Of a stretch of 64,000 bases of DNA, positions 1-64,000 are shown one piece after another. Position numbers and translations under genes: made by a program. The notes below the pieces were generated by a model. The model was not told the DNA's origin and did not search any database. It saw only the letters and a list, made by a program, of their open reading frames with translations. The first letter of the stretch is position 1. Each line of letters opens with the position of its first letter. This DNA is from an uncultured Hyphomicrobiales bacterium. Its GTDB lineage: Bacteria; Pseudomonadota; Alphaproteobacteria; Rhizobiales; Ancalomicrobiaceae. The stretch spans positions 1-64,000 of the forward strand of contig CAIYYN010000062.1 in assembly GCA_903930435.1 (NCBI GenBank). Reading direction: 5' to 3'.

Positions 1-1
1 C

Positions 2-226
2 TATGTGTTCGCCGCCCTCGGCGGAGGCATCAACCGCAATCCCACATCCGCCGAACCCGCCAGCTTCGGAGCCGAGGCCTTCGGTCTTGGTACGCAAGTC
101 TTCCTGGCCACTGCCCCCGGCGGACCGAAGATGACCCTCGCGCTCGAGGCCGCCCACTACACCAGCAGCGTCACCTCGCTCGCCGAAGGAAACCGCTTCT
201 CCCTCGCACTCGCTTTCCAGTATTGA
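2..226 (+). CDS. C-terminal end of an outer-membrane beta-barrel-like protein (partial)
   Basis: The gene enters from the left edge and only its last 74 codons are visible. The fragment alternates polar and hydrophobic residues and ends in ...LALAFQY. A terminal aromatic residue after such strands is the usual beta-signal of outer-membrane barrels. It could be the end of a TpsB/FhaC-type transporter or an autotransporter-like barrel, but there is too little sequence to name the family. bchE follows after 144 bases in the same direction with its own promoter signal, so the two need not be co-transcribed. Confidence 0.5.
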   Translation, partial: YVFAALGGGINRNPTSAEPASFGAEAFGLGTQVFLATAPGGPKMTLALEAAHYTSSVTSLAEGNRFSLALAFQY

Positions 227-301
227 GACGCCCCCGTCAAGACGACGACAAATAATGGACCATCGGTAGGTCTGCGGATGGGTATCTTACGGACCCAATT
301 C

Positions 302-315
302 TTGATCTGGATCAA
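302..315. promoter_or_regulatory. FNR/FixK-type operator upstream of bchE
   Basis: The sequence TTGATCTGGATCAA is an exact match to the FNR/FixK/FnrL consensus TTGAT-N4-ATCAA. Its centre lies 62 bases before the bchE ATG. A weak -10-like GACAAT at 335-340 would place the box near -41.5, the class II activator position. By simple arithmetic a perfect ten-base match is expected about 0.06 times in 64 kb. Its place in front of an oxygen-regulated gene makes it convincing. Inference: low-oxygen activation of bchE-bchJ. Confidence 0.8.
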
Positions 316-370
316 TCTGTAAATCTACCATTACGACAATCTGGGTGGACACTTGCTGAGAGGTCCTCCA

Positions 371-1972
371 ATGCGCATCCTGCTTCTGCATCCGAACTAT
401 CATTCAGGTGGAGCCGAAATTGCAGGAAATTGGCCACCTGCCTGGGTTGCCTACCTGGCGGGCGCGCTGAAGCAGGCTGGATATTCCGACTTGCGCTTCG
501 TCGATGCCATGACGAACAACCTGTCGGATGATGACGTCCGTGCATTGATCGCAGCTGAAAAGCCCGATGTCGTTGGTGCAACCGCGATTACACCATCCAT
601 CTACAAGGCCGAGCGGCTGCTGGAAATCGTGCGCGAGGTCCACCCGGAAGCCGTGACCGTGCTGGGTGGCATCCATGCCACCTTCATGTACAGTCAGGTG
701 CTCGCCGAAGCGCCCTACATCGACGTGATCGTGCGCGGCGAGGGCGAGCAGATTTTCGTCAACCTGATCAAGGCGATCGATTGCGGTAACTGGCCAGCGG
801 CGCGCGCAACGATCGCCGGTATCGCCTATCGCGACGGCGACAAGGTGCTGGCGACGCCAGCCGCACCGACAATCAAGGATCTGGACAGCATTTCACCGGA
901 CTGGAGCGTGCTGCAGTGGGACAAATACATCTATATCCCGATGGGCAAGCGTGTTGCCATTCCGAATATGGCGCGTGGCTGCCCGTTCACCTGCAGCTTT
1001 TGTTCGCAATGGAAATTCTGGCGCGATTATCGCATCCGTGATCCCAAAAAGGTCGTTGACGAGATCGAGACCCTGATGCGGGATCATGACGTCGGGTTCT
1101 TCATTTTGGCCGACGAGGAACCCACCATCAACAAAAAGAAGTTTGTCGCGTTCTGCGAAGAGTTGATCCGGCGGGATCTGAAGATCCTCTGGGGCATCAA
1201 CACCCGCGTCACCGATATCCTGCGCGATGAAGCCTTGCTGCCGCTCTACCGCAAGGCTGGCCTGATCCACGTGTCACTCGGCACCGAAGCGGCTGCCCAA
1301 TTGAAGCTGGATCGGTTCAACAAGGAAACAACGGTCGCGCAGAACAAGAAGGCCATTCGGCTCCTGCGCGAGGCGGGGATTGTTGTCGAAGCGCAGTTTA
1401 TCGTCGGACTGGAAAACGAGACGCGCGACACGCTCGAAGAAACCTACCGCATGGCGCAGGACTGGGCACCGGATCTGGCGAATTGGGCGATGTACACCCC
1501 GTGGCCATTTTCGGACCTGTTCCGGGACCTGGGCGACAAGGTGGAGATTTTCGACTACGAAAAATACAACTTCGTCACCCCGATCATGAAGCCCGACGCC
1601 ATGGACCGCGGCGAACTGCTTGATGGCGTCATGAAGAACTATCGGCGCTTCTATATGCGTAAGGCTCTGTTCTCTTACCCGTGGGCGGGCAGCGGGGAAC
1701 GGCGACGCTATCTGCTCGGCTGCCTGAAGGCTTTCCTCAAGTCCGGCTTCGAGCGCAAATTCTATGATCTGGGCCGCGTCAATTACTGGGGTCCCCAATC
1801 CAAGGGCAAGGTCGATTTCGGCTTCGATGCGACACGTCAACGGGCTGATCCGTCAAAGGTTGAGTGGAAGACCTCGCACAATCGCAAGCTCTCCGGACCT
1901 CAACAGGCAGAACTCATGGCGTGCGGCGGCGGCAAGGAGCAGATGACCGAGGATCGCGCAGCGGCTGAATAG
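371..1972 (+). CDS. bchE: BchE, anaerobic Mg-protoporphyrin IX monomethyl ester cyclase
   Basis: This is the oxygen-independent cyclase that forms the isocyclic ring E of bacteriochlorophyll. It is a cobalamin-dependent radical SAM enzyme. The N-terminal B12-binding region begins [16 protein letters not shown], a BchE hallmark, and includes VLGGIHATF. The radical SAM cluster motif is C204-x3-C208-x2-C211, followed by the conserved [14 protein letters not shown] stretch. The length of 533 residues is normal for BchE. The ATG at 371 is chosen because GAGAGG lies about eight bases upstream and the protein then starts exactly like known BchE; an in-frame TTG at 353 is less likely. bchJ follows after 13 bases, and the FNR/FixK box upstream suggests induction at low oxygen. 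Confidence 0.95.
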
Positions 1973-1985
1973 GACCCGATACGCC

Positions 1986-2711
1986 ATGCAGGCCATCGCT
2001 GATGCCACGACCCATCTAGCCGCGCCAGGTCGGACGGACGCTCGAGCCGACTCCGCAATGATCGGACCGAATGCCATCACGCGGATCGCTGAAGCAGTTG
2101 AGGCCGTGGAAGGCCGCAGTGCCGTCGTAGACCTGTTTCACTTGGCAGCGCTTGACGCCATGCTGGCGGAGCCTCCAACCACCATGGTGCCGGAAGGAGC
2201 CGTAACAGCGTTGCAACAGGCGCTCACCGCCAAGTTTGGCGCTGTGCGAGCCTCCACCTTATCGTGGATTGCGGGCCAGCGCACGGCTGACTACCTTCTC
2301 GCCCATCGTATCCCAAGGCGGGCCCAGGCACTGCTGGCCCGGTTGCCTGCAACTCTAGCGGCCCACCTGCTTCTGAAGGCTGTTCAGCGCCACGCCTGGA
2401 CCTTCGCGGGATCTGGTCAATTCGAAGTTCACTATGGCCCACAGCTGACACTGACACTGCAGGGATGCCCGATCTGTCGCGGCCAGCGGGCATCCGCTCC
2501 GGTCTGTAGCTATTACGCAGGCACGTTTGAGCGCCTGTTCAGGCAGTTGGTGGACGCCAATGCGCGCTGCACCGAATTTGCCTGTGAAGCGCTCGGGGCC
2601 GAGAAATGCCAGTTCCGGCTCGTCTGGCACACCAGAAACGACAGCCGGCGAGCAGGCAAGGAGATCGCAACCAATGGCCTCAAGGCGGCCTCAATCCCCG
2701 GCAGCCCTTGA
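1986..2711 (+). CDS. bchJ: BchJ-like V4R-domain protein
   Basis: The 241-residue protein has the V4R (4-vinyl reductase) domain in its C-terminal half. The visible signature runs from CPICRG through CSYYAGTFERLF to CTEFACEALGAEKCQFRLVW, with the regularly placed cysteines of the family. BchJ was first proposed to reduce the 8-vinyl group of chlorophyll precursors. Later work assigned that reaction to BciA/BciB, and BchJ is now thought to help substrate handling. Its place 13 bases behind bchE matches the order in purple bacteria and implies one transcript. The N-terminal 90 residues are poorly conserved. Confidence 0.88.
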   Translation: MQAIADATTHLAAPGRTDARADSAMIGPNAITRIAEAVEAVEGRSAVVDLFHLAALDAMLAEPPTTMVPEGAVTALQQALTAKFGAVRASTLSWIAGQRTADYLLAHRIPRRAQALLARLPATLAAHLLLKAVQRHAWTFAGSGQFEVHYGPQLTLTLQGCPICRGQRASAPVCSYYAGTFERLFRQLVDANARCTEFACEALGAEKCQFRLVWHTRNDSRRAGKEIATNGLKAASIPGSP

Positions 2712-2850
2712 AAACCGGTCATCTGGCGGACGCCGTGTCGAAAGCAAAACGATGCCTTAGCCCATTTTTATATTGTTTGTCTTGCGCCCGATCCAATGGA
2801 ATTGTTCGCTTTGATCGACCATTCCCCCTGCGATCTGGAGCATAAAGTCT

Positions 2851-4461
2851 GTGTCCGAATTTGATTATATCATCGTGGGTGCCGGATCGGCTGGCTGCGT
2901 GATCGCAGACAAATTGACGGCAGATGGCCGACATCGGGTTCTGGTTCTGGAGGCCGGCGGAAACGATCGCAAATTCTGGATCAAGACACCGATCGGTTAT
3001 GGCAAGACCTTCCACGACCCCGCCGTCAACTGGCGCTTCAACTCGGAGCCGACCGACGGGCTGGATGGGCGGACAACCTATTGGCCGCGCGGCAAGGTAA
3101 TCGGCGGGTCCAGTTCGATCAACGCCATGTGCTATATTCGCGGCCACAAGACGGACTATGACGACTGGGCAGCGGCTGGCAATCCCGGCTGGGGTTGGGA
3201 TGACCTGGAGCCACTTTACCGGAGCTTTGAACGTCGCATTGACCGAGATGGCACAGTACGCGGAAACGGACCCCTGTGGGTATCTGACCGCGAGCCGGAG
3301 TATCATCCGGTCAAACGCTTTTTCTACGGCGCAGCGAAGGAACTCGGCCTGCCTGTCGACCGCGATATCGCAGCCGACAAGCCGGACAGTATCGCGCCCT
3401 ATCATATCAATACGCGTGGCGGTTTGCGTTGCTCGGCGGCAGATGCCTTCCTGCGTCCCGCCATGCGGCGTCCAAATCTGAGTGTGAAGACTGACGTTCT
3501 CGTCGAACGGGTCGTGTTCGAGGGCAAGCGGGCGATCGGCGTTGATTACATTGAAGATGGCGTCAGCAAGCGCGCAACCGCGCGGGCCGAAGTGATCCTG
3601 TCAGCCGGGGCGGTCAATTCGCCAAAACTGCTGAAGCTCTCAGGGATCGGCCCGGCGGCAGAACTGAACGCGATGGGTATCCCGGTCGTTCATGCCAACG
3701 AAGGCGTCGGCAGCCATCTGCAGGACCATCTGGGGATCAGCTATTTCTTCCGAGCAACAGAGCCCACGATGAACAGCGTTCTGGGGACATGGCCGGGCCG
3801 GATTGCCGCCGGGCTTCGCTTCCTGTTGACGCGGAAGGGTGCGCTCAGCCTCAGTGTCAACCAGATCGGTGGCCTCGTCCGCACGGACCCCTCGCTCAAC
3901 CGTCCGAACATCCAGCTCTATTTCAATCCGATGAGCTACTCGACGACCTACGCGGGGAAACGACCCTTGCTGAAGCCGGACCGCTGGCCGGGTTTCATCA
4001 TCGGCTTCAATTCCTGCCGCCCGACCAGCCTTGGCCGCATCGAACTGGCGGGCACCGACCCACATCTGGCGCCGCGCATCCAGCCAAATTACCTGACGTC
4101 TAATCGCGACGTGGAAGATATCGTTGCCGGCGCGCGATTGATTGGGCGGATTCAGGAAACCGCCTCGATGCGGAAGCTCATTTCGGGTGATCCCGTGTTT
4201 GACGTCACCAAGGCAACCGACGATGAAATCGTTGCCGACTTCAAGAAGCGCAGCGGCAGCATCTATCACCCCTGCGGCACCTGCCGGATGGCACCGGAAG
4301 ATGATCAGGGCGTGGTTGATCCGACCTTGCGCGTCTATGGCGTGGAAGGGCTGCGCGTCGCCGATGCCTCGATCTTCCCCAATATCACCTCGGCCAACAC
4401 CAATGCGCCCTCGATCCTTGTCGGACACAAGGCCGCCCAGATCCTGACCTCGGGGAATTGA
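2851..4461 (+). CDS. GMC-family FAD-dependent oxidoreductase
   Basis: This is a 536-residue glucose-methanol-choline oxidoreductase. The FAD-binding GAGSAG motif is at residues 10-15, with the acidic end of the Rossmann fold at VLEAGG. The GMC signature WPRGKVIGGSSSINAM follows. The C-terminal active site has His473 in HPCGTCRM and Asn516 in SANTNAP, which is the usual catalytic pair. It is closest in type to choline or alkyl-alcohol dehydrogenases, but the substrate cannot be read from the sequence. The GTG start has GGAG about eight bases upstream. An enolase-superfamily gene follows after 11 bases, so the two probably act in one catabolic pathway for a polyol, sugar acid or aromatic alcohol. 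No signal peptide is seen. Confidence 0.9.
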   Translation: MSEFDYIIVGAGSAGCVIADKLTADGRHRVLVLEAGGNDRKFWIKTPIGYGKTFHDPAVNWRFNSEPTDGLDGRTTYWPRGKVIGGSSSINAMCYIRGHKTDYDDWAAAGNPGWGWDDLEPLYRSFERRIDRDGTVRGNGPLWVSDREPEYHPVKRFFYGAAKELGLPVDRDIAADKPDSIAPYHINTRGGLRCSAADAFLRPAMRRPNLSVKTDVLVERVVFEGKRAIGVDYIEDGVSKRATARAEVILSAGAVNSPKLLKLSGIGPAAELNAMGIPVVHANEGVGSHLQDHLGISYFFRATEPTMNSVLGTWPGRIAAGLRFLLTRKGALSLSVNQIGGLVRTDPSLNRPNIQLYFNPMSYSTTYAGKRPLLKPDRWPGFIIGFNSCRPTSLGRIELAGTDPHLAPRIQPNYLTSNRDVEDIVAGARLIGRIQETASMRKLISGDPVFDVTKATDDEIVADFKKRSGSIYHPCGTCRMAPEDDQGVVDPTLRVYGVEGLRVADASIFPNITSANTNAPSILVGHKAAQILTSGN

Positions 4462-4472
4462 GGGAAACAGCC

Positions 4473-5582
4473 ATGCCACGCATTGCCCGGCTTGAGACCT
4501 TTGCCAATGAATTCGTTTGTTTCGTGCGGCTGACGACGGATGAAGGTCAGGTCGGTTGGGGACAGACCTCGACCTATAACGCCGATATCACGGCGACGAT
4601 CTTTCACCGGCAGGTGGCCCCCTGGGCGCTGGGCGCCGACGCGCTGGACATCGGTGCGCTCATCAGCCTGATCGAAGCCCGCGAACACAAATATCCGGGC
4701 AGTTATCGGTGCCGGGCGATGGCCGGTCTAGATACCGCCATGTGGGACCTGAAGGGCAAACTCGCTGGCAAGCCGGTCGTGGAACTGCTCGGCGGTCAAG
4801 CGCGCCGACTTCGCGCCTATGCGTCCTCCATGAAGCGCGACATCACGCCGGAAGAGGAAGCCGCGCGCCTCGTCCGGCTGCGCGATGAACAGGGCTTTGA
4901 TGCCTTCAAATGGCGCGTGGCTGCCGAATGCGGCGGCGATGTCGATGAATGGCCGGGTCGCACCGAGGCGATCATTCCGACGGTTGCCCGCGCACTCGGA
5001 CCCAGCGTCGCCAAGCTCGTTGATGCCAACAGCGGCTTTTCGCCAAAGCGCGCCATCGAGGTCGGTCGTCTGCTGGAAGCCGAAGGCATCTCGCATTATG
5101 AGGAACCCTGCCCCTACTGGAAACTGGAGCAGACCCGCGAAGTGACCGAGGCGCTTGATCTCGACGTGACCGGGGGCGAGCAGGACTGGGATCTGGCGAC
5201 CTGGCAACGGATGATCGACATGCGCGCCGTCGACATCGTGCAGCCCGATGTCATGTACATGGGCGGACTGACCCGCACGCTCGAGGTCGTCAAGATGGCC
5301 GCTACCGCCGGATTGCCCTGCACGCCGCACAGCGCCAATCTCTCCCTCGTGACGATCTGCACGATGCATCTGCTCGGCGCGATCCCCAACGCCGGAAAAT
5401 ATCTCGAGTTTTCCATCGAAGGGCCAGATTACTATCCCTGGCAGGACGGCCTGTTTCTCGGCGATCCCTATGCGGTCGATGGCGGCACCATCCAGATCCC
5501 GCAAGGTCCCGGCTGGGGCGTCGAGATCAATCCGGAATGGCTCGAAACCGCGACCTACCAGAAGAGCGAAATCAGCCGGTAA
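4473..5582 (+). CDS. Mandelate racemase/muconate lactonizing enzyme-like protein (enolase superfamily)
   Basis: This 369-residue cytoplasmic enzyme has the enolase-superfamily layout. An N-terminal capping domain precedes a barrel carrying K146-W-R148, metal ligands D184 (VDANSG), E210 (YEEP) and E236 (GGEQ), and a general-base His286 (TPHSAN). These residues fit abstraction of a proton alpha to a carboxylate, as in acid-sugar dehydratases or racemases of the mandelate racemase group. The substrate is unknown. The ATG at 4473 is preferred over the in-frame TTG at 4458 because GAGGGA sits eight bases before it. It forms a likely operon with the upstream GMC oxidoreductase. Confidence 0.85.
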   Translation: MPRIARLETFANEFVCFVRLTTDEGQVGWGQTSTYNADITATIFHRQVAPWALGADALDIGALISLIEAREHKYPGSYRCRAMAGLDTAMWDLKGKLAGKPVVELLGGQARRLRAYASSMKRDITPEEEAARLVRLRDEQGFDAFKWRVAAECGGDVDEWPGRTEAIIPTVARALGPSVAKLVDANSGFSPKRAIEVGRLLEAEGISHYEEPCPYWKLEQTREVTEALDLDVTGGEQDWDLATWQRMIDMRAVDIVQPDVMYMGGLTRTLEVVKMAATAGLPCTPHSANLSLVTICTMHLLGAIPNAGKYLEFSIEGPDYYPWQDGLFLGDPYAVDGGTIQIPQGPGWGVEINPEWLETATYQKSEISR

Positions 5583-5589
5583 TATCGCC

Positions 5590-5625
5590 CAGAGTGCCGC
5601 AGATCCCGGGATCTGGGGCACTCTG
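5590..5625. terminator. Bidirectional hairpin between convergent genes
   Basis: CAGAGTGCC (5590-5598) pairs with GGCACTCTG (5617-5625). The loop is itself the palindrome CAGATCCCGGGATCTG. It lies between the stops of the enolase-superfamily gene and the convergent MmgE/PrpD gene and can fold on either strand. There is no strong T-run. Confidence 0.65.
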
Positions 5626-5640
5626 TTGATCGGGCAATGG

Positions 5641-7104
5641 TCAACCCGCGACTGACAGCTTCACGATGTCGGCTGCACTCGCCAGCGTTTCGATCTGCCA
5701 GCAGGCGTCCATGGACTTGCGGATCGCCTGCGCGGACAGGATGCCATCGGCGAGATCGCTGAACTTGGTTTCCAGCATCGCGTCCGTCATCGGGACCTCG
5801 ACGCTGCCAATCGCCTTTTCGATGTATTTGTGCAGCGAACGACCATCCTTCAGCACGATGGTCATGTCGACCTGAGCCGGTTCGACGCCGGGCGTGACGA
5901 CCGGGTTCACCTTGGCCCGCAAGGCCACAATCGTCGGGTCGTTCACGGCGCGATTGCTGAACTGTTTTTCGCCGCCCGCCCCTTCGACAATGGCAACGGC
6001 GACCGCGTGATAGATGCTGAACTTGCCCTCCAGCCCCTCGCGTGGCGTCTTCTTGCCAGTCAGTTCCAGCACGAGCGGATGGACCTTGAGATCAATGTGA
6101 TCAATCTGATCGGCCGTGAGGTGGAACTCGTTGCGTAGCTGAACGGCCGCATCGATGGAAGGATGCATCACGATGCCGCAGGCAAAGGGCTTGTAGGTAT
6201 TGAGCGCGCTCTCGTAGCGCTTGCCGAGATCACTGACGATTTCGGTGTAATCCTGCTTGGTGCTGATCGTATTGGCCCAGCCGCGCTTGGCCTCGATCAT
6301 CCCGTCCGAGGACGTGTAGTTCTTCGAGGCCAGGATCGCAGCGAAGATGCCATTGCTCGCGGCACGACCGGGGTTGAAGCTCTTGTTCATGGAGCCGAAG
6401 GATTCACGCAGGCCAACAGGCTGCGACGCCGCCAGACCGAGCGCCCAGGTCATCTGCTGCTCGTTCAGCTTCAGCAGCTTGCCCATGGCAGCTGCCGCAC
6501 CAAACACACCAGCCGTGCCGGTGATGTGCCAGCCGACGTCATAGTGGTTGGGATAGACGGCATTGCCGATGCGGCATTCGACCTCGACGCCCAGCACCAG
6601 AGCATTCAGGAACTCCTTGCCCGACACCGGTTGCATCTCGGCATGGGCGAAGATTGCCGAAGCGACGGGTCCCGCCGGATGGATGATCGTCTTGAGATGC
6701 GTATCGTCATAGTCGAAGATGTGGCTGGAAACGCCATTGATGAAGGCGGCGTTCATGATGTCGAAGCGCTCATGCCGCCCGAACAGCGAGGCCTGCGGAG
6801 GGCCGGAAAACGGCCCGAGCGCGCTCGCTGCAATGTCGACCGTCTCGTGATGCGAGCCGCCGATGGCAACGCCCACCCAATTGAGGATGGTGCGCACGCC
6901 CTCCTTGCGGACATTGGCGGGCAGATCCTCGTATTTCGCGTTGACGATATAGCTGGCCAGTTTCCGCGTCACATCCTTCGGCGCTTCCGGCTTGGCGGCA
7001 GGAGCAGGTGCGGCGCTTTGCGCAAAGGCGCTGCCCGGCGCAGCGGCCAGCAACGGCAATCCGGCAGCAGTCTGCAACAGGGTGCGGCGATCAGTGATCG
7101 ACAT
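5641..7104 (-). CDS. MmgE/PrpD family protein with a Tat-type signal
   Basis: This 487-residue protein belongs to the MmgE/PrpD family, whose studied members include 2-methylcitrate dehydratase and cis-aconitate decarboxylase. Typical stretches are FDYDDTH, GVEVECRIG and HITGTAGVFGAAAA. The N-terminus MSITDRRTLLQTAAGLPLLA followed by APGSAFAQS looks like a twin-arginine export signal with an AxA cleavage site. The start at 7104 has GGGAGG eight bases upstream, and translation from the longer frame at 7185 would bury the signal. Most characterised family members are cytoplasmic, so export is notable. It converges on the GMC/enolase pair, and a shared substrate pathway is possible but unproven. 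Confidence 0.85.
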   Translation of the reverse strand: MSITDRRTLLQTAAGLPLLAAAPGSAFAQSAAPAPAAKPEAPKDVTRKLASYIVNAKYEDLPANVRKEGVRTILNWVGVAIGGSHHETVDIAASALGPFSGPPQASLFGRHERFDIMNAAFINGVSSHIFDYDDTHLKTIIHPAGPVASAIFAHAEMQPVSGKEFLNALVLGVEVECRIGNAVYPNHYDVGWHITGTAGVFGAAAAMGKLLKLNEQQMTWALGLAASQPVGLRESFGSMNKSFNPGRAASNGIFAAILASKNYTSSDGMIEAKRGWANTISTKQDYTEIVSDLGKRYESALNTYKPFACGIVMHPSIDAAVQLRNEFHLTADQIDHIDLKVHPLVLELTGKKTPREGLEGKFSIYHAVAVAIVEGAGGEKQFSNRAVNDPTIVALRAKVNPVVTPGVEPAQVDMTIVLKDGRSLHKYIEKAIGSVEVPMTDAMLETKFSDLADGILSAQAIRKSMDACWQIETLASAADIVKLSVAG

Positions 7105-7270
7105 GGGTAGTCCTCCCGAGTGGTTTCTTTGATCTGGACGTCTCGTTCGGAGGGTACTTTGACCGGGATTGTGCGGGCAAGGCAAGACCCGATTTTGGGG
7201 TACAGGCCCGTCATGGACGACTTAGGTTGAAGCGTGAGTGTGATGGCGTCGGACCGTCATCCTTTTACCC

Positions 7271-7348
7271 GTCATTGCGAGCGCGAGCGAAGCAATCGAG
7301 ACGTCGAACGCTGGCAGTCTGGATTGCTTCGCTCGCGCTCGCAATGAC
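7271..7348. repeat. REP-like inverted repeat (family A)
   Basis: Arms at 7271-7297 and 7322-7348 are perfect 27-base inverted complements around a 24-base spacer. The arm begins GTCATTGCGAGCG. Related arms occur at 9951-10032. These are dispersed intergenic palindromes that can form stable RNA or cruciform stems. The 713-base spacer 7105-7817 holds this and two family B repeats; I see no gene in it. Confidence 0.85.
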
Positions 7349-7386
7349 GGTGTCGCTGTGATTGACCAAACACCAGACAACGCTGC

Positions 7387-7500
7387 TGTCATCCCGGCGG
7401 ATGCCGGGATCCAGCCCTGTTCCTCTGGCTTCCGACACAACGAGACGGCCTTGCACGCGCGCGATTGGCGTGATGGATCCCGGCATCCGCCTGGATGACA
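7387..7500. repeat. REP-like inverted repeat (family B, copy 1)
   Basis: Arms at 7387-7413 (TGTCATCCCGGCGG...) and 7474-7500 are 27-base inverted complements with one mismatch, separated by 60 bases. The arm sequence is unrelated to family A. The palindrome opens a 140-codon frame across the region (7362-7784) that is an artefact of the repeats. Confidence 0.85.
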
Positions 7501-7627
7501 GGGGTTTTTCAATGGTTGAGGTTCGAATGATCCGATCAGACCTCGTTACACTTCGCCGGTACAATTTTCAGGACCGTTTGATCGATCGTCAAACTGATAA
7601 TGCAATTGACCGAAACTCAGCCTCAAC

Positions 7628-7730
7628 TGTCATCCCGGCGGATGCCGGGATCCAGCCTCGCGTGCCTGACCAACCACGACCTAGCATCAGGAATGCCAGC
7701 GGATGGATCCCGGCATCCGCCGGGATGACA
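7628..7730. repeat. REP-like inverted repeat (family B, copy 2)
   Basis: Arms at 7628-7654 and 7704-7730 form a perfect 27-base inverted repeat. The left arm is identical to that of copy 1, so the two copies are also direct repeats 241 bases apart. Confidence 0.85.
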
Positions 7731-7817
7731 GGTGGAAGCGGACATTCCAAGCTTGTTCACCGAAACTTGCGCATACGTATTTAACCCAAATCGCCTTTTT
7801 AAATTGACTTTAAGGCC

Positions 7818-9899
7818 GTGCAGTCTATCTCTCAGCTCATCATGACAGCCTTCACGCCGATAACGGCCGAAAAGACCCTTTTCGGCTATCGCAAACATTG
7901 GGCGCAGCGCTTTGGCGTGGCGCCGTTTCTACCAATGAGCCGCGAGGAGATGGATCTTCTCGGGTGGGATAGCTGTGACATCATCATCGTCACGGGTGAC
8001 GCCTATGTCGATCACCCCTCGTTCGGCATGGCAATCATCGGGCGATTGCTGGAAGCGCAGGGTTTCCGCGTCGGCATCATTGCGCAGCCGGACTGGACAT
8101 CGCCCGCCGCTTTCAAGGCGCTCGGCAAGCCGAACCTCTATTTCGGGGTGACCGGCGGCAACATGGATTCCATGGTCAATCGCTACACGTCGGACCGGCG
8201 TCTGCGGCACAATGACAATTACACACCCGGCGGCGCTGGCGGAAAGCGCCCGGACCGCGCAGTGCTCGTCTATTCGCAGCGCTGCAAGGAAGCCTACAAG
8301 GACGTGCCGATCGTGCTTGGCGGCATTGAATCCTCGCTGCGCCGCATCGCCCATTACGACTATTGGTCCGACAAGGTCCGCCGGTCGATCCTCGTCGATG
8401 CCAAGGCCGACATTCTTCTTTATGGCAATGCCGAGCGCGCCATTGTCGAGGTCACGCATCGCCTCGCCCGTGGCCAGTCTGCCGCCGAGATGGATGACGT
8501 GCGCGGCGTCGCGTTGCTGAAGCCAGCGGTTCCAGAGGGCTGGACCGAGGCCCATGCCGACGACATCGAGGCTGCCGACGAAGGCGCGCGTCAGGGCGGC
8601 GACAAGGTCGTGATCCGCCTGCCGGCTTACGAGCAGGTGATCGAAGACTCTGAACTTTACGCCCGCGCCTCCCGCGTCCTGCATCGCGAAAGCAATCCCG
8701 GCAACGCCCGTCCGCTGGTCCAGCGCCACGGCGACCGCGAACTTTGGGTAACTGCGCCGCCGATCCCGTTGACGACGCCCGAGATTGACCGCGTCTACGA
8801 GCTGCCCTATGCACGCGGCCCCCATCCCTCTTACGGCGACGAGAAAATCCCGGCCTGGGAAATGATCAAGACCTCGGTCACGATCATGCGCGGGTGCTTC
8901 GGTGGCTGTTCGTTCTGCTCCATCACCGAGCACGAAGGCCGCATCATCCAGAACCGCAGTCATGAGTCCGTGGTGCGCGAGATCGCCGAGATCCGCGACA
9001 AGACCGAAGGCTTCACGGGCATCATTTCCGATATCGGTGGACCCACCGCGAATATGTACCGGATGGCCTGCAAGGACCCGCGCACGGAGGCGCTCTGCCG
9101 TCGTCCGTCCTGCGTGTTCCCCGGCATCTGCCCGAACCTGAACACGAGCCACGACAGCCTGATCGAGCTTTACAAGAAGGCCCGCTCCGTCCCCGGCATC
9201 AAGAAGGTCATGGTCGCCTCGGGCGTGCGTTATGATCTCGCTGTCGAAAGCCCTGCCTATGTGCAGGAACTGGTCGAGCATCATGTCGGCGGCTATCTGA
9301 AGATCGCACCGGAGCACACCGAAGGCGGTCCGCTCGACAAGATGATGAAGCCGGGCATCGGCACCTATGATGCCTTCAAGAAGATGTTCGACAAGGCCGT
9401 GGAAAAGGCAGGCAAGAAGTACTTCCTGATCCCCTATTTCATCGCGGCGCATCCCGGCACGACGGACGAGGACATGATGAACCTCGCCATCTGGCTGAAG
9501 AAGAACGGCTACCGCGCCGATCAGGTCCAGACCTTCCTGCCCTCGCCGATGGCACTGGCTACCGCCATGTATCACTCCGGCAAGAACCCGCTGAAGCCCG
9601 TCCGGCGCGGCGGCAGCCAGGACGTCGAAACCGTCAAGGGTCTGCGGCAGCGTCGTCTGCACAAGGCATTCCTGCGCTATCACGACGCCGAAAACTGGCC
9701 ATTGCTCCGCGAAGCCTTGAAGGAAATGGGCCGCTCCGACCTCATCGGCAACGGCAAGCACCACCTCATCCCGAACTTCCAGCCTGCCGGAACCGGTCTC
9801 TCGGGCGGCGAAGGCAAGCGCCTCGGCAAGAAAAAGGGCGGCCAGATGTTCACGACCCAAGGTGTGCGCAAGACGCTGAGGCCAAAGGTCAAGGGGTGA
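7818..9899 (+). CDS. ygiQ: YgiQ family radical SAM protein
   Basis: This 693-residue protein matches the UPF0313/YgiQ family. An N-terminal B12-binding-like region ([24 protein letters not shown] in its first part) is followed by the radical SAM motif C360-FGG-C364-SF-C367. The family motif [19 protein letters not shown] and a basic C-terminus are present. Its biochemical role is not established in any organism that I know of. The annotated GTG at 7818 has AAGG six bases upstream; an ATG at 7842 ([15 protein letters not shown]) is a plausible alternative start. It lies alone between two repeat-rich spacers. Confidence 0.9.
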
Positions 9900-9950
9900 G
9901 CTAAGGCGCGCGTTTCAACGGCGCTTGGCCTGTTGTCCCGGCTTTCCTCC

Positions 9951-10032
9951 GTCATTGCGAGGAGCGTAGCGACGCGGCAATCCAGCGACGACACGTGGCA
10001 GTCTGGATTGCTTCGCTCCCGCTCGCAATGAC
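9951..10032. repeat. REP-like inverted repeat (family A, diverged copy)
   Basis: The left arm starts GTCATTGCGAGGAGCG at 9951 and the right arm ends CGCTCGCAATGAC at 10032. The arms pair imperfectly around a central spacer. The outer sequence matches the 7271-7348 element, so family A has at least two copies in this window. Confidence 0.75.
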
Positions 10033-10141
10033 GATCAGGGCGGGTTGGTTTCAATCAAACGCGCTTTACTCTCCCTTTGCACTGATCGTGAATCCGGTTA
10101 CAGTGCCTCGCTTCCCATCGGTCAAAGAGGAAGCATCCCCC

Positions 10142-10720
10142 ATGCATTTATGTGTTTTTTGCGGGTCAAACCCCGGACGGCTCCCTGTTTACCGCGAGGC
10201 GGCGGTGGCGCTTGGGACGGCGCTGGCGGAGAGCGGTGTCGGGCTTGTCTATGGCGGCGCGTCGGTGGGGCTGATGGGCGCGGTGGCAGATGCGGCGCTG
10301 GCGGCGGGCGGCGAGGTGATCGGCGTGATCCCGCAATCGCTCGCCGACAAGGAACTGGCGCACAAGGGCCTGACAGAACAGCACGTCACACAATCCATGC
10401 ATGAGCGCAAGGCGCTGATGGCCGAGCTGTCAGACGGATTTATCGCGCTCCCCGGCGGCGCAGGCACGCTGGAGGAAGTGTTCGAGGTCTGGACCTGGGC
10501 GCAACTGGGCTTCCACAAAAAGGGTTGCGGCCTCCTGAACATCGCGGGCTACTACGATCAGCTCGTCGGATTTCTGGATCACGTCGCGGGCGAACAGTTC
10601 ATGAAGACCGCCCATCGCGACATGCTGATCGTCGAGACCGACCCGAACCGCATGATCGAGCGGATGCAGACCTATGAGGCACCGGTCGTGACCAAATGGA
10701 TCGGGCGTGGTGAAAACTGA
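10142..10720 (+). CDS. LOG family protein (cytokinin riboside 5'-monophosphate phosphoribohydrolase type)
   Basis: The 192-residue protein has the two LOG motifs: SMHERKALM and PGGAGTLEEVFE. These bind the nucleoside monophosphate and carry the catalytic Arg and Glu. Family members cleave N6-modified AMP, or AMP and related nucleotides, to a free base and ribose 5-phosphate. The ATG at 10142 is the correct start because the protein then begins MHLCVFCGSNPG as in homologues; upstream in-frame codons run into the REP repeat. An SDR gene follows after 92 bases. Confidence 0.9.
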   Translation: MHLCVFCGSNPGRLPVYREAAVALGTALAESGVGLVYGGASVGLMGAVADAALAAGGEVIGVIPQSLADKELAHKGLTEQHVTQSMHERKALMAELSDGFIALPGGAGTLEEVFEVWTWAQLGFHKKGCGLLNIAGYYDQLVGFLDHVAGEQFMKTAHRDMLIVETDPNRMIERMQTYEAPVVTKWIGRGEN

Positions 10721-10812
10721 TGGGATAAATGCGCATTTCCTGATGCGGATCGCGGGCGCTTGACGCGCGGGGCAGTCACCGGCAAGGAGAAGCAACGCGG
10801 AGACAAGATCCC

Positions 10813-11631
10813 ATGCTCAAGCCGATTCCCCCGAAGGCCCCTGCCCTCATCACTGGCGGCTCATCGGGTATCGGGCTTGCCATGGCCCAGCAACTGGTGA
10901 CCGAAGGTCGGCCCGTGACCATCACCGGGCGGGATCGAAACAAGCTTGTCGAGGCCGAAGCCTTGCTGCGATCCATCCGGCCAAAGGCCAGCGTTCTCGC
11001 CATCCGCGGCGATGTGATTGAACCCGTCGATATTCAACGGGCTGTCTCCACCACCGTTGACGAATTCGGACCGCTTGGCCTCGCGATTGCCAATGCGGGC
11101 GTCGCGCGACCCGGCCATTTCATTGATCAGCCGATCGAAGACCATCTGACACAGATGTGGACCAATTACTTCGGCAGCCTGCATCTGGCACGCAGCGCGA
11201 CACCGGCGTTTGGTCCAGGTGGGCGGCTGGTGTTCATCTCGTCGGGTGCGGCGCTGATCGGCATTCACGGCTATTCCGCCTATGCGCCGTCCAAATTCGC
11301 CGTCAGGGGCCTCGCAGAGGTCTTGCGTGTCGAGTTGGCCGCTCGCGGGATTTCGGTGACGGTCGCCTTTCCACCCGACACCGATACGCCGCAACTGACG
11401 CAGGAAGCCGAGACAAAGCCCGCGTCAACCAAGCGGTTCACCGAGGGGTCCGGCGTCTTTTCAGCGGAAGTCGTTGCCCGCGATATTCTGGCGGCAGCCA
11501 TGAAGGGCCAGTTTCAGGTGACGACGGGCACGTCGGTCAAGATCCTGATGTGGGTGCAGGACCTGCTCGGCCCATACTTGCGCTGGGAACAGCGCCGCGC
11601 CATTGCGGCTGAGGCCAGGACCAAGCGCTAG
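10813..11631 (+). CDS. Short-chain dehydrogenase, 3-ketodihydrosphingosine-reductase-like
   Basis: This 272-residue SDR has the cofactor motif TGGSSGIG (residues 14-21), NAG (94-96) and the catalytic set Ser143/144, Tyr157 and Lys161. The stretch FPPDTDTPQL, followed by KPAST, resembles the signature of 3-ketosphinganine reductases (KDSR/FVT1 type) rather than FabG. The C-terminal third has hydrophobic segments (VKILMWVQDLLGPYL) as in membrane-associated KDSR proteins. The sphingolipid role is an inference from motif similarity. The start ATG has GGAG about ten bases upstream. Its stop overlaps the stop of the convergent kinase gene by four bases. Confidence 0.75.
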   Translation: MLKPIPPKAPALITGGSSGIGLAMAQQLVTEGRPVTITGRDRNKLVEAEALLRSIRPKASVLAIRGDVIEPVDIQRAVSTTVDEFGPLGLAIANAGVARPGHFIDQPIEDHLTQMWTNYFGSLHLARSATPAFGPGGRLVFISSGAALIGIHGYSAYAPSKFAVRGLAEVLRVELAARGISVTVAFPPDTDTPQLTQEAETKPASTKRFTEGSGVFSAEVVARDILAAAMKGQFQVTTGTSVKILMWVQDLLGPYLRWEQRRAIAAEARTKR

Positions 11632-14030
11632 GCGACCTGGCTGTTTGCGACTGACGTCGTCAGCCGGCGCGGCAGTTCAAAACTCACCGTCGTGCCGTGG
11701 CCTTGCGTTGAGGCAATCGACATGCGGCCGCCGTGAAGCTCGATCAGCGAGCGCGCAATCGCCAGTCCCAGCCCCGAGCCGCGATGCGTCTTGGTGAACT
11801 GGTTGGCGACCTGCACGAACGGGCGACCCAGTTGACTGATCTGATCACGCGGAATGCCAATCCCTGTATCGGAGATGGCTACCCGGATCTTGTCTCCGGC
11901 CACCGACGCCGATAGCCTGACCGAACCTCGTTCCGGCGTGAATTTGACAGCGTTTGACAGGAGATTGAGGACAATCTGCTTGAGCGCCCGCCGGTCAGCC
12001 CGCAGCCGGATGTCACCATCGCAGTCAACGACGACATCAAGATGCTTTTCATCGGCCTGGAAGCTCAGGACACGCCGGGATTCCGTGAGAATCTCGCCCA
12101 GATCCATCTCGGCGATCGTCAGCTCAAGTCGCCCTGCCTCGATCTTTGACATGTCGAGAATATCATTGATGACGTTCAGCAGGAAATTGCCGCTGTCGAG
12201 GATATCCTGGCCATATTCGCGATATTTCTCAGGGCCAAAATAACCGGAACACATGATTTCGGAAAAGCCGATGATGGCGTTCAGCGGCGTGCGCAACTCG
12301 TGTGAAATATTGGCGAGGAAATCGGACTTGATCTTGTTGGCTTCTTCGGCCCGGATTTTCTCTTCGTTGTATTTCTCGGCCATGTCGACGAATTTTTGCG
12401 TCTGGGTCAGTGCCTCATGTCGGGACTGGCGCAGGTCGGCGATGGTCCCGATCAGGCGCTTTTCGCTGTCGAGCAACCGCTCCTCGTGCAGCTTCAGTTC
12501 GGTGATATCTGTGCCAACCGAGACATAGCCACCGTCCTTGGTGCGCCGTTCATTGATCTGCAGCCAGCGGCCATCATCGATCTGTGCCTCATAGGTCCGC
12601 GCGCCGGTTTCATGCGCATCCGATCCGTCGACGGGCAACGGCGTCCGGATCGTCGGCTGACGCGCTGCCCGCATGACATCGACATAGGCGGTGGATGGAC
12701 GAATATCCTGATCCGACAGATTGTGCAGCTGCTGGTATTTGGAGTTGCACATTACAAGCCGATTGTCGGCATCCCAGAGCACAAAGGCTTCCGATATTGT
12801 CTCGATCGCATCGCGAAGGCGCAGGTCCGCCGTCGCGCTCATGTCGGCAAGCGCCTTGTGCTCGGTGATGTCTGCCGCTGTGCCGATCAGGTGCCGGGAG
12901 CCCGTATCTGCGCGCTCGACGACCTCTGCGCGGACACGAAACCACAGCCAGAGACCATCAGAGCGGCGCATCCGAAAGACCTGGTCGAGGGTGCCGATCT
13001 CGCCGGTCACCATCTTGTTGGCCAGAGCCGCAAAATCAATATCATCGGGATGCACGAGATCCGCCAATTGACCGAAGCCGAGGATCCCATCCTCTGGCGG
13101 CAAGCCCAGCATTTCGAAAATGGCCGAGGCCCAGAAAATCCGCCCGCGCGCCAGATCCCAGTCCCACAATCCGCAGCGACCGCGCTTGAACGCGGTTTCC
13201 GACCGGGCGACCGTATCCGCGTGCAGTTCATCTGCCTCGGCCGCCCGCGCGACCTGTGCGAAATAGGCGTACGTCATGACGAGCAGAACCGCTGCGGTCG
13301 CCACAAACAAGCTGACGGAGCTGCGCACGGCAGAACGCCATTGCGCAAGCGTTGCGTCTTTTGTCTGGAGGACGGCAACCGAATTCAACAGGTGCGGGCT
13401 GCCGCTGCGATGCTGAAGACTGGCAACGGCGACCAAAGCATCAGCGCCGGTTGAGAGCGTCACACTGGTCGCCTTGTGGCGTTGCCCCAGTCTGGCAATG
13501 TAGTCCGCCCCCAGAAACGAAGCCAGCGGGCGCGTCTCGATCGTTGGCGTCATGGGTGCCGACGCCAGCACAACACCGTCGGTGCCCGCGACAAGGACCG
13601 TGCGCCCGGGAACCGACGCCTGATCCGGCAAGAGGTCGTTGAGCACCATCCGCAGAATTTCGGTCGGATTATCCGAGGGATAGCGTGTCTCGGCGTCAGC
13701 CAGGCCCGAGGAGAGTGCCGTCGCGACAAGCGCGATCTCAGCCCCTGCCGCTTCCTCAACGCTCTGGCGTTGTTCCAGCAAGCTGGCCGCCCGCGTGATC
13801 GCCAGCATCGTGATGAAGCCAACGATGAGAACGGGGATGGATCGCCGGATATAGGGCTCAAGCCGCAGAAAGCGGCGATAGGCCGGAGCAGCCAGAAACC
13901 GGACATGCCCGCTCAGCTTCGGGTCATCTGCCGACTGGGCGATGTGGGCAAGCCGTGCCAGGCGTGACCATATCGACGTCGTGACGGGTGCAGCCGTTGG
14001 CCGCGCCATGCGCTTCCTTGCTCCGGACAT
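11628..14030 (-). CDS. Membrane PAS-sensor histidine kinase, PleC/PdhS-like
   Basis: This is an 800-residue hybrid-type sensor without a receiver. A first membrane segment (VLIVGFITMLAITRA, around residues 66-82) and a second (SLFVATAAVLLVMTYAYFA, around 240-260) bracket a periplasmic sensor region. Two PAS domains follow (GLWDWDLARGRIFW and AFVLWDADNRLVMCN). Next come a HisKA domain with phosphoacceptor His577 in HELRTPLNAIIGFSEIM and a HATPase domain with N- and G-boxes (SDTGIGIP, GSGLGLAI). The HELRTPLNAIIGFSEIM-SGYFGPEKY-YGQDI pattern is that of the PleC/DivJ/PdhS cell-cycle kinases that act on DivK and PleD. Exact orthology is uncertain. It lies downstream of pepN on the same strand. Confidence 0.8.
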   Translation of the reverse strand: MSGARKRMARPTAAPVTTSIWSRLARLAHIAQSADDPKLSGHVRFLAAPAYRRFLRLEPYIRRSIPVLIVGFITMLAITRAASLLEQRQSVEEAAGAEIALVATALSSGLADAETRYPSDNPTEILRMVLNDLLPDQASVPGRTVLVAGTDGVVLASAPMTPTIETRPLASFLGADYIARLGQRHKATSVTLSTGADALVAVASLQHRSGSPHLLNSVAVLQTKDATLAQWRSAVRSSVSLFVATAAVLLVMTYAYFAQVARAAEADELHADTVARSETAFKRGRCGLWDWDLARGRIFWASAIFEMLGLPPEDGILGFGQLADLVHPDDIDFAALANKMVTGEIGTLDQVFRMRRSDGLWLWFRVRAEVVERADTGSRHLIGTAADITEHKALADMSATADLRLRDAIETISEAFVLWDADNRLVMCNSKYQQLHNLSDQDIRPSTAYVDVMRAARQPTIRTPLPVDGSDAHETGARTYEAQIDDGRWLQINERRTKDGGYVSVGTDITELKLHEERLLDSEKRLIGTIADLRQSRHEALTQTQKFVDMAEKYNEEKIRAEEANKIKSDFLANISHELRTPLNAIIGFSEIMCSGYFGPEKYREYGQDILDSGNFLLNVINDILDMSKIEAGRLELTIAEMDLGEILTESRRVLSFQADEKHLDVVVDCDGDIRLRADRRALKQIVLNLLSNAVKFTPERGSVRLSASVAGDKIRVAISDTGIGIPRDQISQLGRPFVQVANQFTKTHRGSGLGLAIARSLIELHGGRMSIASTQGHGTTVSFELPRRLTTSVANSQVA

Positions 14031-14178
14031 GTTGGGTTACGTCGTCCAAGCAACTGACTCACAATGCCGAATCGACAAAGGGAGTTTGATGCGAGATGGG
14101 CACGCTTGTCCAGACTTGAGCGCGGAAATTGCAGAATTCCCGATTTTGGCCCACTGCCAACGGACCCGGTGTGGATAA

Positions 14179-14204
14179 GCCGGGGGCGGACCAGTGCGCC
14201 CGGC
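14179..14204 (-). terminator. GC-rich hairpin downstream of pepN
   Basis: On the minus strand GCCGGGCG pairs with CGCCCCCGGC just after the pepN stop, with two unpaired cytosines. No T-run follows, so it may be only a weak or Rho-assisted terminator. The 180-base spacer 14031-14210 shows nothing else. Confidence 0.4.
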
Positions 14205-14210
14205 CCGAGC

Positions 14211-16922
14211 TTAACTCAGGCAACGCGTCACGATATCCGCGACATCGGTAGACAGGTTTTTGTGCGCGGCAACCGACCGCAGCGCCATCTCGGCGTGGCC
14301 GCGTCGACCCGGCTCCAGCGCCCGCCAGGACCGGAATGCTGACAAGAGCCGCGAGGCGACTTGCGGGTTACGCGCATCCATCTGCAGGCCCCAATCGGCG
14401 ACGAACCGATAGCCTTCGCCATCGGCGCGGTTGAATTGCGACTGGTTGCCCACCGCGAAAGAGGCGAGCAGCGCCCGAAACCGGTTGGGATTGGCGAGCG
14501 TGAAGGCCGGGTGGCGCGTCAACGTCCTGATCCGGTCGAGCGCATCGGGGACGGGGGCCAGTGCCTGCACCATGAACCATTTGTCGATGACCAGTGAATC
14601 CCCTTCAAAGCGCTGGTAGAAGTCGGCCAGCGCAGCCTCCGCACCCGGCGCATCATTGCTGACCAGGATCGACAGGGCGGCCATGCGGTCCGTCATGTTG
14701 TCGGCCTTGGCGTAATGCGCAACGACCCGATCCAGATCGCCGGCAAGGGCAACGTAATCGAGCGCAACATTGGCAAGCGCCCTGCGCCCGGCAGCAGCTG
14801 CATCCGGCGTGAAGGGACGATCATCCGTCAGCGCGTCCAGGAGATCGGCAAAAATCGTCCGGCATCCATCGGCAATAGCCTTGCGTATGTCGTCGCGGGC
14901 CCGATGAACCGCGTCAGGATCGACCTCCGACCCGATCTCGCGGGCGATATCGGTCTCGCCGGGCAAGGTGAGCACAAGTGCGCGAAAGGCATGATCGAGG
15001 CGTTCGTCCGACGCCGTAGTGCCAAGGGCCTTGATGAGGTGTGCGTCAGGCGTTGAGGTGCGACCCGCCCGAATGGCCTCGGTAGCCGCGACGAGACCCG
15101 ACGTTGCCACAGTCTGGGCGGATTGCCAGCGATTGAAGGGATCGCTGTCATGGCCAAGCAGAAAAAGATGATCTTCCCGCGTCAGATCGGTCTCAAGCCT
15201 GACGGGCGCCGAAAACCCCCGCAACACGGACAGGACAGGCTGACGGTCGATGCCTGTCAGCGTGATCTCGTGGATGGGTTTCGACAGCACGAGCATGAGC
15301 GTGCTCGTTCCCTTCGACGTCGGCGCAAGTTCGGCACCTGAAATGCTCGCAGGCGTGAGATCGCGGCCATCGGGACCAACCAGCCCGAGCGCGACCGGAA
15401 TGACAAACGGTTGCTTGGATGGCTGTCCGGGCGTTGGCGGACAGGATTGCTCGATGGTGATCGTGAGCGTCTTGTCCTCTTCGACGTAGCGATGCCGGAC
15501 GGTCAGCTGCGGGGTGCCGGATTGATGGTACCAGAGCATGAAATGCTGCAACGAGCGGCCAATCGTGTCCTCAAAGCAGCGCACGAAATCTTCCATCGTC
15601 GCGGCATGGCCATCGTGACGATCAAAATACAGCGTCAGGCCTTCGGCAAACGCCTCCGGGCCGATCAGGCACTTCAGCATCCGGATGATCTCAGCACCCT
15701 TCTCATAGACGGTGGCCGTATAAAAGTTATTGATTTCGCTGTATTTTGTCGGACGAACCGGATGAGCCAGCGGCCCGGCATCTTCGGGAAACTGATGGCT
15801 TTTGAGAAGCCGCACATCCGAGATTCGCTTGACGCTACGCGAGCGCTGGTCAGACGAGAACTCCTGATCCCGAAAGACCGTCAGACCTTCTTTCAGGCAC
15901 AGCTGAAACCAGTCGCGGCAGGTAATCCGATTGCCGGTCCAGTTATGGAAATATTCATGCGCGATGACTGCCTCGATTTGCGCGAAGTCCGTATCTGTTG
16001 CCGTTTCAGGTTCGGCCAGCACGTATTTGTCGTTGAAGATATTGAGGCCCTTGTTCTCCATGGCACCCATGTTGAAATCGGACACGGCCACAATCATGAA
16101 GATATCGAGATCATACTCGCGGCCAAAGGCAGTCTCGTCCCAGGCCATCGATCGCTTGAGGCAATCCATGGCATAATCAGCCCGGGTTTCCAGACCGCGC
16201 TCGACATAGATCTCCAAGGCGACCGTGCGTCCGCTCATCGTGACGAACTGGTCCGTGACCCGCGCCAGATCGCCTGCGACGAGAGCGAACAGATAGGAAG
16301 GTTTAGGGAAAGGATCGTGCCAGACGGCGTAATGCCGTGACGTGCCGTCCACATCGCCGGACCGGATCAGATTGCCATTGGCGAGCAGATAGGGCGCGGT
16401 CGTCTTTTCGGCCTCGATACGCGTTGTGTAGATCGCCAGAACGTCTGGCCGATCGAGGAAATAGGTAATCCGCCGGAACCCTTCGGCCTCGCATTGCGTG
16501 CAATAATTACCCGATGAGAGATAAAGCCCCATCAGCTTGGTATTCGCCTCGGGCGCGAGGCTGGTTGTGATCGTCAGTGTAAATGGCGTTGTCGGCGGAC
16601 TGAGAAGGGTCAGTTCATCGGGGCTGGCGCGGAAATCATCTGGCCGCACCACGACGCCGTCGATCTCGACTGAGATCAGGTCCAGTTCATCGCCCGCAAG
16701 CGTCAAGGCAGTGGACGGCGGCACATTGGCTCGACGCTCGATCGCCATATTGGCAATCACGCGCGTGTCACGCGGATCCAGCCGGATGTCGAGCGAAACC
16801 GTTGAGATGAGGTAATCAGTCGGGCGATAGTCTTCGAGACGGACTTCGGCAGTTCTCGGCACTGTCGGGTTTGCAGCAAGACTATCCAAGGCCCAGTGCC
16901 TCCGCTGTTGGGAACGCGTCAA
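14211..16922 (-). CDS. pepN: Aminopeptidase N (M1 family)
   Basis: This 903-residue zinc aminopeptidase removes N-terminal residues from peptides in the cytoplasm. It has the exopeptidase motif GAMENKG and the zinc site HEYFHNW starting at His322, with the third ligand in the following KEGLTVFRDQEFSSD stretch. These are characteristic of the E. coli-type PepN (about 870 residues), including the long C-terminal helical domain with DRM and LDRVVAHYAKADNMTDR sequences. No signal peptide is present. It is probably transcribed ahead of the PleC-like kinase gene. Confidence 0.95.
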   Translation of the reverse strand: MTRSQQRRHWALDSLAANPTVPRTAEVRLEDYRPTDYLISTVSLDIRLDPRDTRVIANMAIERRANVPPSTALTLAGDELDLISVEIDGVVVRPDDFRASPDELTLLSPPTTPFTLTITTSLAPEANTKLMGLYLSSGNYCTQCEAEGFRRITYFLDRPDVLAIYTTRIEAEKTTAPYLLANGNLIRSGDVDGTSRHYAVWHDPFPKPSYLFALVAGDLARVTDQFVTMSGRTVALEIYVERGLETRADYAMDCLKRSMAWDETAFGREYDLDIFMIVAVSDFNMGAMENKGLNIFNDKYVLAEPETATDTDFAQIEAVIAHEYFHNWTGNRITCRDWFQLCLKEGLTVFRDQEFSSDQRSRSVKRISDVRLLKSHQFPEDAGPLAHPVRPTKYSEINNFYTATVYEKGAEIIRMLKCLIGPEAFAEGLTLYFDRHDGHAATMEDFVRCFEDTIGRSLQHFMLWYHQSGTPQLTVRHRYVEEDKTLTITIEQSCPPTPGQPSKQPFVIPVALGLVGPDGRDLTPASISGAELAPTSKGTSTLMLVLSKPIHEITLTGIDRQPVLSVLRGFSAPVRLETDLTREDHLFLLGHDSDPFNRWQSAQTVATSGLVAATEAIRAGRTSTPDAHLIKALGTTASDERLDHAFRALVLTLPGETDIAREIGSEVDPDAVHRARDDIRKAIADGCRTIFADLLDALTDDRPFTPDAAAAGRRALANVALDYVALAGDLDRVVAHYAKADNMTDRMAALSILVSNDAPGAEAALADFYQRFEGDSLVIDKWFMVQALAPVPDALDRIRTLTRHPAFTLANPNRFRALLASFAVGNQSQFNRADGEGYRFVADWGLQMDARNPQVASRLLSAFRSWRALEPGRRGHAEMALRSVAAHKNLSTDVADIVTRCLS

Positions 16923-17013
16923 GCGGTGTCGCGTTCCTCTGATCTGATCTTTGCTGGTTCTAATCCGTTTTTTCCCGGAGCGAAATCAGGAATCAACGGC
17001 ATGTCAGCTCTGT

Positions 17014-17035
17014 CGCAGGCAAGACCTTGCCTGCG
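17014..17035 (-). terminator. Short hairpin downstream of the TPR gene
   Basis: CGCAGGCAA (17014-17022) pairs with TTGCCTGCG (17027-17035) across a four-base loop. It lies 26 bases beyond the stop of the minus-strand TPR gene. No T-run is present, so terminator function is uncertain. Confidence 0.4.
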
Positions 17036-17061
17036 GACGCTCGCCGGTTTCGTGAGATGGC

Positions 17062-18582
17062 TTAATTCGCGCTCTGTTGCAACTTCGTGCGCGCGAAATC
17101 CTGAGCCAGCTTGTCTGCGCTCGTGAGGGCCGGAGCATTGACCGCTGCAACATAATCCTTGTGGGCGAGCGCCAGATCCTTGCGCGCCTCGTAAACCAGA
17201 CCGCGCTTGGCATGCGCCACGACGTTGTCAGGTTCCAGCCGAATGGCATAGGAGAAGTCTTCCAGCGCGCGATCAAGATTGCCCGACTTCATGAGCGCAT
17301 CGGCGCGGTCAATCCGGGCATCGAGCCGGTTAGGATCAATTGCCAGTGACCGTCCGAAGTCTTCGATGGCCCGCGAGCGGTCTCCGACGGAAAGGTAGGC
17401 CAATCCGCGTGAATACCAGAGCTGCGCACTGCGGGGATTGATGTCACTGATCCGCGTCAGATCGTCAATCGCCAGCGCATGTTTGCCTTGCTTGATGTGG
17501 GCATCCGCACGCGCCTCCAGGGCGATCACGCTGTTGTGGTCGCGCTCGAGCGCCTCTTCGGCTTCCTTGAGCGCACCATCGAGATCACCCGACGTTGCCA
17601 GGACAATGGCCCGATTGGCGTGAACCCGTGCGGGCCTCGACGAAATCGCCAGCGCTGCATCACAGTCGGACAGGGCCTCGTCGAGGCGTCCGGTTTCCCA
17701 GTAGAAAAAACACCGGTTGTTGAGGGCATTGAAATTGGAAGGTGCAATCTTGATGGCCTTGTCGGTGTCGGCGAGGGCCTTGTCGCGGTCACCCTTTGCG
17801 CGCCACAGCAGGCTGCGGGACACATAGACATCGGCACGCATGGGATCGACAAGCAGCGCCGCATCAAAATCCTTCAGCGCCTTGTCCAGTTCGTCATCCA
17901 GCACGTAAAGATCACCCCGGGCACCCAAGCTGTAGGCATCGCGCGGGTCCAGCTTGATGGCTTCCGAATAGTCTGAAATCGCACCCGTCCGGTCATGGCT
18001 TGATCGCCTGACATCGGCGCGCGTGATGAAGGCTGGTGCATGGTTGGGTTCAAGGCGAACATCCCGGTCACAGTCTGCCAAGGCGCGCTTGAACTCGGAT
18101 TTGATGCCCAGCGCCCGACACCGGCCAATCAACGCCAATGTATTCTCCGTATTGAGTTCCAGGCTCCGGTTGAAGGCTTCGATCGCCTTATCGGTCTCGT
18201 TCTTCTGCAAGGCGATGGTGCCACGGATCGCGTAGGCCAGACCCACCGTGTGATCGAGGCGCAAAGCCTCTTCTGCGTCAAGGCTCGCCCGGGATGTATC
18301 CCCGCGCTCAAGGAAAGCAGCAGCGCGATGCGCTGTCATATGGGCCACGTCTCGTTCGCTTAATTGGCCCGAATTGATGGCCCGGGAACAGGCTGCGATC
18401 CTGTCATCGGGCGCATTCGTCGCTTTCCGGCAGTCAGACCGGATGTCCGCCGGACTGGGCTGACCCGTCATCGATGCATGGGACGGGCAGAGTGCCAAAA
18501 TACCGACAACGAGCCATGAAGCCAGCCCATAGCCAACGATCGCAATCGACCTATTGCATGTGATTGCCTTGACCATCTGCAT
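17062..18582 (-). CDS. Exported tetratricopeptide-repeat protein
   Basis: The 506-residue protein begins with a basic region and a hydrophobic segment (SIAIVGYGLASWLVVGILAL) ending at PSHASM, a likely Sec signal or anchor. The rest is about a dozen TPR units with the usual W/L/G/Y-A-F-A-P spacing, for example RAIEDFGRSLAIDPNRLDA. TPR arrays act as protein-binding scaffolds and no enzyme domain is visible. It probably works in the periplasm or at the inner membrane. The partner is unknown. It stands alone, with a 218-base spacer upstream (18583-18800) that should hold its promoter; no other feature is clear there. Confidence 0.8.
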   Translation of the reverse strand: MQMVKAITCNRSIAIVGYGLASWLVVGILALCPSHASMTGQPSPADIRSDCRKATNAPDDRIAACSRAINSGQLSERDVAHMTAHRAAAFLERGDTSRASLDAEEALRLDHTVGLAYAIRGTIALQKNETDKAIEAFNRSLELNTENTLALIGRCRALGIKSEFKRALADCDRDVRLEPNHAPAFITRADVRRSSHDRTGAISDYSEAIKLDPRDAYSLGARGDLYVLDDELDKALKDFDAALLVDPMRADVYVSRSLLWRAKGDRDKALADTDKAIKIAPSNFNALNNRCFFYWETGRLDEALSDCDAALAISSRPARVHANRAIVLATSGDLDGALKEAEEALERDHNSVIALEARADAHIKQGKHALAIDDLTRISDINPRSAQLWYSRGLAYLSVGDRSRAIEDFGRSLAIDPNRLDARIDRADALMKSGNLDRALEDFSYAIRLEPDNVVAHAKRGLVYEARKDLALAHKDYVAAVNAPALTSADKLAQDFARTKLQQSAN

Positions 18583-18800
18583 ATCAAAACTCTTGGCACC
18601 AAGGCGTCATCGCGTAAAAATCGAATTGGCTCGGAGCACCGAACCCAAAACCATCGCACTGAAGCTAACGCAACCCGATACGGGTCTCAACCGCCAAGCG
18701 GCAGCGCGCGCAAATGTGATAAGCGCATTTCCCGACTTAATCCAGAATTGTAGAAAATTGATTCACACATTTAATTGGCAATGCCGTCACAAAACGAGTT

Positions 18801-19817
18801 TCAAACTGGCCTTGAGGATATGCCCCCTGGCGGTCCGTCGGTATTGCCTGCTGTCAGTTCCGGCTGAACGAAGAGCCGCTTCGGTTCCAGACCACCCCTC
18901 ATTTGCAGCAAGGTGTCAGTCGCCTGATAGGCGAGTTTGTCGGCGCTCTGGCTGACAACAGTGATCCCAGGCTCGCAAGCACGCAACAACGGGCTGTCTT
19001 CAAGACAGATGATGGAGAGATCACGCCCTGCGGCAAGGCCTCGCGATTGCAACGACTGAAAGACGTCGAACGCCAGCTTGGCCGATTTGCAAACGAGTGC
19101 AGTTGGTGCAACAGGATGTTGCATCAGGTTTGCTGTCGTTGCCACACCAGCAGCGATTGTGTCGTCAACGGATAGTTCGACACCTTGGATACCGGATTCA
19201 AGGCAAGCTGCCCGGAAAGCCTCAAAACGATCGTCAGATGCGTCCGTTGCCTCGCTCTCGACGCAGGCAACAGCCCGGTGTCCAAAATCTCGAAGCCGCT
19301 GCACAGCCATCCGCATGGCTGCGCTGAAATCTGTCTCGACGGACATCACGGCGGTATCCCTGCTGCGGTCATGGCCGATCACAACGAACGGGAACCGGGT
19401 CTGGAGCAGATAGTCGATGCGTTCATCTGTCTGGCGCGGGCTTGAAACGATCATCCCGTCAACGCGCCGCCCCTCAACCAGTCGGCGATAATGCGACAAT
19501 TCGTCGCAACCCGACGAGGCAGCCATCACCAGCAGATCCAGCGTCTCCCGCTCCAATCGAGACCAGATACCCCTGATATGCTGCAGAAAAATGGAGCTTG
19601 CGTCCGCACCCGGATCAGCGGGCACGACAAAGCCGATCGCATTTGCGCGCCCATTCTGGAGCCTGCGCGCCATCTCGTTCGGCACATACCCGATCCGTTT
19701 GGCCTCATCGACGATCTTCTGCCTGGTCTCCTCCGAGACGTCACTGTGCCCGGCCAATGCGCGCGATATCGTCGTAATGCTCAGGTTCAGGGCGGAAGCT
19801 ATCCGTCGCAGTGACAT
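18801..19817 (-). CDS. LacI family transcriptional regulator
   Basis: This 338-residue regulator has an N-terminal LacI helix-turn-helix (MSLRRIASALNLSITTISRALAG) with the hinge ARRLQNGRANAIGFVVP, then a periplasmic-binding-protein-like effector domain. It is divergent from the fumarylacetoacetase-family gene at 20185, with a 367-base spacer between them. It most likely controls that gene in response to a sugar-acid intermediate. The effector is not known. Confidence 0.88.
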   Translation of the reverse strand: MSLRRIASALNLSITTISRALAGHSDVSEETRQKIVDEAKRIGYVPNEMARRLQNGRANAIGFVVPADPGADASSIFLQHIRGIWSRLERETLDLLVMAASSGCDELSHYRRLVEGRRVDGMIVSSPRQTDERIDYLLQTRFPFVVIGHDRSRDTAVMSVETDFSAAMRMAVQRLRDFGHRAVACVESEATDASDDRFEAFRAACLESGIQGVELSVDDTIAAGVATTANLMQHPVAPTALVCKSAKLAFDVFQSLQSRGLAAGRDLSIICLEDSPLLRACEPGITVVSQSADKLAYQATDTLLQMRGGLEPKRLFVQPELTAGNTDGPPGGISSRPV

Positions 19818-20038
19818 GTCTACACCTTGCTATCCTTGCCAAAAAGACCCAAAATCAGTACGATTACAAGCTAAGGATTTCAGCCAAGGACACATATTAA
19901 GAAATTGTCAGACAAATAAGCGTCTTAAATCTCGCATCCGCGATCCTGAAATTGGCCTCGATCTTGCGGACTATTATGAGAGTTCAAAAGCAAATCAAGA
20001 TTAAATAATGAACACCTGCGCGATTTCTATCTTTCATA

Positions 20039-20065
20039 ACAATTTTCACGCTGATGAAAATTTGT
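20039..20065. promoter_or_regulatory. Inverted repeat in the LacI/FAH divergent spacer (candidate operator)
   Basis: ACAATTTTCA (20039-20048) and TGAAAATTTGT (20055-20065) are inverted complements with one extra T. The element lies about 120 bases before the FAH start, in the 367-base divergent spacer 19818-20184. LacI-type operators usually have a central CG, which this lacks, so it may instead be a hairpin or another factor's site. The spacer is AT-richer than its flanks and I see no gene in it. Confidence 0.35.
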
Positions 20066-20184
20066 ATAGGCTGAATTGCAAGCTGGGGGTATTGAGATCA
20101 GACATAACTTCTGGGTTACAAGCTCGAGCATCATAAAAGTAGCCGCACCGGTTCACCTGACTGGCGGTATCGTGGAGGTTCACA

Positions 20185-21375
20185 GTGCAGAACGCGTCCC
20201 AACAATCCTTGCTTCATGTGACAACGTCAATTCCGGTCGATAGCGCAAGCGCAACGCTGGTTGGTCGGGTCTGGCGTCCGGGTATCGGTCCCGCCGTCGT
20301 GACATTGCGCGGCGATCAGGTCATCGACATCACATCCCGGACGATTGCAACGACGCGGGACGTGACCGAACATCCGACACCTGCCGCCCTCATGCGCGAG
20401 GCCAAGGGTGAAGCAATCGCGACCATCGAAGCCCTCTTGCTGAACTCCGATGAGACGGCTCGTGATCCCGCCCAACCGTGGCTACTTTCGCCCGTGGATC
20501 TGCAGGCCATCAAGGCCGCAGGCGTGACCTTTGTCGTCTCGCTGATCGAGCGAGTCATCGAGGAACAGGCACGCGGCAATCCGGCGCGTGCGAGCGAAAT
20601 TCGCGCCGAAATCGGCCGTCTGATCGGCGATGACCTGTCCAAGCTCGTGCCCGGTTCGGATGAAGCCATGCGGTTGAAGGCCCATCTGATCGAACGCGGG
20701 GCCTGGTCGCAATATCTGGAGGTCGGTATTGGACCCGACGCCGAGATCTTCACCAAGGCCCAGGTCCTGTCGAGCGTTGGCACCGGCGCGATGATCGGCC
20801 TGCACCCGGTCTCGACCTGGAACAATCCGGAACCCGAAATCGTGATCCTGATCAATTCAGAGGGTTCAATTGTCGGCGCGACGCTTGGCAACGACGTGAA
20901 CCTGCGCGATGTCGAAGGTCGGTCGGCGCTCCTTCTGGGCAAGGCCAAGGACAACAACGCGTCAGCGGCAATTGGGCCTTTTATCCGCCTGTTTGATGAT
21001 GCCTTCGGTCTCGATGATGTGAAATCTGCCGATGTGTCGCTTGAGGTTCTGGGAACGAACAACTTCCGCCTGGCCGGACGGTCCCGCATGTCCGAAATCG
21101 CGCGACCACCTGAAGCCATCGCCGCTGCGGCCATTGGCCAGCATCACCAGTACCCCGACGGACTGGCGCTTTACCTGGGGACCATGTTTGCCCCGGCAGA
21201 AGATCGCCACGCGCCGGGCAAGGGCTTCACGCATGAACTCGGCGATATCGTCAGCATCTCGTCGCCCCGGCTTGGCACGCTCGTCAATCGCGTCGGCCTG
21301 TCAACCGAGGTTGCGCCCTGGAGCTTCGGACTGGCCGATTTCATGCGCAACCTGGCAGGCCGGGGCTTGCTTTAA
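20185..21375 (+). CDS. Fumarylacetoacetate hydrolase-family protein (2-keto-3-deoxy sugar acid dehydratase type)
   Basis: This 396-residue FAH-superfamily enzyme has a divalent-metal site with E216-P-E218 (NNPEPEIVI) and D237 in the LGNDVNLRDVEGR stretch. The motif GKAKDNNASAAIGPF is typical of the long FAH members that dehydrate 2-keto-3-deoxy-pentonates in oxidative pentose pathways. The reaction is inferred from this similarity. The GTG start is supported by TGGAGG eight bases upstream. Divergence from a LacI regulator fits an inducible sugar-acid gene. It ends 11 bases before the stop of the convergent kinase gene. Confidence 0.75.
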   Translation: MQNASQQSLLHVTTSIPVDSASATLVGRVWRPGIGPAVVTLRGDQVIDITSRTIATTRDVTEHPTPAALMREAKGEAIATIEALLLNSDETARDPAQPWLLSPVDLQAIKAAGVTFVVSLIERVIEEQARGNPARASEIRAEIGRLIGDDLSKLVPGSDEAMRLKAHLIERGAWSQYLEVGIGPDAEIFTKAQVLSSVGTGAMIGLHPVSTWNNPEPEIVILINSEGSIVGATLGNDVNLRDVEGRSALLLGKAKDNNASAAIGPFIRLFDDAFGLDDVKSADVSLEVLGTNNFRLAGRSRMSEIARPPEAIAAAAIGQHHQYPDGLALYLGTMFAPAEDRHAPGKGFTHELGDIVSISSPRLGTLVNRVGLSTEVAPWSFGLADFMRNLAGRGLL

Positions 21376-21386
21376 CTGATATCGAG

Positions 21387-24300
21387 TTATTCGGAGCCGT
21401 CACGGGCTGAAGCAGTAACAGCGTCACGCGTGACGGCGTCAAAGGTCCCGTCGAGGGCTGTGTCCTTGAGCAGCCCGCGGGCTTGCAGCTTGCGTTGCAG
21501 GGCAATACGCGACTCGACGCTGAAAGCCGCCATATCACCAGACAGTGCCGCGACGGCATGGGGTTCCTTGCGCCGGAAAGCGTCCAGTAGATACTCTGCC
21601 ACCCGGTCGGGGTTCTTTGCCCCACCTCTGCCCACGTCTGTCAGGACGGCGGCGTACCACATCGCGAGCGTATCGCCGAGTTGAAGGGCTTTGGTGTAGT
21701 TGAGCAACGCGACCGCATCATCCCTCGGCAAACCGCGTCCGTTTTCCGCGAGGATGCCTAGTTTTACCATAGCGGGTGCAAAGGACAGATCTGCAGCGCG
21801 CTTGTACTGCGCTGCCGCACGGGCGTAATCTACCGGACGTCCGCGACCACGTTCGGCCATCAGTCCCAATTGGAAGTAGCCTGCGGCAAGGCCGAGATCG
21901 GCTGCCTTCTGGAAGTTCTCCTCGGCCTTGGCATCATCGACGGGTCGGCCAAGACCGCCTTCGTGGAGCAACCCCAATTGCAGATAGCTATGCGGGTCAT
22001 TGAGTGCTACGCCTTTCTCATCGAAGGCGAAGGCTGACACATAGTCAGGCTCAATCCCGTTCGACCGGTGAGCTGCAAAGAGTGCTCCGAGTTTGCCGTA
22101 ACTGTCGGCCCGCCCCTTGCTTGCCGCCTTCTCAAACCAGGCAATTGCATTCTGCACATTTCGGGTGTCGCCGATGCCGTCGAATTCGAGGCGTCCCAGC
22201 AATTGCATCGCATTGACGTCGCCAGCGTCAGCAGCCTTGCCCAGCCAGATGCGGGCCTTGGTTGGGTCCGGGGCGGTCCCCTGCCCCGACAGATACAGAT
22301 TTGCCAGCGCCACCATGGCGTCTGGCGTGCCTGAGGCCGCAGCCCGCGAATACCAGTCAAAAGCCTTGGTCAAATCCTTGACATGGGTCGGCGTCAGGCC
22401 CTGTTGATATAATTGCCCAAGACGCAACATGGCAGACGGCAGGCCGAGTTCAGCGGCCTTCGCATAATAGGCCATCGCCTGCGCCACGTCGGGCGAGCCA
22501 TGTAACACGCCACTTTGTGCCAGCTGACCCAATCGCGCATAGGCGTCGGCGCTCGCATGGTTCGTGGCGCGGACATACCACTTTTCGGCCTCTTGCACGT
22601 CAGTCGCATGACCGAACTCAGCCCGTTCATAGGACTGCCCGATGGCAAACAGTGCTGTTCCATTATCAAGCGCCCTCGCCTTTTCAATCAGGGTTGCGGC
22701 CTGTTTCGGGTCGGCGGACTGGCCCTGACCTGCGTTGAGCATGATACCGAGCATGGCCATCGCCGTTGCGTCATCGGCATCAATGGCGAGCCGATAATGT
22801 GTGATGGCATCGGCATAATTCCCCTCCCGCTGCAAAGCCGCTCCAAGCGCGGTTTCAAACCGCCTCACATTGGGGAAGACTTCCACAGCCTGACGACAGG
22901 CGGGCACGGCAAGGGCCGCATTGATGCCCTGGTATGCCACGCCGATCACATCCGACGGGCGATCCTGATGATCCGGCGGGAGCGCCAGCCGATCACAGTC
23001 CTGTGTCGGAACATCACTTCTCAATCCATATCTGGCATTGACCACCGTGAAACCGCGTGGCGCGTGCTTGTCGAGTGCATCCTTCACCTGCGCGATGTCT
23101 GCGACGCGCCGGACGATGCCTGAAACAGCTATCGTCTGGTCTTTCAGGGCAATGGACCCGGTTTCAAACTGGCGGGCCAAGGATGCCGCGAACAGGATCG
23201 CTTCGCTGGCATTGCCAGGTGCGCCGTCGGCGATCTGCATGTGATCGACGAGCTTCGTATCCGGAGCGCGCAGCGATGCAACCTGGGCACGGAGCGCAGC
23301 GTCGGGGATAAAGCCGGATAGCGTCAGTACGCCTTCGGCGATCGTCGCCTGAAGCGTGTAGGGCGAGACCTTGAGCGGCGCGATGGCCAGCGTCACGGGA
23401 ACACGTCCGGGAATGCTCGCCGGATCGATCGGAACCGACACCTTGTCGAGATCGGCGGGATCACGTGGTGTTCCCTGCAGGGTCATGCCCTTGCCGGCCA
23501 CTGAAAGCGTTGCGTGATCAAGTTCGGCGAGACGCGGGCTCAACGCGGCTACCACGGCACCGATGTCAAACGCATTGCCGAGCGCCGTCTGCGTTTCGTC
23601 GTTGATGCGAATGCCCGGAATGGCCGCCGTCAAAGCGTTCGATATAGCCAGCCTCGTGGCGAGATCCGGCAGATAGCCAGTGAGCGTGGCGGAGGGTGTC
23701 GTCGGTGACGCAATCGTTGTCAGCGTAAAGACGTAGGGTGTCACACTGGCCGGAACCAGCGTGACAGCCCCTCCTGCGTCCTGATTGAGCAGGGCCACAT
23801 CAGCGGCGAGGGTTGCGTAAGCCCGGGGCGTCGCCGCGACAACGTTGACGGTCGCAGCATCGCCCCTGACGTCGAGCTGTCCACGTGCCATTTCAGGCAA
23901 ATGCCGGGCAAAAGCTGTGAACCGGAGCAGCAAGCCGCCGGGCGCGCCGCGACCAAGCTTCAGGTGATCGTTGATCGCAACCTCGGGCGCCGATGTTCCA
24001 ACAGCCGCGATAAACGCCTGATGTGTCGCTTCATCCGGGATAAAGCCTGACAAATTGAGCGCTTTTCCATCGAATCTGGCGGTAAAGCGATAAGGCGAAA
24101 CCAGAGCAGGCTGAGTGAGGGAGGCAATCCACGCGCCGATCTGGTCACGAAATCCCAAACCACCCGCGCCCAGCAACAATGATACCGCCAGCGCAGCAAA
24201 GACCAGCCATCTTAAAGCGCGGCGCGGTAAAGGCTGCGCAACTTCGTCTTGCTCGATGGGCAAGGTTTCTGATGGCGAGGAGACGGTCGCCGGTGCAACC

Positions 24301-25379
24301 AGCCGCGTGGCATCATCGATCACAACTGAGGCCGGTGCGCGAGGGAGCGCCCGCGTAGCGTCCGTGTCAGGCAAGGACGGAACAGTCGACGCCGGAGGCC
24401 GCGTGACAGGCGTGATGATCTCGGTGACCGCGTCGGCCCCCTCCCGAGCGCTTGCGGCCGAGACTGCCCCATCTGACCAACCGAGTGCCCTGCGAAATTC
24501 GCTGATGGATTGGGGACGCAGGCGCTCGTTGAGACTCAATCCCTGATCAATGCCAGCCAGAAAGGCGGGTGAGTAATCTGCGGGATTGGCAACCAGCGTG
24601 GCGACCGGGGCCTGTGGATCACGCGCCCCATCGCCGCTCATGCGAGCAAGCCGCGATGTCGGCGCAGTCGGTGTCTTGCCCGTCACCGTGCGAAACAGCA
24701 CGCCCGCCAGCGAGAACACGTCCGTATAGCGCCCATGCACGCCGGAACCGGTCTCGTCGCTCTGCTCAGGCGGCGCATAGCGCAACTGCGCAACAATCTT
24801 GGAGAAGCGCCCCAGATCAATTCCGAGCCCCGCAGCGCCGAAATCGATCAGGACCGGATCGCCGTTCAGCCGCATCATGATATTGCGCGGGGTCAAATCG
24901 CGATGCATCATATTGTGCTCGTGCACATAATCGACGGCATCGAAGAGTTTTTCAAAGAAGGGTCGTATCTCGGACTCGGATGGCGGTGACTGCCTCGCAT
25001 TCAGCCAGTCATCCAGATTGCTACCCTCAATATATTCCATGATGAGATAGCAGGTATTATGCGCGCGGAGGAAATTCTCACCGCGGATAATATAGGGATG
25101 CTGGAACCGGGTGACGACGGATTGCGCCTCATCCTGAAATTTCTTCAGCGCATATTCGTAGGTGCCGCTCTCCACATCCTGATCGACCACGACGGTCGTT
25201 CCGTCACGGCTGGAGATTTCGCGGATGTAGAATTCCTTGATGGCGACCTGCTTGCGCGTCACCTCATTATAGCCGCGATAAGTGATGCCGAAACCGCCAG
25301 CGCCAAGCACGCGATCGATCAGGTAACCGCCGATTTCGGTCCCCTGAGCAAGCGCGAACGGATAGCGCGGATCTTTCAT
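21387..25379 (-). CDS. Membrane Ser/Thr protein kinase with BON-like and Sel1 repeats
   Basis: The 1330-residue protein starts with a complete Hanks-type kinase domain (about 18-300): glycine loop GAGGFG, Lys48 in VAIKEF, catalytic Asp161 and Asn166 in HRDLTPRN, and DFG at 179-181. A proline-rich linker leads to one membrane segment at 390-409. Beyond it are three similar units with SPYRFTARF...LSGFIPD, TPYVFTL...LTGYLPD and SPYTLQA...LSGFIPD patterns (near 429, 530 and 670), resembling BON-type repeats. A run of Sel1-like repeats follows from about 860 to 1270 (LGxLYxxGxGxxxDxxxAxxWYxxAA). The last 40 residues (ALQRKLQARGLLKDTALDGTFDAVTRDAV) resemble a peptidoglycan-binding helix bundle. It is likely a sensor kinase with a periplasmic input half. 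No phosphatase gene is adjacent. Confidence 0.85.
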   Translation of the reverse strand: MKDPRYPFALAQGTEIGGYLIDRVLGAGGFGITYRGYNEVTRKQVAIKEFYIREISSRDGTTVVVDQDVESGTYEYALKKFQDEAQSVVTRFQHPYIIRGENFLRAHNTCYLIMEYIEGSNLDDWLNARQSPPSESEIRPFFEKLFDAVDYVHEHNMMHRDLTPRNIMMRLNGDPVLIDFGAAGLGIDLGRFSKIVAQLRYAPPEQSDETGSGVHGRYTDVFSLAGVLFRTVTGKTPTAPTSRLARMSGDGARDPQAPVATLVANPADYSPAFLAGIDQGLSLNERLRPQSISEFRRALGWSDGAVSAASAREGADAVTEIITPVTRPPASTVPSLPDTDATRALPRAPASVVIDDATRLVAPATVSSPSETLPIEQDEVAQPLPRRALRWLVFAALAVSLLLGAGGLGFRDQIGAWIASLTQPALVSPYRFTARFDGKALNLSGFIPDEATHQAFIAAVGTSAPEVAINDHLKLGRGAPGGLLLRFTAFARHLPEMARGQLDVRGDAATVNVVAATPRAYATLAADVALLNQDAGGAVTLVPASVTPYVFTLTTIASPTTPSATLTGYLPDLATRLAISNALTAAIPGIRINDETQTALGNAFDIGAVVAALSPRLAELDHATLSVAGKGMTLQGTPRDPADLDKVSVPIDPASIPGRVPVTLAIAPLKVSPYTLQATIAEGVLTLSGFIPDAALRAQVASLRAPDTKLVDHMQIADGAPGNASEAILFAASLARQFETGSIALKDQTIAVSGIVRRVADIAQVKDALDKHAPRGFTVVNARYGLRSDVPTQDCDRLALPPDHQDRPSDVIGVAYQGINAALAVPACRQAVEVFPNVRRFETALGAALQREGNYADAITHYRLAIDADDATAMAMLGIMLNAGQGQSADPKQAATLIEKARALDNGTALFAIGQSYERAEFGHATDVQEAEKWYVRATNHASADAYARLGQLAQSGVLHGSPDVAQAMAYYAKAAELGLPSAMLRLGQLYQQGLTPTHVKDLTKAFDWYSRAAASGTPDAMVALANLYLSGQGTAPDPTKARIWLGKAADAGDVNAMQLLGRLEFDGIGDTRNVQNAIAWFEKAASKGRADSYGKLGALFAAHRSNGIEPDYVSAFAFDEKGVALNDPHSYLQLGLLHEGGLGRPVDDAKAEENFQKAADLGLAAGYFQLGLMAERGRGRPVDYARAAAQYKRAADLSFAPAMVKLGILAENGRGLPRDDAVALLNYTKALQLGDTLAMWYAAVLTDVGRGGAKNPDRVAEYLLDAFRRKEPHAVAALSGDMAAFSVESRIALQRKLQARGLLKDTALDGTFDAVTRDAVTASARDGSE

Positions 25380-25521
25380 TCCTGAACCTCGAATACAGCG
25401 GACATGTCATTGTCACTGCTGTCGTTCGCACCAATTTGCCAGGGTTCGGGATGTCGGTGAACCGCAGGCATACGTCGAGGATAACATGCCCCTGCCGTCG
25501 ACATATCAGGTTCGCCGGAGG

Positions 25522-26679
25522 TCAAGCAACACGAGTGGCTGCAATCAATTTGTCATAAGCAGCGATAATCGCCGAAATCGCGATGTCCACGTCGGCCTGC
25601 GTATTCTGTCGTCCGAGCCCGATGCGGATCGAGGAGAGGGCCTCGGCCTCCGTCAGACCAAGCGCGAGAAGCGATGGCGACGGCTCGATTCTGGCCGAGG
25701 CGCAGGCCGAGCCTGCCGAAATCGCAATCGTTTCGCGCAGTTCGTAAAGCAGGTCCGAGGCGACAATGCCGGGAAGTCGGACATTGAGATTATGCGCCAG
25801 ACGAGATTCCAAGCCACCATTGACAACAAGATCAGGAAGACCGGCCCGCAATCCGCTGAGCAGCCGGTCACGAAGTCCTGCGAGCTGATACCCATCTTGC
25901 GCCATGCGTTGACCGGCGATCTCGCAAGCCTCGCCAAATCCGACCGCCAGCGGTGTCGGAATCGTCCCCGGCCTGAGCCCGCGTTGCTGGCCACCGCCGA
26001 CAAACATTGGCGTGACCGTGAACCCTGGTCGCCACCGAACGTAGAGCGCGCCAATCCCTTTGGGTCCATAGAGCTTGTGTGCCGAGAGTGACATCAGATC
26101 GATATCGGCCACGTCGAGCGGGATCTTGCCGGCGGCTTGGGCGGCGTCGGTGTGAAAGATGATCCCGCGCGATGACAGAACCGCGGCAATCTCCGAAATC
26201 GGCTGGATGGTGCCAATCTCGTGGTGGGCCGCTTCAATCGAGACCAACCCGGTCTCAGGCCTCAGGGCATCAGCCAGTTTTTCAAGCGCGTAAAGGCCAT
26301 CGGCACGGGGATAAAGGCGCGTGACTTCGAACTCGCGCATTTCCAGTCGATCTGCGACACCGGCGATACAGGGATGCGCGGTGGCCGTCACGATCACATG
26401 ACGTCGGTTTGCCGGTAATCCCTCGGCTGCCCCAAAAAGTGCGAGATTGTTGGACTCAGTTGCGCCTGATGTGAAGATGACGTCAGCGGGACGCGCCCCG
26501 ATCAGATCGGCCACCTTGGCGCGCGCTTCCTCAATGGCAGCCTCGGCCTGCCAGCCCCAGGCATGATCACTGGAATGCGGATTGCCGTAGGACTCGACAA
26601 ACCACGGCTGCATCGCGTTGAAGACAGCGGGTTCCACAGGGGTTGTCGAGTGATGGTCGAGAAAAATGGGTTTGCGCAT
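25522..26679 (-). CDS. Cysteine desulfurase (NifS/IscS family)
   Basis: The 385-residue PLP enzyme would take sulfur from cysteine for Fe-S clusters or thiolation. The N-terminus MRKPIFLDHHSTTPV is typical. Lys202 in SAHKLYGPKG binds PLP, and Cys326 in GSACASARIEPS is the persulfide-forming cysteine on the mobile loop. The usual ANNEIGTIQPI is AHHEIGTIQPI here. The start is placed at 26679 because all motifs begin there; an upstream extension to 26784 has no homology and overlaps the divergent promoter region. No isc or suf genes are adjacent, so the sulfur acceptor is not shown by context. Confidence 0.9.
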   Translation of the reverse strand: MRKPIFLDHHSTTPVEPAVFNAMQPWFVESYGNPHSSDHAWGWQAEAAIEEARAKVADLIGARPADVIFTSGATESNNLALFGAAEGLPANRRHVIVTATAHPCIAGVADRLEMREFEVTRLYPRADGLYALEKLADALRPETGLVSIEAAHHEIGTIQPISEIAAVLSSRGIIFHTDAAQAAGKIPLDVADIDLMSLSAHKLYGPKGIGALYVRWRPGFTVTPMFVGGGQQRGLRPGTIPTPLAVGFGEACEIAGQRMAQDGYQLAGLRDRLLSGLRAGLPDLVVNGGLESRLAHNLNVRLPGIVASDLLYELRETIAISAGSACASARIEPSPSLLALGLTEAEALSSIRIGLGRQNTQADVDIAISAIIAAYDKLIAATRVA

Positions 26680-26845
26680 GTTTTCAGTATGGCCCGCGCT
26701 AGAACCAAATTGAAGAGGAGCAGCCCAATTGAATGATAGGTGGAGTGAAAATGCGGGTGGAGCTATCCAGGCCTTGCAGTCCATGTCGAAGCAACGCAGA
26801 ATTCAGCGGCTGTTGCGATCTCACTCAACATATTATGCCGGATGG

Positions 26846-27415
26846 ATGTCAGTGCTGAATAGGACCAGATCGAGATTGCTGTGTTTGCTCTGTCTGGCAA
26901 TCAGCGTTCTTGCCCAGACTGCGGCACGAGAGACTGCCCTTGCCGCTCCCGGAGATGGCGCGGGCTGGCAGTATCTTGCCGAGGGCACTGGCGATGAGGA
27001 ACACGAGTACCTGACCTATGTCGAGCACGCCGATGGTCCACGACAGCTGACCTTTGCCTGCAAGCGCGACATCGACACATTCGGCTTCCTGGCTGAAGAT
27101 CTGAGCGACCTGATCGGCCCACGCGACAAGGCGACGCTGACGCTCTCGTCCGGGATCGCCAAATTCAGCATACCAGGCAGCATCGAGCCTGACCCAGAAA
27201 CACAAGCCGCTGGCTTCTTGGCCGAAGTTCCGCAAAGCAACGGTGGACAGAGCCAACTCGCCGCAGCGCTTCAGCAATTATTGCTGTCGGGCAAGCCGAT
27301 CCACATGGCATTCGGACCCAAATCGCGCGATTTGCCACCTGTGACGGGACTACTCGATCCCGGCCGGCGTTTCATGCGGGCCTGTTTCGGCCACGCCCTG
27401 CTCCCCCAGAAATGA
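26846..27415 (+). CDS. Exported hypothetical protein
   Basis: The 189-residue product starts with a Sec signal peptide (MSVLNRTRSRLLCLLCLAIS, then VLAQTAARETALA). The mature part begins near GDGAGWQYLAEG and contains single cysteines in TFACKRD and RACFGHA that could form a disulfide. I do not recognise a domain. The start is set at ATG 26846 because the signal peptide begins there; a longer frame from 26729 would mask it. It is divergent from the cysteine desulfurase gene and followed directly by a hairpin terminator. Confidence 0.65.
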   Translation: MSVLNRTRSRLLCLLCLAISVLAQTAARETALAAPGDGAGWQYLAEGTGDEEHEYLTYVEHADGPRQLTFACKRDIDTFGFLAEDLSDLIGPRDKATLTLSSGIAKFSIPGSIEPDPETQAAGFLAEVPQSNGGQSQLAAALQQLLLSGKPIHMAFGPKSRDLPPVTGLLDPGRRFMRACFGHALLPQK

Positions 27416-27416
27416 C

Positions 27417-27446
27417 AACGGCTCCCCGGAGCGAGGAGCCGTTATT
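27417..27446 (+). terminator. Hairpin terminator
   Basis: AACGGCTCC (27417-27425) pairs with GGAGCCGTT (27435-27443) and is followed by ATT. It begins two bases after the stop of the exported hypothetical gene and could also serve the convergent EF-hand gene. Confidence 0.7.
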
Positions 27447-27500
27447 CTGACCTGGCCTTGAGAGGCAAATGGCGCGACATGACACCGCGCCGATCAGTCG

Positions 27501-28094
27501 TTACTGCTGGTCATTCATCTTGTGATGGGGCTTCCACTCACCATTGCCGCGCGCATGGTCACCACGCATTTCATGCGGGGCGAGAAGACGTAGCATTGGA
27601 CCAGCCAGTTCCGCCTCTTCGCGCGTGATCTTGCCATCGTCATTCAGATCCACGATCGCAAAGCGCTTGCGGGCCGGCTTTTCGAACTCGTCCTTGGTGA
27701 TCTTGCCGTCGCCCTTTGTATCGAGACGCTTCATGATCCAGTCGGCCATTTGCGCCTTGGCTGTTCCGACATGGGCAAGGAGTTCATCGTGATCGATAAA
27801 GCCCTGCTTTTTCGTGTCGATCTTGTCGAAGCGAGCGTCGACCTGTTTCAGGTAGGCATCGATCGTGATGACGCCTGTCTTCTGCGGATCGAGGCGGGCG
27901 AACAATTTGTCGATCATTTGCTCGTGCATCGCGCGCATATCGCCGCGCTGGTGCATCTGGTGACCGTCGACCGGCGCAGTGACAGCGGGGGCGGTGGGAG
28001 TTGGAGCTGCGGTCTGGGCTATGGCAAATCCGGCAGAACCAATAAGGCAGGCAGCAACAACTGTTGAGGCAATAAATTTGATAGGCATTGTCAT
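27501..28094 (-). CDS. Exported EF-hand calcium-binding protein
   Basis: The 197-residue protein has a signal peptide (MTMPIKFIASTVVAACLIGS, then AGFAIAQ). Four EF-hand loops lie near residues 69-80, 93-104, 125-136 and 149-160, the last two being canonical (DTKGDGKITKDEF and DLNDDGKITREEA). The first two loops lack some acidic ligands and may not bind Ca2+. The C-terminus is His-rich. The start at 28094 is chosen because GGGAG lies nine bases upstream. The function of such periplasmic proteins in alphaproteobacteria is largely unknown. Confidence 0.85.
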   Translation of the reverse strand: MTMPIKFIASTVVAACLIGSAGFAIAQTAAPTPTAPAVTAPVDGHQMHQRGDMRAMHEQMIDKLFARLDPQKTGVITIDAYLKQVDARFDKIDTKKQGFIDHDELLAHVGTAKAQMADWIMKRLDTKGDGKITKDEFEKPARKRFAIVDLNDDGKITREEAELAGPMLRLLAPHEMRGDHARGNGEWKPHHKMNDQQ

Positions 28095-28266
28095 TTTAGT
28101 CTCCCATGTGATGGATGGGACAACGAGGCAGGGTATCGTAATCGCTTCGTTCATCCCGACGCGGGCTGTTGTTCCGCGTTGAGATGAACCATATCGAACC
28201 CGAGATGACGGCAGTCTGGCCGTGGCATTAAACTTCGTTCATGTTAGGACTCGTTGACAAACCCGA

Positions 28267-29052
28267 TCAATGCTTGATGGGGTCCAGCCCTGTTGCAGCG
28301 ACCATGGCAATAGCCTTGTCGGTCGCGAGATAATCGAACAGAGCCTTTGCGCCTTCGGGGTGCTCTGCGTTGACCGGAACACCGGCAGAATAGAGGGTGA
28401 CCTTCTGAGCCCCGTCCGGGATCTTGCCGACAAAATCAACACCCTTGATCGCCAGCAGTTCACTGACCTGCTGGAAGCCAATCTCAGCCTCGCCCTTGGC
28501 GACCACGCTGGCGACGGGAACGGCAACGATCCTGTGGCTCTTGGGCGCCAATTCAGCCTCAAGTCCCAGTATCTTGAACATTTCCCGGGAGATATAGACA
28601 CCGCTGGCGCTATCGGAATAAGCGATGGACTTGGCAGCAAGCAGGGCGGCCTTGAACGATGCGAGATCATGAATGTCCGGCTTGGGCTCTCCCGCACGAA
28701 CCACCATGCCGATGCTGGAATTGGCCATGTCGATCCGGCTGTCTGCCTTGACGGCACCATTCTTGATCAGATCGCCAAGGGCGTAACCGACCATGAAAAC
28801 CGCATCGGCCTTCTCGCCCCGCGCCAGACGCGCCGGGATCGCCGTCGGGTCTGTCCCCATCGACGGTCCGACGATCACGTTCAGATGATAGCCTGTCTGC
28901 TTCTCGAAATCCGCCGCGATGAGCGGAAGGGCAGCCGTGTAGCCGCCGGATGTCATGACCGTGACGTCGCCGGCAAGGCTTGCAGTACCGCCGGTCGATA
29001 CGGCCAGCAAACTCAGCATGATCGCTGAAAATGTCGATTTAAACAGGCTCAT
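28267..29052 (-). CDS. ModA-like periplasmic substrate-binding protein
   Basis: The 261-residue protein has a signal peptide ending near GGTASLAGDV and then a molybdate-type binding fold (VTVMTSGGYTAALPLIAADFEKQTG...ADAVFMVGYALGDLIKNGAV...YSDSASGVYISREMFKILGL). It is of the SBP_bac_11 type. No ABC permease or ATPase is adjacent. It is divergent, over 115 bases, from an MHS-type MFS permease. The ligand may be an organic anion rather than molybdate; this is inference from the neighbour only. Confidence 0.8.
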   Translation of the reverse strand: MSLFKSTFSAIMLSLLAVSTGGTASLAGDVTVMTSGGYTAALPLIAADFEKQTGYHLNVIVGPSMGTDPTAIPARLARGEKADAVFMVGYALGDLIKNGAVKADSRIDMANSSIGMVVRAGEPKPDIHDLASFKAALLAAKSIAYSDSASGVYISREMFKILGLEAELAPKSHRIVAVPVASVVAKGEAEIGFQQVSELLAIKGVDFVGKIPDGAQKVTLYSAGVPVNAEHPEGAKALFDYLATDKAIAMVAATGLDPIKH

Positions 29053-29167
29053 GTGGCCTCCCCCTACTGTTTGCCGACTTCGGCCTGACTTTTTTATGGC
29101 GACGGATTGATCGCTGGTGTAAGGACTTAACAAAGACTTAAGCAAAGTTCAAACGGGAGTGAGCGCG

Positions 29168-30463
29168 ATGGCGTCAGAAGCAATGTCCCCCCAGAAGTCC
29201 AAGATTGCCACGGTGCTCCGGGTGACGAGCGGCAATTTCCTCGAAATGTTCGACTTCTTCCTGTTCGGCATCTATGCATCGAACATCGCCAAGGCATTCT
29301 TTCCGACCGACAACGCAACGGCGGGACTGATGCTCACGTTCATGACGTTCGGTGCAGGCTTCCTCATGCGCCCGTTGGGTGCCATTTTTCTCGGAGCCTA
29401 TGTCGACCATGTCGGTCGTCGGCTCGGACTGATCGTCACGCTCGGCATCATGGCAATGGGGACGATCCTGATCGCCTTCGTGCCGAATTACGCCACCATC
29501 GGCTTGGCCGCACCATTCCTCGTCCTGATCGGTCGCCTTTTGCAGGGTTTCTCGGCAGGTGTCGAACTGGGTGGCGTCTCGGTTTATCTCTCTGAAATGG
29601 CGACACCCGGTCACAAGGGATTCTATGTCGCCTGGCAGTCGGGCAGCCAGCAGGTCGCAATCATGGTGGCTGCGATCCTCGGCTACATGCTGAATGCCGC
29701 CTTGGCACCTGCGGATGTCGGCAGCTGGGGCTGGCGCGTGCCGTTCTTCATCGGCTGCATGATCGTGCCGTTCCTGTTTTACATCCGCTCCTCGCTCGAA
29801 GAGACCGAGGTCTTCAAGGCCCGCAAACATCGCCCGTCGATGTCCGAGATCTACGCATCAATTGCTGAAAATCTCGGAATCGTCCTCCTCGGCATGATGA
29901 TGGTGATCATGACCACGGTGTCCTTCTATGCGATCACCGTTTACACGCCGAGCTTCGGCAAGGAAGTCCTGAAGCTGACGGCCACAGACAGTCTTCTGGT
30001 GACATTCTGCGTCGCGCTGTCGAACTTCTTCTGGCTGCCGGTGATGGGTGCACTGACGGACAAGATCGGCCGCAAACCGGTCCTGATTGTCTTTTCGTTG
30101 CTGACGATCCTGACCGCTTATCCGGTCCTGTGGTGGCTGGCCCACAACATCAGCTTCACCAACATGCTGATCGCCCTGCTCTGGCTGTCGTTCCTCTATG
30201 GCAGCTATAACGGAGCCATGGTCGTTGCGCTGACCGAGATCATTCCGGCCAATGTCAGAACTGCCGGATTCTCGCTTGCCTATTCGCTTGCTACGACCCT
30301 TGGCGGCATGACGCCCCTGATTGCGACAGCCTTGCGTGACCAGCTCAACGACAAGGCTGCGCTTGGCTACTGGCTCGCCTTTGCTGGCATCTGCGGCCTG
30401 GCCGCGACCCTGATCATCTATCGCAAGGGAAGCCAAGCCTCTGCCGACGCAAAGGCCGCCTGA
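29168..30463 (+). CDS. MFS transporter, MHS (citrate/proton symporter-like) family
   Basis: The 431-residue permease has the twelve-helix MFS layout. The MHS-family N-terminus is visible as [19 protein letters not shown], with the loop 2-3 motif [13 protein letters not shown] and the [15 protein letters not shown] motif in helix 4. Overall it resembles CitA/TcuC citrate or tricarballylate:H+ symporters. The substrate is inferred only at the level of a di- or tricarboxylate. The ATG at 29168 has CGGGAG about nine bases upstream and is preferred over the GTG at 29159. It ends 22 bases before the convergent glnE stop. Confidence 0.88.
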
Positions 30464-30485
30464 ACGCACAAGCTTCGGTGTGAGA

Positions 30486-33461
30486 TCAGCCTGCGTTGAT
30501 CGGCTCGCCCACCAGACGACAGGAACTTGCGCGCACGGCACTCGTCGTTGCGCGCAAGTGCGCTTCCAGGGTCTGGAATGACGGCAAATCCGCCGTGCTT
30601 GCCAGCAAAGCCCGCAAGCGTTCGCTGCTCTCAGCGGGCGTAAACGGACCCTCCTGCGCAAGTCGCAGGACCTGCGTCAACCCGCTGTAGAGCGCCAATG
30701 CCGACAGCAGTAAGTCCGCTTCGTCGGAGTCGAGGAAGCCACGATCACGAAGTCTTTGCAGCGCCGTGCCCGTATGGGTTGACAAGATATCCGGCGCTTC
30801 AGCGGCATGTTTCAAAGACAGAAACTGACCGATAAACTCGATATCGACCAGACCACCCGCGACATGCTTGATGTTCCAGATATCGTCGGTGCCCTTGTCA
30901 GCTTCAATCAAGCCCCGCATCTCGCGCACATCGTGCCTTAGCGTCTCTGCAGATCGGGGCTGGGTCAACGCGTCCCGGATGGCCGCTTCCACGCGCAGTC
31001 CAAGCGGCTGCGAACCGGCAACGACGCGCGCGCGCGTCAGCGCCATGCACTCCCACGTCCAGGCATCCCGCGACTGATAAGCGATGAAACTCTCCAGCGA
31101 TGTCGCAAGCGGCCCCTTGTTGCCGGATGGCCGCAAGCGGAAATCGACGGCATAGAGTTGACCTTGAGCTGTTGGTGCCGATAGCGCCGTTACCAGACGC
31201 TGCGCCAGCCGCGCATAATATTGACTGGCGTGCAACGGCCTCGCCCCATTTGACTCGGCATCGTCTTCCGGCATGTCGTAGAGCAGCATCAGGTCCAGAT
31301 CCGACGATGCCGTCATCTCCTGCCCACCGAGCTTGCCCATGGCGACGACGACGACCTCACCGCCAGCGATGACTCCGTGCGTGAGCGCCAGTTCGGCTTC
31401 CACCTGGCCAAGCAGCCTCGCCACGACAAGGCTCGCCAGTTGGGCATAGGCTGCACCCGCCTCAATGGCCGTCACGGTGCCGGTCAGCACGCGAACGCCG
31501 ATCAGGAAAATCTGTTCCTGCGCAAAGATCCGGGCGCGATCGAGACAATCCTCGTAGCTGATCGCATCGCCCAGCGTGAGATCGAGCCGGCCAGCAAGCT
31601 CCGCCGGATCTGGCAAGCGACCGAAAAAGGCCGGTTCGAGCAGGGCATCGATCACCCGTGGCCGGCGGGTCAAGGTTTCCGCCAGCTTGGGCGCCGCCCC
31701 ACCCATGATCTCCGCGAGCAATGACAGCAGTCCGGGATTGGAGGCCAACAGGGAAAAGATCTGCACCCCCGTCGGCAATTTGGACACGAACCGGTCAAAC
31801 GCCAGAAAGGTCTCGTCGGCGTTACCCGTCGCCGCCAGGGCCCGCAGCAAGGCCGGTGTCAACTCGGTCAATCGCTCGCGGGCAACCGTGGAGCGCGTGG
31901 CGTTGTATCGCCCAAAATGCCAGGCCCGGATGGCGGCTGCGACATCCGGACCGCGACGGTATCCCATGGTCGCGAGCGTCTCGAGAGTCTCGGGATCATC
32001 CTGCGCACCGGTAAACACGAGGCTTCCGGACCCCGAAGACAAATCCGTAGCCGTCTCAAAGAGATGCCGATAATGTGTCTGGACGATCCCCAGATGTCGG
32101 ATGAACGCTTTCTCAAAATCGCGCGGCCTTGCAAATCCCATCATCGCAGCAATGCCTGCGATTCCGGCCTGTGTTTCGGGGAGCTTATGGGTTTGCTGGT
32201 CGGCAACCATCTGGATGCGATGTTCGACATCCCGCAGGAACAGATAGGCCGCACGCAACTCGTCCCGCACCCGAGATTCGATCCATCCGTGGCTGACGAG
32301 CGCATCCAGATTGGCCAGCGTCTGGCGTCCACGCAACGCCGGGTTCCGGCCTCCGGCAATCAATTGCTGCGTCTGCACGAAGAACTCGATTTCGCGGATG
32401 CCACCCCGACCCAGCTTGACATCGTGGCCTGCGATGGCGATCTCCCCGTGTCCCTTGACCGCATGGATCTGCCGCTTGATCGAGTGCACATCGGAAATGG
32501 CCGCATAATCGAAGGATTTTCGCCAGATGAATGGTCGCAGTTCCGCGAGAAAGGCGTCGCCTGCTTCAAGATCGCCCGCCACGGCGCGTGCCTTGATCAA
32601 GGCCGCGCGTTCCCAGTTCTGGCCGATGCTGCCATAATATTGCATGGCGGCATCGGTTGAGACGGCGATGGGGGTTGCACCGGGATCGGGTCGGAGCCGC
32701 AAATCGACCCGGAATACGTAGCCGTCCGGCGTCACGGACTGCATCAATCGAACGATGTGCTTTGTGACCTTGACAAAAAAGTCAGTCACCTCGTCGGCAT
32801 CGGCGAGAAGCGGGCGAGCGCGTTCTGCATCAAAAAAAACGATGAGATCAATATCGGAGGAGTAATTGAGCTCGAAGGCCCCGTGTTTGCCCATGGCCAG
32901 CACGATATAGCCAGATCCGGCAGCCGGATTGGTGCTATCGGGCAGGCGGATTTTGCCCCGCCCGGCTGCGGCTTTGAGCGCAAAATCTGTTGCCGCGTTC
33001 AACGTGGCATCGGCGAACCATGTCAAGGCAGCGGTGACGGCTTCCGTGCCCCATGCTTTTGACAGGTCTGCAAACCCGATTGTCAGCGCAGCTTCCTGCT
33101 TGGCCAGCCGCAACTGATGCATGATCTCGGTGTCGTCCGGGCAGCCTTCCATCGCGGCGACCGAGTTAACCAGCCGCTGAAGCGTAGCCGCAGGATCGCT
33201 CGAAAGGATACGCGACAGTCGGTCTGGATCGGCTGAAGCGAGATCTGTGAGATAGGGGGAGGTTTCCGAGACAAGCTCAAGGAAGCGGATAACATGGGGC
33301 TCGGCCTTGAGGCCCTCAGATTTGATACCCGTGACCATCCGCAATCGGTTACGCCCCGGTTTTGACGGGATGGGACGCTCCGGAATGGTTTGCTGGCGAA
33401 TTCGATCTTCAAGTGTGCCAAGCCACGGGATGTGTTCCAGAAATTGGCTCGGGACCAGCAT
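30486..33461 (-). CDS. glnE: Bifunctional glutamine synthetase adenylyltransferase/deadenylase
   Basis: At 991 residues this is full-length GlnE, which attaches AMP to glutamine synthetase and removes it in response to nitrogen status through PII. Both nucleotidyltransferase domains are visible: the N-terminal one with MGKHGAFELNYSSDIDLIVFFD and the C-terminal one with MGKLGGQEMTASSDLDLMLLYD. Each is followed by a GlnD-PII-type helical domain (GGIREIEFFVQTQQL and GGLVDIEFIGQFLSL). In Rhizobiales glnE commonly follows the degP-two-component block, as here except for the inserted protease gene. Confidence 0.96.
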   Translation of the reverse strand: MLVPSQFLEHIPWLGTLEDRIRQQTIPERPIPSKPGRNRLRMVTGIKSEGLKAEPHVIRFLELVSETSPYLTDLASADPDRLSRILSSDPAATLQRLVNSVAAMEGCPDDTEIMHQLRLAKQEAALTIGFADLSKAWGTEAVTAALTWFADATLNAATDFALKAAAGRGKIRLPDSTNPAAGSGYIVLAMGKHGAFELNYSSDIDLIVFFDAERARPLLADADEVTDFFVKVTKHIVRLMQSVTPDGYVFRVDLRLRPDPGATPIAVSTDAAMQYYGSIGQNWERAALIKARAVAGDLEAGDAFLAELRPFIWRKSFDYAAISDVHSIKRQIHAVKGHGEIAIAGHDVKLGRGGIREIEFFVQTQQLIAGGRNPALRGRQTLANLDALVSHGWIESRVRDELRAAYLFLRDVEHRIQMVADQQTHKLPETQAGIAGIAAMMGFARPRDFEKAFIRHLGIVQTHYRHLFETATDLSSGSGSLVFTGAQDDPETLETLATMGYRRGPDVAAAIRAWHFGRYNATRSTVARERLTELTPALLRALAATGNADETFLAFDRFVSKLPTGVQIFSLLASNPGLLSLLAEIMGGAAPKLAETLTRRPRVIDALLEPAFFGRLPDPAELAGRLDLTLGDAISYEDCLDRARIFAQEQIFLIGVRVLTGTVTAIEAGAAYAQLASLVVARLLGQVEAELALTHGVIAGGEVVVVAMGKLGGQEMTASSDLDLMLLYDMPEDDAESNGARPLHASQYYARLAQRLVTALSAPTAQGQLYAVDFRLRPSGNKGPLATSLESFIAYQSRDAWTWECMALTRARVVAGSQPLGLRVEAAIRDALTQPRSAETLRHDVREMRGLIEADKGTDDIWNIKHVAGGLVDIEFIGQFLSLKHAAEAPDILSTHTGTALQRLRDRGFLDSDEADLLLSALALYSGLTQVLRLAQEGPFTPAESSERLRALLASTADLPSFQTLEAHLRATTSAVRASSCRLVGEPINAG

Positions 33462-33544
33462 CTTGACGAATTTCCTGTTTCAGCCGGGCACAACACGCCA
33501 GCCGCGCCCCGTTTTGCCCTCAGCCTAGCACAACAGACGGCAGG

Positions 33545-33680
33545 TGGAACCCATGAAACAATATACAACTTTTAATTGATTTTTGTTATCTTTAATTATT
33601 AACAATATACATTAATTAACTTCCAGATTTGTCTGATTTAATATAACTACAAGGTTGTATTTTTATCGCCTTTTGATAGT
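33545..33680. other. AT-rich spacer upstream of the M4 protease gene
   Basis: The 322-base spacer 33462-33783 separates the divergent glnE and M4 protease genes. Its middle is strikingly AT-rich compared with the roughly 60% GC window. A small stem TACAA-GG-TTGTA followed by TTTTTA sits near 33648-33664. No coding region is visible. The composition suggests that the protease gene and its promoter came from elsewhere. Confidence 0.6.
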
Positions 33681-33783
33681 ACCTCCCCGACTTGTCAGCC
33701 ACATTTCATCTGAGGGCCAAATATCCTTTGCGGCCATGATTAAGTGTGTTTTGGGCAATACGAAAGATGTCAGGAGTCGATAA

Positions 33784-34821
33784 ATGGTTTCCCGCTGCAG
33801 ATGTGCGTTTGTTCCCACTTCAGTCCTTGACCGATTTGCGGTTGATCTCACATTAAGCGAGACCTTGCGACAGGCATTTCAGGATACAGCCCAGCATGCA
33901 AGTGGCTGGCGCAGTCAACGCACGTCCATTTCGCCTGCCGCGCGCCACGCAAAGGCGAAGCCCCAGGGCGCGAATCCGTCGCTGCGTCCGGAAATATTGA
34001 TCTTTGACAGCCGGCACTCATCAACATTGCCCGGCAACCACATCGCAATAGCGGACCCTTACCAGGAGGAAACCGCACATCGCATTCATCAAAATATACA
34101 ATCAATACTCTTGTTTTATAAGTCGATTTTCAATCGAAACTCTGTCGACAACAATGGCATGGGTATTTTTACGTCGATACATTACGGCAACTCTTACTGC
34201 AACGCCTATTGGAATGGCTCGCAGATGGTTATCGGCGATGGAGATGGGGAGATATTCACGGATTTCGCGTTTTCAGACGATGTGTTGGTCCACGAACTGA
34301 CCCACGGCGTGACGCAATACACGCTTGGCCTCGGATTTACCGGTGAACCGGGTGCTCTGAATGAAAGCCTCTCGGACATCTTCAGCGCTGTCTACCGGCA
34401 ATGGCGCCTGAGGCAGAGCAGCCAGTTGGCTGACTGGACGATCGGGAGCACGGTCCTCGGACAGTCTGCACGAAAGATGGGATATACGTGTCTGCGCAGC
34501 CTGAGCGAACCGGACTCGCCAACGAGCCTGATGCGGTTACCAGGCCATATGCGTGATTGGGACCCAAATGGTGATCCCCACATCAACAGCGGAATTCCAA
34601 GCCAGGCGTTCTATCGCGCAGCCATGCAGGTTGGCGGGAATACGTGGGATCGGGTCGCATTGATCTGGTATTCGGCGATGGCGAACGGTCGTCGCCAACC
34701 TAATATGACGTTTGCCGAATTTGCCTCTGCGACCATCACGCGGGCTTCTGCGCTGTTTCGGTCCAATGCCGCGGTGCCAAAATCAATCGAAAACAGTTGG
34801 CGTCATGTCGGCGTCATCTGA
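33784..34821 (+). CDS. Protealysin-like M4 metallopeptidase
   Basis: The 345-residue protein has the thermolysin-family zinc site HELTH (His170, Glu171, His174) and the third ligand Glu194 in NESLSDIF. DPHINSGIPSQAFY carries the C-terminal catalytic His. There is no signal peptide. The N-terminus MVSRCRCAFVPTSVLDRFA resembles the short protealysin-type propeptide (C-x-x-x-P-x-x-V/I-L-x-x-I/F-A) rather than the long thermolysin prosequence, so it is probably made as a small cytoplasmic precursor. AGGAG lies eight bases before the ATG. It lies on the opposite strand between glnE and the two-component genes, with AT-rich DNA upstream. No emfourin-type inhibitor gene is seen next to it. Confidence 0.85.
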   Translation: MVSRCRCAFVPTSVLDRFAVDLTLSETLRQAFQDTAQHASGWRSQRTSISPAARHAKAKPQGANPSLRPEILIFDSRHSSTLPGNHIAIADPYQEETAHRIHQNIQSILLFYKSIFNRNSVDNNGMGIFTSIHYGNSYCNAYWNGSQMVIGDGDGEIFTDFAFSDDVLVHELTHGVTQYTLGLGFTGEPGALNESLSDIFSAVYRQWRLRQSSQLADWTIGSTVLGQSARKMGYTCLRSLSEPDSPTSLMRLPGHMRDWDPNGDPHINSGIPSQAFYRAAMQVGGNTWDRVALIWYSAMANGRRQPNMTFAEFASATITRASALFRSNAAVPKSIENSWRHVGVI

Positions 34822-34849
34822 TAAAATTGAATGGAACGCGCTCGTTCGG

Positions 34850-36343
34850 TTAGGACTTCTCTGGCAAACGCAATCCGAAGGACACTTTCAATCCGGGGTT
34901 TGCGTCCGCAAGCCGCAAGGTTGTTCCGTGCTGACGCGCGATCGCCGCAACAAGCGACAAACCAAGCCCGGAACCGGGTGAGTTTCGACTGGCTTCAAGT
35001 CTGACGAAGCGCCCCAATACGCGCTCGCGATCTGCCGGAGCTATGCCGGTGCCATTGTCGATGACGCTGACAAGGATCGTCTCATCCTCCCGCTGAAGGT
35101 CGATCTTTACATGCGCGGAAGCGGCAGCCGGGCGACCATATTTGAGCGCATTGTCAATCAGATTGGCGATCGCTTGCGCCAGCAGTTCACGGTTGGCGAG
35201 GGCGAGTCGTGCCTGTTCGCCGCCAAGATTGTCTTCGACCGTTAAAGTCACACCAAGTTCTTCGGCAGTGGGCTCATAGAGTTCCAGCACTTCATGCGCG
35301 ACCTCGGCTGGATCGAGCGGGGTGAGTTCAATGGTCCGGTTTCCCGCTTCAACCCTTGCGATGGTGAGGAGCGCGTCAAAGGTCCGGATCAGCCCATCGC
35401 AATCCTCAATCACGGATTCAAGCACCTGCCGGTATTGGTCAGGCGAACGACCTTCGGCATTGACGGCCTCTTCTGCACGGTTACGCAATCGATTGAGCGG
35501 CGTCTTCAGATCATGGGCAATGTTGTCAGAGACCTCATTCAACCCTCGGATCAGCTCTGAAATGCGATCCAGCATCTGGTTCAGGCCGATTGCCAGACGA
35601 TCAAATTCGTCATTTGAACCCGTGACAAGCAGGCGTCCACTCAAGTCACCGGCGAGTATCCTGTTGGAGGTGACGGCAACCTGTTCGATACGCTTCAAAA
35701 CACTGCGCGACAAAAACCACCACGTTCCAAGCGCCAGCAACACCGTCACAAACAGCAGCGCCCGCATGGCATTCCACATCAGGCCACTGAATTTTTCGCG
35801 CTCACTCAAATCCCGCCCGACAAGAACACGAAATCCGGTATCGAGCGTTACCACGCGGACAAGCGCCATATGCTGCTGCTCTGTCCCTGTGCGCGGACTG
35901 AGCCGCATGTAGGGTACGGTTGAAACAACCGATTCCGTCCGCGTCACTACTTCTGGCGGCAAATCGGAAATATTGCCGACAAGCGGCTGGCCCGCTCCAT
36001 CGGTTACCAGGTAAAGCCCGGCACCGGGTTCCCGGCTCCGATTGTCGAGTATCCTGACAACGCGCAATATGCCACCACGGGCAAATTGCGTCTTGAGCTC
36101 GGTCACTTCCTGATCGACGGCATCGCGCAGTTCCGAGGTCAGGATTGAATTTGTGGAATGCGAGATATAGGCGACGAGAGCCACCGAAACGAGCGAAAAG
36201 ACAAGCAGATAGACGATTGACAGCTTGAAGGCTGTTGTCCGCAGCAGCCGTCCGACAGGTGACAGGATGGGCGTGCCCGGCGTCACGGCTGCGCTGGTCT
36301 GGGCAGGTGTGTCCGGCTTCTCGGTTCCGTCAGCTGCGGTCAT
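34850..36343 (-). CDS. Sensor histidine kinase (OmpR-partner type)
   Basis: This 497-residue kinase has two membrane segments (FKLSIVYLLVFSLVSVALVAYI near the N-terminus and LLFVTVLLALGTWWFLSRSVL mid-protein) around a periplasmic sensor. A HAMP domain, HisKA with phosphoacceptor His277 in NIAHDLKTPLNRLRNR, and HATPase (SVIDNGTGIAP, GSGLGLSLV) follow. It sits four bases after its response regulator gene. The position next to degP in Rhizobiales suggests envelope sensing, but the signal is not known. Confidence 0.9.
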   Translation of the reverse strand: MTAADGTEKPDTPAQTSAAVTPGTPILSPVGRLLRTTAFKLSIVYLLVFSLVSVALVAYISHSTNSILTSELRDAVDQEVTELKTQFARGGILRVVRILDNRSREPGAGLYLVTDGAGQPLVGNISDLPPEVVTRTESVVSTVPYMRLSPRTGTEQQHMALVRVVTLDTGFRVLVGRDLSEREKFSGLMWNAMRALLFVTVLLALGTWWFLSRSVLKRIEQVAVTSNRILAGDLSGRLLVTGSNDEFDRLAIGLNQMLDRISELIRGLNEVSDNIAHDLKTPLNRLRNRAEEAVNAEGRSPDQYRQVLESVIEDCDGLIRTFDALLTIARVEAGNRTIELTPLDPAEVAHEVLELYEPTAEELGVTLTVEDNLGGEQARLALANRELLAQAIANLIDNALKYGRPAAASAHVKIDLQREDETILVSVIDNGTGIAPADRERVLGRFVRLEASRNSPGSGLGLSLVAAIARQHGTTLRLADANPGLKVSFGLRLPEKS

Positions 36344-36347
36344 CGCG

Positions 36348-37028
36348 TTACTTCTGGGGTTCGCGGATCATGTATCCCGCACCGCGAACAGTCGTCAGCA
36401 GGCTCTTCTCCTGCCCTCTGTCGATCTTGGATCTCAGCCGCGAAATATGGACATCGATCACGTTTGTCTGTGGGTCAAAGTGATAATCCCAGACATTTTC
36501 CAGCAGCATGGTCCGTGTCACGACTTGTCCGGCGTGCTTCATCAGATATTCCAGCAACCGGAATTCGCGCGGCTGCAGCGTGATTTCCTCGGAACCACGC
36601 GTCACGCTATGCGACAGCCGATCCAGGACAAGATCTCCGACCGTGTAATGCGTGTCGGACTGTCCGGGACGGCTACGGCGAGCCAAGGCTTCGACCCGCG
36701 CCAGCAATTCGGTGAAGGCATAAGGCTTTGTGAGATAATCATCGCCACCGGACCGCAAGCCCTTGACCCGGTCATCAACCTGGCCGAGCGCTGACAGGAT
36801 GAGCACAGGCGTCTCGTCGCCTTTCGCCCGCAAGCCTTCAACAATCGACAGACCATCGCGACGCGGCAACATCCGATCCACGATCAACACATCGTAGCCA
36901 GCCCCATCGGCAAAATGCCAACCGGCTTCGCCGTCGCTGGCATGGTCAACAATGTGACCCGCCTCGCGCAACGCCTTGGACAAATAGGCCGCAGCTTCGC
37001 GGTCATCTTCAATGAGCAGGATTCGCAT
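36348..37028 (-). CDS. OmpR-family response regulator
   Basis: The 226-residue regulator has a receiver domain with acidic pocket EDD (8-9) and phosphorylation site Asp51 (VLIVDRMLP), Lys in TKPYAF, and a winged-helix output domain (LQPREFRLLEYLMKHAGQVVTRTMLLENVWDYHFDPQTNVIDVHISRLRSKID in two visible helices). It is the partner of the kinase downstream. It lies 77 bases after degP, separated by a strong hairpin, so it should have its own promoter. Confidence 0.92.
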   Translation of the reverse strand: MRILLIEDDREAAAYLSKALREAGHIVDHASDGEAGWHFADGAGYDVLIVDRMLPRRDGLSIVEGLRAKGDETPVLILSALGQVDDRVKGLRSGGDDYLTKPYAFTELLARVEALARRSRPGQSDTHYTVGDLVLDRLSHSVTRGSEEITLQPREFRLLEYLMKHAGQVVTRTMLLENVWDYHFDPQTNVIDVHISRLRSKIDRGQEKSLLTTVRGAGYMIREPQK

Positions 37029-37062
37029 GTCGTATTCTTACATGTATTGGTCAAGGACCGAA

Positions 37063-37095
37063 ACACCCGACGCAAGCCTGGCCTGCGCCGGGTGT
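37063..37095 (-). terminator. Terminator after degP
   Basis: On the minus strand a 12-base stem (37084-37095 with 37063-37074, one G-U pair) is followed by TTTCGG. It begins 11 bases past the degP stop and separates degP from the downstream response regulator gene. Confidence 0.75.
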
Positions 37096-37105
37096 GATCG
37101 CCACA

Positions 37106-38662
37106 TCAGCCTTCTGAAATCGGCAGCGGCACAAAGTGCGCCGCTTCGTTCTGCGACTTGACCCGCAGAAGCACTGCCTTGCGGCCATCCTTCTTGGCGT
37201 CTTTCAGCGCGGCGGTCAGATCGGCAGCTGTCGAAATCGTGCGGCCCTGCGCCTCGAGAATGACATCGCCAACCTTGATATTCTTCTGGCTAGCCGACCC
37301 CTTTGGATCAACACTGACGACCGTTACGCCCTGATTGCCATTGCCAACATCGGCACTTGGCGAGACGGACAGACCGAGTTGCGCCAGCGAGGTCGACTCT
37401 GCACTCTCACCCGCGTCGGACTTTTTCATCTCCGCGAGCTTTTGATCAGATGGCAACTTGCCAAGCGTCACCTGGACGTCCTGATTATGGCCGTCACGGA
37501 AGATAGTGACCTTGACGGTGCTGCCCGGGTCATAGCCTGCAATCGTGCGGGCGAGATCACGCGCATCTTTCACGGGCTTGCCATCGACTGCCAGAATGGC
37601 GTCTCCTGCCTTGATACCCGCCTTCGATGCCGGACTTCCCGACTGAGGCTCGGAGACAAGCGCACCACGCGCTTCCTTCAGGCCGATACTGTCAGCGATT
37701 TCAGGTGAGATCGGCTGAATCTGAACGCCCAGCCAGCCGCGAACGACTTCGCCGCCCTTCTGCAACTGTCCGATGACACGCTGGATCGTCTCTGTCGGAA
37801 TGGCAAATCCGATGCCGACCGACCCGCCCGACGGTGAATAAATCGCCGTGTTCATGCCGACAACTTCGCCGGCCAGATTAAACGTCGGACCGCCGGAATT
37901 ACCGTGATTGATCGGTGCGTCGATCTGCAGATAGTCGTCGAGCCCGCTGTTCAGTTCGCGGCCGCGTGCCGACACAATGCCCGCGGTCACCGTACCGCCA
38001 AGACCGAAGGGATTGCCGACCGCCAGGACCCAGTCGCCAACCCTGATCTGCGATTGCGCAAACGGCACGGTCGGGAACGTCTTGCCCTTGCCGTCAACCT
38101 GCACGACAGCAACGTCCGACTTCTCGTCAGATCCAAGGACCTTTGCATTATATTCGGTTCCGTCATCGGTCACGACGACAACTTCACGCGCGTCCTTCAC
38201 GACATGAAAGTTTGTGACGACTTTCCCGTCCGTGGAAATGATGAACCCGGACCCCTGGCTCATCTGAACGCCTGCGTCACCCTGATCCGGACCGCCCTGC
38301 CCACCGCGACGATTGCGGAACTCGCGGAAGAACCGCTCGAACGGCCCCTGATCATCATCGTCGCCGCCCGGCATTCCACGCATCGTGACATGGGGACCGG
38401 GTGCAACGCTCTTGACGCGAATGGAAACGACAGCCGGTTTCACGCGCTCCACCATGTCGGCGAAGCTGAAGGTCTGAATGGCCGGATTGGCCAGCGGCGA
38501 AACGGTCGCAACCGGCTGAATCGGGGTTTGCGCTGCCACTGTCGAGGGCGTGCCAAGCAGCGATCCGGTCGCCAGAACCGCGACCAGTCCAAAGGTCGCA
38601 ACGCTGGCAGCAAGCGCCTTGCGCCGGAAGGACAGGATCGTTTTCGGGGAATGTGCAGTCAT
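37106..38662 (-). CDS. degP: Periplasmic serine endoprotease DegP/HtrA (Do family)
   Basis: The 518-residue protein has a basic N-terminus with a hydrophobic signal (ALAASVATFGLVAVLATGS) for export. The trypsin-like domain shows the triad His (TNFHVVKD), Asp (EKSDVAVVQVD) and Ser256 (HGNSGGPTF). Two PDZ domains follow (from about GWLGVQIQPIS and from LAQLGLSVSPS). It degrades or refolds damaged envelope proteins. It follows ccmH with a 153-base spacer that can hold its own promoter, and precedes a two-component system, an arrangement common in Rhizobiales. Confidence 0.95.
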   Translation of the reverse strand: MTAHSPKTILSFRRKALAASVATFGLVAVLATGSLLGTPSTVAAQTPIQPVATVSPLANPAIQTFSFADMVERVKPAVVSIRVKSVAPGPHVTMRGMPGGDDDDQGPFERFFREFRNRRGGQGGPDQGDAGVQMSQGSGFIISTDGKVVTNFHVVKDAREVVVVTDDGTEYNAKVLGSDEKSDVAVVQVDGKGKTFPTVPFAQSQIRVGDWVLAVGNPFGLGGTVTAGIVSARGRELNSGLDDYLQIDAPINHGNSGGPTFNLAGEVVGMNTAIYSPSGGSVGIGFAIPTETIQRVIGQLQKGGEVVRGWLGVQIQPISPEIADSIGLKEARGALVSEPQSGSPASKAGIKAGDAILAVDGKPVKDARDLARTIAGYDPGSTVKVTIFRDGHNQDVQVTLGKLPSDQKLAEMKKSDAGESAESTSLAQLGLSVSPSADVGNGNQGVTVVSVDPKGSASQKNIKVGDVILEAQGRTISTAADLTAALKDAKKDGRKAVLLRVKSQNEAAHFVPLPISEG

Positions 38663-38815
38663 GGATCAACTCCAGCAGTCAGGGTTCAGGAATCCGTCGA
38701 TGCGTCGAGCTTGCGAAAGTACAACTCGATGCATCGTTGATGACTGCACTATGCCTGAACGAACATTGCGACTGGCTGGAGATAACGTTACGTTTTTGTA
38801 ATAGAAGCAGAGACG

Positions 38816-39292
38816 TCAATGATCCCGAAGCGATCGTGCAATGATGGCTTCGACGCGGGCTTCCTCAGTTTCGGTCAATGGACGCTCTTTGCGCATGCGG
38901 GTCTCGCGCGTCGTGAACCAGATCACGATCAAGCCGCCGAACAAGGCGACAGGCCCGGCTGCCCAGAGCAACGCATTGCCAAGGCTGAAACGGGGACGCA
39001 ACAACACATATTCGCCGTACCGCTGAACGAGATAATCCATGACTGCCGCGTCGTCGTCTCCGGCCATGATCCGGTCTCGAACCAGGACCCGCAGGTCATG
39101 CGCCAGATCGGCATTGCTGTCGTCGATTGACTGATTCTGACAGACGAGGCAGCGCAATTCTGCCGAAATCGCCCTGGCGCGGGCTTCCAGTTGCGGGTCC
39201 TTCAACATTTCGTCTGGCTGGACAGCACGCGCCACCGAGGTTGCCAGCAAAGCGATCAGAGCAATCACAAAATAGCGGGACAAGGTTTTCAT
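38816..39292 (-). CDS. ccmH: Cytochrome c maturation protein CcmH (CycL)
   Basis: This 158-residue membrane-anchored thiol reductase acts on apocytochrome c. The CxxC motif is C48-LV-C51 in LRCLVCQNQSIDDSNADLA, after a signal peptide. A membrane helix near 104-124 (NALLWAAGPVALFGGLIVIWF) anchors it. The C-terminal EARVEAIIA is typical. It is the last gene of ccmIEFH, three bases after ccmF. Confidence 0.95.
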   Translation of the reverse strand: MKTLSRYFVIALIALLATSVARAVQPDEMLKDPQLEARARAISAELRCLVCQNQSIDDSNADLAHDLRVLVRDRIMAGDDDAAVMDYLVQRYGEYVLLRPRFSLGNALLWAAGPVALFGGLIVIWFTTRETRMRKERPLTETEEARVEAIIARSLRDH

Positions 39293-39295
39293 TGC

Positions 39296-41296
39296 CTACT
39301 CCGCTGCCACGGGGGTGAGTTGACCACGCCGACGTGCATCCGATTTTGCCGCTGGTACCGGTGCCCCAATCCGCAGGCGGCGATCCGCAAGCGACATGAG
39401 ACCACCAAGCGCCATGACAATGGCACCGAGCCAAATCAGGGTAACGAGCGGTTTCCAGTAGATCCGGACAGCCGAGCCACCGCTTGGATCCGCTTCACCG
39501 AGCGCGAGATAAAGCTGGGAAAACCAGAATGTCGAGATGGCGGTCTCAGATGTTCCCATCCTGCGGGCTTGGTACTGCCGACGGGTCGGCTCCATGCTGG
39601 TGACGACCACACCGCCCTGCAGGACAGAAAAATGCGACGCATTTTCCGTGTAATTGGGACCGTTGCGATGGAGGATACCGTCCAGTCGCAGGTCGTATTG
39701 CGCAATCTGGACGCTGTCGCCTGGCTTCATGACCAGAATGCGTTCCTGGTTCCAGGAACTCTCCGCAACGACGCCAAGCACCGTCATTCCAAGCCCGAAA
39801 TGCGCGATGGCCATGCCCCAGCTTGAGCGTGGCATGCCGAGAGCGCGCCTCAGACTTGTCGCCAAAGGCAATGAGAACAGCTTAACTCGATGGGCGACCT
39901 CGACAACACTTCCCGCCATCACCCAGACGGCAACGCCAACACCCAACGACGGCAGGATCGCTGCGGCCATTGGCCACCAGACAAGGAGGAGAGTGACGAT
40001 AGCAATTGCTGCTGCTCCCCAGAGACGCTGTGTAGCTCCGATCAGATCACCGCGTTTCCAGGCCAGCATCGGACCGAGGGGAACTGCGACCAGCAAGACC
40101 GAGATGAAAATACCAAACACCAGATTGAAGAAGGGCGGGCCAACCGTGATCTTCGAGCCAGTGACGACTTCAAACAGTAGCGGATAGAGCGTGCCAACGA
40201 GAACAACGGCGCACGAGACTGTCAAAAACAGATTGTTGAAGACCAGGGCACCTTCCCGACTGATCGGCGCGAACAAGCCACCTGCCGTCAGACCTGCTGC
40301 CCGCCACGCAAACAGCGAGAGCGATCCACCGATGAAGATGACGAGAATGGCGAGGATAAAGACGCCGCGTGCCGGATCGGTCGCGAACGCATGAACCGAC
40401 GTCAACACACCGGATCGGACAAGGAATGTGCCGAGGAGCGACAGCGAGAAAGCCAGAATCGCCAGCAGGATCGTCCACACCTTCAGAGCATCACGCTTTT
40501 CCATCACGATCGCTGAATGCAACAGCGCTGTTCCGGCAAGCCACGGCATGAACGAGGCATTTTCAACCGGATCCCAAAACCACCAGCCGCCCCAACCAAG
40601 TTCGTAATAGGCCCAATAGGACCCCATTGCGATACCGAGGGTCAGGAAGATCCAGGCCGCCAGCGACCAGGGACGAACCCAGCGCGCCCAGGCAGCGTCA
40701 ATTCGCCCCTCGATGAGCGCAGCAATCGCAAATGAAAACGAGATCGAGAATCCGACATAGCCTAGGTAGAGCAACGGCGGATGGATCGCGAGCCCGATAT
40801 CCTGAAGGACCGGATTGAGATCATTGCCTTCCATCGGTGCCGGCCAGACACGCTGGAACGGGTTCGATGTCATCAGGATGAAGAGGTAAAAAGCGCTGGC
40901 GATCCAGGCCTGAACTGCCAGCACGTTGGCTTTCAACGTCCGGGGCAAGTTACGCCCGAACAAGGCAACCAGTGCGCCAAACAAGGCGAGGATAAACACC
41001 CAAAGGAGCATCGACCCTTCGTGGTTTCCCCACACGCCTGTGATCTTGTACAGGAGCGGTTTGAGCGAATGGGAGTTCTCAACCACATTGACGACCGAGA
41101 AATCCGACTGAACATGCGCATAAATCAGACTGGCAGCGGCGATTGCGACAAACAGAAACTGCCCCAAAGCGCCGGGCACCGCCATCGCCATCAGGCTGGC
41201 ATCGCGCGTTTTGGACCCCCAGATCGGCACGACGGACTGCACCAGCGCAAGCGCAAAAGCCAGGACGAGTGCATAGTGGCCAATTTCGACGATCAT
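39296..41296 (-). CDS. ccmF: Cytochrome c heme lyase subunit CcmF (CycK)
   Basis: This 666-residue multi-spanning protein ligates heme to apocytochrome c together with CcmH and CcmI. The WWD heme-handling motif is visible as GWGGWWFWDPVENASFMPWL, with conserved flanking sequences (LLYKITGVWGNHEGSMLLW; IHPPLLYLGYVGF). The start is set at 41296 (MIVEIGHYALVLAFAL) because AAGGAA lies seven bases upstream; the longer frame to 41356 would overlap ccmE. It is part of the ccmIEFH operon. Confidence 0.96.
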   Translation of the reverse strand: MIVEIGHYALVLAFALALVQSVVPIWGSKTRDASLMAMAVPGALGQFLFVAIAAASLIYAHVQSDFSVVNVVENSHSLKPLLYKITGVWGNHEGSMLLWVFILALFGALVALFGRNLPRTLKANVLAVQAWIASAFYLFILMTSNPFQRVWPAPMEGNDLNPVLQDIGLAIHPPLLYLGYVGFSISFSFAIAALIEGRIDAAWARWVRPWSLAAWIFLTLGIAMGSYWAYYELGWGGWWFWDPVENASFMPWLAGTALLHSAIVMEKRDALKVWTILLAILAFSLSLLGTFLVRSGVLTSVHAFATDPARGVFILAILVIFIGGSLSLFAWRAAGLTAGGLFAPISREGALVFNNLFLTVSCAVVLVGTLYPLLFEVVTGSKITVGPPFFNLVFGIFISVLLVAVPLGPMLAWKRGDLIGATQRLWGAAAIAIVTLLLVWWPMAAAILPSLGVGVAVWVMAGSVVEVAHRVKLFSLPLATSLRRALGMPRSSWGMAIAHFGLGMTVLGVVAESSWNQERILVMKPGDSVQIAQYDLRLDGILHRNGPNYTENASHFSVLQGGVVVTSMEPTRRQYQARRMGTSETAISTFWFSQLYLALGEADPSGGSAVRIYWKPLVTLIWLGAIVMALGGLMSLADRRLRIGAPVPAAKSDARRRGQLTPVAAE

Positions 41297-41325
41297 AACG
41301 TTTCCTTCGGAAGGCGCTGCCGCCA

Positions 41326-41775
41326 TCATTTGCCGGTCGTCGCTTCGCCCTTCCACTGACCCGACTTTTTCAAGGCGTCCGCGACTTCCTTTGGCATATA
41401 GCGCTCATCGTGCTTGGCCAAGACCGTCTCAGCCTTGAAGACACCATTTGTTTCAAATGTTCCCTCGGCAACAACGCCCTGACCCTCACGAAACAGATCG
41501 GGCAAAATGCCGACGAAGACAACCGGTACCTTGTTGGAATTGTCCGTGACGGCAAAACTGACCTTGGCGTCACTATCGCGCACGACACTGCCGACTTCAA
41601 CAAGTCCCCCGAGCCTGATCCTCGATCCGGGCAACGGATGATGGGCAGCGACATCTGACGGCGAATTGAAAAAGACGATCTTGTCCGTCAGCCCGTAGAG
41701 GACGAGTGCACCAGCCGCCGCGATCACGATGCCGGCGGTCAGGATCAGGGTCAGTCGACGTTGCTTGCGGGTCAT
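41326..41775 (-). CDS. ccmE: Cytochrome c maturation heme chaperone CcmE (CycJ)
   Basis: The 149-residue periplasmic chaperone binds heme covalently through His122 in the KHDERYMP motif, with Tyr126 as axial ligand. An N-terminal anchor ([24 protein letters not shown]) and the OB-fold stretch [11 protein letters not shown] are visible. The start MTRKQRR at 41775 is the family start; codons upstream to 41829 overlap ccmI. Confidence 0.95.
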
Positions 41776-41806
41776 TGTGAAATCGATCCGATATCGGGCA
41801 CTCGTA

Positions 41807-42931
41807 TCATTGCGGCATATCCAGTCCACCGACCAGTAGCATCAATTCAGCGGAAGCGGCCTGATTAGTCTCAAAGGCGGCTCGGGCCTTTTCATAGGTC
41901 ACCTTGGCCTCGCCAGTCCGTCCGAGGACAAGGTAGGACTTGATCAGCCGTGCCCACTCCTCGGGAGTTCCACCTTCCGTATCAAGGCGCTCCCGCAGGC
42001 GCTGAACCATCGACTGGATCATCGAAGGTCCAGTGACGGCGGGGCCGCTCGCACCACCTGAACCGGGCACGGGTTGAATCTGTGATCCGGTTTCCTTGGC
42101 CAGCTCTGCTTCAACCGTCTCCAGTTCCTTGCGCGCAGCCTTCACCCACGGCTCGTAACCACGCCCGGTGGCAATGACCGCCTTCCAGGCTGCGACCGAA
42201 TCCGCAAGTCGCCCATCCTGAGAGAGTGCCAGCGCCAGATACATCTTGGGCAGCGGCAAATTCGGTTCCAACGCGCTCGCCCGCTCGAAGGCAGCCCGCG
42301 CCTCGGACGTCACCACGCCCTGGGCGTTCGCCGTCAATGCCTCACCCAATCCAGCCTCGCGGCGAGCGTCAGATCCACCAAGCCGGATCGCATTCTGAAA
42401 GGCGGTCACCGCATCCGCATACCGCCCCATGCGCGCATAAATCGGGCCTGCAACATCCCAGCCCTTCAAATCGTCGGGATTGGTAGCAAGCCGTTCATCA
42501 AGACGGGCGATCAGGTCTTCCGGCGATTGTTGCTCCAATGCCGTCGTCTTTCGCGCGGCGAGAGGCTGATCCGTCATGGAGGGGCTGCCCAGGTCGAGAT
42601 AGATACCGATCGTGATCGCAGGCATGGCGAGCAGGATGATTGCTCCAACCAGCAGATGCGCGCGCTTCGACCCATTCACCGTCACGGCACCGCTGGACTC
42701 ATCGGCCCGCAAAATGCGTCGACTGATTTCGGTTTTGGCAGCTTCAGCTTCGGACGGGCCGATCAGGCCCAACTTGACATCACGATCAACTTCCTTGAGC
42801 TGATCTGCATAAACCGCGATATCGCCGCCACCCAATCCGGTGTCGAGCTGGCGTCGTCGCCAGATCGGAATCAGGACAATCGACGCGGCAAGCACGGTCA
42901 TGACTAAAAAAGCGATCCAGAGAGCCATCAT
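41807..42931 (-). CDS. ccmI: Cytochrome c maturation protein CcmI (CycH)
   Basis: The 374-residue protein starts with a membrane helix ([20 protein letters not shown]), a cytoplasmic loop ([35 protein letters not shown] within it) and a second helix ([20 protein letters not shown]). Periplasmic TPRs follow and hold apocytochrome for the heme lyase. It is the first gene of ccmIEFH. Either ATG of the ATGATG pair (42931 or 42928) could be the start. Confidence 0.92.
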
Positions 42932-43049
42932 ATCCGCAATTCGCCAGCAGCGATGAACACGCTTGAACGTGCCACGCCATTTCCCGGCCAACCTGTTACC
43001 TATGGCCTGTGTTCTCAAGTAACGCTGTTGACTGCCGCTTTCAACCAGA

Positions 43050-43081
43050 GAACACGCCAATCAAATGCGAATGGCGTGTTC
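43050..43081. terminator. Perfect hairpin between a hypothetical gene and ccmI
   Basis: GAACACGCCA (43050-43059) and TGGCGTGTTC (43072-43081) form a perfect ten-base stem. On the minus strand it lies 68 bases past the stop of the hypothetical gene and 119 bases before the ccmI start. No T-run follows on that strand, so it could be a terminator or a leader structure. The rest of the 218-base spacer 42932-43149 shows nothing else. Confidence 0.5.
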
Positions 43082-43149
43082 TTTGAACAAAAGATCGGGA
43101 GACAAAATCAGGCTTCGATTGCCCGGCTTCGCGACTGCTGTTGATTTGT

Positions 43150-44556
43150 TCAGCCAGCCTTGGTGGTCTTGTTGACCACGAGATCGCGACTTTTCCGCAT
43201 GACCGCCGCATAATCCTCGCCAAAGACAACAGCTGACATGCGGATTGCGGCATCGACCACTTTCAGGATTTCAGTCTTGTCGGGGGTGGTAATGGACTTG
43301 AAATCGGCCATGACCTTGGCGGTCACAACCTCGAGCGTCTGTTCGACGGGACGACGCAGTTTTGTCACCAGTTCATAGAGGGCCAGGCTATCGAGGGCAT
43401 TTCGTGCGTCGATCAGCAGCTTGGCGCTGTACTCGGCGTCAGCAGTGGCTTCAAGATCGAATTCGCTACCTGGTTCGATGCGTAGCGAGCGCCGGATAAG
43501 ACCCGGCAACGGCTCGATTTCGGCGGCGATGAGATCAGACATCTTCTTTCGCGCAGCGCCGAGCTGACGATGCCAGACAGGAACCTGATTCGGCTGGAGA
43601 ACAAGATCAAGCTGCCGGATCAGATCGTTGTATTCTCGCAGATCCTCAAGCGCCTTCAGACGGACCGAACGATCCTTGAGATGGCGTTCGAACCGGTGCA
43701 CCAGCAATTGCGCGGCGGAAATCACTCCATCGATCAATTTCGTATAGGGACTTGAGTGCAAGATCTTCGGATCGCTGCTGCCGGCGAGCGTTATCGCGAG
43801 CATGACAACGCTGGCAGGAGAAGCACAGCGTTGAACGAGGACGCTAGCCAAGAAAGCCGGATCAATTTGCTGGCCTTCAAGCGTCTTTTTCACCAGTTCA
43901 CTGACCGGACCAGCCTCCGACAATTCGAAGGCCGAGAGCGTCTTTGGCAACTGGCCAGAAAAATTGAGAAGCGCGCCTTCCTTCTGAAAGACGTAAATGG
44001 CGTCGGCAAAATCGAGAAACGCGATTTCGCTGCCGAGCTGGCCAACAACGCGCCGAACATCCTTTGAATTGAGATCACCGGACTGGATCAATTCCGAAAG
44101 TGTCGGCAACAGCTCGCGACGAAGTTTGCGAGCGATCTGAACGACATCCGGCTGCTGGTCGCTGGCACCGGACAAAAAGGCCTGCGAAAACAGACTAGGG
44201 GCAAGATCCCGAACGAGGTAAGTCCATATCTGGTCGAGCGAAGCCGCCTGGATCCGTGCCGCCATCTTGGGCGAAAAGCTGACCTCGCACACAAATGGCT
44301 GCAACGGCTGAAAGAATGCCTCGCGGATCTGCTCATCCCAAGGCAGGTCACTTTTGGGTACCTTGGGCGAAGCCGACGATACCGGATCAAAGGTCCCTGC
44401 TGCCTCTAGCGAGGCGAAAATTTTCTTGATGATATTGGCGGGATCGCTGTCGGCTTCCGCCGTCCGCATAGCTCGCATAAGCATCGACCGCGCCGCTGGC
44501 GACAAGGCCTCCATGTAGGCCCGCATCTTTGCTGTCAATAATCCCGGATCGGGCAT
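43150..44556 (-). CDS. Conserved hypothetical protein, mostly helical
   Basis: The 468-residue protein has no signal peptide, membrane segment or enzyme motif that I recognise. It is rich in predicted helix, with a central region of charged heptad-like sequence (HRFERHLKDRSVRLKALEDL). The position upstream of ccmI is noted, but no link to cytochrome maturation can be claimed. The composition matches that of its neighbours. The 181-base spacer 44557-44737 downstream of the lipoprotein stop shows no further feature. Confidence 0.7.
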   Translation of the reverse strand: MPDPGLLTAKMRAYMEALSPAARSMLMRAMRTAEADSDPANIIKKIFASLEAAGTFDPVSSASPKVPKSDLPWDEQIREAFFQPLQPFVCEVSFSPKMAARIQAASLDQIWTYLVRDLAPSLFSQAFLSGASDQQPDVVQIARKLRRELLPTLSELIQSGDLNSKDVRRVVGQLGSEIAFLDFADAIYVFQKEGALLNFSGQLPKTLSAFELSEAGPVSELVKKTLEGQQIDPAFLASVLVQRCASPASVVMLAITLAGSSDPKILHSSPYTKLIDGVISAAQLLVHRFERHLKDRSVRLKALEDLREYNDLIRQLDLVLQPNQVPVWHRQLGAARKKMSDLIAAEIEPLPGLIRRSLRIEPGSEFDLEATADAEYSAKLLIDARNALDSLALYELVTKLRRPVEQTLEVVTAKVMADFKSITTPDKTEILKVVDAAIRMSAVVFGEDYAAVMRKSRDLVVNKTTKAG

Positions 44557-44737
44557 ACCGCTCGCCCTTCAAGTTAACGCATGCATATTTTCTGTTTCTA
44601 CAGTGCGGCAATGTAGTTAAATTTTTGTGCAATACCGGACCATGTCAGCGCTATCTGCGAGCGGACGCATTCAATATTTGACTTGATTAATGACGATCCA
44701 AAACGGGCACCCGACCTCAACCGGCACAGCCCACGCG

Positions 44738-45169
44738 TCAGATCAATGCGCGCCAGCTGCCGTCAGGCTGGTGACAGGCTGTCTGCCGAAGGGTTTCCTG
44801 CCGTTCGCCGATCACGATGTGATGGACATAATCCCGGCAAGTATAATCGTTGACGCTATAGACAGGTCCCGGCGTAATCTCGCCAAAATGGCCTGTAGAG
44901 GGATTGCGCCATTGGGCTGCCCGACCGGCCTCTCCGGACTGCAATGTCGCGGCGAGTAACTCCGCAGAAATGAGCTTGTCCTTGTCATCCAGATCTTTTG
45001 CGGTGGTTGTGCCCGTTAAATTGCCAAGGATCGCCACTGCATCATTCGTGACGCGGCTGACCGGTGCAAGGCTAAGCAATCCGCCGTTTTCTCCGACCGG
45101 ATCCTTCGATGCACACCCTGCGAGCAAGCAAGCAACCAGAACTGATAGGCTGAATGATTTCATAGACAT
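44738..45169 (-). CDS. Lipoprotein of the RT0821/Lpp0805 surface-antigen type
   Basis: The 143-residue protein has a lipoprotein signal with lipobox LLAGC (Cys19). The C-terminal half (AAQWRNPSTGHFGEITP...YTCRDYVHHIVIGERQETLRQTACHQPDGSW) matches the RT0821/Lpp0805 family pattern with two conserved cysteines. These are outer-membrane-anchored proteins of unknown function. It lies 101 bases downstream of the sensor kinase gene on the same strand. Confidence 0.8.
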   Translation of the reverse strand: MSMKSFSLSVLVACLLAGCASKDPVGENGGLLSLAPVSRVTNDAVAILGNLTGTTTAKDLDDKDKLISAELLAATLQSGEAGRAAQWRNPSTGHFGEITPGPVYSVNDYTCRDYVHHIVIGERQETLRQTACHQPDGSWRALI

Positions 45170-45270
45170 AAATTGGCCAAATCTTGGACGTCGCTTTTAT
45201 CCTGTGGTGATCGGATGTTAGCACACTGAACATTTAAAAAGGGCAAAACTGTGCCTCCACACGATTTTAA

Positions 45271-46647
45271 TCACAGTGCGGGGAGAATGATCTCGCACCG
45301 GAGGCCGCCGATTGGCGAATCCGCGAGCTGGAATTTTCCGCCATATAACGTGGCAAGTTCTGTCACGATGGACAGGCCAAGACCTGTTCCCGGGACCGTC
45401 TCATCGAGCCGTTGACCACGTTTGACTGCTTCGACGCGCTTTTCTGGCGAGAGTCCGGGTCCATCATCGTCGACGTAAATCGTCATGAATCGTCGCTCGT
45501 CGCCTCTTGGTGCCGGCTCCAGCTGGGCTGTTACCATGACGCGACCGCGACACCATTTGCAGCCATTGTCCATGAGATTGCCGAGAATTTCTTCCAGATC
45601 CTGCTTCTCGCCACGAAAGCGGATTGCCTCCGGCAAATCAACATCCACGACCACGCCGCGACTTTCGTTTATCTTGCGCATGGCCCTTGCCAGCCGCTCG
45701 ACAACGGGCGACACATCCGTGACCACACCAATGACACGTCTCTGGGCAGCCATTCGAGCACGCTCGAGATGGTGATCGATATATTCGCGCATCAGGCCTG
45801 ATTGCTCCGCGATCCGACGCGCAAAGGGCACGTCGGCAGCACGGGCTTCGTTGGTGATGACCGCGAGCGGTGTCTTCAGCGCATGGGCAAGATTGCCCAC
45901 ATGGGTTCTGGCGCGATTCATTGTCTCGCCATTGGCCTCGATCAGCGCATTCATCTCATCGGCAAGCGGCTGAAGCTCCAGCGGAAAATTGCCTTCGAGG
46001 CGTTCACTCTCGCCCGCCCGGATTGCAAGCAAGGATTCCCGGATCCGTTCGATCGGCGAGAGACCAATCCGGACCTGAAAATAGGTTGTCATGACGAGGC
46101 CCACCCCGACCAGCGCCAGGATCAGGGCCGTCCGCGTGGAAAATGTGGTGATGTCATCGTTGAGTTCGCCTGCATTACCGGCCACGGCGAGCTTGTAGGA
46201 CATCGTGTCATCAAAGTTGATATCGCGTTCCAGAACGCGCAGTTCCTGATGATCTGGACCGTTTAAATAGGCCTTGACGACCCGGTCTGCGCCAGGTTGC
46301 GCTCCGAAATCTGTTGGAAACGCGAGGACTTCGCCGGTCAGCGATTTTGAGGAGCCCACGACACGCCCATCGTCCGCCCGTCTGAGGACCCAGTACCAGC
46401 CTGAAAGCGGCAGCTGGAACCTTGGCTCGCCTGCATTGGAAGGCTCATGGAACCCGGGCCCCAGGTCGGTTTGCTCCGCCATCGCCCCGATCAGGGTCTT
46501 CATGTAAACTTCCAGCCGTTCGTCAAAGGATCGTTCCACCGACCCACGATAGACGGCAATCAACACCGACCCGGCGGCGGCCAATGACAGCGCACTCCAG
46601 ATCGCTGCCAAGATAAAAAGCCGAAGCGCAAGCGAGCTAGCCTGCAT
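45271..46647 (-). CDS. PhoQ-type sensor histidine kinase
   Basis: The 458-residue kinase has two membrane helices (LRLFILAAIWSALSLAAAGSV and ALILALVGVGLVMTTYFQVRIG) around a periplasmic sensor. HAMP, HisKA with His255 in NLAHALKTPLAVITNEAR, and HATPase (VDDDGPGLSPE, GTGLGLSIV) follow. Its start overlaps the response regulator stop by 11 bases, so the pair is co-translated. With the pepSY gene upstream it resembles PhoPQ-like systems sensing the envelope; the signal is unknown. Confidence 0.9.
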   Translation of the reverse strand: MQASSLALRLFILAAIWSALSLAAAGSVLIAVYRGSVERSFDERLEVYMKTLIGAMAEQTDLGPGFHEPSNAGEPRFQLPLSGWYWVLRRADDGRVVGSSKSLTGEVLAFPTDFGAQPGADRVVKAYLNGPDHQELRVLERDINFDDTMSYKLAVAGNAGELNDDITTFSTRTALILALVGVGLVMTTYFQVRIGLSPIERIRESLLAIRAGESERLEGNFPLELQPLADEMNALIEANGETMNRARTHVGNLAHALKTPLAVITNEARAADVPFARRIAEQSGLMREYIDHHLERARMAAQRRVIGVVTDVSPVVERLARAMRKINESRGVVVDVDLPEAIRFRGEKQDLEEILGNLMDNGCKWCRGRVMVTAQLEPAPRGDERRFMTIYVDDDGPGLSPEKRVEAVKRGQRLDETVPGTGLGLSIVTELATLYGGKFQLADSPIGGLRCEIILPAL

Positions 46648-47308
46648 CGCTCGTCATGCCTACGGTGTAGCCGAGCCCTCGAATGGTCTGGATGATATCA
46701 ACACCCAGTTTGCGCCGAACGCGCCCGACAAACACTTCGATCGTATTGGAATCCCGATCAAAATCCTGATCATACAAATGTTCGACCAATTCGGTTCGCG
46801 ATACCACGCGACCGATGTGATGCATCAGGTAGGAAATCAGGCGCAGTTCGTGCGATGTCAGTTTCACGAGCGTGCCGTGGACCGTGACCCGACCGGCCTT
46901 GGTGTCGAGGCGAACCGGACCGCATTCAATTTCGTTCGATGCGTGTCCAGCCGAACGACGGACAAGCGCCCGAAGGCGTGCCAGTACTTCTTCCATGTGG
47001 AACGGTTTTGCCACGTAGTCGTCGGCACCCGCGTCGATACCGGCGACCTTATCGCTCCAGCGATCTCGGGCAGTCAGCAACAGCACTGGCATTTTCCGCC
47101 CGTCCTTGCGCCATTGCTCCAGCACTGACAGCCCATCCATTTTCGGCAGGCCAATATCGAGCACGACGGCATCATACGGCTCTGTATCGCCGAGGAAATG
47201 GCCTTCCTCGCCGTCACGCGCGCTGTCCACGGCGTAGCCTGCATCCTTGAGAGCCTCGACAAGCTGATTGTTCAGGTTCGGATCATCTTCAACGACAAGG
47301 AGACGCAA
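46637..47308 (-). CDS. OmpR/PhoP-family response regulator
   Basis: This 223-residue regulator has the receiver domain with EDD (7-9) and Asp51 (VVLDIGLP), and a winged-helix domain (TSHELRLISYLMHHIGRVVSRTEL...NTIEVFVGRVRRKLG). The TTG at 47308 is chosen: CGGGAG lies eight bases upstream and the protein then starts MRLLVVEDDP with standard numbering. An ATG at 47332 and a TTG at 47371 that overlaps the pepSY stop (TTGA) are alternatives. It is the middle gene of the pepSY-regulator-kinase operon. Confidence 0.9.
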   Translation of the reverse strand: MRLLVVEDDPNLNNQLVEALKDAGYAVDSARDGEEGHFLGDTEPYDAVVLDIGLPKMDGLSVLEQWRKDGRKMPVLLLTARDRWSDKVAGIDAGADDYVAKPFHMEEVLARLRALVRRSAGHASNEIECGPVRLDTKAGRVTVHGTLVKLTSHELRLISYLMHHIGRVVSRTELVEHLYDQDFDRDSNTIEVFVGRVRRKLGVDIIQTIRGLGYTVGMTSDAG

Positions 47309-47367
47309 GGGCTTAACTCCCGGAGCTATCATGGATTTTAACCACTGCTGGACGCAGCGATCTTGAG

Positions 47368-47682
47368 TCAATGATCACCGTATACCAATTCGCCCGAACG
47401 CGCATCGACTGTCACGCGTCGGACCGTTCCCTCGGAGGTCAATATGGTCACACGATAGGCCAGCTTGCCGTCACGGTGGCACAGATCGGCCTTTACGATG
47501 TCGCCCCGCAGTTTATGGCTGATATCGGCGAGCCGCAACGCCTGGCCAGCGACCAAAGCTTCCTGGATTCCTGCAGCGCCGAGGCAGGCGCTGTCGGCAA
47601 GTGCAGGCGCAGAAAAAGCGGCTGGTGCCTGCGCCAACAGGAACAGCGTCACGACGGAACTGAGAAGGCAGATCTGTTTCAT
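47368..47682 (-). CDS. Exported PepSY-domain protein
   Basis: The 104-residue protein has a signal peptide (MKQICLLSSVVTLFLLAQAP) and a single PepSY-like domain ending in YRVTILTSEGTVRRVTVDARSGELV. Small PepSY proteins are often found beside PhoPQ-type systems and may modulate the kinase or envelope proteases. It is first in the operon with the downstream regulator and kinase genes. Confidence 0.85.
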   Translation of the reverse strand: MKQICLLSSVVTLFLLAQAPAAFSAPALADSACLGAAGIQEALVAGQALRLADISHKLRGDIVKADLCHRDGKLAYRVTILTSEGTVRRVTVDARSGELVYGDH

Positions 47683-47748
47683 GGCGTCAAATTAGGGCAA
47701 ATCCACTGAACTGAAGATGAACGTTTTGCACGCTACGCCTCGTTCCAA

Positions 47749-48027
47749 CTAATTTTGACGCGCGTCGGCCCCATGTGTTCTGAACTCATTTGGGCAAAGC
47801 GCTTTGTAACTGGCGTTATGGCTCCGGATTTGGCGGATCGTCGCATCCGTATCATGCGATGACCAGGCGATAGGACGAAAGCCTGCACAGGCCAATTCCG
47901 CGACGTCTCCCGGCGCGGCTGAGCTATCAATCACGCTTGAACCCGTCATCGTCGCGCAGGCGTTCAGGGTGCATATCGATATCAAGCTCAACGCGATCAC
48001 GTGCGGCCTGAGATCTCCGGATCGCAT
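47749..48027 (-). CDS. Rz1-like outer-membrane lipoprotein (o-spanin candidate)
   Basis: The 92-residue product has a lipoprotein signal ending in the lipobox LNAC, then a short mature part with the phage-associated pattern AWSSHDTDATIRQIRSHN. Its ATG has an excellent AGGAGGT site seven bases upstream, lying inside the preceding gene. The first 101 bases overlap that gene in another frame, the arrangement seen for lambda Rz/Rz1. An o-spanin would link to the inner-membrane partner and fuse the membranes at the last step of lysis. The assignment rests on position, overlap and lipobox, not on clear homology. Confidence 0.65.
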   Translation of the reverse strand: MRSGDLRPHVIALSLISICTLNACATMTGSSVIDSSAAPGDVAELACAGFRPIAWSSHDTDATIRQIRSHNASYKALCPNEFRTHGADARQN

Positions 48028-48157
48028 CGTTTACCTCCTGAAGTTTCTGGCTCCAAGCCGCCTTGGTCGCAAGGTTGATCAACTGGCGTTCATGCAACCA
48101 GTTCGTGAGGGTGGCGGCAATCGCCGCCACCGACTGCAAGATCCCGAGCACGCTCAT
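47927..48157 (-). CDS. Rz-like inner-membrane protein (i-spanin candidate)
   Basis: This 76-residue protein has an N-terminal hydrophobic segment (VLGILQSVAAIAATLTNWL) and a charged helical tail (KLQEVNDAIRRSQAARDRVELDID), fitting a small i-spanin. It begins three bases after the holin-like gene, and its 3' part contains the whole start region of the Rz1-like gene. It is shorter than lambda Rz (about 153 residues). It could also be a second small membrane protein of the holin type. Confidence 0.6.
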   Translation of the reverse strand: MSVLGILQSVAAIAATLTNWLHERQLINLATKAAWSQKLQEVNDAIRRSQAARDRVELDIDMHPERLRDDDGFKRD

Positions 48158-48160
48158 CTT

Positions 48161-48388
48161 TCAGGCAATCTTGTGGGTGGCTTTGATGCGCCCCCAGATG
48201 GCGAAGATGCTGCCGCCAATCACGATCAACTGATCCGCAATGTCGTAGAGCTGGCCGAAGAGATCGAGTGCCTGAGCCTGATCGGATGGCGAAATGGTAT
48301 AGCCAATCACGCTGGACAGGCTGGCGACCAGCGATAGGCCGGCACCCCACGCGGTTTTGGAAAATAAGATGCTCTTTGTCTGATCCAT
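48161..48388 (-). CDS. Holin-like small membrane protein
   Basis: The 75-residue protein has two hydrophobic segments (WGAGLSLVASLSSVIGYTI and LIVIGGSIFAIWGRIKA) and a basic C-terminus (KATHKIA). The SKTxWG start and the xxGRIKATxxI end are a pattern I know from phage-encoded holin-like proteins. The ATG at 48388 is preferred because GGAG lies six bases upstream; an ATG at 48400 lacks this. It stands between the RlpA-like and Rz-like genes as expected for a lysis cassette. Confidence 0.75.
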   Translation of the reverse strand: MDQTKSILFSKTAWGAGLSLVASLSSVIGYTISPSDQAQALDLFGQLYDIADQLIVIGGSIFAIWGRIKATHKIA

Positions 48389-48410
48389 GACAGGCTCCAT
48401 GTTGGAAGGG

Positions 48411-48806
48411 TCAATCGCGGCAAGAGGCGCAGGGCATTGCCGGAACGAAGGGCTCGACCGTGACGCGGGCGAGACCAGAGATCCCGAGGAGCCGGGCGGC
48501 TCCACGGGAAAGATCGAGACAACGGCCCCGCACATAGGGTCCGCGATCCGCAATGACGGTCTGAAGGGTTCGCAAGCTCGCCAGATCAGTGACCCTGATC
48601 CGGGTTCCCAACGGCAGGGTGCGATGGGCCGCAAGATTGTCGTCCGGGCGATGCCTGCGGCCGTCGGCAAGAGGTCGATTGAACCCCTCCCAATAGACCG
48701 AGGCAACGCATGTCTCCGACGCGACGGCCTGCCCGGCGCACGCGAGCACGCCGATGAAAAAGAAGATGACTTTGATCAGTGGAAAGCCTCGCAACGCCTG
48801 AGACAA
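48411..48806 (-). CDS. Secreted RlpA-like double-psi beta-barrel protein (candidate lysis enzyme)
   Basis: The 131-residue protein has a signal sequence (LIKVIFFFIGVLACAGQAVA) and an RlpA-type double-psi barrel: CVASVYW, LAAHRTLPLGTRIRVTDL and IADRGPYVRGRCLDLSRGAA. His61 and Asp87 fall at the positions I recall as important in Pseudomonas RlpA, a lytic transglycosylase that cuts peptide-free glycan. The usual Gly-Glu before them is Gly-Arg here. No muramidase or amidase lies nearby, so this may be the endolysin, exported by its own signal. The start is uncertain (TTG at 48806 or a codon closer to the signal). Confidence 0.7.
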   Translation of the reverse strand: MSQALRGFPLIKVIFFFIGVLACAGQAVASETCVASVYWEGFNRPLADGRRHRPDDNLAAHRTLPLGTRIRVTDLASLRTLQTVIADRGPYVRGRCLDLSRGAARLLGISGLARVTVEPFVPAMPCASCRD

Positions 48807-48883
48807 CGCCCGGAACGGCGATTGAGCTTTTCGCCCTTGGCGTCGTGATCAGAACACGTCCGGACAAGCAGTTTCGGTCAGGA

Positions 48884-50371
48884 TCAGGCAGTCAGGGCCG
48901 GAATGACGGTATTCATGACCTTGTCGGCCATGCGGCGCGCGATGTAATCGGTGCCGGTCACGCCGGGGATCGCATAGGACGGATGCAGGCTATCGACGCT
49001 GTTGATGTAAAGCGACGTATTGGTCGACGAGATCCACGCACCATCCGTATCGGCAACCTGCGGGAAGAACCAGGATTTCCCGTCGTTCCATGTGGCAAAA
49101 GCTGACGCAAGGGCAGTTTCTTGCGTGGGATAGCCGGTCGGGGACGTGATGCTGGCAGAAATGCCGAAAATCACGATTGGCACATTGGGATAGAGCGCGC
49201 GCGCATTCTGCCACGCCGTCAATGCGTTCGCTGTTACACTGGCCGCCGGCGCCGATGCATCATTCGGGGACCCGGAAAAGACAATGATATCCGGCGTGAT
49301 GACCGACGCGTCGCGCAGCCGCATCGGATCCGCCCAGTTGTAATTGCTGGCCGGGCTGCCTGCACTGACATAGCCAGTGCCGGACACCGACGCCGTGTAA
49401 CACTCCCAGCCCATGCGGATGCACAACTGGTGAAACAGGTTATTGGGACCAAAGGCCGCAGCCGCGCCGCCATTGCCGAAACTGTCACTGATGATCAGGG
49501 CCCTGGGCCGGGATGATGGAACCCAGACACGCGAGCCGTTATAGAGATAAATGCCGGAGATCGTTGTGCCACCGGGCAATTCAACCCGGATTTTATGTGC
49601 GCCCGCATTGGCCAGTGTCAACGATATGTAGTTGGTGCCACTAACGGCCATAGCTGTTGCGCCGGCCGACAGATAGGCGTCATCAACTGCAATGCGAAAC
49701 GCGTTCAACGAGGACGTGGTTGTCGAAAAAATCTGCAGGATCAGGCTTGCGGCGGCGGTCGTGAAATTGGCCCCGTCAAAATTTGTTTCAAAAATGACAG
49801 GAACATAATTGTTGTTCTGTGCAGTGGGGGGAGTTGCAGCATTGCCGGCTGTTCCCATCACAAGTGTTGCGGTGCCGCCGCTTCCCCCCATCACACCGCC
49901 AATCGGCTTGATGGCGCGCGGGAAAAACCCGACCGAAATACCTGTTGCCGTTGCCGTCGCCGCCTTGGACAAGGTGATGGTATTCGTCGTCGTGTTAACC
50001 GCCGTTACGTAGGTCCCCGGAGGGATGTTGGCCGGATAGCCCTGGCCGGACGGGGACCGGTCGACGACAGGCATGCCAACCGACAGGGCGCTGGGGGCCG
50101 CGCCCGACACATAGGTGTAATTCGTCAGGACGTTGCTGCCTGCCGTCGTGTTGAACGTGTGGGAGGCCACAAAACCGCCGAGCGCCGGGATCAGGTTGGT
50201 GAAACCGGTCAGGTTCGGGGCGGTCGACGAAACGACCACCGTTGCTGCACCCGCGTTGACGGGATTGGCCAGAAGGTTCGAGGCCAGCGCCGCAACGGCG
50301 GCTGCGTACAAGAGGGATTTCTGCCTGGGTGCAAGTGTCGAAGTCGACATCGGGGCAAAATTGCTGGACAT
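48884..50371 (-). CDS. SGNH/GDSL-hydrolase-domain virion protein
   Basis: The 495-residue protein has a hydrophobic N-terminal segment, a beta-rich region with many Thr/Ala/Gly residues to about 270, and an SGNH hydrolase domain from VWVPSSRPRALIISDSFGNGG. The nucleophile Ser lies in ISDSFGNG, the Asn block in VFSGSPND, and the catalytic Asp-His pair in DSLHPSY near the end. Such esterases on phages deacetylate surface polysaccharides. It is probably a virion-borne receptor-processing enzyme. The ATG at 50371 is supported by GAGGTG upstream; a TTG at 50389 would overlap the preceding gene. Confidence 0.75.
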   Translation of the reverse strand: MSSNFAPMSTSTLAPRQKSLLYAAAVAALASNLLANPVNAGAATVVVSSTAPNLTGFTNLIPALGGFVASHTFNTTAGSNVLTNYTYVSGAAPSALSVGMPVVDRSPSGQGYPANIPPGTYVTAVNTTTNTITLSKAATATATGISVGFFPRAIKPIGGVMGGSGGTATLVMGTAGNAATPPTAQNNNYVPVIFETNFDGANFTTAAASLILQIFSTTTSSLNAFRIAVDDAYLSAGATAMAVSGTNYISLTLANAGAHKIRVELPGGTTISGIYLYNGSRVWVPSSRPRALIISDSFGNGGAAAAFGPNNLFHQLCIRMGWECYTASVSGTGYVSAGSPASNYNWADPMRLRDASVITPDIIVFSGSPNDASAPAASVTANALTAWQNARALYPNVPIVIFGISASITSPTGYPTQETALASAFATWNDGKSWFFPQVADTDGAWISSTNTSLYINSVDSLHPSYAIPGVTGTDYIARRMADKVMNTVIPALTA

Positions 50372-50381
50372 CTCATTCACC

Positions 50382-51875
50382 TCAATCAATCATCACAGAC
50401 ACTTGGGCAGACGCTGACGGCGCATAGATCTGCAGCCGCCCCTTGAATGTCGTGGACGACCACGAGCCACCTTGAGCCCCGACAGCAGCTCCACCAGCGA
50501 GCGCGAATACCGATGCATTGTTTGGGGCCGTCCCGCTCGCCGCCGTGCCGTCATCGCGGACAATGACGACCTGGGCACCGCTCGTGTTCTCGATATCGAC
50601 GTTGTTGCGGGTAGCCGATGCGGGCACTGTCGCGATCAGAACGTAGCTGGCATATGGCCCGGAGGCTGCGAAGTTTGCGCCGACGTTTGGCAGCGTCGGC
50701 TTATTGGCAGAATAATCAGTGCCAACGCTGCCCGTTGCCGAAACCGAACCAATGGCATTGGTACCAGCGGGCAACGCCTGTGCCGGGTCAAGTCCGACAG
50801 TCACAAGCGACACATCCGGTGCCGATGACACGACGCCTGTTACCAGCAACGATGCCCCGGAGCCGGTCAATGCCGATACCAGCCGCACGCGAAACTGCGG
50901 GAAACCCGCGACAGGCACCTGAAAGCCCTTGGAATAATTTGCCGACAGGTTGACTGACCCGACGGTCGTATAGTCGATGATCGTGGGCGCCTTGATGGGC
51001 AGCCAGGTCGCGCCGTCGAAGACCTCGAAGATGACGTTCCCGCCGGTCAAACTGGCGTTCGCCACCAGGGTCACGATCACGGTGTCCATGCCGCTGGTGG
51101 CAAAAGTCGCTGCCGTGTTGGCGGTTGTTGCCGTGGTCCAGGTTGCCGACACGGGTGGCTGAAACCCGTCAAACATCGGCAGCGGATTGTTTGACGCAAC
51201 TGCCGCCCCGCCGACCTGAATGCCGACGTTCCAGCCACCCGATTGGGTCGCAGCGAAGCCGGTATTGGTGATCGACCCGATGGCATTGGTGCCAGCGGGC
51301 AAGGGCGGCAGGGCAGTCAACGAAACAGGCTGGGTTGCCTGCCAGAAGGCGCCCGTCACGGCGAGTGGATTTGACAGTTTGGCCCAGATGGCCGAGAGCC
51401 AGCCTGTGATACCAACGCCTCCGGCAGGCAGCGTCGCGCCCGTGATTGGAGCGCCGTTGGTTTCCGTTACGCCCTGCACGGCAGGCAGGTTGGATATTGA
51501 AACTGACCCACTGACGGGCTGAACCGCCGGCTGGTTTTCCACGATGACGCGGAGATTCCGATTAAGGTCCGTGGAAAGCGGCACCATTGCGCCTTCCGTT
51601 GCAACGGGAGGCGCAGCATTTGCCTGTGCGTCCGTTGAGACAGTACCAACCGAAATCGACGCACCGTTCAGGCTGACCGGCAAGGGATTGCTGGCCGAAA
51701 CGGCCGCACCGGCCACCGTAGGTGCAACCGGTACCGGGTTCGCTGTCGCCACATCGGCGTTTGCAACCCGCAGGTTCGCCGCCGTGGACGTCCGTTGCAA
51801 CCCTGAGCCCATATCGAAGGACTCAGAGGTAAACAGCGCGCCGTTGCCGTCGCGCAAGGTGGTATTATTCGCCAT
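50382..51875 (-). CDS. Beta-rich virion-type protein of unknown function
   Basis: The 497-residue protein is low in charge and rich in Ala, Gly, Ser, Thr and Val, as in fibres and spikes. Two matching segments, LPAGTNAIGSITNTG and LPAGTNAIGSVSATG, sit about 200 residues apart, and SNPLPV/NNPLPM motifs recur, suggesting internally repeated shaft units. No catalytic motif is seen. It lies between the 41-residue ORF and the SGNH gene. Role as spike or fibre subunit is inferred from composition and position. Confidence 0.65.
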   Translation of the reverse strand: MANNTTLRDGNGALFTSESFDMGSGLQRTSTAANLRVANADVATANPVPVAPTVAGAAVSASNPLPVSLNGASISVGTVSTDAQANAAPPVATEGAMVPLSTDLNRNLRVIVENQPAVQPVSGSVSISNLPAVQGVTETNGAPITGATLPAGGVGITGWLSAIWAKLSNPLAVTGAFWQATQPVSLTALPPLPAGTNAIGSITNTGFAATQSGGWNVGIQVGGAAVASNNPLPMFDGFQPPVSATWTTATTANTAATFATSGMDTVIVTLVANASLTGGNVIFEVFDGATWLPIKAPTIIDYTTVGSVNLSANYSKGFQVPVAGFPQFRVRLVSALTGSGASLLVTGVVSSAPDVSLVTVGLDPAQALPAGTNAIGSVSATGSVGTDYSANKPTLPNVGANFAASGPYASYVLIATVPASATRNNVDIENTSGAQVVIVRDDGTAASGTAPNNASVFALAGGAAVGAQGGSWSSTTFKGRLQIYAPSASAQVSVMID

Positions 51876-51887
51876 GTGCTTGAATCC

Positions 51888-52013
51888 TCAAAAATAATAG
51901 CCGCGATACCCGGAATTGGCCGGGTTCGAGAAATCCAGCCCTGGCTGGATTGCGGTCTTTGTGGTGGGCCGGTAGCCGAGCAGTTGAACCATGCGAACGC
52001 CAAGCTTCAGCAT
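51888..52013 (-). CDS. 41-residue protein between spike-base and virion genes
   Basis: This small frame begins MLKLGVRMVQLLGYRP and ends SGYRGYYF. GAGGG lies seven bases before its ATG, the start is directly behind the spike-base stop, and the next gene starts 12 bases after its stop. The tight fit and good ribosome site support it as a real gene. The function is unknown. Confidence 0.6.
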   Translation of the reverse strand: MLKLGVRMVQLLGYRPTTKTAIQPGLDFSNPANSGYRGYYF

Positions 52014-52015
52014 CG

Positions 52016-52351
52016 TCAGGCCCTCAGCAGCAGGATCTGAACACCGGCTGCAAACAGGTTGACTGACCCCGTCGCCCAGATACGCCGAACCGAAATGGCC
52101 TCGTAGGTGCTCGCACCTGGTGGAATCGTGATCGGGACCGAAATCGTGTCGGTTGCTGCGGCCAAGGGCGTTACGGTCAGTGTCACTGCAGAAGCGGTCG
52201 CTGGTACATAGACGCGCAACGCCTTTGCGTAGGTCGGCAGATCCGTCGTGTCGGAGACCATCGCTGCTGTCAGCGGAATTGCATCGACCGAGGGACCTGA
52301 TCGGTCAGGGGCAACGGTTGCGAAATTGTCCGATGCTGGTGTGTAGGGCAT
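52016..52351 (-). CDS. Head-spike-base-like protein (Rcc01079/GhsA type)
   Basis: The 111-residue protein shows the pattern AIPLTAAMVSDTTDLPTYAKALRVYVPATA...ISVRRIWATGSVNLFAAG, which fits the spike-base family named after R. capsulatus Rcc01079 (DT-DLP-ALRVYV...RI-ATG). In R. capsulatus this protein is part of head spikes that bind the recipient's capsule, and it is encoded away from the main cluster. Here it lies inside it. The family match is by recognition, not by a search. Confidence 0.6.
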   Translation of the reverse strand: MPYTPASDNFATVAPDRSGPSVDAIPLTAAMVSDTTDLPTYAKALRVYVPATASAVTLTVTPLAAATDTISVPITIPPGASTYEAISVRRIWATGSVNLFAAGVQILLLRA

Positions 52352-52409
52352 GGGGTTCGTTCCTCATGAAGGGCTTGCATTCACATTTGTTTCAAAAGGG
52401 ATTGTGCGG

Positions 52410-53729
52410 CTATTCGAACTCCCAGACCCACACGAGTCCGTTCGCTCCTGAGCCGCCCGCACGCCCCGTTGCATTCGAGGCAACTGTTCCGCCTGCGCCG
52501 CCACTGCCCGGCGACGCGCCCGTGTTTCCGGGAGCATTGCCGATTCCGCCCAAACCGCCGCCGCCAAAAAATCCAGAGCCACCATTGCCCGAGATGACGT
52601 TATTGGCATCGAAGCGCATGGCCGGTGCCCCGGGAGAGCCGCTGAACGCATAGTCTCCCTGTGAGGCACTACCGCCATTGCCACCCGTCACGGCAGTCGC
52701 GAAGGTTGCTGGCGTCATTGTTGGTCCGCCGTTGCCGCCGCCTGCGACAGCGAAGGTCCCGAACGAGGTCGCACCGCCATTGCCGCCGGGTCCGCCTGTC
52801 GAAACGCCACCTGCGCCGCCTGACCCGATCGTGACTGAAACTGCCGGGCTTGAGGTCACGTCCTGGAATTTGATTGCCAGACCGCCTGCGCCGCCGCCGC
52901 CACCCGCCCCGCTCGCACTTGCATTGCCAGCGATGCCACCGCCACCGCCACCGCCGCCTATGGCAAGGATCAGCGCCAGACGGACACCGGATGGCCGGGT
53001 CCATGTGCCCGACACCGAGAACCACGACATCGACTTCAAGCGCCCGCCGCCCAGCAATCCGCCAGGCTGCAAGGTCAATTGTCCCGTCGTGTTGTTGATG
53101 TTGATGGCTTCGGTCCAGTGATTGCCGTCCGGGGCGACCTTCAGGTGCAAATTGTCATCGCCGCACAGCCCGAATTCCGCCCGGCCCGAATAATTGGTCT
53201 GGAAGAGCCAGGACAGCGTGTTGGCCGTCGTTGACTTGTTGAGCGTCCCGCGCATGTCGCCGGTGCCGCCTTCGCTCAACGCCAGTGCGGTGATCAACAA
53301 CGTATTGAGTTTGGCAGACAGGGGATTGGCAGATGTCGCCGTGGTGCCCAGACCCAATAGCTGCACACCCTGAAGCGTCGACGCTAACATCCCGAATGCA
53401 TCGGCCCAGACTGTTCCCGTCCACACAAAGATGCGGCTTTGTGCCACCACCCAGACGAGCCAGCCGGTATCTGGTGGATAGAAATTCCAGACCCCCTGTT
53501 GCCAGGCCGCGATCTGGTTGGTTTTACCTGCCCAGGCTCCGGTTGCATTGGCGGCAACAATATAGGCGTCGCTGTCGTTGCTCGTTGCCGGCGGTGCGGC
53601 GAGGGTCTGAGACAGCACAGTCGCCTGCACAAGCTGGTCGAGCGCGAGGATCGCTTCATTATGAGTCACGTTCTTCTGTGCCTGCCCCGCATCAATCAGC
53701 GGCAGGTTCAACTTTGTCGTCGCTGTCAT
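52410..53729 (-). CDS. DUF2793 glycine-rich tail-fibre protein
   Basis: This 439-residue protein starts with the DUF2793 signature MTATTKLNLPLIDAGQAQKN, followed by HNEAILALDQLVQ, which marks phage or GTA fibres that sit on the tail. After about residue 250 it becomes a glycine-rich low-complexity domain (GGGGGGIAGNASASGAGGGG and similar runs), ending LVWVWEFE. Such domains form the distal, receptor-contacting part of fibres. It starts 27 bases after the g15 homologue. As I recall, a DUF2793 fibre also exists for the R. capsulatus GTA, at a separate locus. Confidence 0.85.
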   Translation of the reverse strand: MTATTKLNLPLIDAGQAQKNVTHNEAILALDQLVQATVLSQTLAAPPATSNDSDAYIVAANATGAWAGKTNQIAAWQQGVWNFYPPDTGWLVWVVAQSRIFVWTGTVWADAFGMLASTLQGVQLLGLGTTATSANPLSAKLNTLLITALALSEGGTGDMRGTLNKSTTANTLSWLFQTNYSGRAEFGLCGDDNLHLKVAPDGNHWTEAININNTTGQLTLQPGGLLGGGRLKSMSWFSVSGTWTRPSGVRLALILAIGGGGGGGGIAGNASASGAGGGGGAGGLAIKFQDVTSSPAVSVTIGSGGAGGVSTGGPGGNGGATSFGTFAVAGGGNGGPTMTPATFATAVTGGNGGSASQGDYAFSGSPGAPAMRFDANNVISGNGGSGFFGGGGLGGIGNAPGNTGASPGSGGAGGTVASNATGRAGGSGANGLVWVWEFE

Positions 53730-53756
53730 GGAGTGACTTTCGCTGGGATCGAGAGG

Positions 53757-56700
53757 TCAGAGTTTGAGTGTCGCAGTGCGCCAGACGCCGGGGCCGATCG
53801 TGGCGCTGAGTTCGGCGATTTGAACCGAATAGCTTGATTGCAGGCTGCCAAAATCACTGATCTGGTTGACGGCCATATAGATGAAGCTCGGCGACGCCAC
53901 CGCCTGTGTTCGAACCACGACACCAGACTTGATTATATTGATCTGATACGCCTCGGATTGCTCGCCGAGTGGCACGTCTCCCGCTGTCCAGGCATCGGCA
54001 CCCGGCATGCGCGACCGGCGAATCCAGGTGAACGTCACGTCACCCGTGGTGGGATCGCGACAACCCCGAACGTCCGTCGGGCTCCACGGCCAGAGTCCGC
54101 GACCAACCGGCGTGAGCGCTACGTCAATAAAGGAGGATTGGGTATAGTCACCTTGCGCCGGTCCGATCTTGAGGGATATCGGCAGTCCGAGGTCGTTCTG
54201 GCTGATAGGGAGCGCAATCAATGATCCATCGAGCAGCACGAACGGGCTTCCGGCCGGGATCGGGGCATTCCACGCATCTTCCGAGCCGCCCTGCGCCCGC
54301 AACAGATCACTAAGCCGATAGGTATTGGATGCAGAGAGCGTGGCGGTTGCAAACTGGAACACTTCCCAAGTCCCGGCGCTGTTCTGGACGGCAGCAAAAT
54401 TCGCGCCCGCGAGCAATTGCGCTTCGGTCACCGAACTGAGCTGGCCGGACTGAATGAGAACACTGATGACAGCCGCCCGGTCAAACACGCTGACCGGCCC
54501 TGCAACGACAGGCGTCAGCGTCGTGCCAAGTACAGAACGCTGGTCGTGGGTTGCAATCAGCGAATAAGACCCGCCGCCAGCAGCCTCCCGCCAGATGGCA
54601 ACCGAACCGGGCCACGGATTGGCATCCACTGCGACATAGGGCTGATAATAGGGGTCGGCATCACTCAAGTGGGCGATGTCGACGACATAAACGGTCGGCT
54701 TGCCATAGGTCGCCGCTGGCTTGACCGTCTGGGATTGGGTCGCGCCGGGCGCTGGAGCATAGAGCGCCGGATAGATTGATCGGCTTTCGATTGCTCGTGT
54801 TGATCCATCAGTGATCCGCGTGACCATGACGGTGCGTTCCTGGGAACCGACCGCAATTGTCAGGATATCGCCGGGTTCGATGGCGATCTGCTGCGGTGGC
54901 AGCGCGAAGTTTATCTGCTCGCGACCGATCCAGAGGTCGTGCAGCCATTGATCCGCGATGCCCAACGTCACATCCAGTGGCGCAACGATCGGCAAATCTG
55001 CCTTGTTGTGCGCAGAACTGAACCCGGCAAGCCGCGCGGAATAAACGGTCGAGCGGCGATAATTGCGCAGCACGTCCGAGACCGTCACCGACACCTGACG
55101 CGGCAATTCGGTTTCCTGCGTTCGCTTCAATTCCAGGAGGGGCGATTTTCCGGGATCGACCAGATCATCATAGTCGAACGAGGCGACCGGCTGTCGTGCC
55201 CGACCGGCGAAGCGGATCGAGACACCGGTATCAATCGCGTCGATCTGCCACGCGCTTAGCAGCGGTTCGATGGCGCTTCTGGCGGACATGTTGCTGTCGA
55301 TCAGGTACCCGTCGACGTGCCCGCCGATAGCCACCGTCTCGATCCCGGTGAACCCGTAATCCGCCAGGATCGCCCGGATCAGCCCATCGACACTGGTGCC
55401 ACCAAGCCGCCCGGTCAGCCAATGGCCGCAATTCCAGTTGGCAGCATCCATCCAGACCGACGTGAAGGACGGAAACGCCGGAAACGGACGTGCGTCCCAG
55501 GTCCACAGGTGGATCGTGGCCGGATCGATCATCGGCGCGCCTGAAGATGTCGTCAGGCTTGCGGCGGAAAGATGATCGGGATCACTCATATCCCAGGCCG
55601 AGAGCACGGCTTCGAGAAACCGGCGCTGCATCAGGTCATCGCGGGCACCCGACGAGAAATACGGCAACCCCGCTTCAGCGGAATAAGCATCTGGAAACTT
55701 GTTCGGCTGGTTGGCGCCGAGATCAACCGCCGGGCAGCCGGTTTCGGTGAACCAGATCGGCTTGGATTTAGGTACCCAGGCTGTCGGTGTCGTCGCTTGC
55801 ACCCCACCCGGCCGGTTGAAATGCTGTGATTGCCACCAGTTTGGAAAATCCTTGAACCGGAAAACCCATGGCTCGGAATAGGCGCCGTCCATTATGGGCG
55901 TTCGCACCTGATTGCTGCGATCACCGGGGCTCGCGTAATACCAGTCGTATCCCTCTCCCGCCAGAACGTTGGTTCTGAGATAGGTTGGATCTGAGGCTGA
56001 CGTTGAAATCGCGCCATCCTGATTGGCCTGATACCGCCAGTCGCTCAAGGGTGCGTAATTGTCGACTCCGATGAAATCGACATTCTGACTGGCCCAGAAC
56101 GGATCGAGGTGGAAGTAGACATCATTGCTTCCATCCTGCGGCTGATGGCCAAAATATTCCGACCAGTCCGCCCCGTAAGAGACCTTCGTCCCTGTTCCCA
56201 TGACGGATTTGACCTCGGCTGCTAGTTGCACGAGCGCACTGACGAAGGGATAGGTGCCGGGTCCTGATCGGACCGTCGTCAGCCCGCGCAGTTCCGAGCC
56301 GATCAGAAACGCGTCCACGCCGCCTGCCAGAACGGCGAGATTGGCATAGTGCAGGATAAACCGCCGAAAGCTCCACTCAGTGCCCGCATAGGCGACGGAT
56401 GTGCCAATCGCACTGAAATCCGTGAGCGCCGCTTTGCCGACAAACTGCGCGACCTGTGCCGCCGCCGCCGCTGTCTTGTCGACCGTACCTGCAACGCCTG
56501 CGGCAGGATTGCATGTGATCCGGCCACGCCAAGGAAACGCCGCCTGCGCCGGAGCGCCATAGGGATCGGGCAACGTGTTACCCGGCGGGATGTCCATCAT
56601 CAGGAACGGATAAAGCGTGACCTTCAGCCCGCGCTTGTTGATTTCCTGAATGGCCTGAACAACGCTGGCATCATCCGGTGTTCCGCCGAAGGCTGCGATC

Positions 56701-57683
56701 GCCGCAGATGGCGTCGTTTGACCATAGGTGAGCGGTGGCACCACGTAAGACACCTGCCGCGCCGTCCCGCGTGTCAGACCGCTGACTGACCAGAAGGCAC
56801 TGACGACGCGTGCATTGGCCTCGGCACGCGGCGCGATGGTGCAATTGCCGGCCCTGAGATCATCCCCGTACCAGGTCACGACCAGCGCGACGCGTTCGAT
56901 ATTTGGACAGATACCCTGCAGATCATCGAGCGCAGACAGGATATCGGTTGCCTGATAGAGCGCATGCCGGTTCTCAGACACGGTCGCGCCGTTGGTATCG
57001 ACAGAGGTATCGGCAACCGTCGAATAGCCGAATTCCGTCGACCCCGGGATCATCGTCACGGCCCGAACCCGCGCTTCAAGCGTATCAACGCAGCGGATGA
57101 CTTCGAAATTGAGCTGCGGAATGCGATTGCCATACTTGGTCAACGGCAGTCGCTCGAACACGACATAGGCCAGATCGCGATAGGCAGGCACGCCACCGGG
57201 CTGGACGGCGAGGATCAGCGGATCCTGCAACTGCGTTGCCGATCCGGTGTAAACCCGCATCGTGACAGTGGTCAGATCCAGTTCGACACCATCCGCCCAG
57301 ACGCGCGCGACACGATTGATCGGCCCAAGGCAAAGCCCGACCGCAAAATTGGCGTAATAATCATAGCTTGTCGTCGAGGGGCCGCCCTTGCCGCCTGAAT
57401 TGGATTTGACTGCATCTTCTTCATATTGCGTCGCCCAGATGATATCGCCTGAGACCCGGACCCGTCCGTAAACCTGTGCGATGGACGCACCTTCAGTCGA
57501 CGACATCACCGTCAGATCGGTCAGTCGCGGCCCCTTGGTGCGACTCGGCATCGTCGAGCGGATCAGTTCCTGGTCGATGATTGCACCAGCAAGTCCGCCA
57601 AGTGCGCGGCCTGCCATCGCCCCGATCGGGCCAAGAATAGACCCTGCGGCAGCGCCCGCAGCCGATAACAGAATGGTTGCCAA
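53757..57683 (-). CDS. GTA g15-like baseplate multidomain (host specificity) protein
   Basis: This 1308-residue protein matches GTA g15, the central tail-tip hub. The N-terminus (ATILLSAAGAAAGSILGPIG) has hydrophobic segments. A glycoside-hydrolase-like TIM barrel lies around residues 430-760 (FLIGSELRGLT; WFTETGCPAVDLGANQPNKF; SYGADWSEYFG). Phage-tail lysozyme/fibronectin-like domains make up the rest. The TTG start has AGGAGG eight bases upstream. It follows g14 after 27 bases. Confidence 0.92.
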   Translation of the reverse strand: MATILLSAAGAAAGSILGPIGAMAGRALGGLAGAIIDQELIRSTMPSRTKGPRLTDLTVMSSTEGASIAQVYGRVRVSGDIIWATQYEEDAVKSNSGGKGGPSTTSYDYYANFAVGLCLGPINRVARVWADGVELDLTTVTMRVYTGSATQLQDPLILAVQPGGVPAYRDLAYVVFERLPLTKYGNRIPQLNFEVIRCVDTLEARVRAVTMIPGSTEFGYSTVADTSVDTNGATVSENRHALYQATDILSALDDLQGICPNIERVALVVTWYGDDLRAGNCTIAPRAEANARVVSAFWSVSGLTRGTARQVSYVVPPLTYGQTTPSAAIAAFGGTPDDASVVQAIQEINKRGLKVTLYPFLMMDIPPGNTLPDPYGAPAQAAFPWRGRITCNPAAGVAGTVDKTAAAAAQVAQFVGKAALTDFSAIGTSVAYAGTEWSFRRFILHYANLAVLAGGVDAFLIGSELRGLTTVRSGPGTYPFVSALVQLAAEVKSVMGTGTKVSYGADWSEYFGHQPQDGSNDVYFHLDPFWASQNVDFIGVDNYAPLSDWRYQANQDGAISTSASDPTYLRTNVLAGEGYDWYYASPGDRSNQVRTPIMDGAYSEPWVFRFKDFPNWWQSQHFNRPGGVQATTPTAWVPKSKPIWFTETGCPAVDLGANQPNKFPDAYSAEAGLPYFSSGARDDLMQRRFLEAVLSAWDMSDPDHLSAASLTTSSGAPMIDPATIHLWTWDARPFPAFPSFTSVWMDAANWNCGHWLTGRLGGTSVDGLIRAILADYGFTGIETVAIGGHVDGYLIDSNMSARSAIEPLLSAWQIDAIDTGVSIRFAGRARQPVASFDYDDLVDPGKSPLLELKRTQETELPRQVSVTVSDVLRNYRRSTVYSARLAGFSSAHNKADLPIVAPLDVTLGIADQWLHDLWIGREQINFALPPQQIAIEPGDILTIAVGSQERTVMVTRITDGSTRAIESRSIYPALYAPAPGATQSQTVKPAATYGKPTVYVVDIAHLSDADPYYQPYVAVDANPWPGSVAIWREAAGGGSYSLIATHDQRSVLGTTLTPVVAGPVSVFDRAAVISVLIQSGQLSSVTEAQLLAGANFAAVQNSAGTWEVFQFATATLSASNTYRLSDLLRAQGGSEDAWNAPIPAGSPFVLLDGSLIALPISQNDLGLPISLKIGPAQGDYTQSSFIDVALTPVGRGLWPWSPTDVRGCRDPTTGDVTFTWIRRSRMPGADAWTAGDVPLGEQSEAYQINIIKSGVVVRTQAVASPSFIYMAVNQISDFGSLQSSYSVQIAELSATIGPGVWRTATLKL

Positions 57684-57710
57684 GCGCTTGCCTCCTCAAA
57701 TCAGGGAACG

Positions 57711-58172
57711 TCAGGGGAGAGTGTCGGGAAAGCGGAATGCAAAGGCGATCCGCCGGCTCCACCAGGGTCCGAGCGGACTTTCGACAACCGCAGTTCCGTC
57801 GTAAGCGTGGATGAAGGTCGTTGCAGTCGCCAGAATTCCGGCATGCTTGGCGGGCAGTGACTGTCGCCAGCGAAACAGCAGGACATCACCGGGTAGCGCC
57901 TGTTCGGGGACCACCTCGATCAGGTGCCTGCGACCGGCATGCGCCAGTGTCTCGATACCGCCGGCCTCAGCCCAATCCGGCGCATAGGGCGGCACCGGTT
58001 CTGTCTCTTTGCCGGAGAGTTCGCGCCAGACACCCCGAATGAGCCCCAGACAGTCGCAACCTACACCCTTCAGCGACGCCTGATGCCTGTAGGGCGTCCC
58101 GATCCAGCCGCGCGCCAGGTCGATCACGCGCTCCGCCATCGGTGTAGCAGTCAAGGGTTGTAATGCTGTCAT
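57711..58172 (-). CDS. GTA g14-like NlpC/P60 peptidase
   Basis: The 153-residue peptidase has the NlpC/P60 pattern with Cys41 in CDCLGLIRGVW and His110 in PAKHAGIL. It would cut peptidoglycan cross-links during DNA entry. The four-base overlap with g13 (ATGA) implies coupled translation. Confidence 0.92.
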   Translation of the reverse strand: MTALQPLTATPMAERVIDLARGWIGTPYRHQASLKGVGCDCLGLIRGVWRELSGKETEPVPPYAPDWAEAGGIETLAHAGRRHLIEVVPEQALPGDVLLFRWRQSLPAKHAGILATATTFIHAYDGTAVVESPLGPWWSRRIAFAFRFPDTLP

Positions 58173-59065
58173 GACGTCACCAGTGCAGTGCCATCATTGG
58201 GCTGGGCCACAAGTCCTGGATTGGACAGCAGGTAATCCGACCCCGGAATATGCGGAAACCCGCGAAAGTTGATCGCATTGTTGAACCGCTGGGCGCAGGT
58301 ATCGATCAGCTTGTCACAGCCGGCGGTGACCGTGAATGTATCATTGGCGAGGATCGGATTTGGCGCGGGTTGCCAGAATTCCAGAGTGGCTCCGGTCGCC
58401 GCAGCGGTATGCAGTTTCACTTCGACGGCAGAGCCGGGATTGGCTCCGCCTGTAAAAGTCAGCAGCCCGCGCGAAAACCAGCCTGCGACAAACCCTGACA
58501 GCCCCGATGCAACGACTTGCGTCGGGCTGTTTGCTGCGATGACGACGCCCGTCCCGTGCATAGTCGGTTGGGTCAGATCGATCCCGCAGCGATGGTCGCC
58601 GAAGTCGGCATCGCACAGGTGCTGGTAAATCCGGCCGCGCTCCTGCTCCAGCGCCGTCGCCAGTGATCGCACCTCGGCAACAAATGCCTGATCCTGCCGG
58701 GTTACCTCTCCGATCAGCCCCGAACGAACCTGCAGGAACTGCGTTGTGTCAGCCCAGTTGAACACGAACACGTCGATCGTTGCGCCATCATAGCGCCCGG
58801 CGGCGATATCAGCCTCCGTAATCGCAGCTGAGGCCAGCGCACCGGACACATCACCGCCCCCCGTTGACAGATCCGCGGAAGAAACGACCTGACTGGCCGT
58901 CAAACCCGTCGACGCGGCATAGGTCACGCCATCAATGGTCAGTGGCTGGTCATGGTCCGTGAATCCCAAGATCACGCCGTCACGCCGTGTCAGACGCCAG
59001 CAATTGGCAAGCGTCGTCGCCTGCCCGTTGAGATGGGCAGCAAAATCATCTGACAGCTGTTTCAT
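58169..59065 (-). CDS. GTA g13-like DUF2163 baseplate protein
   Basis: The 298-residue protein has the DUF2163 start (LNGQATTLANCWRLTRRDGVILGFTDHD in two parts) and the C-terminal C-x3-C and C-x4-C-type cysteines (YQHLCDADFGDHRCGID; GCDKLIDTCAQRFNN) that may hold an iron-sulfur cluster, as reported for R. capsulatus GTA. It overlaps g12 by four bases. Confidence 0.93.
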   Translation of the reverse strand: MKQLSDDFAAHLNGQATTLANCWRLTRRDGVILGFTDHDQPLTIDGVTYAASTGLTASQVVSSADLSTGGGDVSGALASAAITEADIAAGRYDGATIDVFVFNWADTTQFLQVRSGLIGEVTRQDQAFVAEVRSLATALEQERGRIYQHLCDADFGDHRCGIDLTQPTMHGTGVVIAANSPTQVVASGLSGFVAGWFSRGLLTFTGGANPGSAVEVKLHTAAATGATLEFWQPAPNPILANDTFTVTAGCDKLIDTCAQRFNNAINFRGFPHIPGSDYLLSNPGLVAQPNDGTALVTS

Positions 59066-59712
59066 GGACGGATCTCCAGCAACGGAATGGACGGGATGTG
59101 ACCCGCTGCAAACTGGGTGAGATCGACTTTCAGATCGTCGGTATCGAAGCGCACCGGCACATGGAACAGATAGCCCGCCGTGATCGCAGCACCTGCGGCG
59201 GGCACCGCAGTCGCGGCGAAGGTGACGAGCCCTGTCGTCGGATCGACAGAATAGTCAGTCCCGGCGGTCTTGACGGTGCCACCCACCGCGATCAGGACCG
59301 TTCCGGCAACTGGCTTCGAGATAGTCCGGGTCCAGGCATCGGCGGTCGATCCATAGACCTTGACCAGTTGAAACACGGTCGTCAGACCATCGCCGACGCC
59401 GATCGGCTGATCAAACGCAGACGGCGCAAGTCCGAATCTGCAGGATCGATCATCAAGCGGATCGCGGTAGCGAAAGCCCGTCAATCGTCCCCGGCACTCC
59501 TCGAAGAACGCCACGACCCCTGCCAGATCGGCAACGGACTGCACGCCGGAGCCCGCATCATAGGTTCGTCGGGAATCGATCCAGCGCGCATTGCGCAATT
59601 CGCTTCCCGAGCCGAGCGTCACAATCTCGGTCTTGCGCTGCGGGCCTCCGGTCGAGCCAAGCGCGACACTGATCGGGAAAACAACTTCCTGAAACGCAGT
59701 CGATATGGACAT
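59062..59712 (-). CDS. GTA g12-like DUF2460 distal tail protein
   Basis: This 216-residue protein fits DUF2460, with FRYRDPLDDRS as the conserved stretch and a C-terminus ending in PLLEIRP. It forms the ring at the distal end of the tail tube in GTA. Unusually, 225 bases separate it from g11 upstream. Confidence 0.92.
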   Translation of the reverse strand: MSISTAFQEVVFPISVALGSTGGPQRKTEIVTLGSGSELRNARWIDSRRTYDAGSGVQSVADLAGVVAFFEECRGRLTGFRYRDPLDDRSCRFGLAPSAFDQPIGVGDGLTTVFQLVKVYGSTADAWTRTISKPVAGTVLIAVGGTVKTAGTDYSVDPTTGLVTFAATAVPAAGAAITAGYLFHVPVRFDTDDLKVDLTQFAAGHIPSIPLLEIRP

Positions 59713-59764
59713 ACCTTGACCCCTGAATCACAAACTCTTGTCGTTCGACCGGATTTGATCTGGC

Positions 59765-59866
59765 TCAACGCAGGACAGCTTCGACACCGTTAGCCTCCGC
59801 GCTGGAGACGAATTGCACCTGCACTGTGTGGCGCTTGTTGGTGTCGCGACCGTCTGCGGATGACAT
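59765..59866 (-). CDS. Candidate 33-residue ORF in the g11-g12 gap
   Basis: A short minus-strand frame (MSSADGRDTNKRHTVQVQFV...) fills part of the unusual 225-base gap. Its ribosome-binding site is weak. I list it only because the gap is otherwise empty and the composition looks protein-like; it may be chance. Confidence 0.25.
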   Translation of the reverse strand: MSSADGRDTNKRHTVQVQFVSSAEANGVEAVLR

Positions 59867-59937
59867 TGCGCGGAGCCTCGGGAGGGTTCCCCATCGAGAA
59901 CATCGGACCCGTGAGTCCCTCCTCGTCGGGCCTGGTG

Positions 59938-60561
59938 TTAGAGCCCGCGCCGTCCCCGTCCGACGGCGCGGGCCAACAGGCTCGTGATCTGCGTCTGAGA
60001 CTGGGCAAAGCCCTGAACATCCGGGGTCTGCACATTGAACGTCACATTGGTCATCGGTTGACCGCCGCCTGCGACGCCAAGCTTGCCATCGAGACCGCGT
60101 TTCAGCGGCATGATGGCTTCAGGACCAGCTTCGCCCATCAACCCGGTCGCACCACCCGACATCGGAAAATAGCTCGGACTGGAGACAACCCCGCCATCGG
60201 CAAAGGGTTGCACGCCGCCGTTCTGGAATATGCCACCAGCCCGAAACCCGAAGATGGACTTGAATAGCCCCGTTATTCCGGACGTCAGCCCGGTGGTCAC
60301 GCTCGACATCGCATCATTCAGGCCAGCGCCGACAGTTTGCGATATCGGGCTGAGTGCCTGCTTGAGTGCACTGTTCGAAATCGTCTTTCCGACATTCTGC
60401 AAAACCGTATCGAGGTTTTTGCCTTGCACGATGGCTTGCGTCAGTCCCGTCGTGAAAGCCTTGGAAAATGTCAAGGATTGATCATTCAGCTTATCCATCG
60501 AGGCGGACAGCTTATCAATCGTCTGCTGCATATCCTCATGGGAGTTCGAATGTGAACTCAT
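59938..60561 (-). CDS. GTA g11-like short tail tape measure protein
   Basis: This 207-residue protein is of the short GTA tape-measure size. A charged N-terminal helix is followed by the GF-rich stretch GLFKSIFGFRAGG, then GGVQPFADGGVVSSP and the typical ...GLMGEAGPEAIMPLKRG. Tape measure length sets tail length, so a very short tail is predicted. Confidence 0.9.
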   Translation of the reverse strand: MSSHSNSHEDMQQTIDKLSASMDKLNDQSLTFSKAFTTGLTQAIVQGKNLDTVLQNVGKTISNSALKQALSPISQTVGAGLNDAMSSVTTGLTSGITGLFKSIFGFRAGGIFQNGGVQPFADGGVVSSPSYFPMSGGATGLMGEAGPEAIMPLKRGLDGKLGVAGGGQPMTNVTFNVQTPDVQGFAQSQTQITSLLARAVGRGRRGL

Positions 60562-60564
60562 CGA

Positions 60565-60798
60565 TCAACCTCCTGCATGATCTGGGAAAAGGGCTGCAAG
60601 GTCTGCGAAATCTTCGCGTCTTGGCGGAATTATCGCGTCGCCATGCGTCAGTCTCCGACGACCCCGCACCATGGCGGCAATCTCAATCGGGGTTGCCTGC
60701 CACATCGCGGATGGCGGCAGCCGCATTTCCCCGAGGCAAAAGGCAAGCACCTCCGCCCAGGGAAACGGACGCGGCTTTGTGACGGTGCCGGATTTCAG
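60565..60798 (-). CDS. GTA g10.1-like tail assembly chaperone
   Basis: The frame contains FPWAEVLAFCLGEMRLPPSAMWQATPIEIAAM, in pieces fitting the Rcc01693-type chaperone. No ATG or TTG exists upstream of the FPW motif. A CTG at 60798 overlaps the g10 stop as CTGA and would include the motif (77 residues). The only GTG, at 60750, starts inside the motif and lacks a properly spaced ribosome site. I therefore choose the CTG, by analogy to ATGA coupling. Confidence 0.65.
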   Translation of the reverse strand: MKSGTVTKPRPFPWAEVLAFCLGEMRLPPSAMWQATPIEIAAMVRGRRRLTHGDAIIPPRREDFADLAALFPDHAGG

Positions 60799-61169
60799 GC
60801 CGGAGAGACCAGTGGACCGATCTCTCCCGGCGTAGGGCGCGGCGTATCAGTACCTGCCTGTTCATCGCCGAACGTCACATGCAACAAGCGAGCCGCGATC
60901 CGGGCAAACCCGATCGCACCGCCATCGGCGCGCATTGTCGCAACCTCGTCATCGCGGACCGCCAGTCCAGCACCACGCAGACCAGCGCCGACGATCCTGA
61001 TCAGGTCGCGCGCCGACAGTCGCCCCTCCGTAAAACGTTCGCTGAGCGCGGCCAGATCCGATGCGCCGAAAGCGGATTCCAGTTCGGCCAATGCGCCGAG
61101 AGTGAGGCAGAGGATATGCGGCCTGCCGTCGATGATCGCATCGATTTCACCGCGTCGTGCGTTGGCCAT
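60795..61169 (-). CDS. GTA g10-like protein (GTA family)
   Basis: This 124-residue protein shows the GTA_gp10 pattern: NARRGEIDAIIDGRPHILCLTLGALAELESAFGASDL near the start, and ARLLHVTFGDEQAG. It is thought to act in tail assembly. It starts one base after the g9 stop. Confidence 0.9.
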   Translation of the reverse strand: MANARRGEIDAIIDGRPHILCLTLGALAELESAFGASDLAALSERFTEGRLSARDLIRIVGAGLRGAGLAVRDDEVATMRADGGAIGFARIAARLLHVTFGDEQAGTDTPRPTPGEIGPLVSPA

Positions 61170-61170
61170 A

Positions 61171-61602
61171 TCAGCTCGTCGGTGTGTTGGTCATGGCGGT
61201 AAACGTAATCGCACCGGCGGATTCCAGCGCAATATCGAACGTAAGCTCGTTATTGTGATCGCCCGAATAGTCCAGCGACGTGATCTGGAATGGTCCGGTG
61301 ATGATCCCGGTCCCCGGCACAATGATCTGCCAGTTCAACGTCGTATTGTTGAAGAAGATCGTCTGGATCGTCGTATCACTGCCCGACGCCAAAAAGACAC
61401 CCGCGCCCGACACTGCGCATTTGCGGATACCGACGGCACCCAGCAATTCCTGCCACCGACCGGGACTGTCGGCATTGGTGGCGTCGACAGCGGGCGACGT
61501 CAGCGTGATCTTGCGACTGCGCAAGCCCGCAACAGTCGTGAATGTGCCTGCGCCGGTCGGATCGAGTTTCAGGAGCAGGGCTTTGCCTTGTTGGGCGGTC
61601 AC
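61171..61602 (-). CDS. GTA g9-like major tail protein
   Basis: This 143-residue protein is the tail tube subunit of TP901-1 type (MTAQQGKALLLKLD...TLTSPAVDATNADSPGRWQELL). The GTG at 61602 is chosen because AGGAG lies eight bases upstream; a GTG at 61611 has no ribosome site. A TATAAT on the minus strand at 61627-61632 lies just ahead but without a matching -35. Confidence 0.93.
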   Translation of the reverse strand: MTAQQGKALLLKLDPTGAGTFTTVAGLRSRKITLTSPAVDATNADSPGRWQELLGAVGIRKCAVSGAGVFLASGSDTTIQTIFFNNTTLNWQIIVPGTGIITGPFQITSLDYSGDHNNELTFDIALESAGAITFTAMTNTPTS

Positions 61603-61661
61603 GTAGGACACTCCTTGATTATATTGATTATAGTCTGAATGCAGAGCATGTCCTGCCCGGT

Positions 61662-62063
61662 TTATCCGGTGATGCTCTTTGGCTCGGTGATGGCAACGAA
61701 CTTCAAGGTCGTCTCCACCGCGATCCGATCCCTGACGACCCGGCTATCGCTGGTGTCGAGATAGAGGCGGATCACCAGATGGTCGGGCATCGTTGGCCTG
61801 GCATCGTCCAGCAGCGTGATCACCTGATCGGCGAGCGTCACGGCCTCGGTCTTTCCGCCTGCTTTCGACCAGACCCGGATGACGAAGCGATGCTCTTCGA
61901 TCATCGCGTTCAGACCGTCCTTGCGCCGGGTCGTGATCTCGTCCAGCGATATGAAGGGCACGGTGGCATTCCGTGGTGCGCCATCGTAGACAGGCGTCTT
62001 CGGCAGGCCCGCGACCAGAACTGCCTTGACCGCCGCCTGAAGCTCGAGAACCGCGCTTTTCAT
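61662..62063 (-). CDS. GTA g8-like tail terminator (DUF3168)
   Basis: The 133-residue protein fits DUF3168, with DGAPRNATVPFISLDEI and RLYLDTSDSRVVRD. It caps the head-proximal end of the tail tube. It overlaps g7 by four bases. Confidence 0.92.
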   Translation of the reverse strand: MKSAVLELQAAVKAVLVAGLPKTPVYDGAPRNATVPFISLDEITTRRKDGLNAMIEEHRFVIRVWSKAGGKTEAVTLADQVITLLDDARPTMPDHLVIRLYLDTSDSRVVRDRIAVETTLKFVAITEPKSITG

Positions 62064-62389
62064 CGCAATTCCTCCTCTGCCTCAAGGACGAGATAGCGCA
62101 TGTCACCGGTGGGATCCGAGGTGGTCGTGATGCGGAAGATCCGGCCGTTGTAGACGATCCGGTTGGAACTGGTGACATCAGCCCGATAGCGGATGGTGAA
62201 GCGCCAGCGCGCCACGCCGATGATGCGGCCATCGCTGTCGCGCTCGGTTGGCGACGTCTGCGCAAATCCGCCCCAGACCGTCGCAAGCGGTGTCCAGGTG
62301 AATTCGCCGTTTGAGCCGAGGCTCATGACGTCGATTTCGAGCCGACGATTGAGGAAGCCGATAGGGGAACGGTTGGTTGGCCAGTTCAT
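62060..62389 (-). CDS. GTA g7-like head-tail adaptor
   Basis: The 109-residue protein has the phage head-tail-joining pattern (LNRRLEIDVMS, VWGGFAQTSPTERDSDGRIIGV in part, FRITTTSDPTGDMRYLVLEAEE). It overlaps both neighbours by four bases, so g6-g7-g8 are translationally coupled. Confidence 0.92.
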   Translation of the reverse strand: MNWPTNRSPIGFLNRRLEIDVMSLGSNGEFTWTPLATVWGGFAQTSPTERDSDGRIIGVARWRFTIRYRADVTSSNRIVYNGRIFRITTTSDPTGDMRYLVLEAEEELR

Positions 62390-63015
62390 ACAACCCTCAA
62401 CACACGAAATGGAGCGATGAGCGCGTCGAACCCCTGCGCAATCGACGCTGGCACGGACCCGATGGCGGTCCCGTCGCGCGTTTCATACCAGCGCGCGACC
62501 AGCATCATCATCGCCAGTTGAAGCGGTTGCGGCACATTGACGCCCGATGGCCCATACCCGGCAGTCACGTCGACCTCGATGCCGTTGAGGCGCTGTCCGG
62601 GCATGACTGACATCACCGATTCCGTCAGGATCAATCGGGCCGGAACCGACTGAAGATCCACCTGATACTGGGAAGGAGCCAATGTCGTCGGATTGCCATT
62701 GACGTCGTAGATGATCACCGCGTTGACCGCTTGCAGCGGTGTAACACGCAGGTCAATCAACCCGTCGCGCGGCCAGTCATCACGATAAAGCCGCCAGCTC
62801 TGCGTGATGAGCACACGCCGCGTTGCCGCCTCCACATGAACCCGCGCCGCCGTGATGAGGGCACCAATCAGGTCATCATCATCGGGAATCTCAACCCGCA
62901 GAAACGACTTTGCGGTTGCCAGTGAAACCGGTTCCGTTGCGGGCGGCGTGATGAGCGCGGCCGTCGTCGGGCTGTAGTCCCGGGTTCGGGTCTTAAAGCG
63001 ATCAAAGAGGCTCAA
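62386..63015 (-). CDS. GTA g6-like head-tail connector
   Basis: The 209-residue protein contains the gp6-like stretch (SLATAKSFLRVEIPDDDDLIGALITAARVHVEA in two parts) and ends in FDALIAPFRVLRVV. The TTG at 63015 is chosen because GGAGGG lies six bases upstream; upstream codons overlap the hairpin region. It joins the portal to the tail adaptor. Confidence 0.9.
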   Translation of the reverse strand: MSLFDRFKTRTRDYSPTTAALITPPATEPVSLATAKSFLRVEIPDDDDLIGALITAARVHVEAATRRVLITQSWRLYRDDWPRDGLIDLRVTPLQAVNAVIIYDVNGNPTTLAPSQYQVDLQSVPARLILTESVMSVMPGQRLNGIEVDVTAGYGPSGVNVPQPLQLAMMMLVARWYETRDGTAIGSVPASIAQGFDALIAPFRVLRVV

Positions 63016-63066
63016 GGGCCACCCTCCGGGTTTGAGACAGGAGATTGAGACGAAACAAAAGGAAAT

Positions 63067-63111
63067 GGGGCGACCCATGGGGACGCTGGGTCGCCCCGGC
63101 AAGCCTGCCGG
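63067..63111 (-). terminator. Tandem hairpins between capsid and g6 genes (candidate attenuator)
   Basis: On the minus strand CCGGCA-TGCCGG (63096-63111) comes first. Then a perfect ten-base stem follows (63088-63097 with 63067-63076), ending in ATTTCCTTTTGTTT. That is a good intrinsic terminator 72 bases after the capsid stop. Because the operon continues, it is likely partial and would raise capsid over tail expression. Confidence 0.7.
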
Positions 63112-63168
63112 TGCAAGTGGGGAGGAGCACCGTGCAACCGGTCAGGCCGCCAGCGCGCAGTGCCAGAC

Positions 63169-64000
63169 TCAGGAGACGTCGAACTTCAACAGCTTGATCG
63201 CATTGAAATCCTGCATCCCGCCGCCGACACGCTTGGTTGTATAGAAGAGGACATACGGCTTGGCGCTATAGGGATCGCGGAGCACACGCAGGCCGATCCG
63301 GTCGACGACCAGATAACCGCGCTGGAAGTCGCCAAAGGCGATCGGGAACGTGCCCGGTCCGATCTGCGGCATGTCCTCGGCTTCAACGAGCGGGAAATTC
63401 ATCAGCGTCGCCTGTGTCGAGCCGGAAATTGGCGGCTGCCACAGATAATGTCCCAACGTGTCCTTGAGGGTGCGGATGGCAGCCTGTGTCTTGCGCGTCA
63501 TGACCCAGCAGGCATTCTGCCGATAGCCAGCCTGGAGTTCATAGGCCAACTGGACCAGAATATCGGATGGGTTGCTTGTCGGCAGCGCACCTGACACGCC
63601 GGTGGCGAGATAGCCGATATTGCCCCAGCTGTAATTGGCATCCGGCACGGTCGGATAGGTCATGAAGCCCTTGGGCATGTTGATACCGGTGCCATTGACG
63701 AAGGCCGCACCTTCCTGCACCGCAAACAGCGTATCGATTTCGCCAGCCAGCCAGGTCTCGATGTCGACAATGGAGTCATCGAGCAACTGCTGGGTCGCCG
63801 ATGGCATCGCATAGAGTTCCATGGTCGGGAAAATCATCTGCTGCAACGGCGGCGAGTTGGTCACTGCATCGAGCGCCGTTTCCGCCACCCAACCGCCTGC
63901 CGGACCGGTTGGCGAGAATGCCTTGGTGAAGGTCGGCGATGAAACCTGCCGGTTGCCCGCGATCTGCCGGATCGGCGAAATCTGTGCCAGGCGCCGCATG
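63169..64000 (-). CDS. GTA g5-like major capsid protein, HK97 family (partial)
   Basis: At least 276 C-terminal residues are visible; the gene runs off the right edge. HK97-fold features include the stretch QMIFPTMELYAMPSATQQLL, EGAAFVNGTGINMPKGF (the GDGTGxPKG loop of the family) and the C-terminal DFQRGYLVVDRIGLRVLRDPY. The missing N-terminal part would include the scaffold-like delta region. Confidence 0.92.
   Translation of the reverse strand, partial: MRRLAQISPIRQIAGNRQVSSPTFTKAFSPTGPAGGWVAETALDAVTNSPPLQQMIFPTMELYAMPSATQQLLDDSIVDIETWLAGEIDTLFAVQEGAAFVNGTGINMPKGFMTYPTVPDANYSWGNIGYLATGVSGALPTSNPSDILVQLAYELQAGYRQNACWVMTRKTQAAIRTLKDTLGHYLWQPPISGSTQATLMNFPLVEAEDMPQIGPGTFPIAFGDFQRGYLVVDRIGLRVLRDPYSAKPYVLFYTTKRVGGGMQDFNAIKLLKFDVS

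Follow-up and report, generated by a model that had tools for sequence, protein, structure and literature searches.

An RlpA-like gene at the enzyme position of the lysis cassette of a predicted RcGTA-type gene transfer agent

Gene transfer agents (GTAs) are domesticated phages that ferry host DNA. The window considered in the current analysis, a stretch of 64,000 nucleotides, encodes an element that, judged by its gene content, is a GTA of the RcGTA type (Table 1). The core genes g2 to g15 are found in order and the tape-measure protein is short. The genes for the protease, portal and large terminase lie beyond the window, past g5, and no integrase has been identified among the genes of the element that were scanned. 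Identification as an ordinary prophage has been rejected on the basis of the gene-by-gene match to RcGTA and the conserved locus. The RcGTA counterpart of g14 is known to be a tail peptidoglycan peptidase (PMC7296036).

Table 1. Features of the window around the RlpA-like gene and along the predicted GTA cluster
Feature	Coordinates	Strand	Details
Sensor kinase, response regulator, PepSY-like gene (syntenic anchor)	45271..47682	(-)	next to the GTA lysis end in genomes across the order
Outer-spanin-like lipoprotein	47749..48027	(-)	92 aa; phrog_1275 'Rz-like spanin' 2.6e-11
Inner-spanin-like gene	47927..48157	(-)	76 aa, N-terminal hydrophobic segment; overlaps outer-spanin gene
Holin-like gene	48161..48388	(-)	75 aa, ATG 48388; kept in G070, G106, G210, G249, G250
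RlpA-type single-domain (DPBB) lytic transglycosylase-like protein	48411..48806	(-)	131 aa; Pfam, phmmer, NCBIfam, AF2 model
SGNH/GDSL-like protein, probably particle fibre/accessory	48884..50389	(-)	501 aa; Lipase_GDSL_2 1.6e-5, below cut-off
Protein of no family, probably fibre	50382..51875	(-)	497 aa
111-aa protein	52016..52351	(-)	same place in other GTAs of family
DUF2793 tail-fibre protein	52410..53729	(-)	profile match
GTA g15 (megatron/GTA_TIM)	53757..57683	(-)	1308 aa; RcGTA chain 6tba_8A matched over its full length, 1e-278
GTA g14, NlpC/P60 tail peptidoglycan peptidase	57711..58172	(-)	TIGR02219, 4.5e-60
GTA g13 hub protein	58169..59065	(-)	match to RcGTA chain 6tba_7A
GTA g12 (DUF2460)	59062..59712	(-)	profile match
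GTA g11 short tape-measure protein	59938..60561	(-)	207 aa
GTA g10 (Phage_TAC_11, GTA-gp10)	60795..61169	(-)	profile match
GTA g9 major tail protein	61171..61611	(-)	
GTA g8, g7, g6 (tail completion, head completion, connector)	61662..63102	(-)	
GTA g5 major capsid protein	63169..64000, on to contig position 64431	(-)	Rcc01687, 7e-78

GTA_TIM is present in all 15 genomes of the family and in 172 of the 249 genomes of the order sample. In most of the loci read, the PepSY gene, the response regulator (68-92% identical) and the kinase adjoin the GTA end, and this shared neighbourhood suggests that the GTA locus is old and has been vertically kept. A GTA lysis end has also been observed at this fixed locus across many families of the order (window positions 45271-58172; loci L081-L092 and L124-L163), with the gene order g15, DUF2793, lysis slot, PepSY, response regulator and kinase and a lytic enzyme that differs per lineage. 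One of the genomes of the same genus, G250, encodes a second, divergent GTA_TIM-bearing element (contig C73; L083-L084) whose g15 is 40% identical and which lies about 10 kb from an apparent host RlpA gene.

The lysis cassette is situated between the tail-fibre genes and the PepSY-regulator-kinase block and begins with the RlpA-like gene, which is followed after 22 bp by the holin-like gene, a 76-aa gene and a lipoprotein gene. The holin- and spanin-like genes claimed for it in an earlier note on this DNA are borne out by the assignments of Table 1. The spanin genes overlap at 47927-48027, as is characteristic of the Rz-type, and the lipobox residue Cys24 of the outer-spanin-like lipoprotein is invariant. 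Conserved counterparts of the holin and of the lipoprotein occur in the genomes G070, G106, G210, G249 and G250, while the 76-aa gene has similarity matches in G210, G249 and G250 and a positional match in G070. The RlpA-like gene is itself encoded within the holin/spanin cassette, the place expected of an endolysin, and between g15 and the host genes no other recognised wall enzyme has been found. The previous statement that muramidases, amidases and endopeptidases are lacking is therefore valid for this interval but not for the element, which includes the g14 endopeptidase.

RlpA-type wall-cutting proteins are normally used in cell division. The reading frame considered here has 131 codons with a TTG start, and its product matches the Pfam family DPBB_1 'Lytic transglycolase' with an E-value of 2e-11 and 44.4 bits, above the curated cut-off of 28.8. 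The matches to the NCBIfam model rlpA (TIGR00413; 9e-16, 58.4 bits) and to PRK10672 (55.2 bits) fall under the respective cut-offs of 82.15 and 201, and no SPOR domain has been identified in the protein by Pfam scan, which places it outside the septal RlpA proteins as defined by these two models. A phmmer match (5e-16) is PA4485 (PDB 4avr), a single-domain member of the RlpA family described as 'hypothetical' in its PDB title. PA4485 is also the best structural match of the AlphaFold2 (AF2) model of the protein (pLDDT 88.4, from an alignment of 59 sequences), with a Z-score of 17.1, 1.1 A over 91 residues and 45% identity, in keeping with the RlpA-type barrel proposed before; the fold is the double-psi beta-barrel. 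The second-best structural match is an RlpA domain that forms part of the A-1(L) cyanophage baseplate hub (8kea). Taken from profiles and from the predicted model, the assignment to the RlpA family is far from chance.

The key residues of the protein are H61, D87, D98 and R50. D98, the counterpart of the catalytic D168 of P. aeruginosa RlpA, is conserved in 68 of 68 homologues, and in the same alignment D87 is invariant and H61 almost invariant. E. coli RlpA has a serine in the column of D98, which agrees with the report that it is inactive owing to a serine in place of the catalytic aspartate (PMC9712689). Where the family has Gly-Glu, the window protein has Gly-Arg (R50), and an altered activity had been proposed on this account. 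The substitution is real, but the proposal is weakened, since no more than 52 of 67 homologues have the Glu and it varies in the remaining 15, so that the change lies in the normal range for this site, and the catalytic aspartate is intact. The protein thus resembles the RlpA of P. aeruginosa and V. cholerae in the DPBB domain, the catalytic Asp, the conserved His, the DRGP motif and the export signal, and differs from them in being a single-domain protein without SPOR, in carrying Arg for the common Glu and in its location in a GTA lysis cassette.

The signal sequence noted before is supported by an N-terminal hydrophobic signal, a helix of residues 10-24 that lies ahead of the barrel. The sequence contains a possible signal peptidase I site (AVA-SE) as well as a lipobox-like VLAC, so that export in a soluble or in a lipid-anchored form is possible. 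No clear Shine-Dalgarno sequence is seen for the TTG start, and GAGG precedes an alternative in-frame CTG at 48779, from which the signal peptide would be shorter; the exact N-terminus is therefore unsure.

The position before the holin has been compared across related GTAs. Three genomes of the same family (G070, G106 and G210) encode a TIGR02594/CHAP enzyme directly before the holin and share the holin and the outer spanin with the window cassette, while in two genomes of the same genus (G249 and G250), which have kept the holin and the spanins, the slot holds no enzyme. Outside the family, 39 GTA loci could be read, of which 21 have in the slot a CHAP enzyme (2), a CHAP-GH108 fusion (6), a GH108 enzyme (7) or a GH24 enzyme (6) and 18 have none of these; two M15 and two Hydrolase_2 members are also listed among the slot families. 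The occupants vary across lineages and some slots are empty, which suggests an enzyme position with a changing occupant. As the slot is empty in G249, G250 and several other GTAs, the cassette does not require an enzyme there. The lysis ends of the related genomes (TIGR02594/CHAP, GH108, GH24 BgtA-like) carry a conventional endolysin, and not RlpA, at the position that RlpA occupies in the window. The search of 50 GTA downstream regions yielded no RlpA, and its consideration as a common GTA enzyme has accordingly been rejected. Close orthologues of the protein are absent from 249 genomes of the order and 385 of the class, and IMG/VR and genome_contigs yielded distant relatives only.

Some individual loci are of interest in this respect. 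Enzymes with two domains, CHAP + GH108, occupy the slot a short distance after g15 (L128 42-1370, L139 282-1613, L140 261-1619, L144 8703-10088, L153 8707-10017 and L157 483-1880). A holin, in some cases with a spanin, but no recognised slot enzyme is seen in L081, L082, L131, L136, L142 and L159, which include both genomes of the same genus. Two short contigs of G070 (C30 and C31; L165 and L166) encode two more TIGR02594-holin-spanin cassettes akin to that of the GTA.

A conventional endolysin elsewhere in the element had been named as evidence against RlpA in the place of an endolysin. The search of the own genome for GH108, GH24 and TIGR02594 enzymes was negative; the PF05838 search was positive in a control genome known to have this family and negative in the own genome. 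One Amidase_2 is encoded, as in each relative tested, and it looks like a housekeeping gene.

In a tree of 126 RlpA domains the window protein falls in a group of 11 members (support 0.83) comprising short RlpAs of phages and of rhizobial-type genomes. The phage members of the group are situated in lysis regions with an M15 peptidase, an amidase, a PG-binding lysozyme-like or an Rv2525c-like enzyme, often accompanied by genes for a lipoprotein and a TM-coiled-coil protein. The short RlpAs of alphaproteobacterial phages (Bradyrhizobium phage ppBdUSDA122-1; IMG/VR L185, L192 and L220) are similar to the window protein in clade, size and location in lysis regions, but have an M15, amidase or other endolysin within about 2 kb, whereas none is recognised at the window locus. 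A separate prophage-like region of G106 has an SGNH-motif gene, an RlpA gene (50% identical) and an endolysin gene (phrog_181, 5e-53) in this order. A phage lysis region is the probable source of the RlpA-like gene, to judge by this tree, in which the clade support is modest.

An endolysin directly borders RlpA in 10 of 65 other viral contigs, as compared with 1.7% at random positions of the same contigs; the count within the source clade (6 of 7) is high by construction, the queries having been drawn from it. The short RlpAs directly beside an endolysin belong to diverse phages in IMG/VR (L190, L196, L197, L199, L200, L204, L242, L243, L244 and L257). A PHROG scan of the immediate neighbours of viral RlpAs revealed chiefly head, tail and replication genes, and the pairing emerged only in a wider, enzyme-directed search. 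An RlpA of G190 (L168 2962-4618) has a gpV-like gene on one side and a gp25/gpW baseplate gene on the other. By its gene neighbourhoods RlpA appears as a recurrent companion of phage endolysins and at times as a part of the baseplate. The location of phage RlpAs near an ordinary endolysin suggests an accessory role, and no described function of the recurrent pairing was found in the literature searched.

GTA release in R. capsulatus is known to depend on a holin and endolysin (rcc00556/rcc00555) encoded apart from the cluster (PMC6209664), and in Caulobacter on LypABC, with no holin or endolysin (PMC13236601); diverse routes of release are therefore to be expected. The window GTA is of the same type as RcGTA and likewise has a predicted holin-based release module, but its lysis genes are attached to the cluster, with RlpA at the enzyme position. 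The interpretation given in the earlier note is weakened in this regard, as the endolysin of such an element could lie at another locus, as it does in R. capsulatus. Nothing relevant on RlpA with a holin or endolysin, or with GTAs, was found in the literature searched. Each part of the cassette is of a known kind; RlpA at the enzyme position of a GTA cassette is unmatched in the other genomes surveyed and in the literature searched.

With somewhat more confidence than doubt, we consider the protein to be a Sec-exported single-domain RlpA-type lytic transglycosylase of an RcGTA-type release module, derived from a phage and placed where relatives have a CHAP, GH108 or GH24 enzyme. The analysis establishes the family, fold and key residues of the protein, its position, the conservation of the cassette and the enzymes of relatives; from this we infer its activity, timing, partner and role in release. 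The protein would be exported during GTA production; the holin would then depolarise the inner membrane, upon which RlpA would cleave the glycan strands or assist in their cleavage; next, the membranes would be fused by the spanin pair and particles would escape. RlpA is reported to cleave only glycan denuded of peptides (PMC9712689), and since it is restricted to strands free of stem peptides, the window protein would most likely depend on an amidase of the host or on a second hydrolase from another locus. In V. cholerae, RlpA that lacks SPOR retains its lytic transglycosylase functions (PMC8820737), which indicates that the catalytic domain can work without SPOR. Family and fold, D98, the 22-bp spacing to the holin, the slot enzymes of relatives, the negative searches of the own genome, the kinship with phage lysis regions and the V. 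cholerae precedent all favour this explanation. It is weakened by the empty slots, the denuded-glycan substrate, the want of close orthologues, the modest clade support and the RlpAs of baseplate regions and hubs.

The same evidence bears on other explanations. That the protein is the sole and sufficient endolysin, the only release enzyme acting on intact peptidoglycan, is doubtful: it is the only recognised wall-active protein of the slot, relatives have a true endolysin at the same place and GH108, GH24 and TIGR02594 are not found in the genome, but the substrate of known RlpA, the endolysins encoded near RlpA in phage relatives, the empty slot in the same genus and the restriction of the own-genome search to GH108, GH24, TIGR02594 and Amidase_2 all speak against it. 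The placement of RlpA at the position of an endolysin, as proposed in the earlier note, is hence supported by the enzyme slot of relatives, and qualified by the empty slots and the phage pairing, while the strong claim of a sole endolysin is possible but rather unlikely. A passenger or auxiliary wall-remodelling gene that came with the fibre genes and is dispensable for release, the lysis enzyme lying elsewhere as in R. capsulatus, is also rather unlikely; the tight spacing to the holin and the location exactly at the enzyme position are difficult to reconcile with it, although RcGTA has its holin and endolysin outside the main cluster (PMC6209664, PMC8601537), the slots of G249 and G250 are empty and the prophage-like region of G106 shows the SGNH-RlpA-endolysin order.

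A particle-associated lysin for entry, similar to the RlpA domains of phage baseplates, is brought to mind by the cyanophage hub and by the RlpA between baseplate genes in G190. This appears very improbable for a stand-alone protein with an N-terminal signal segment that is encoded beside a holin, in an element whose particle already has the g14 peptidase. A decaying release module, in which the RlpA gene would have no current role, would account for the empty slots of the same genus and the lack of a close orthologue; it is considered very unlikely, as the GTA core genes, the holin and the spanins are intact reading frames and the catalytic residues are kept.

The route by which GTA particles leave their host is under active study. 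The present comparison indicates that in many GTAs of the order a fixed locus holds a lysis end of their own whose enzyme is exchangeable, and that in one of them RlpA is found there. If RlpA acts in the proposed release module, the particles of the window GTA may exit by a different wall-cutter than usual.
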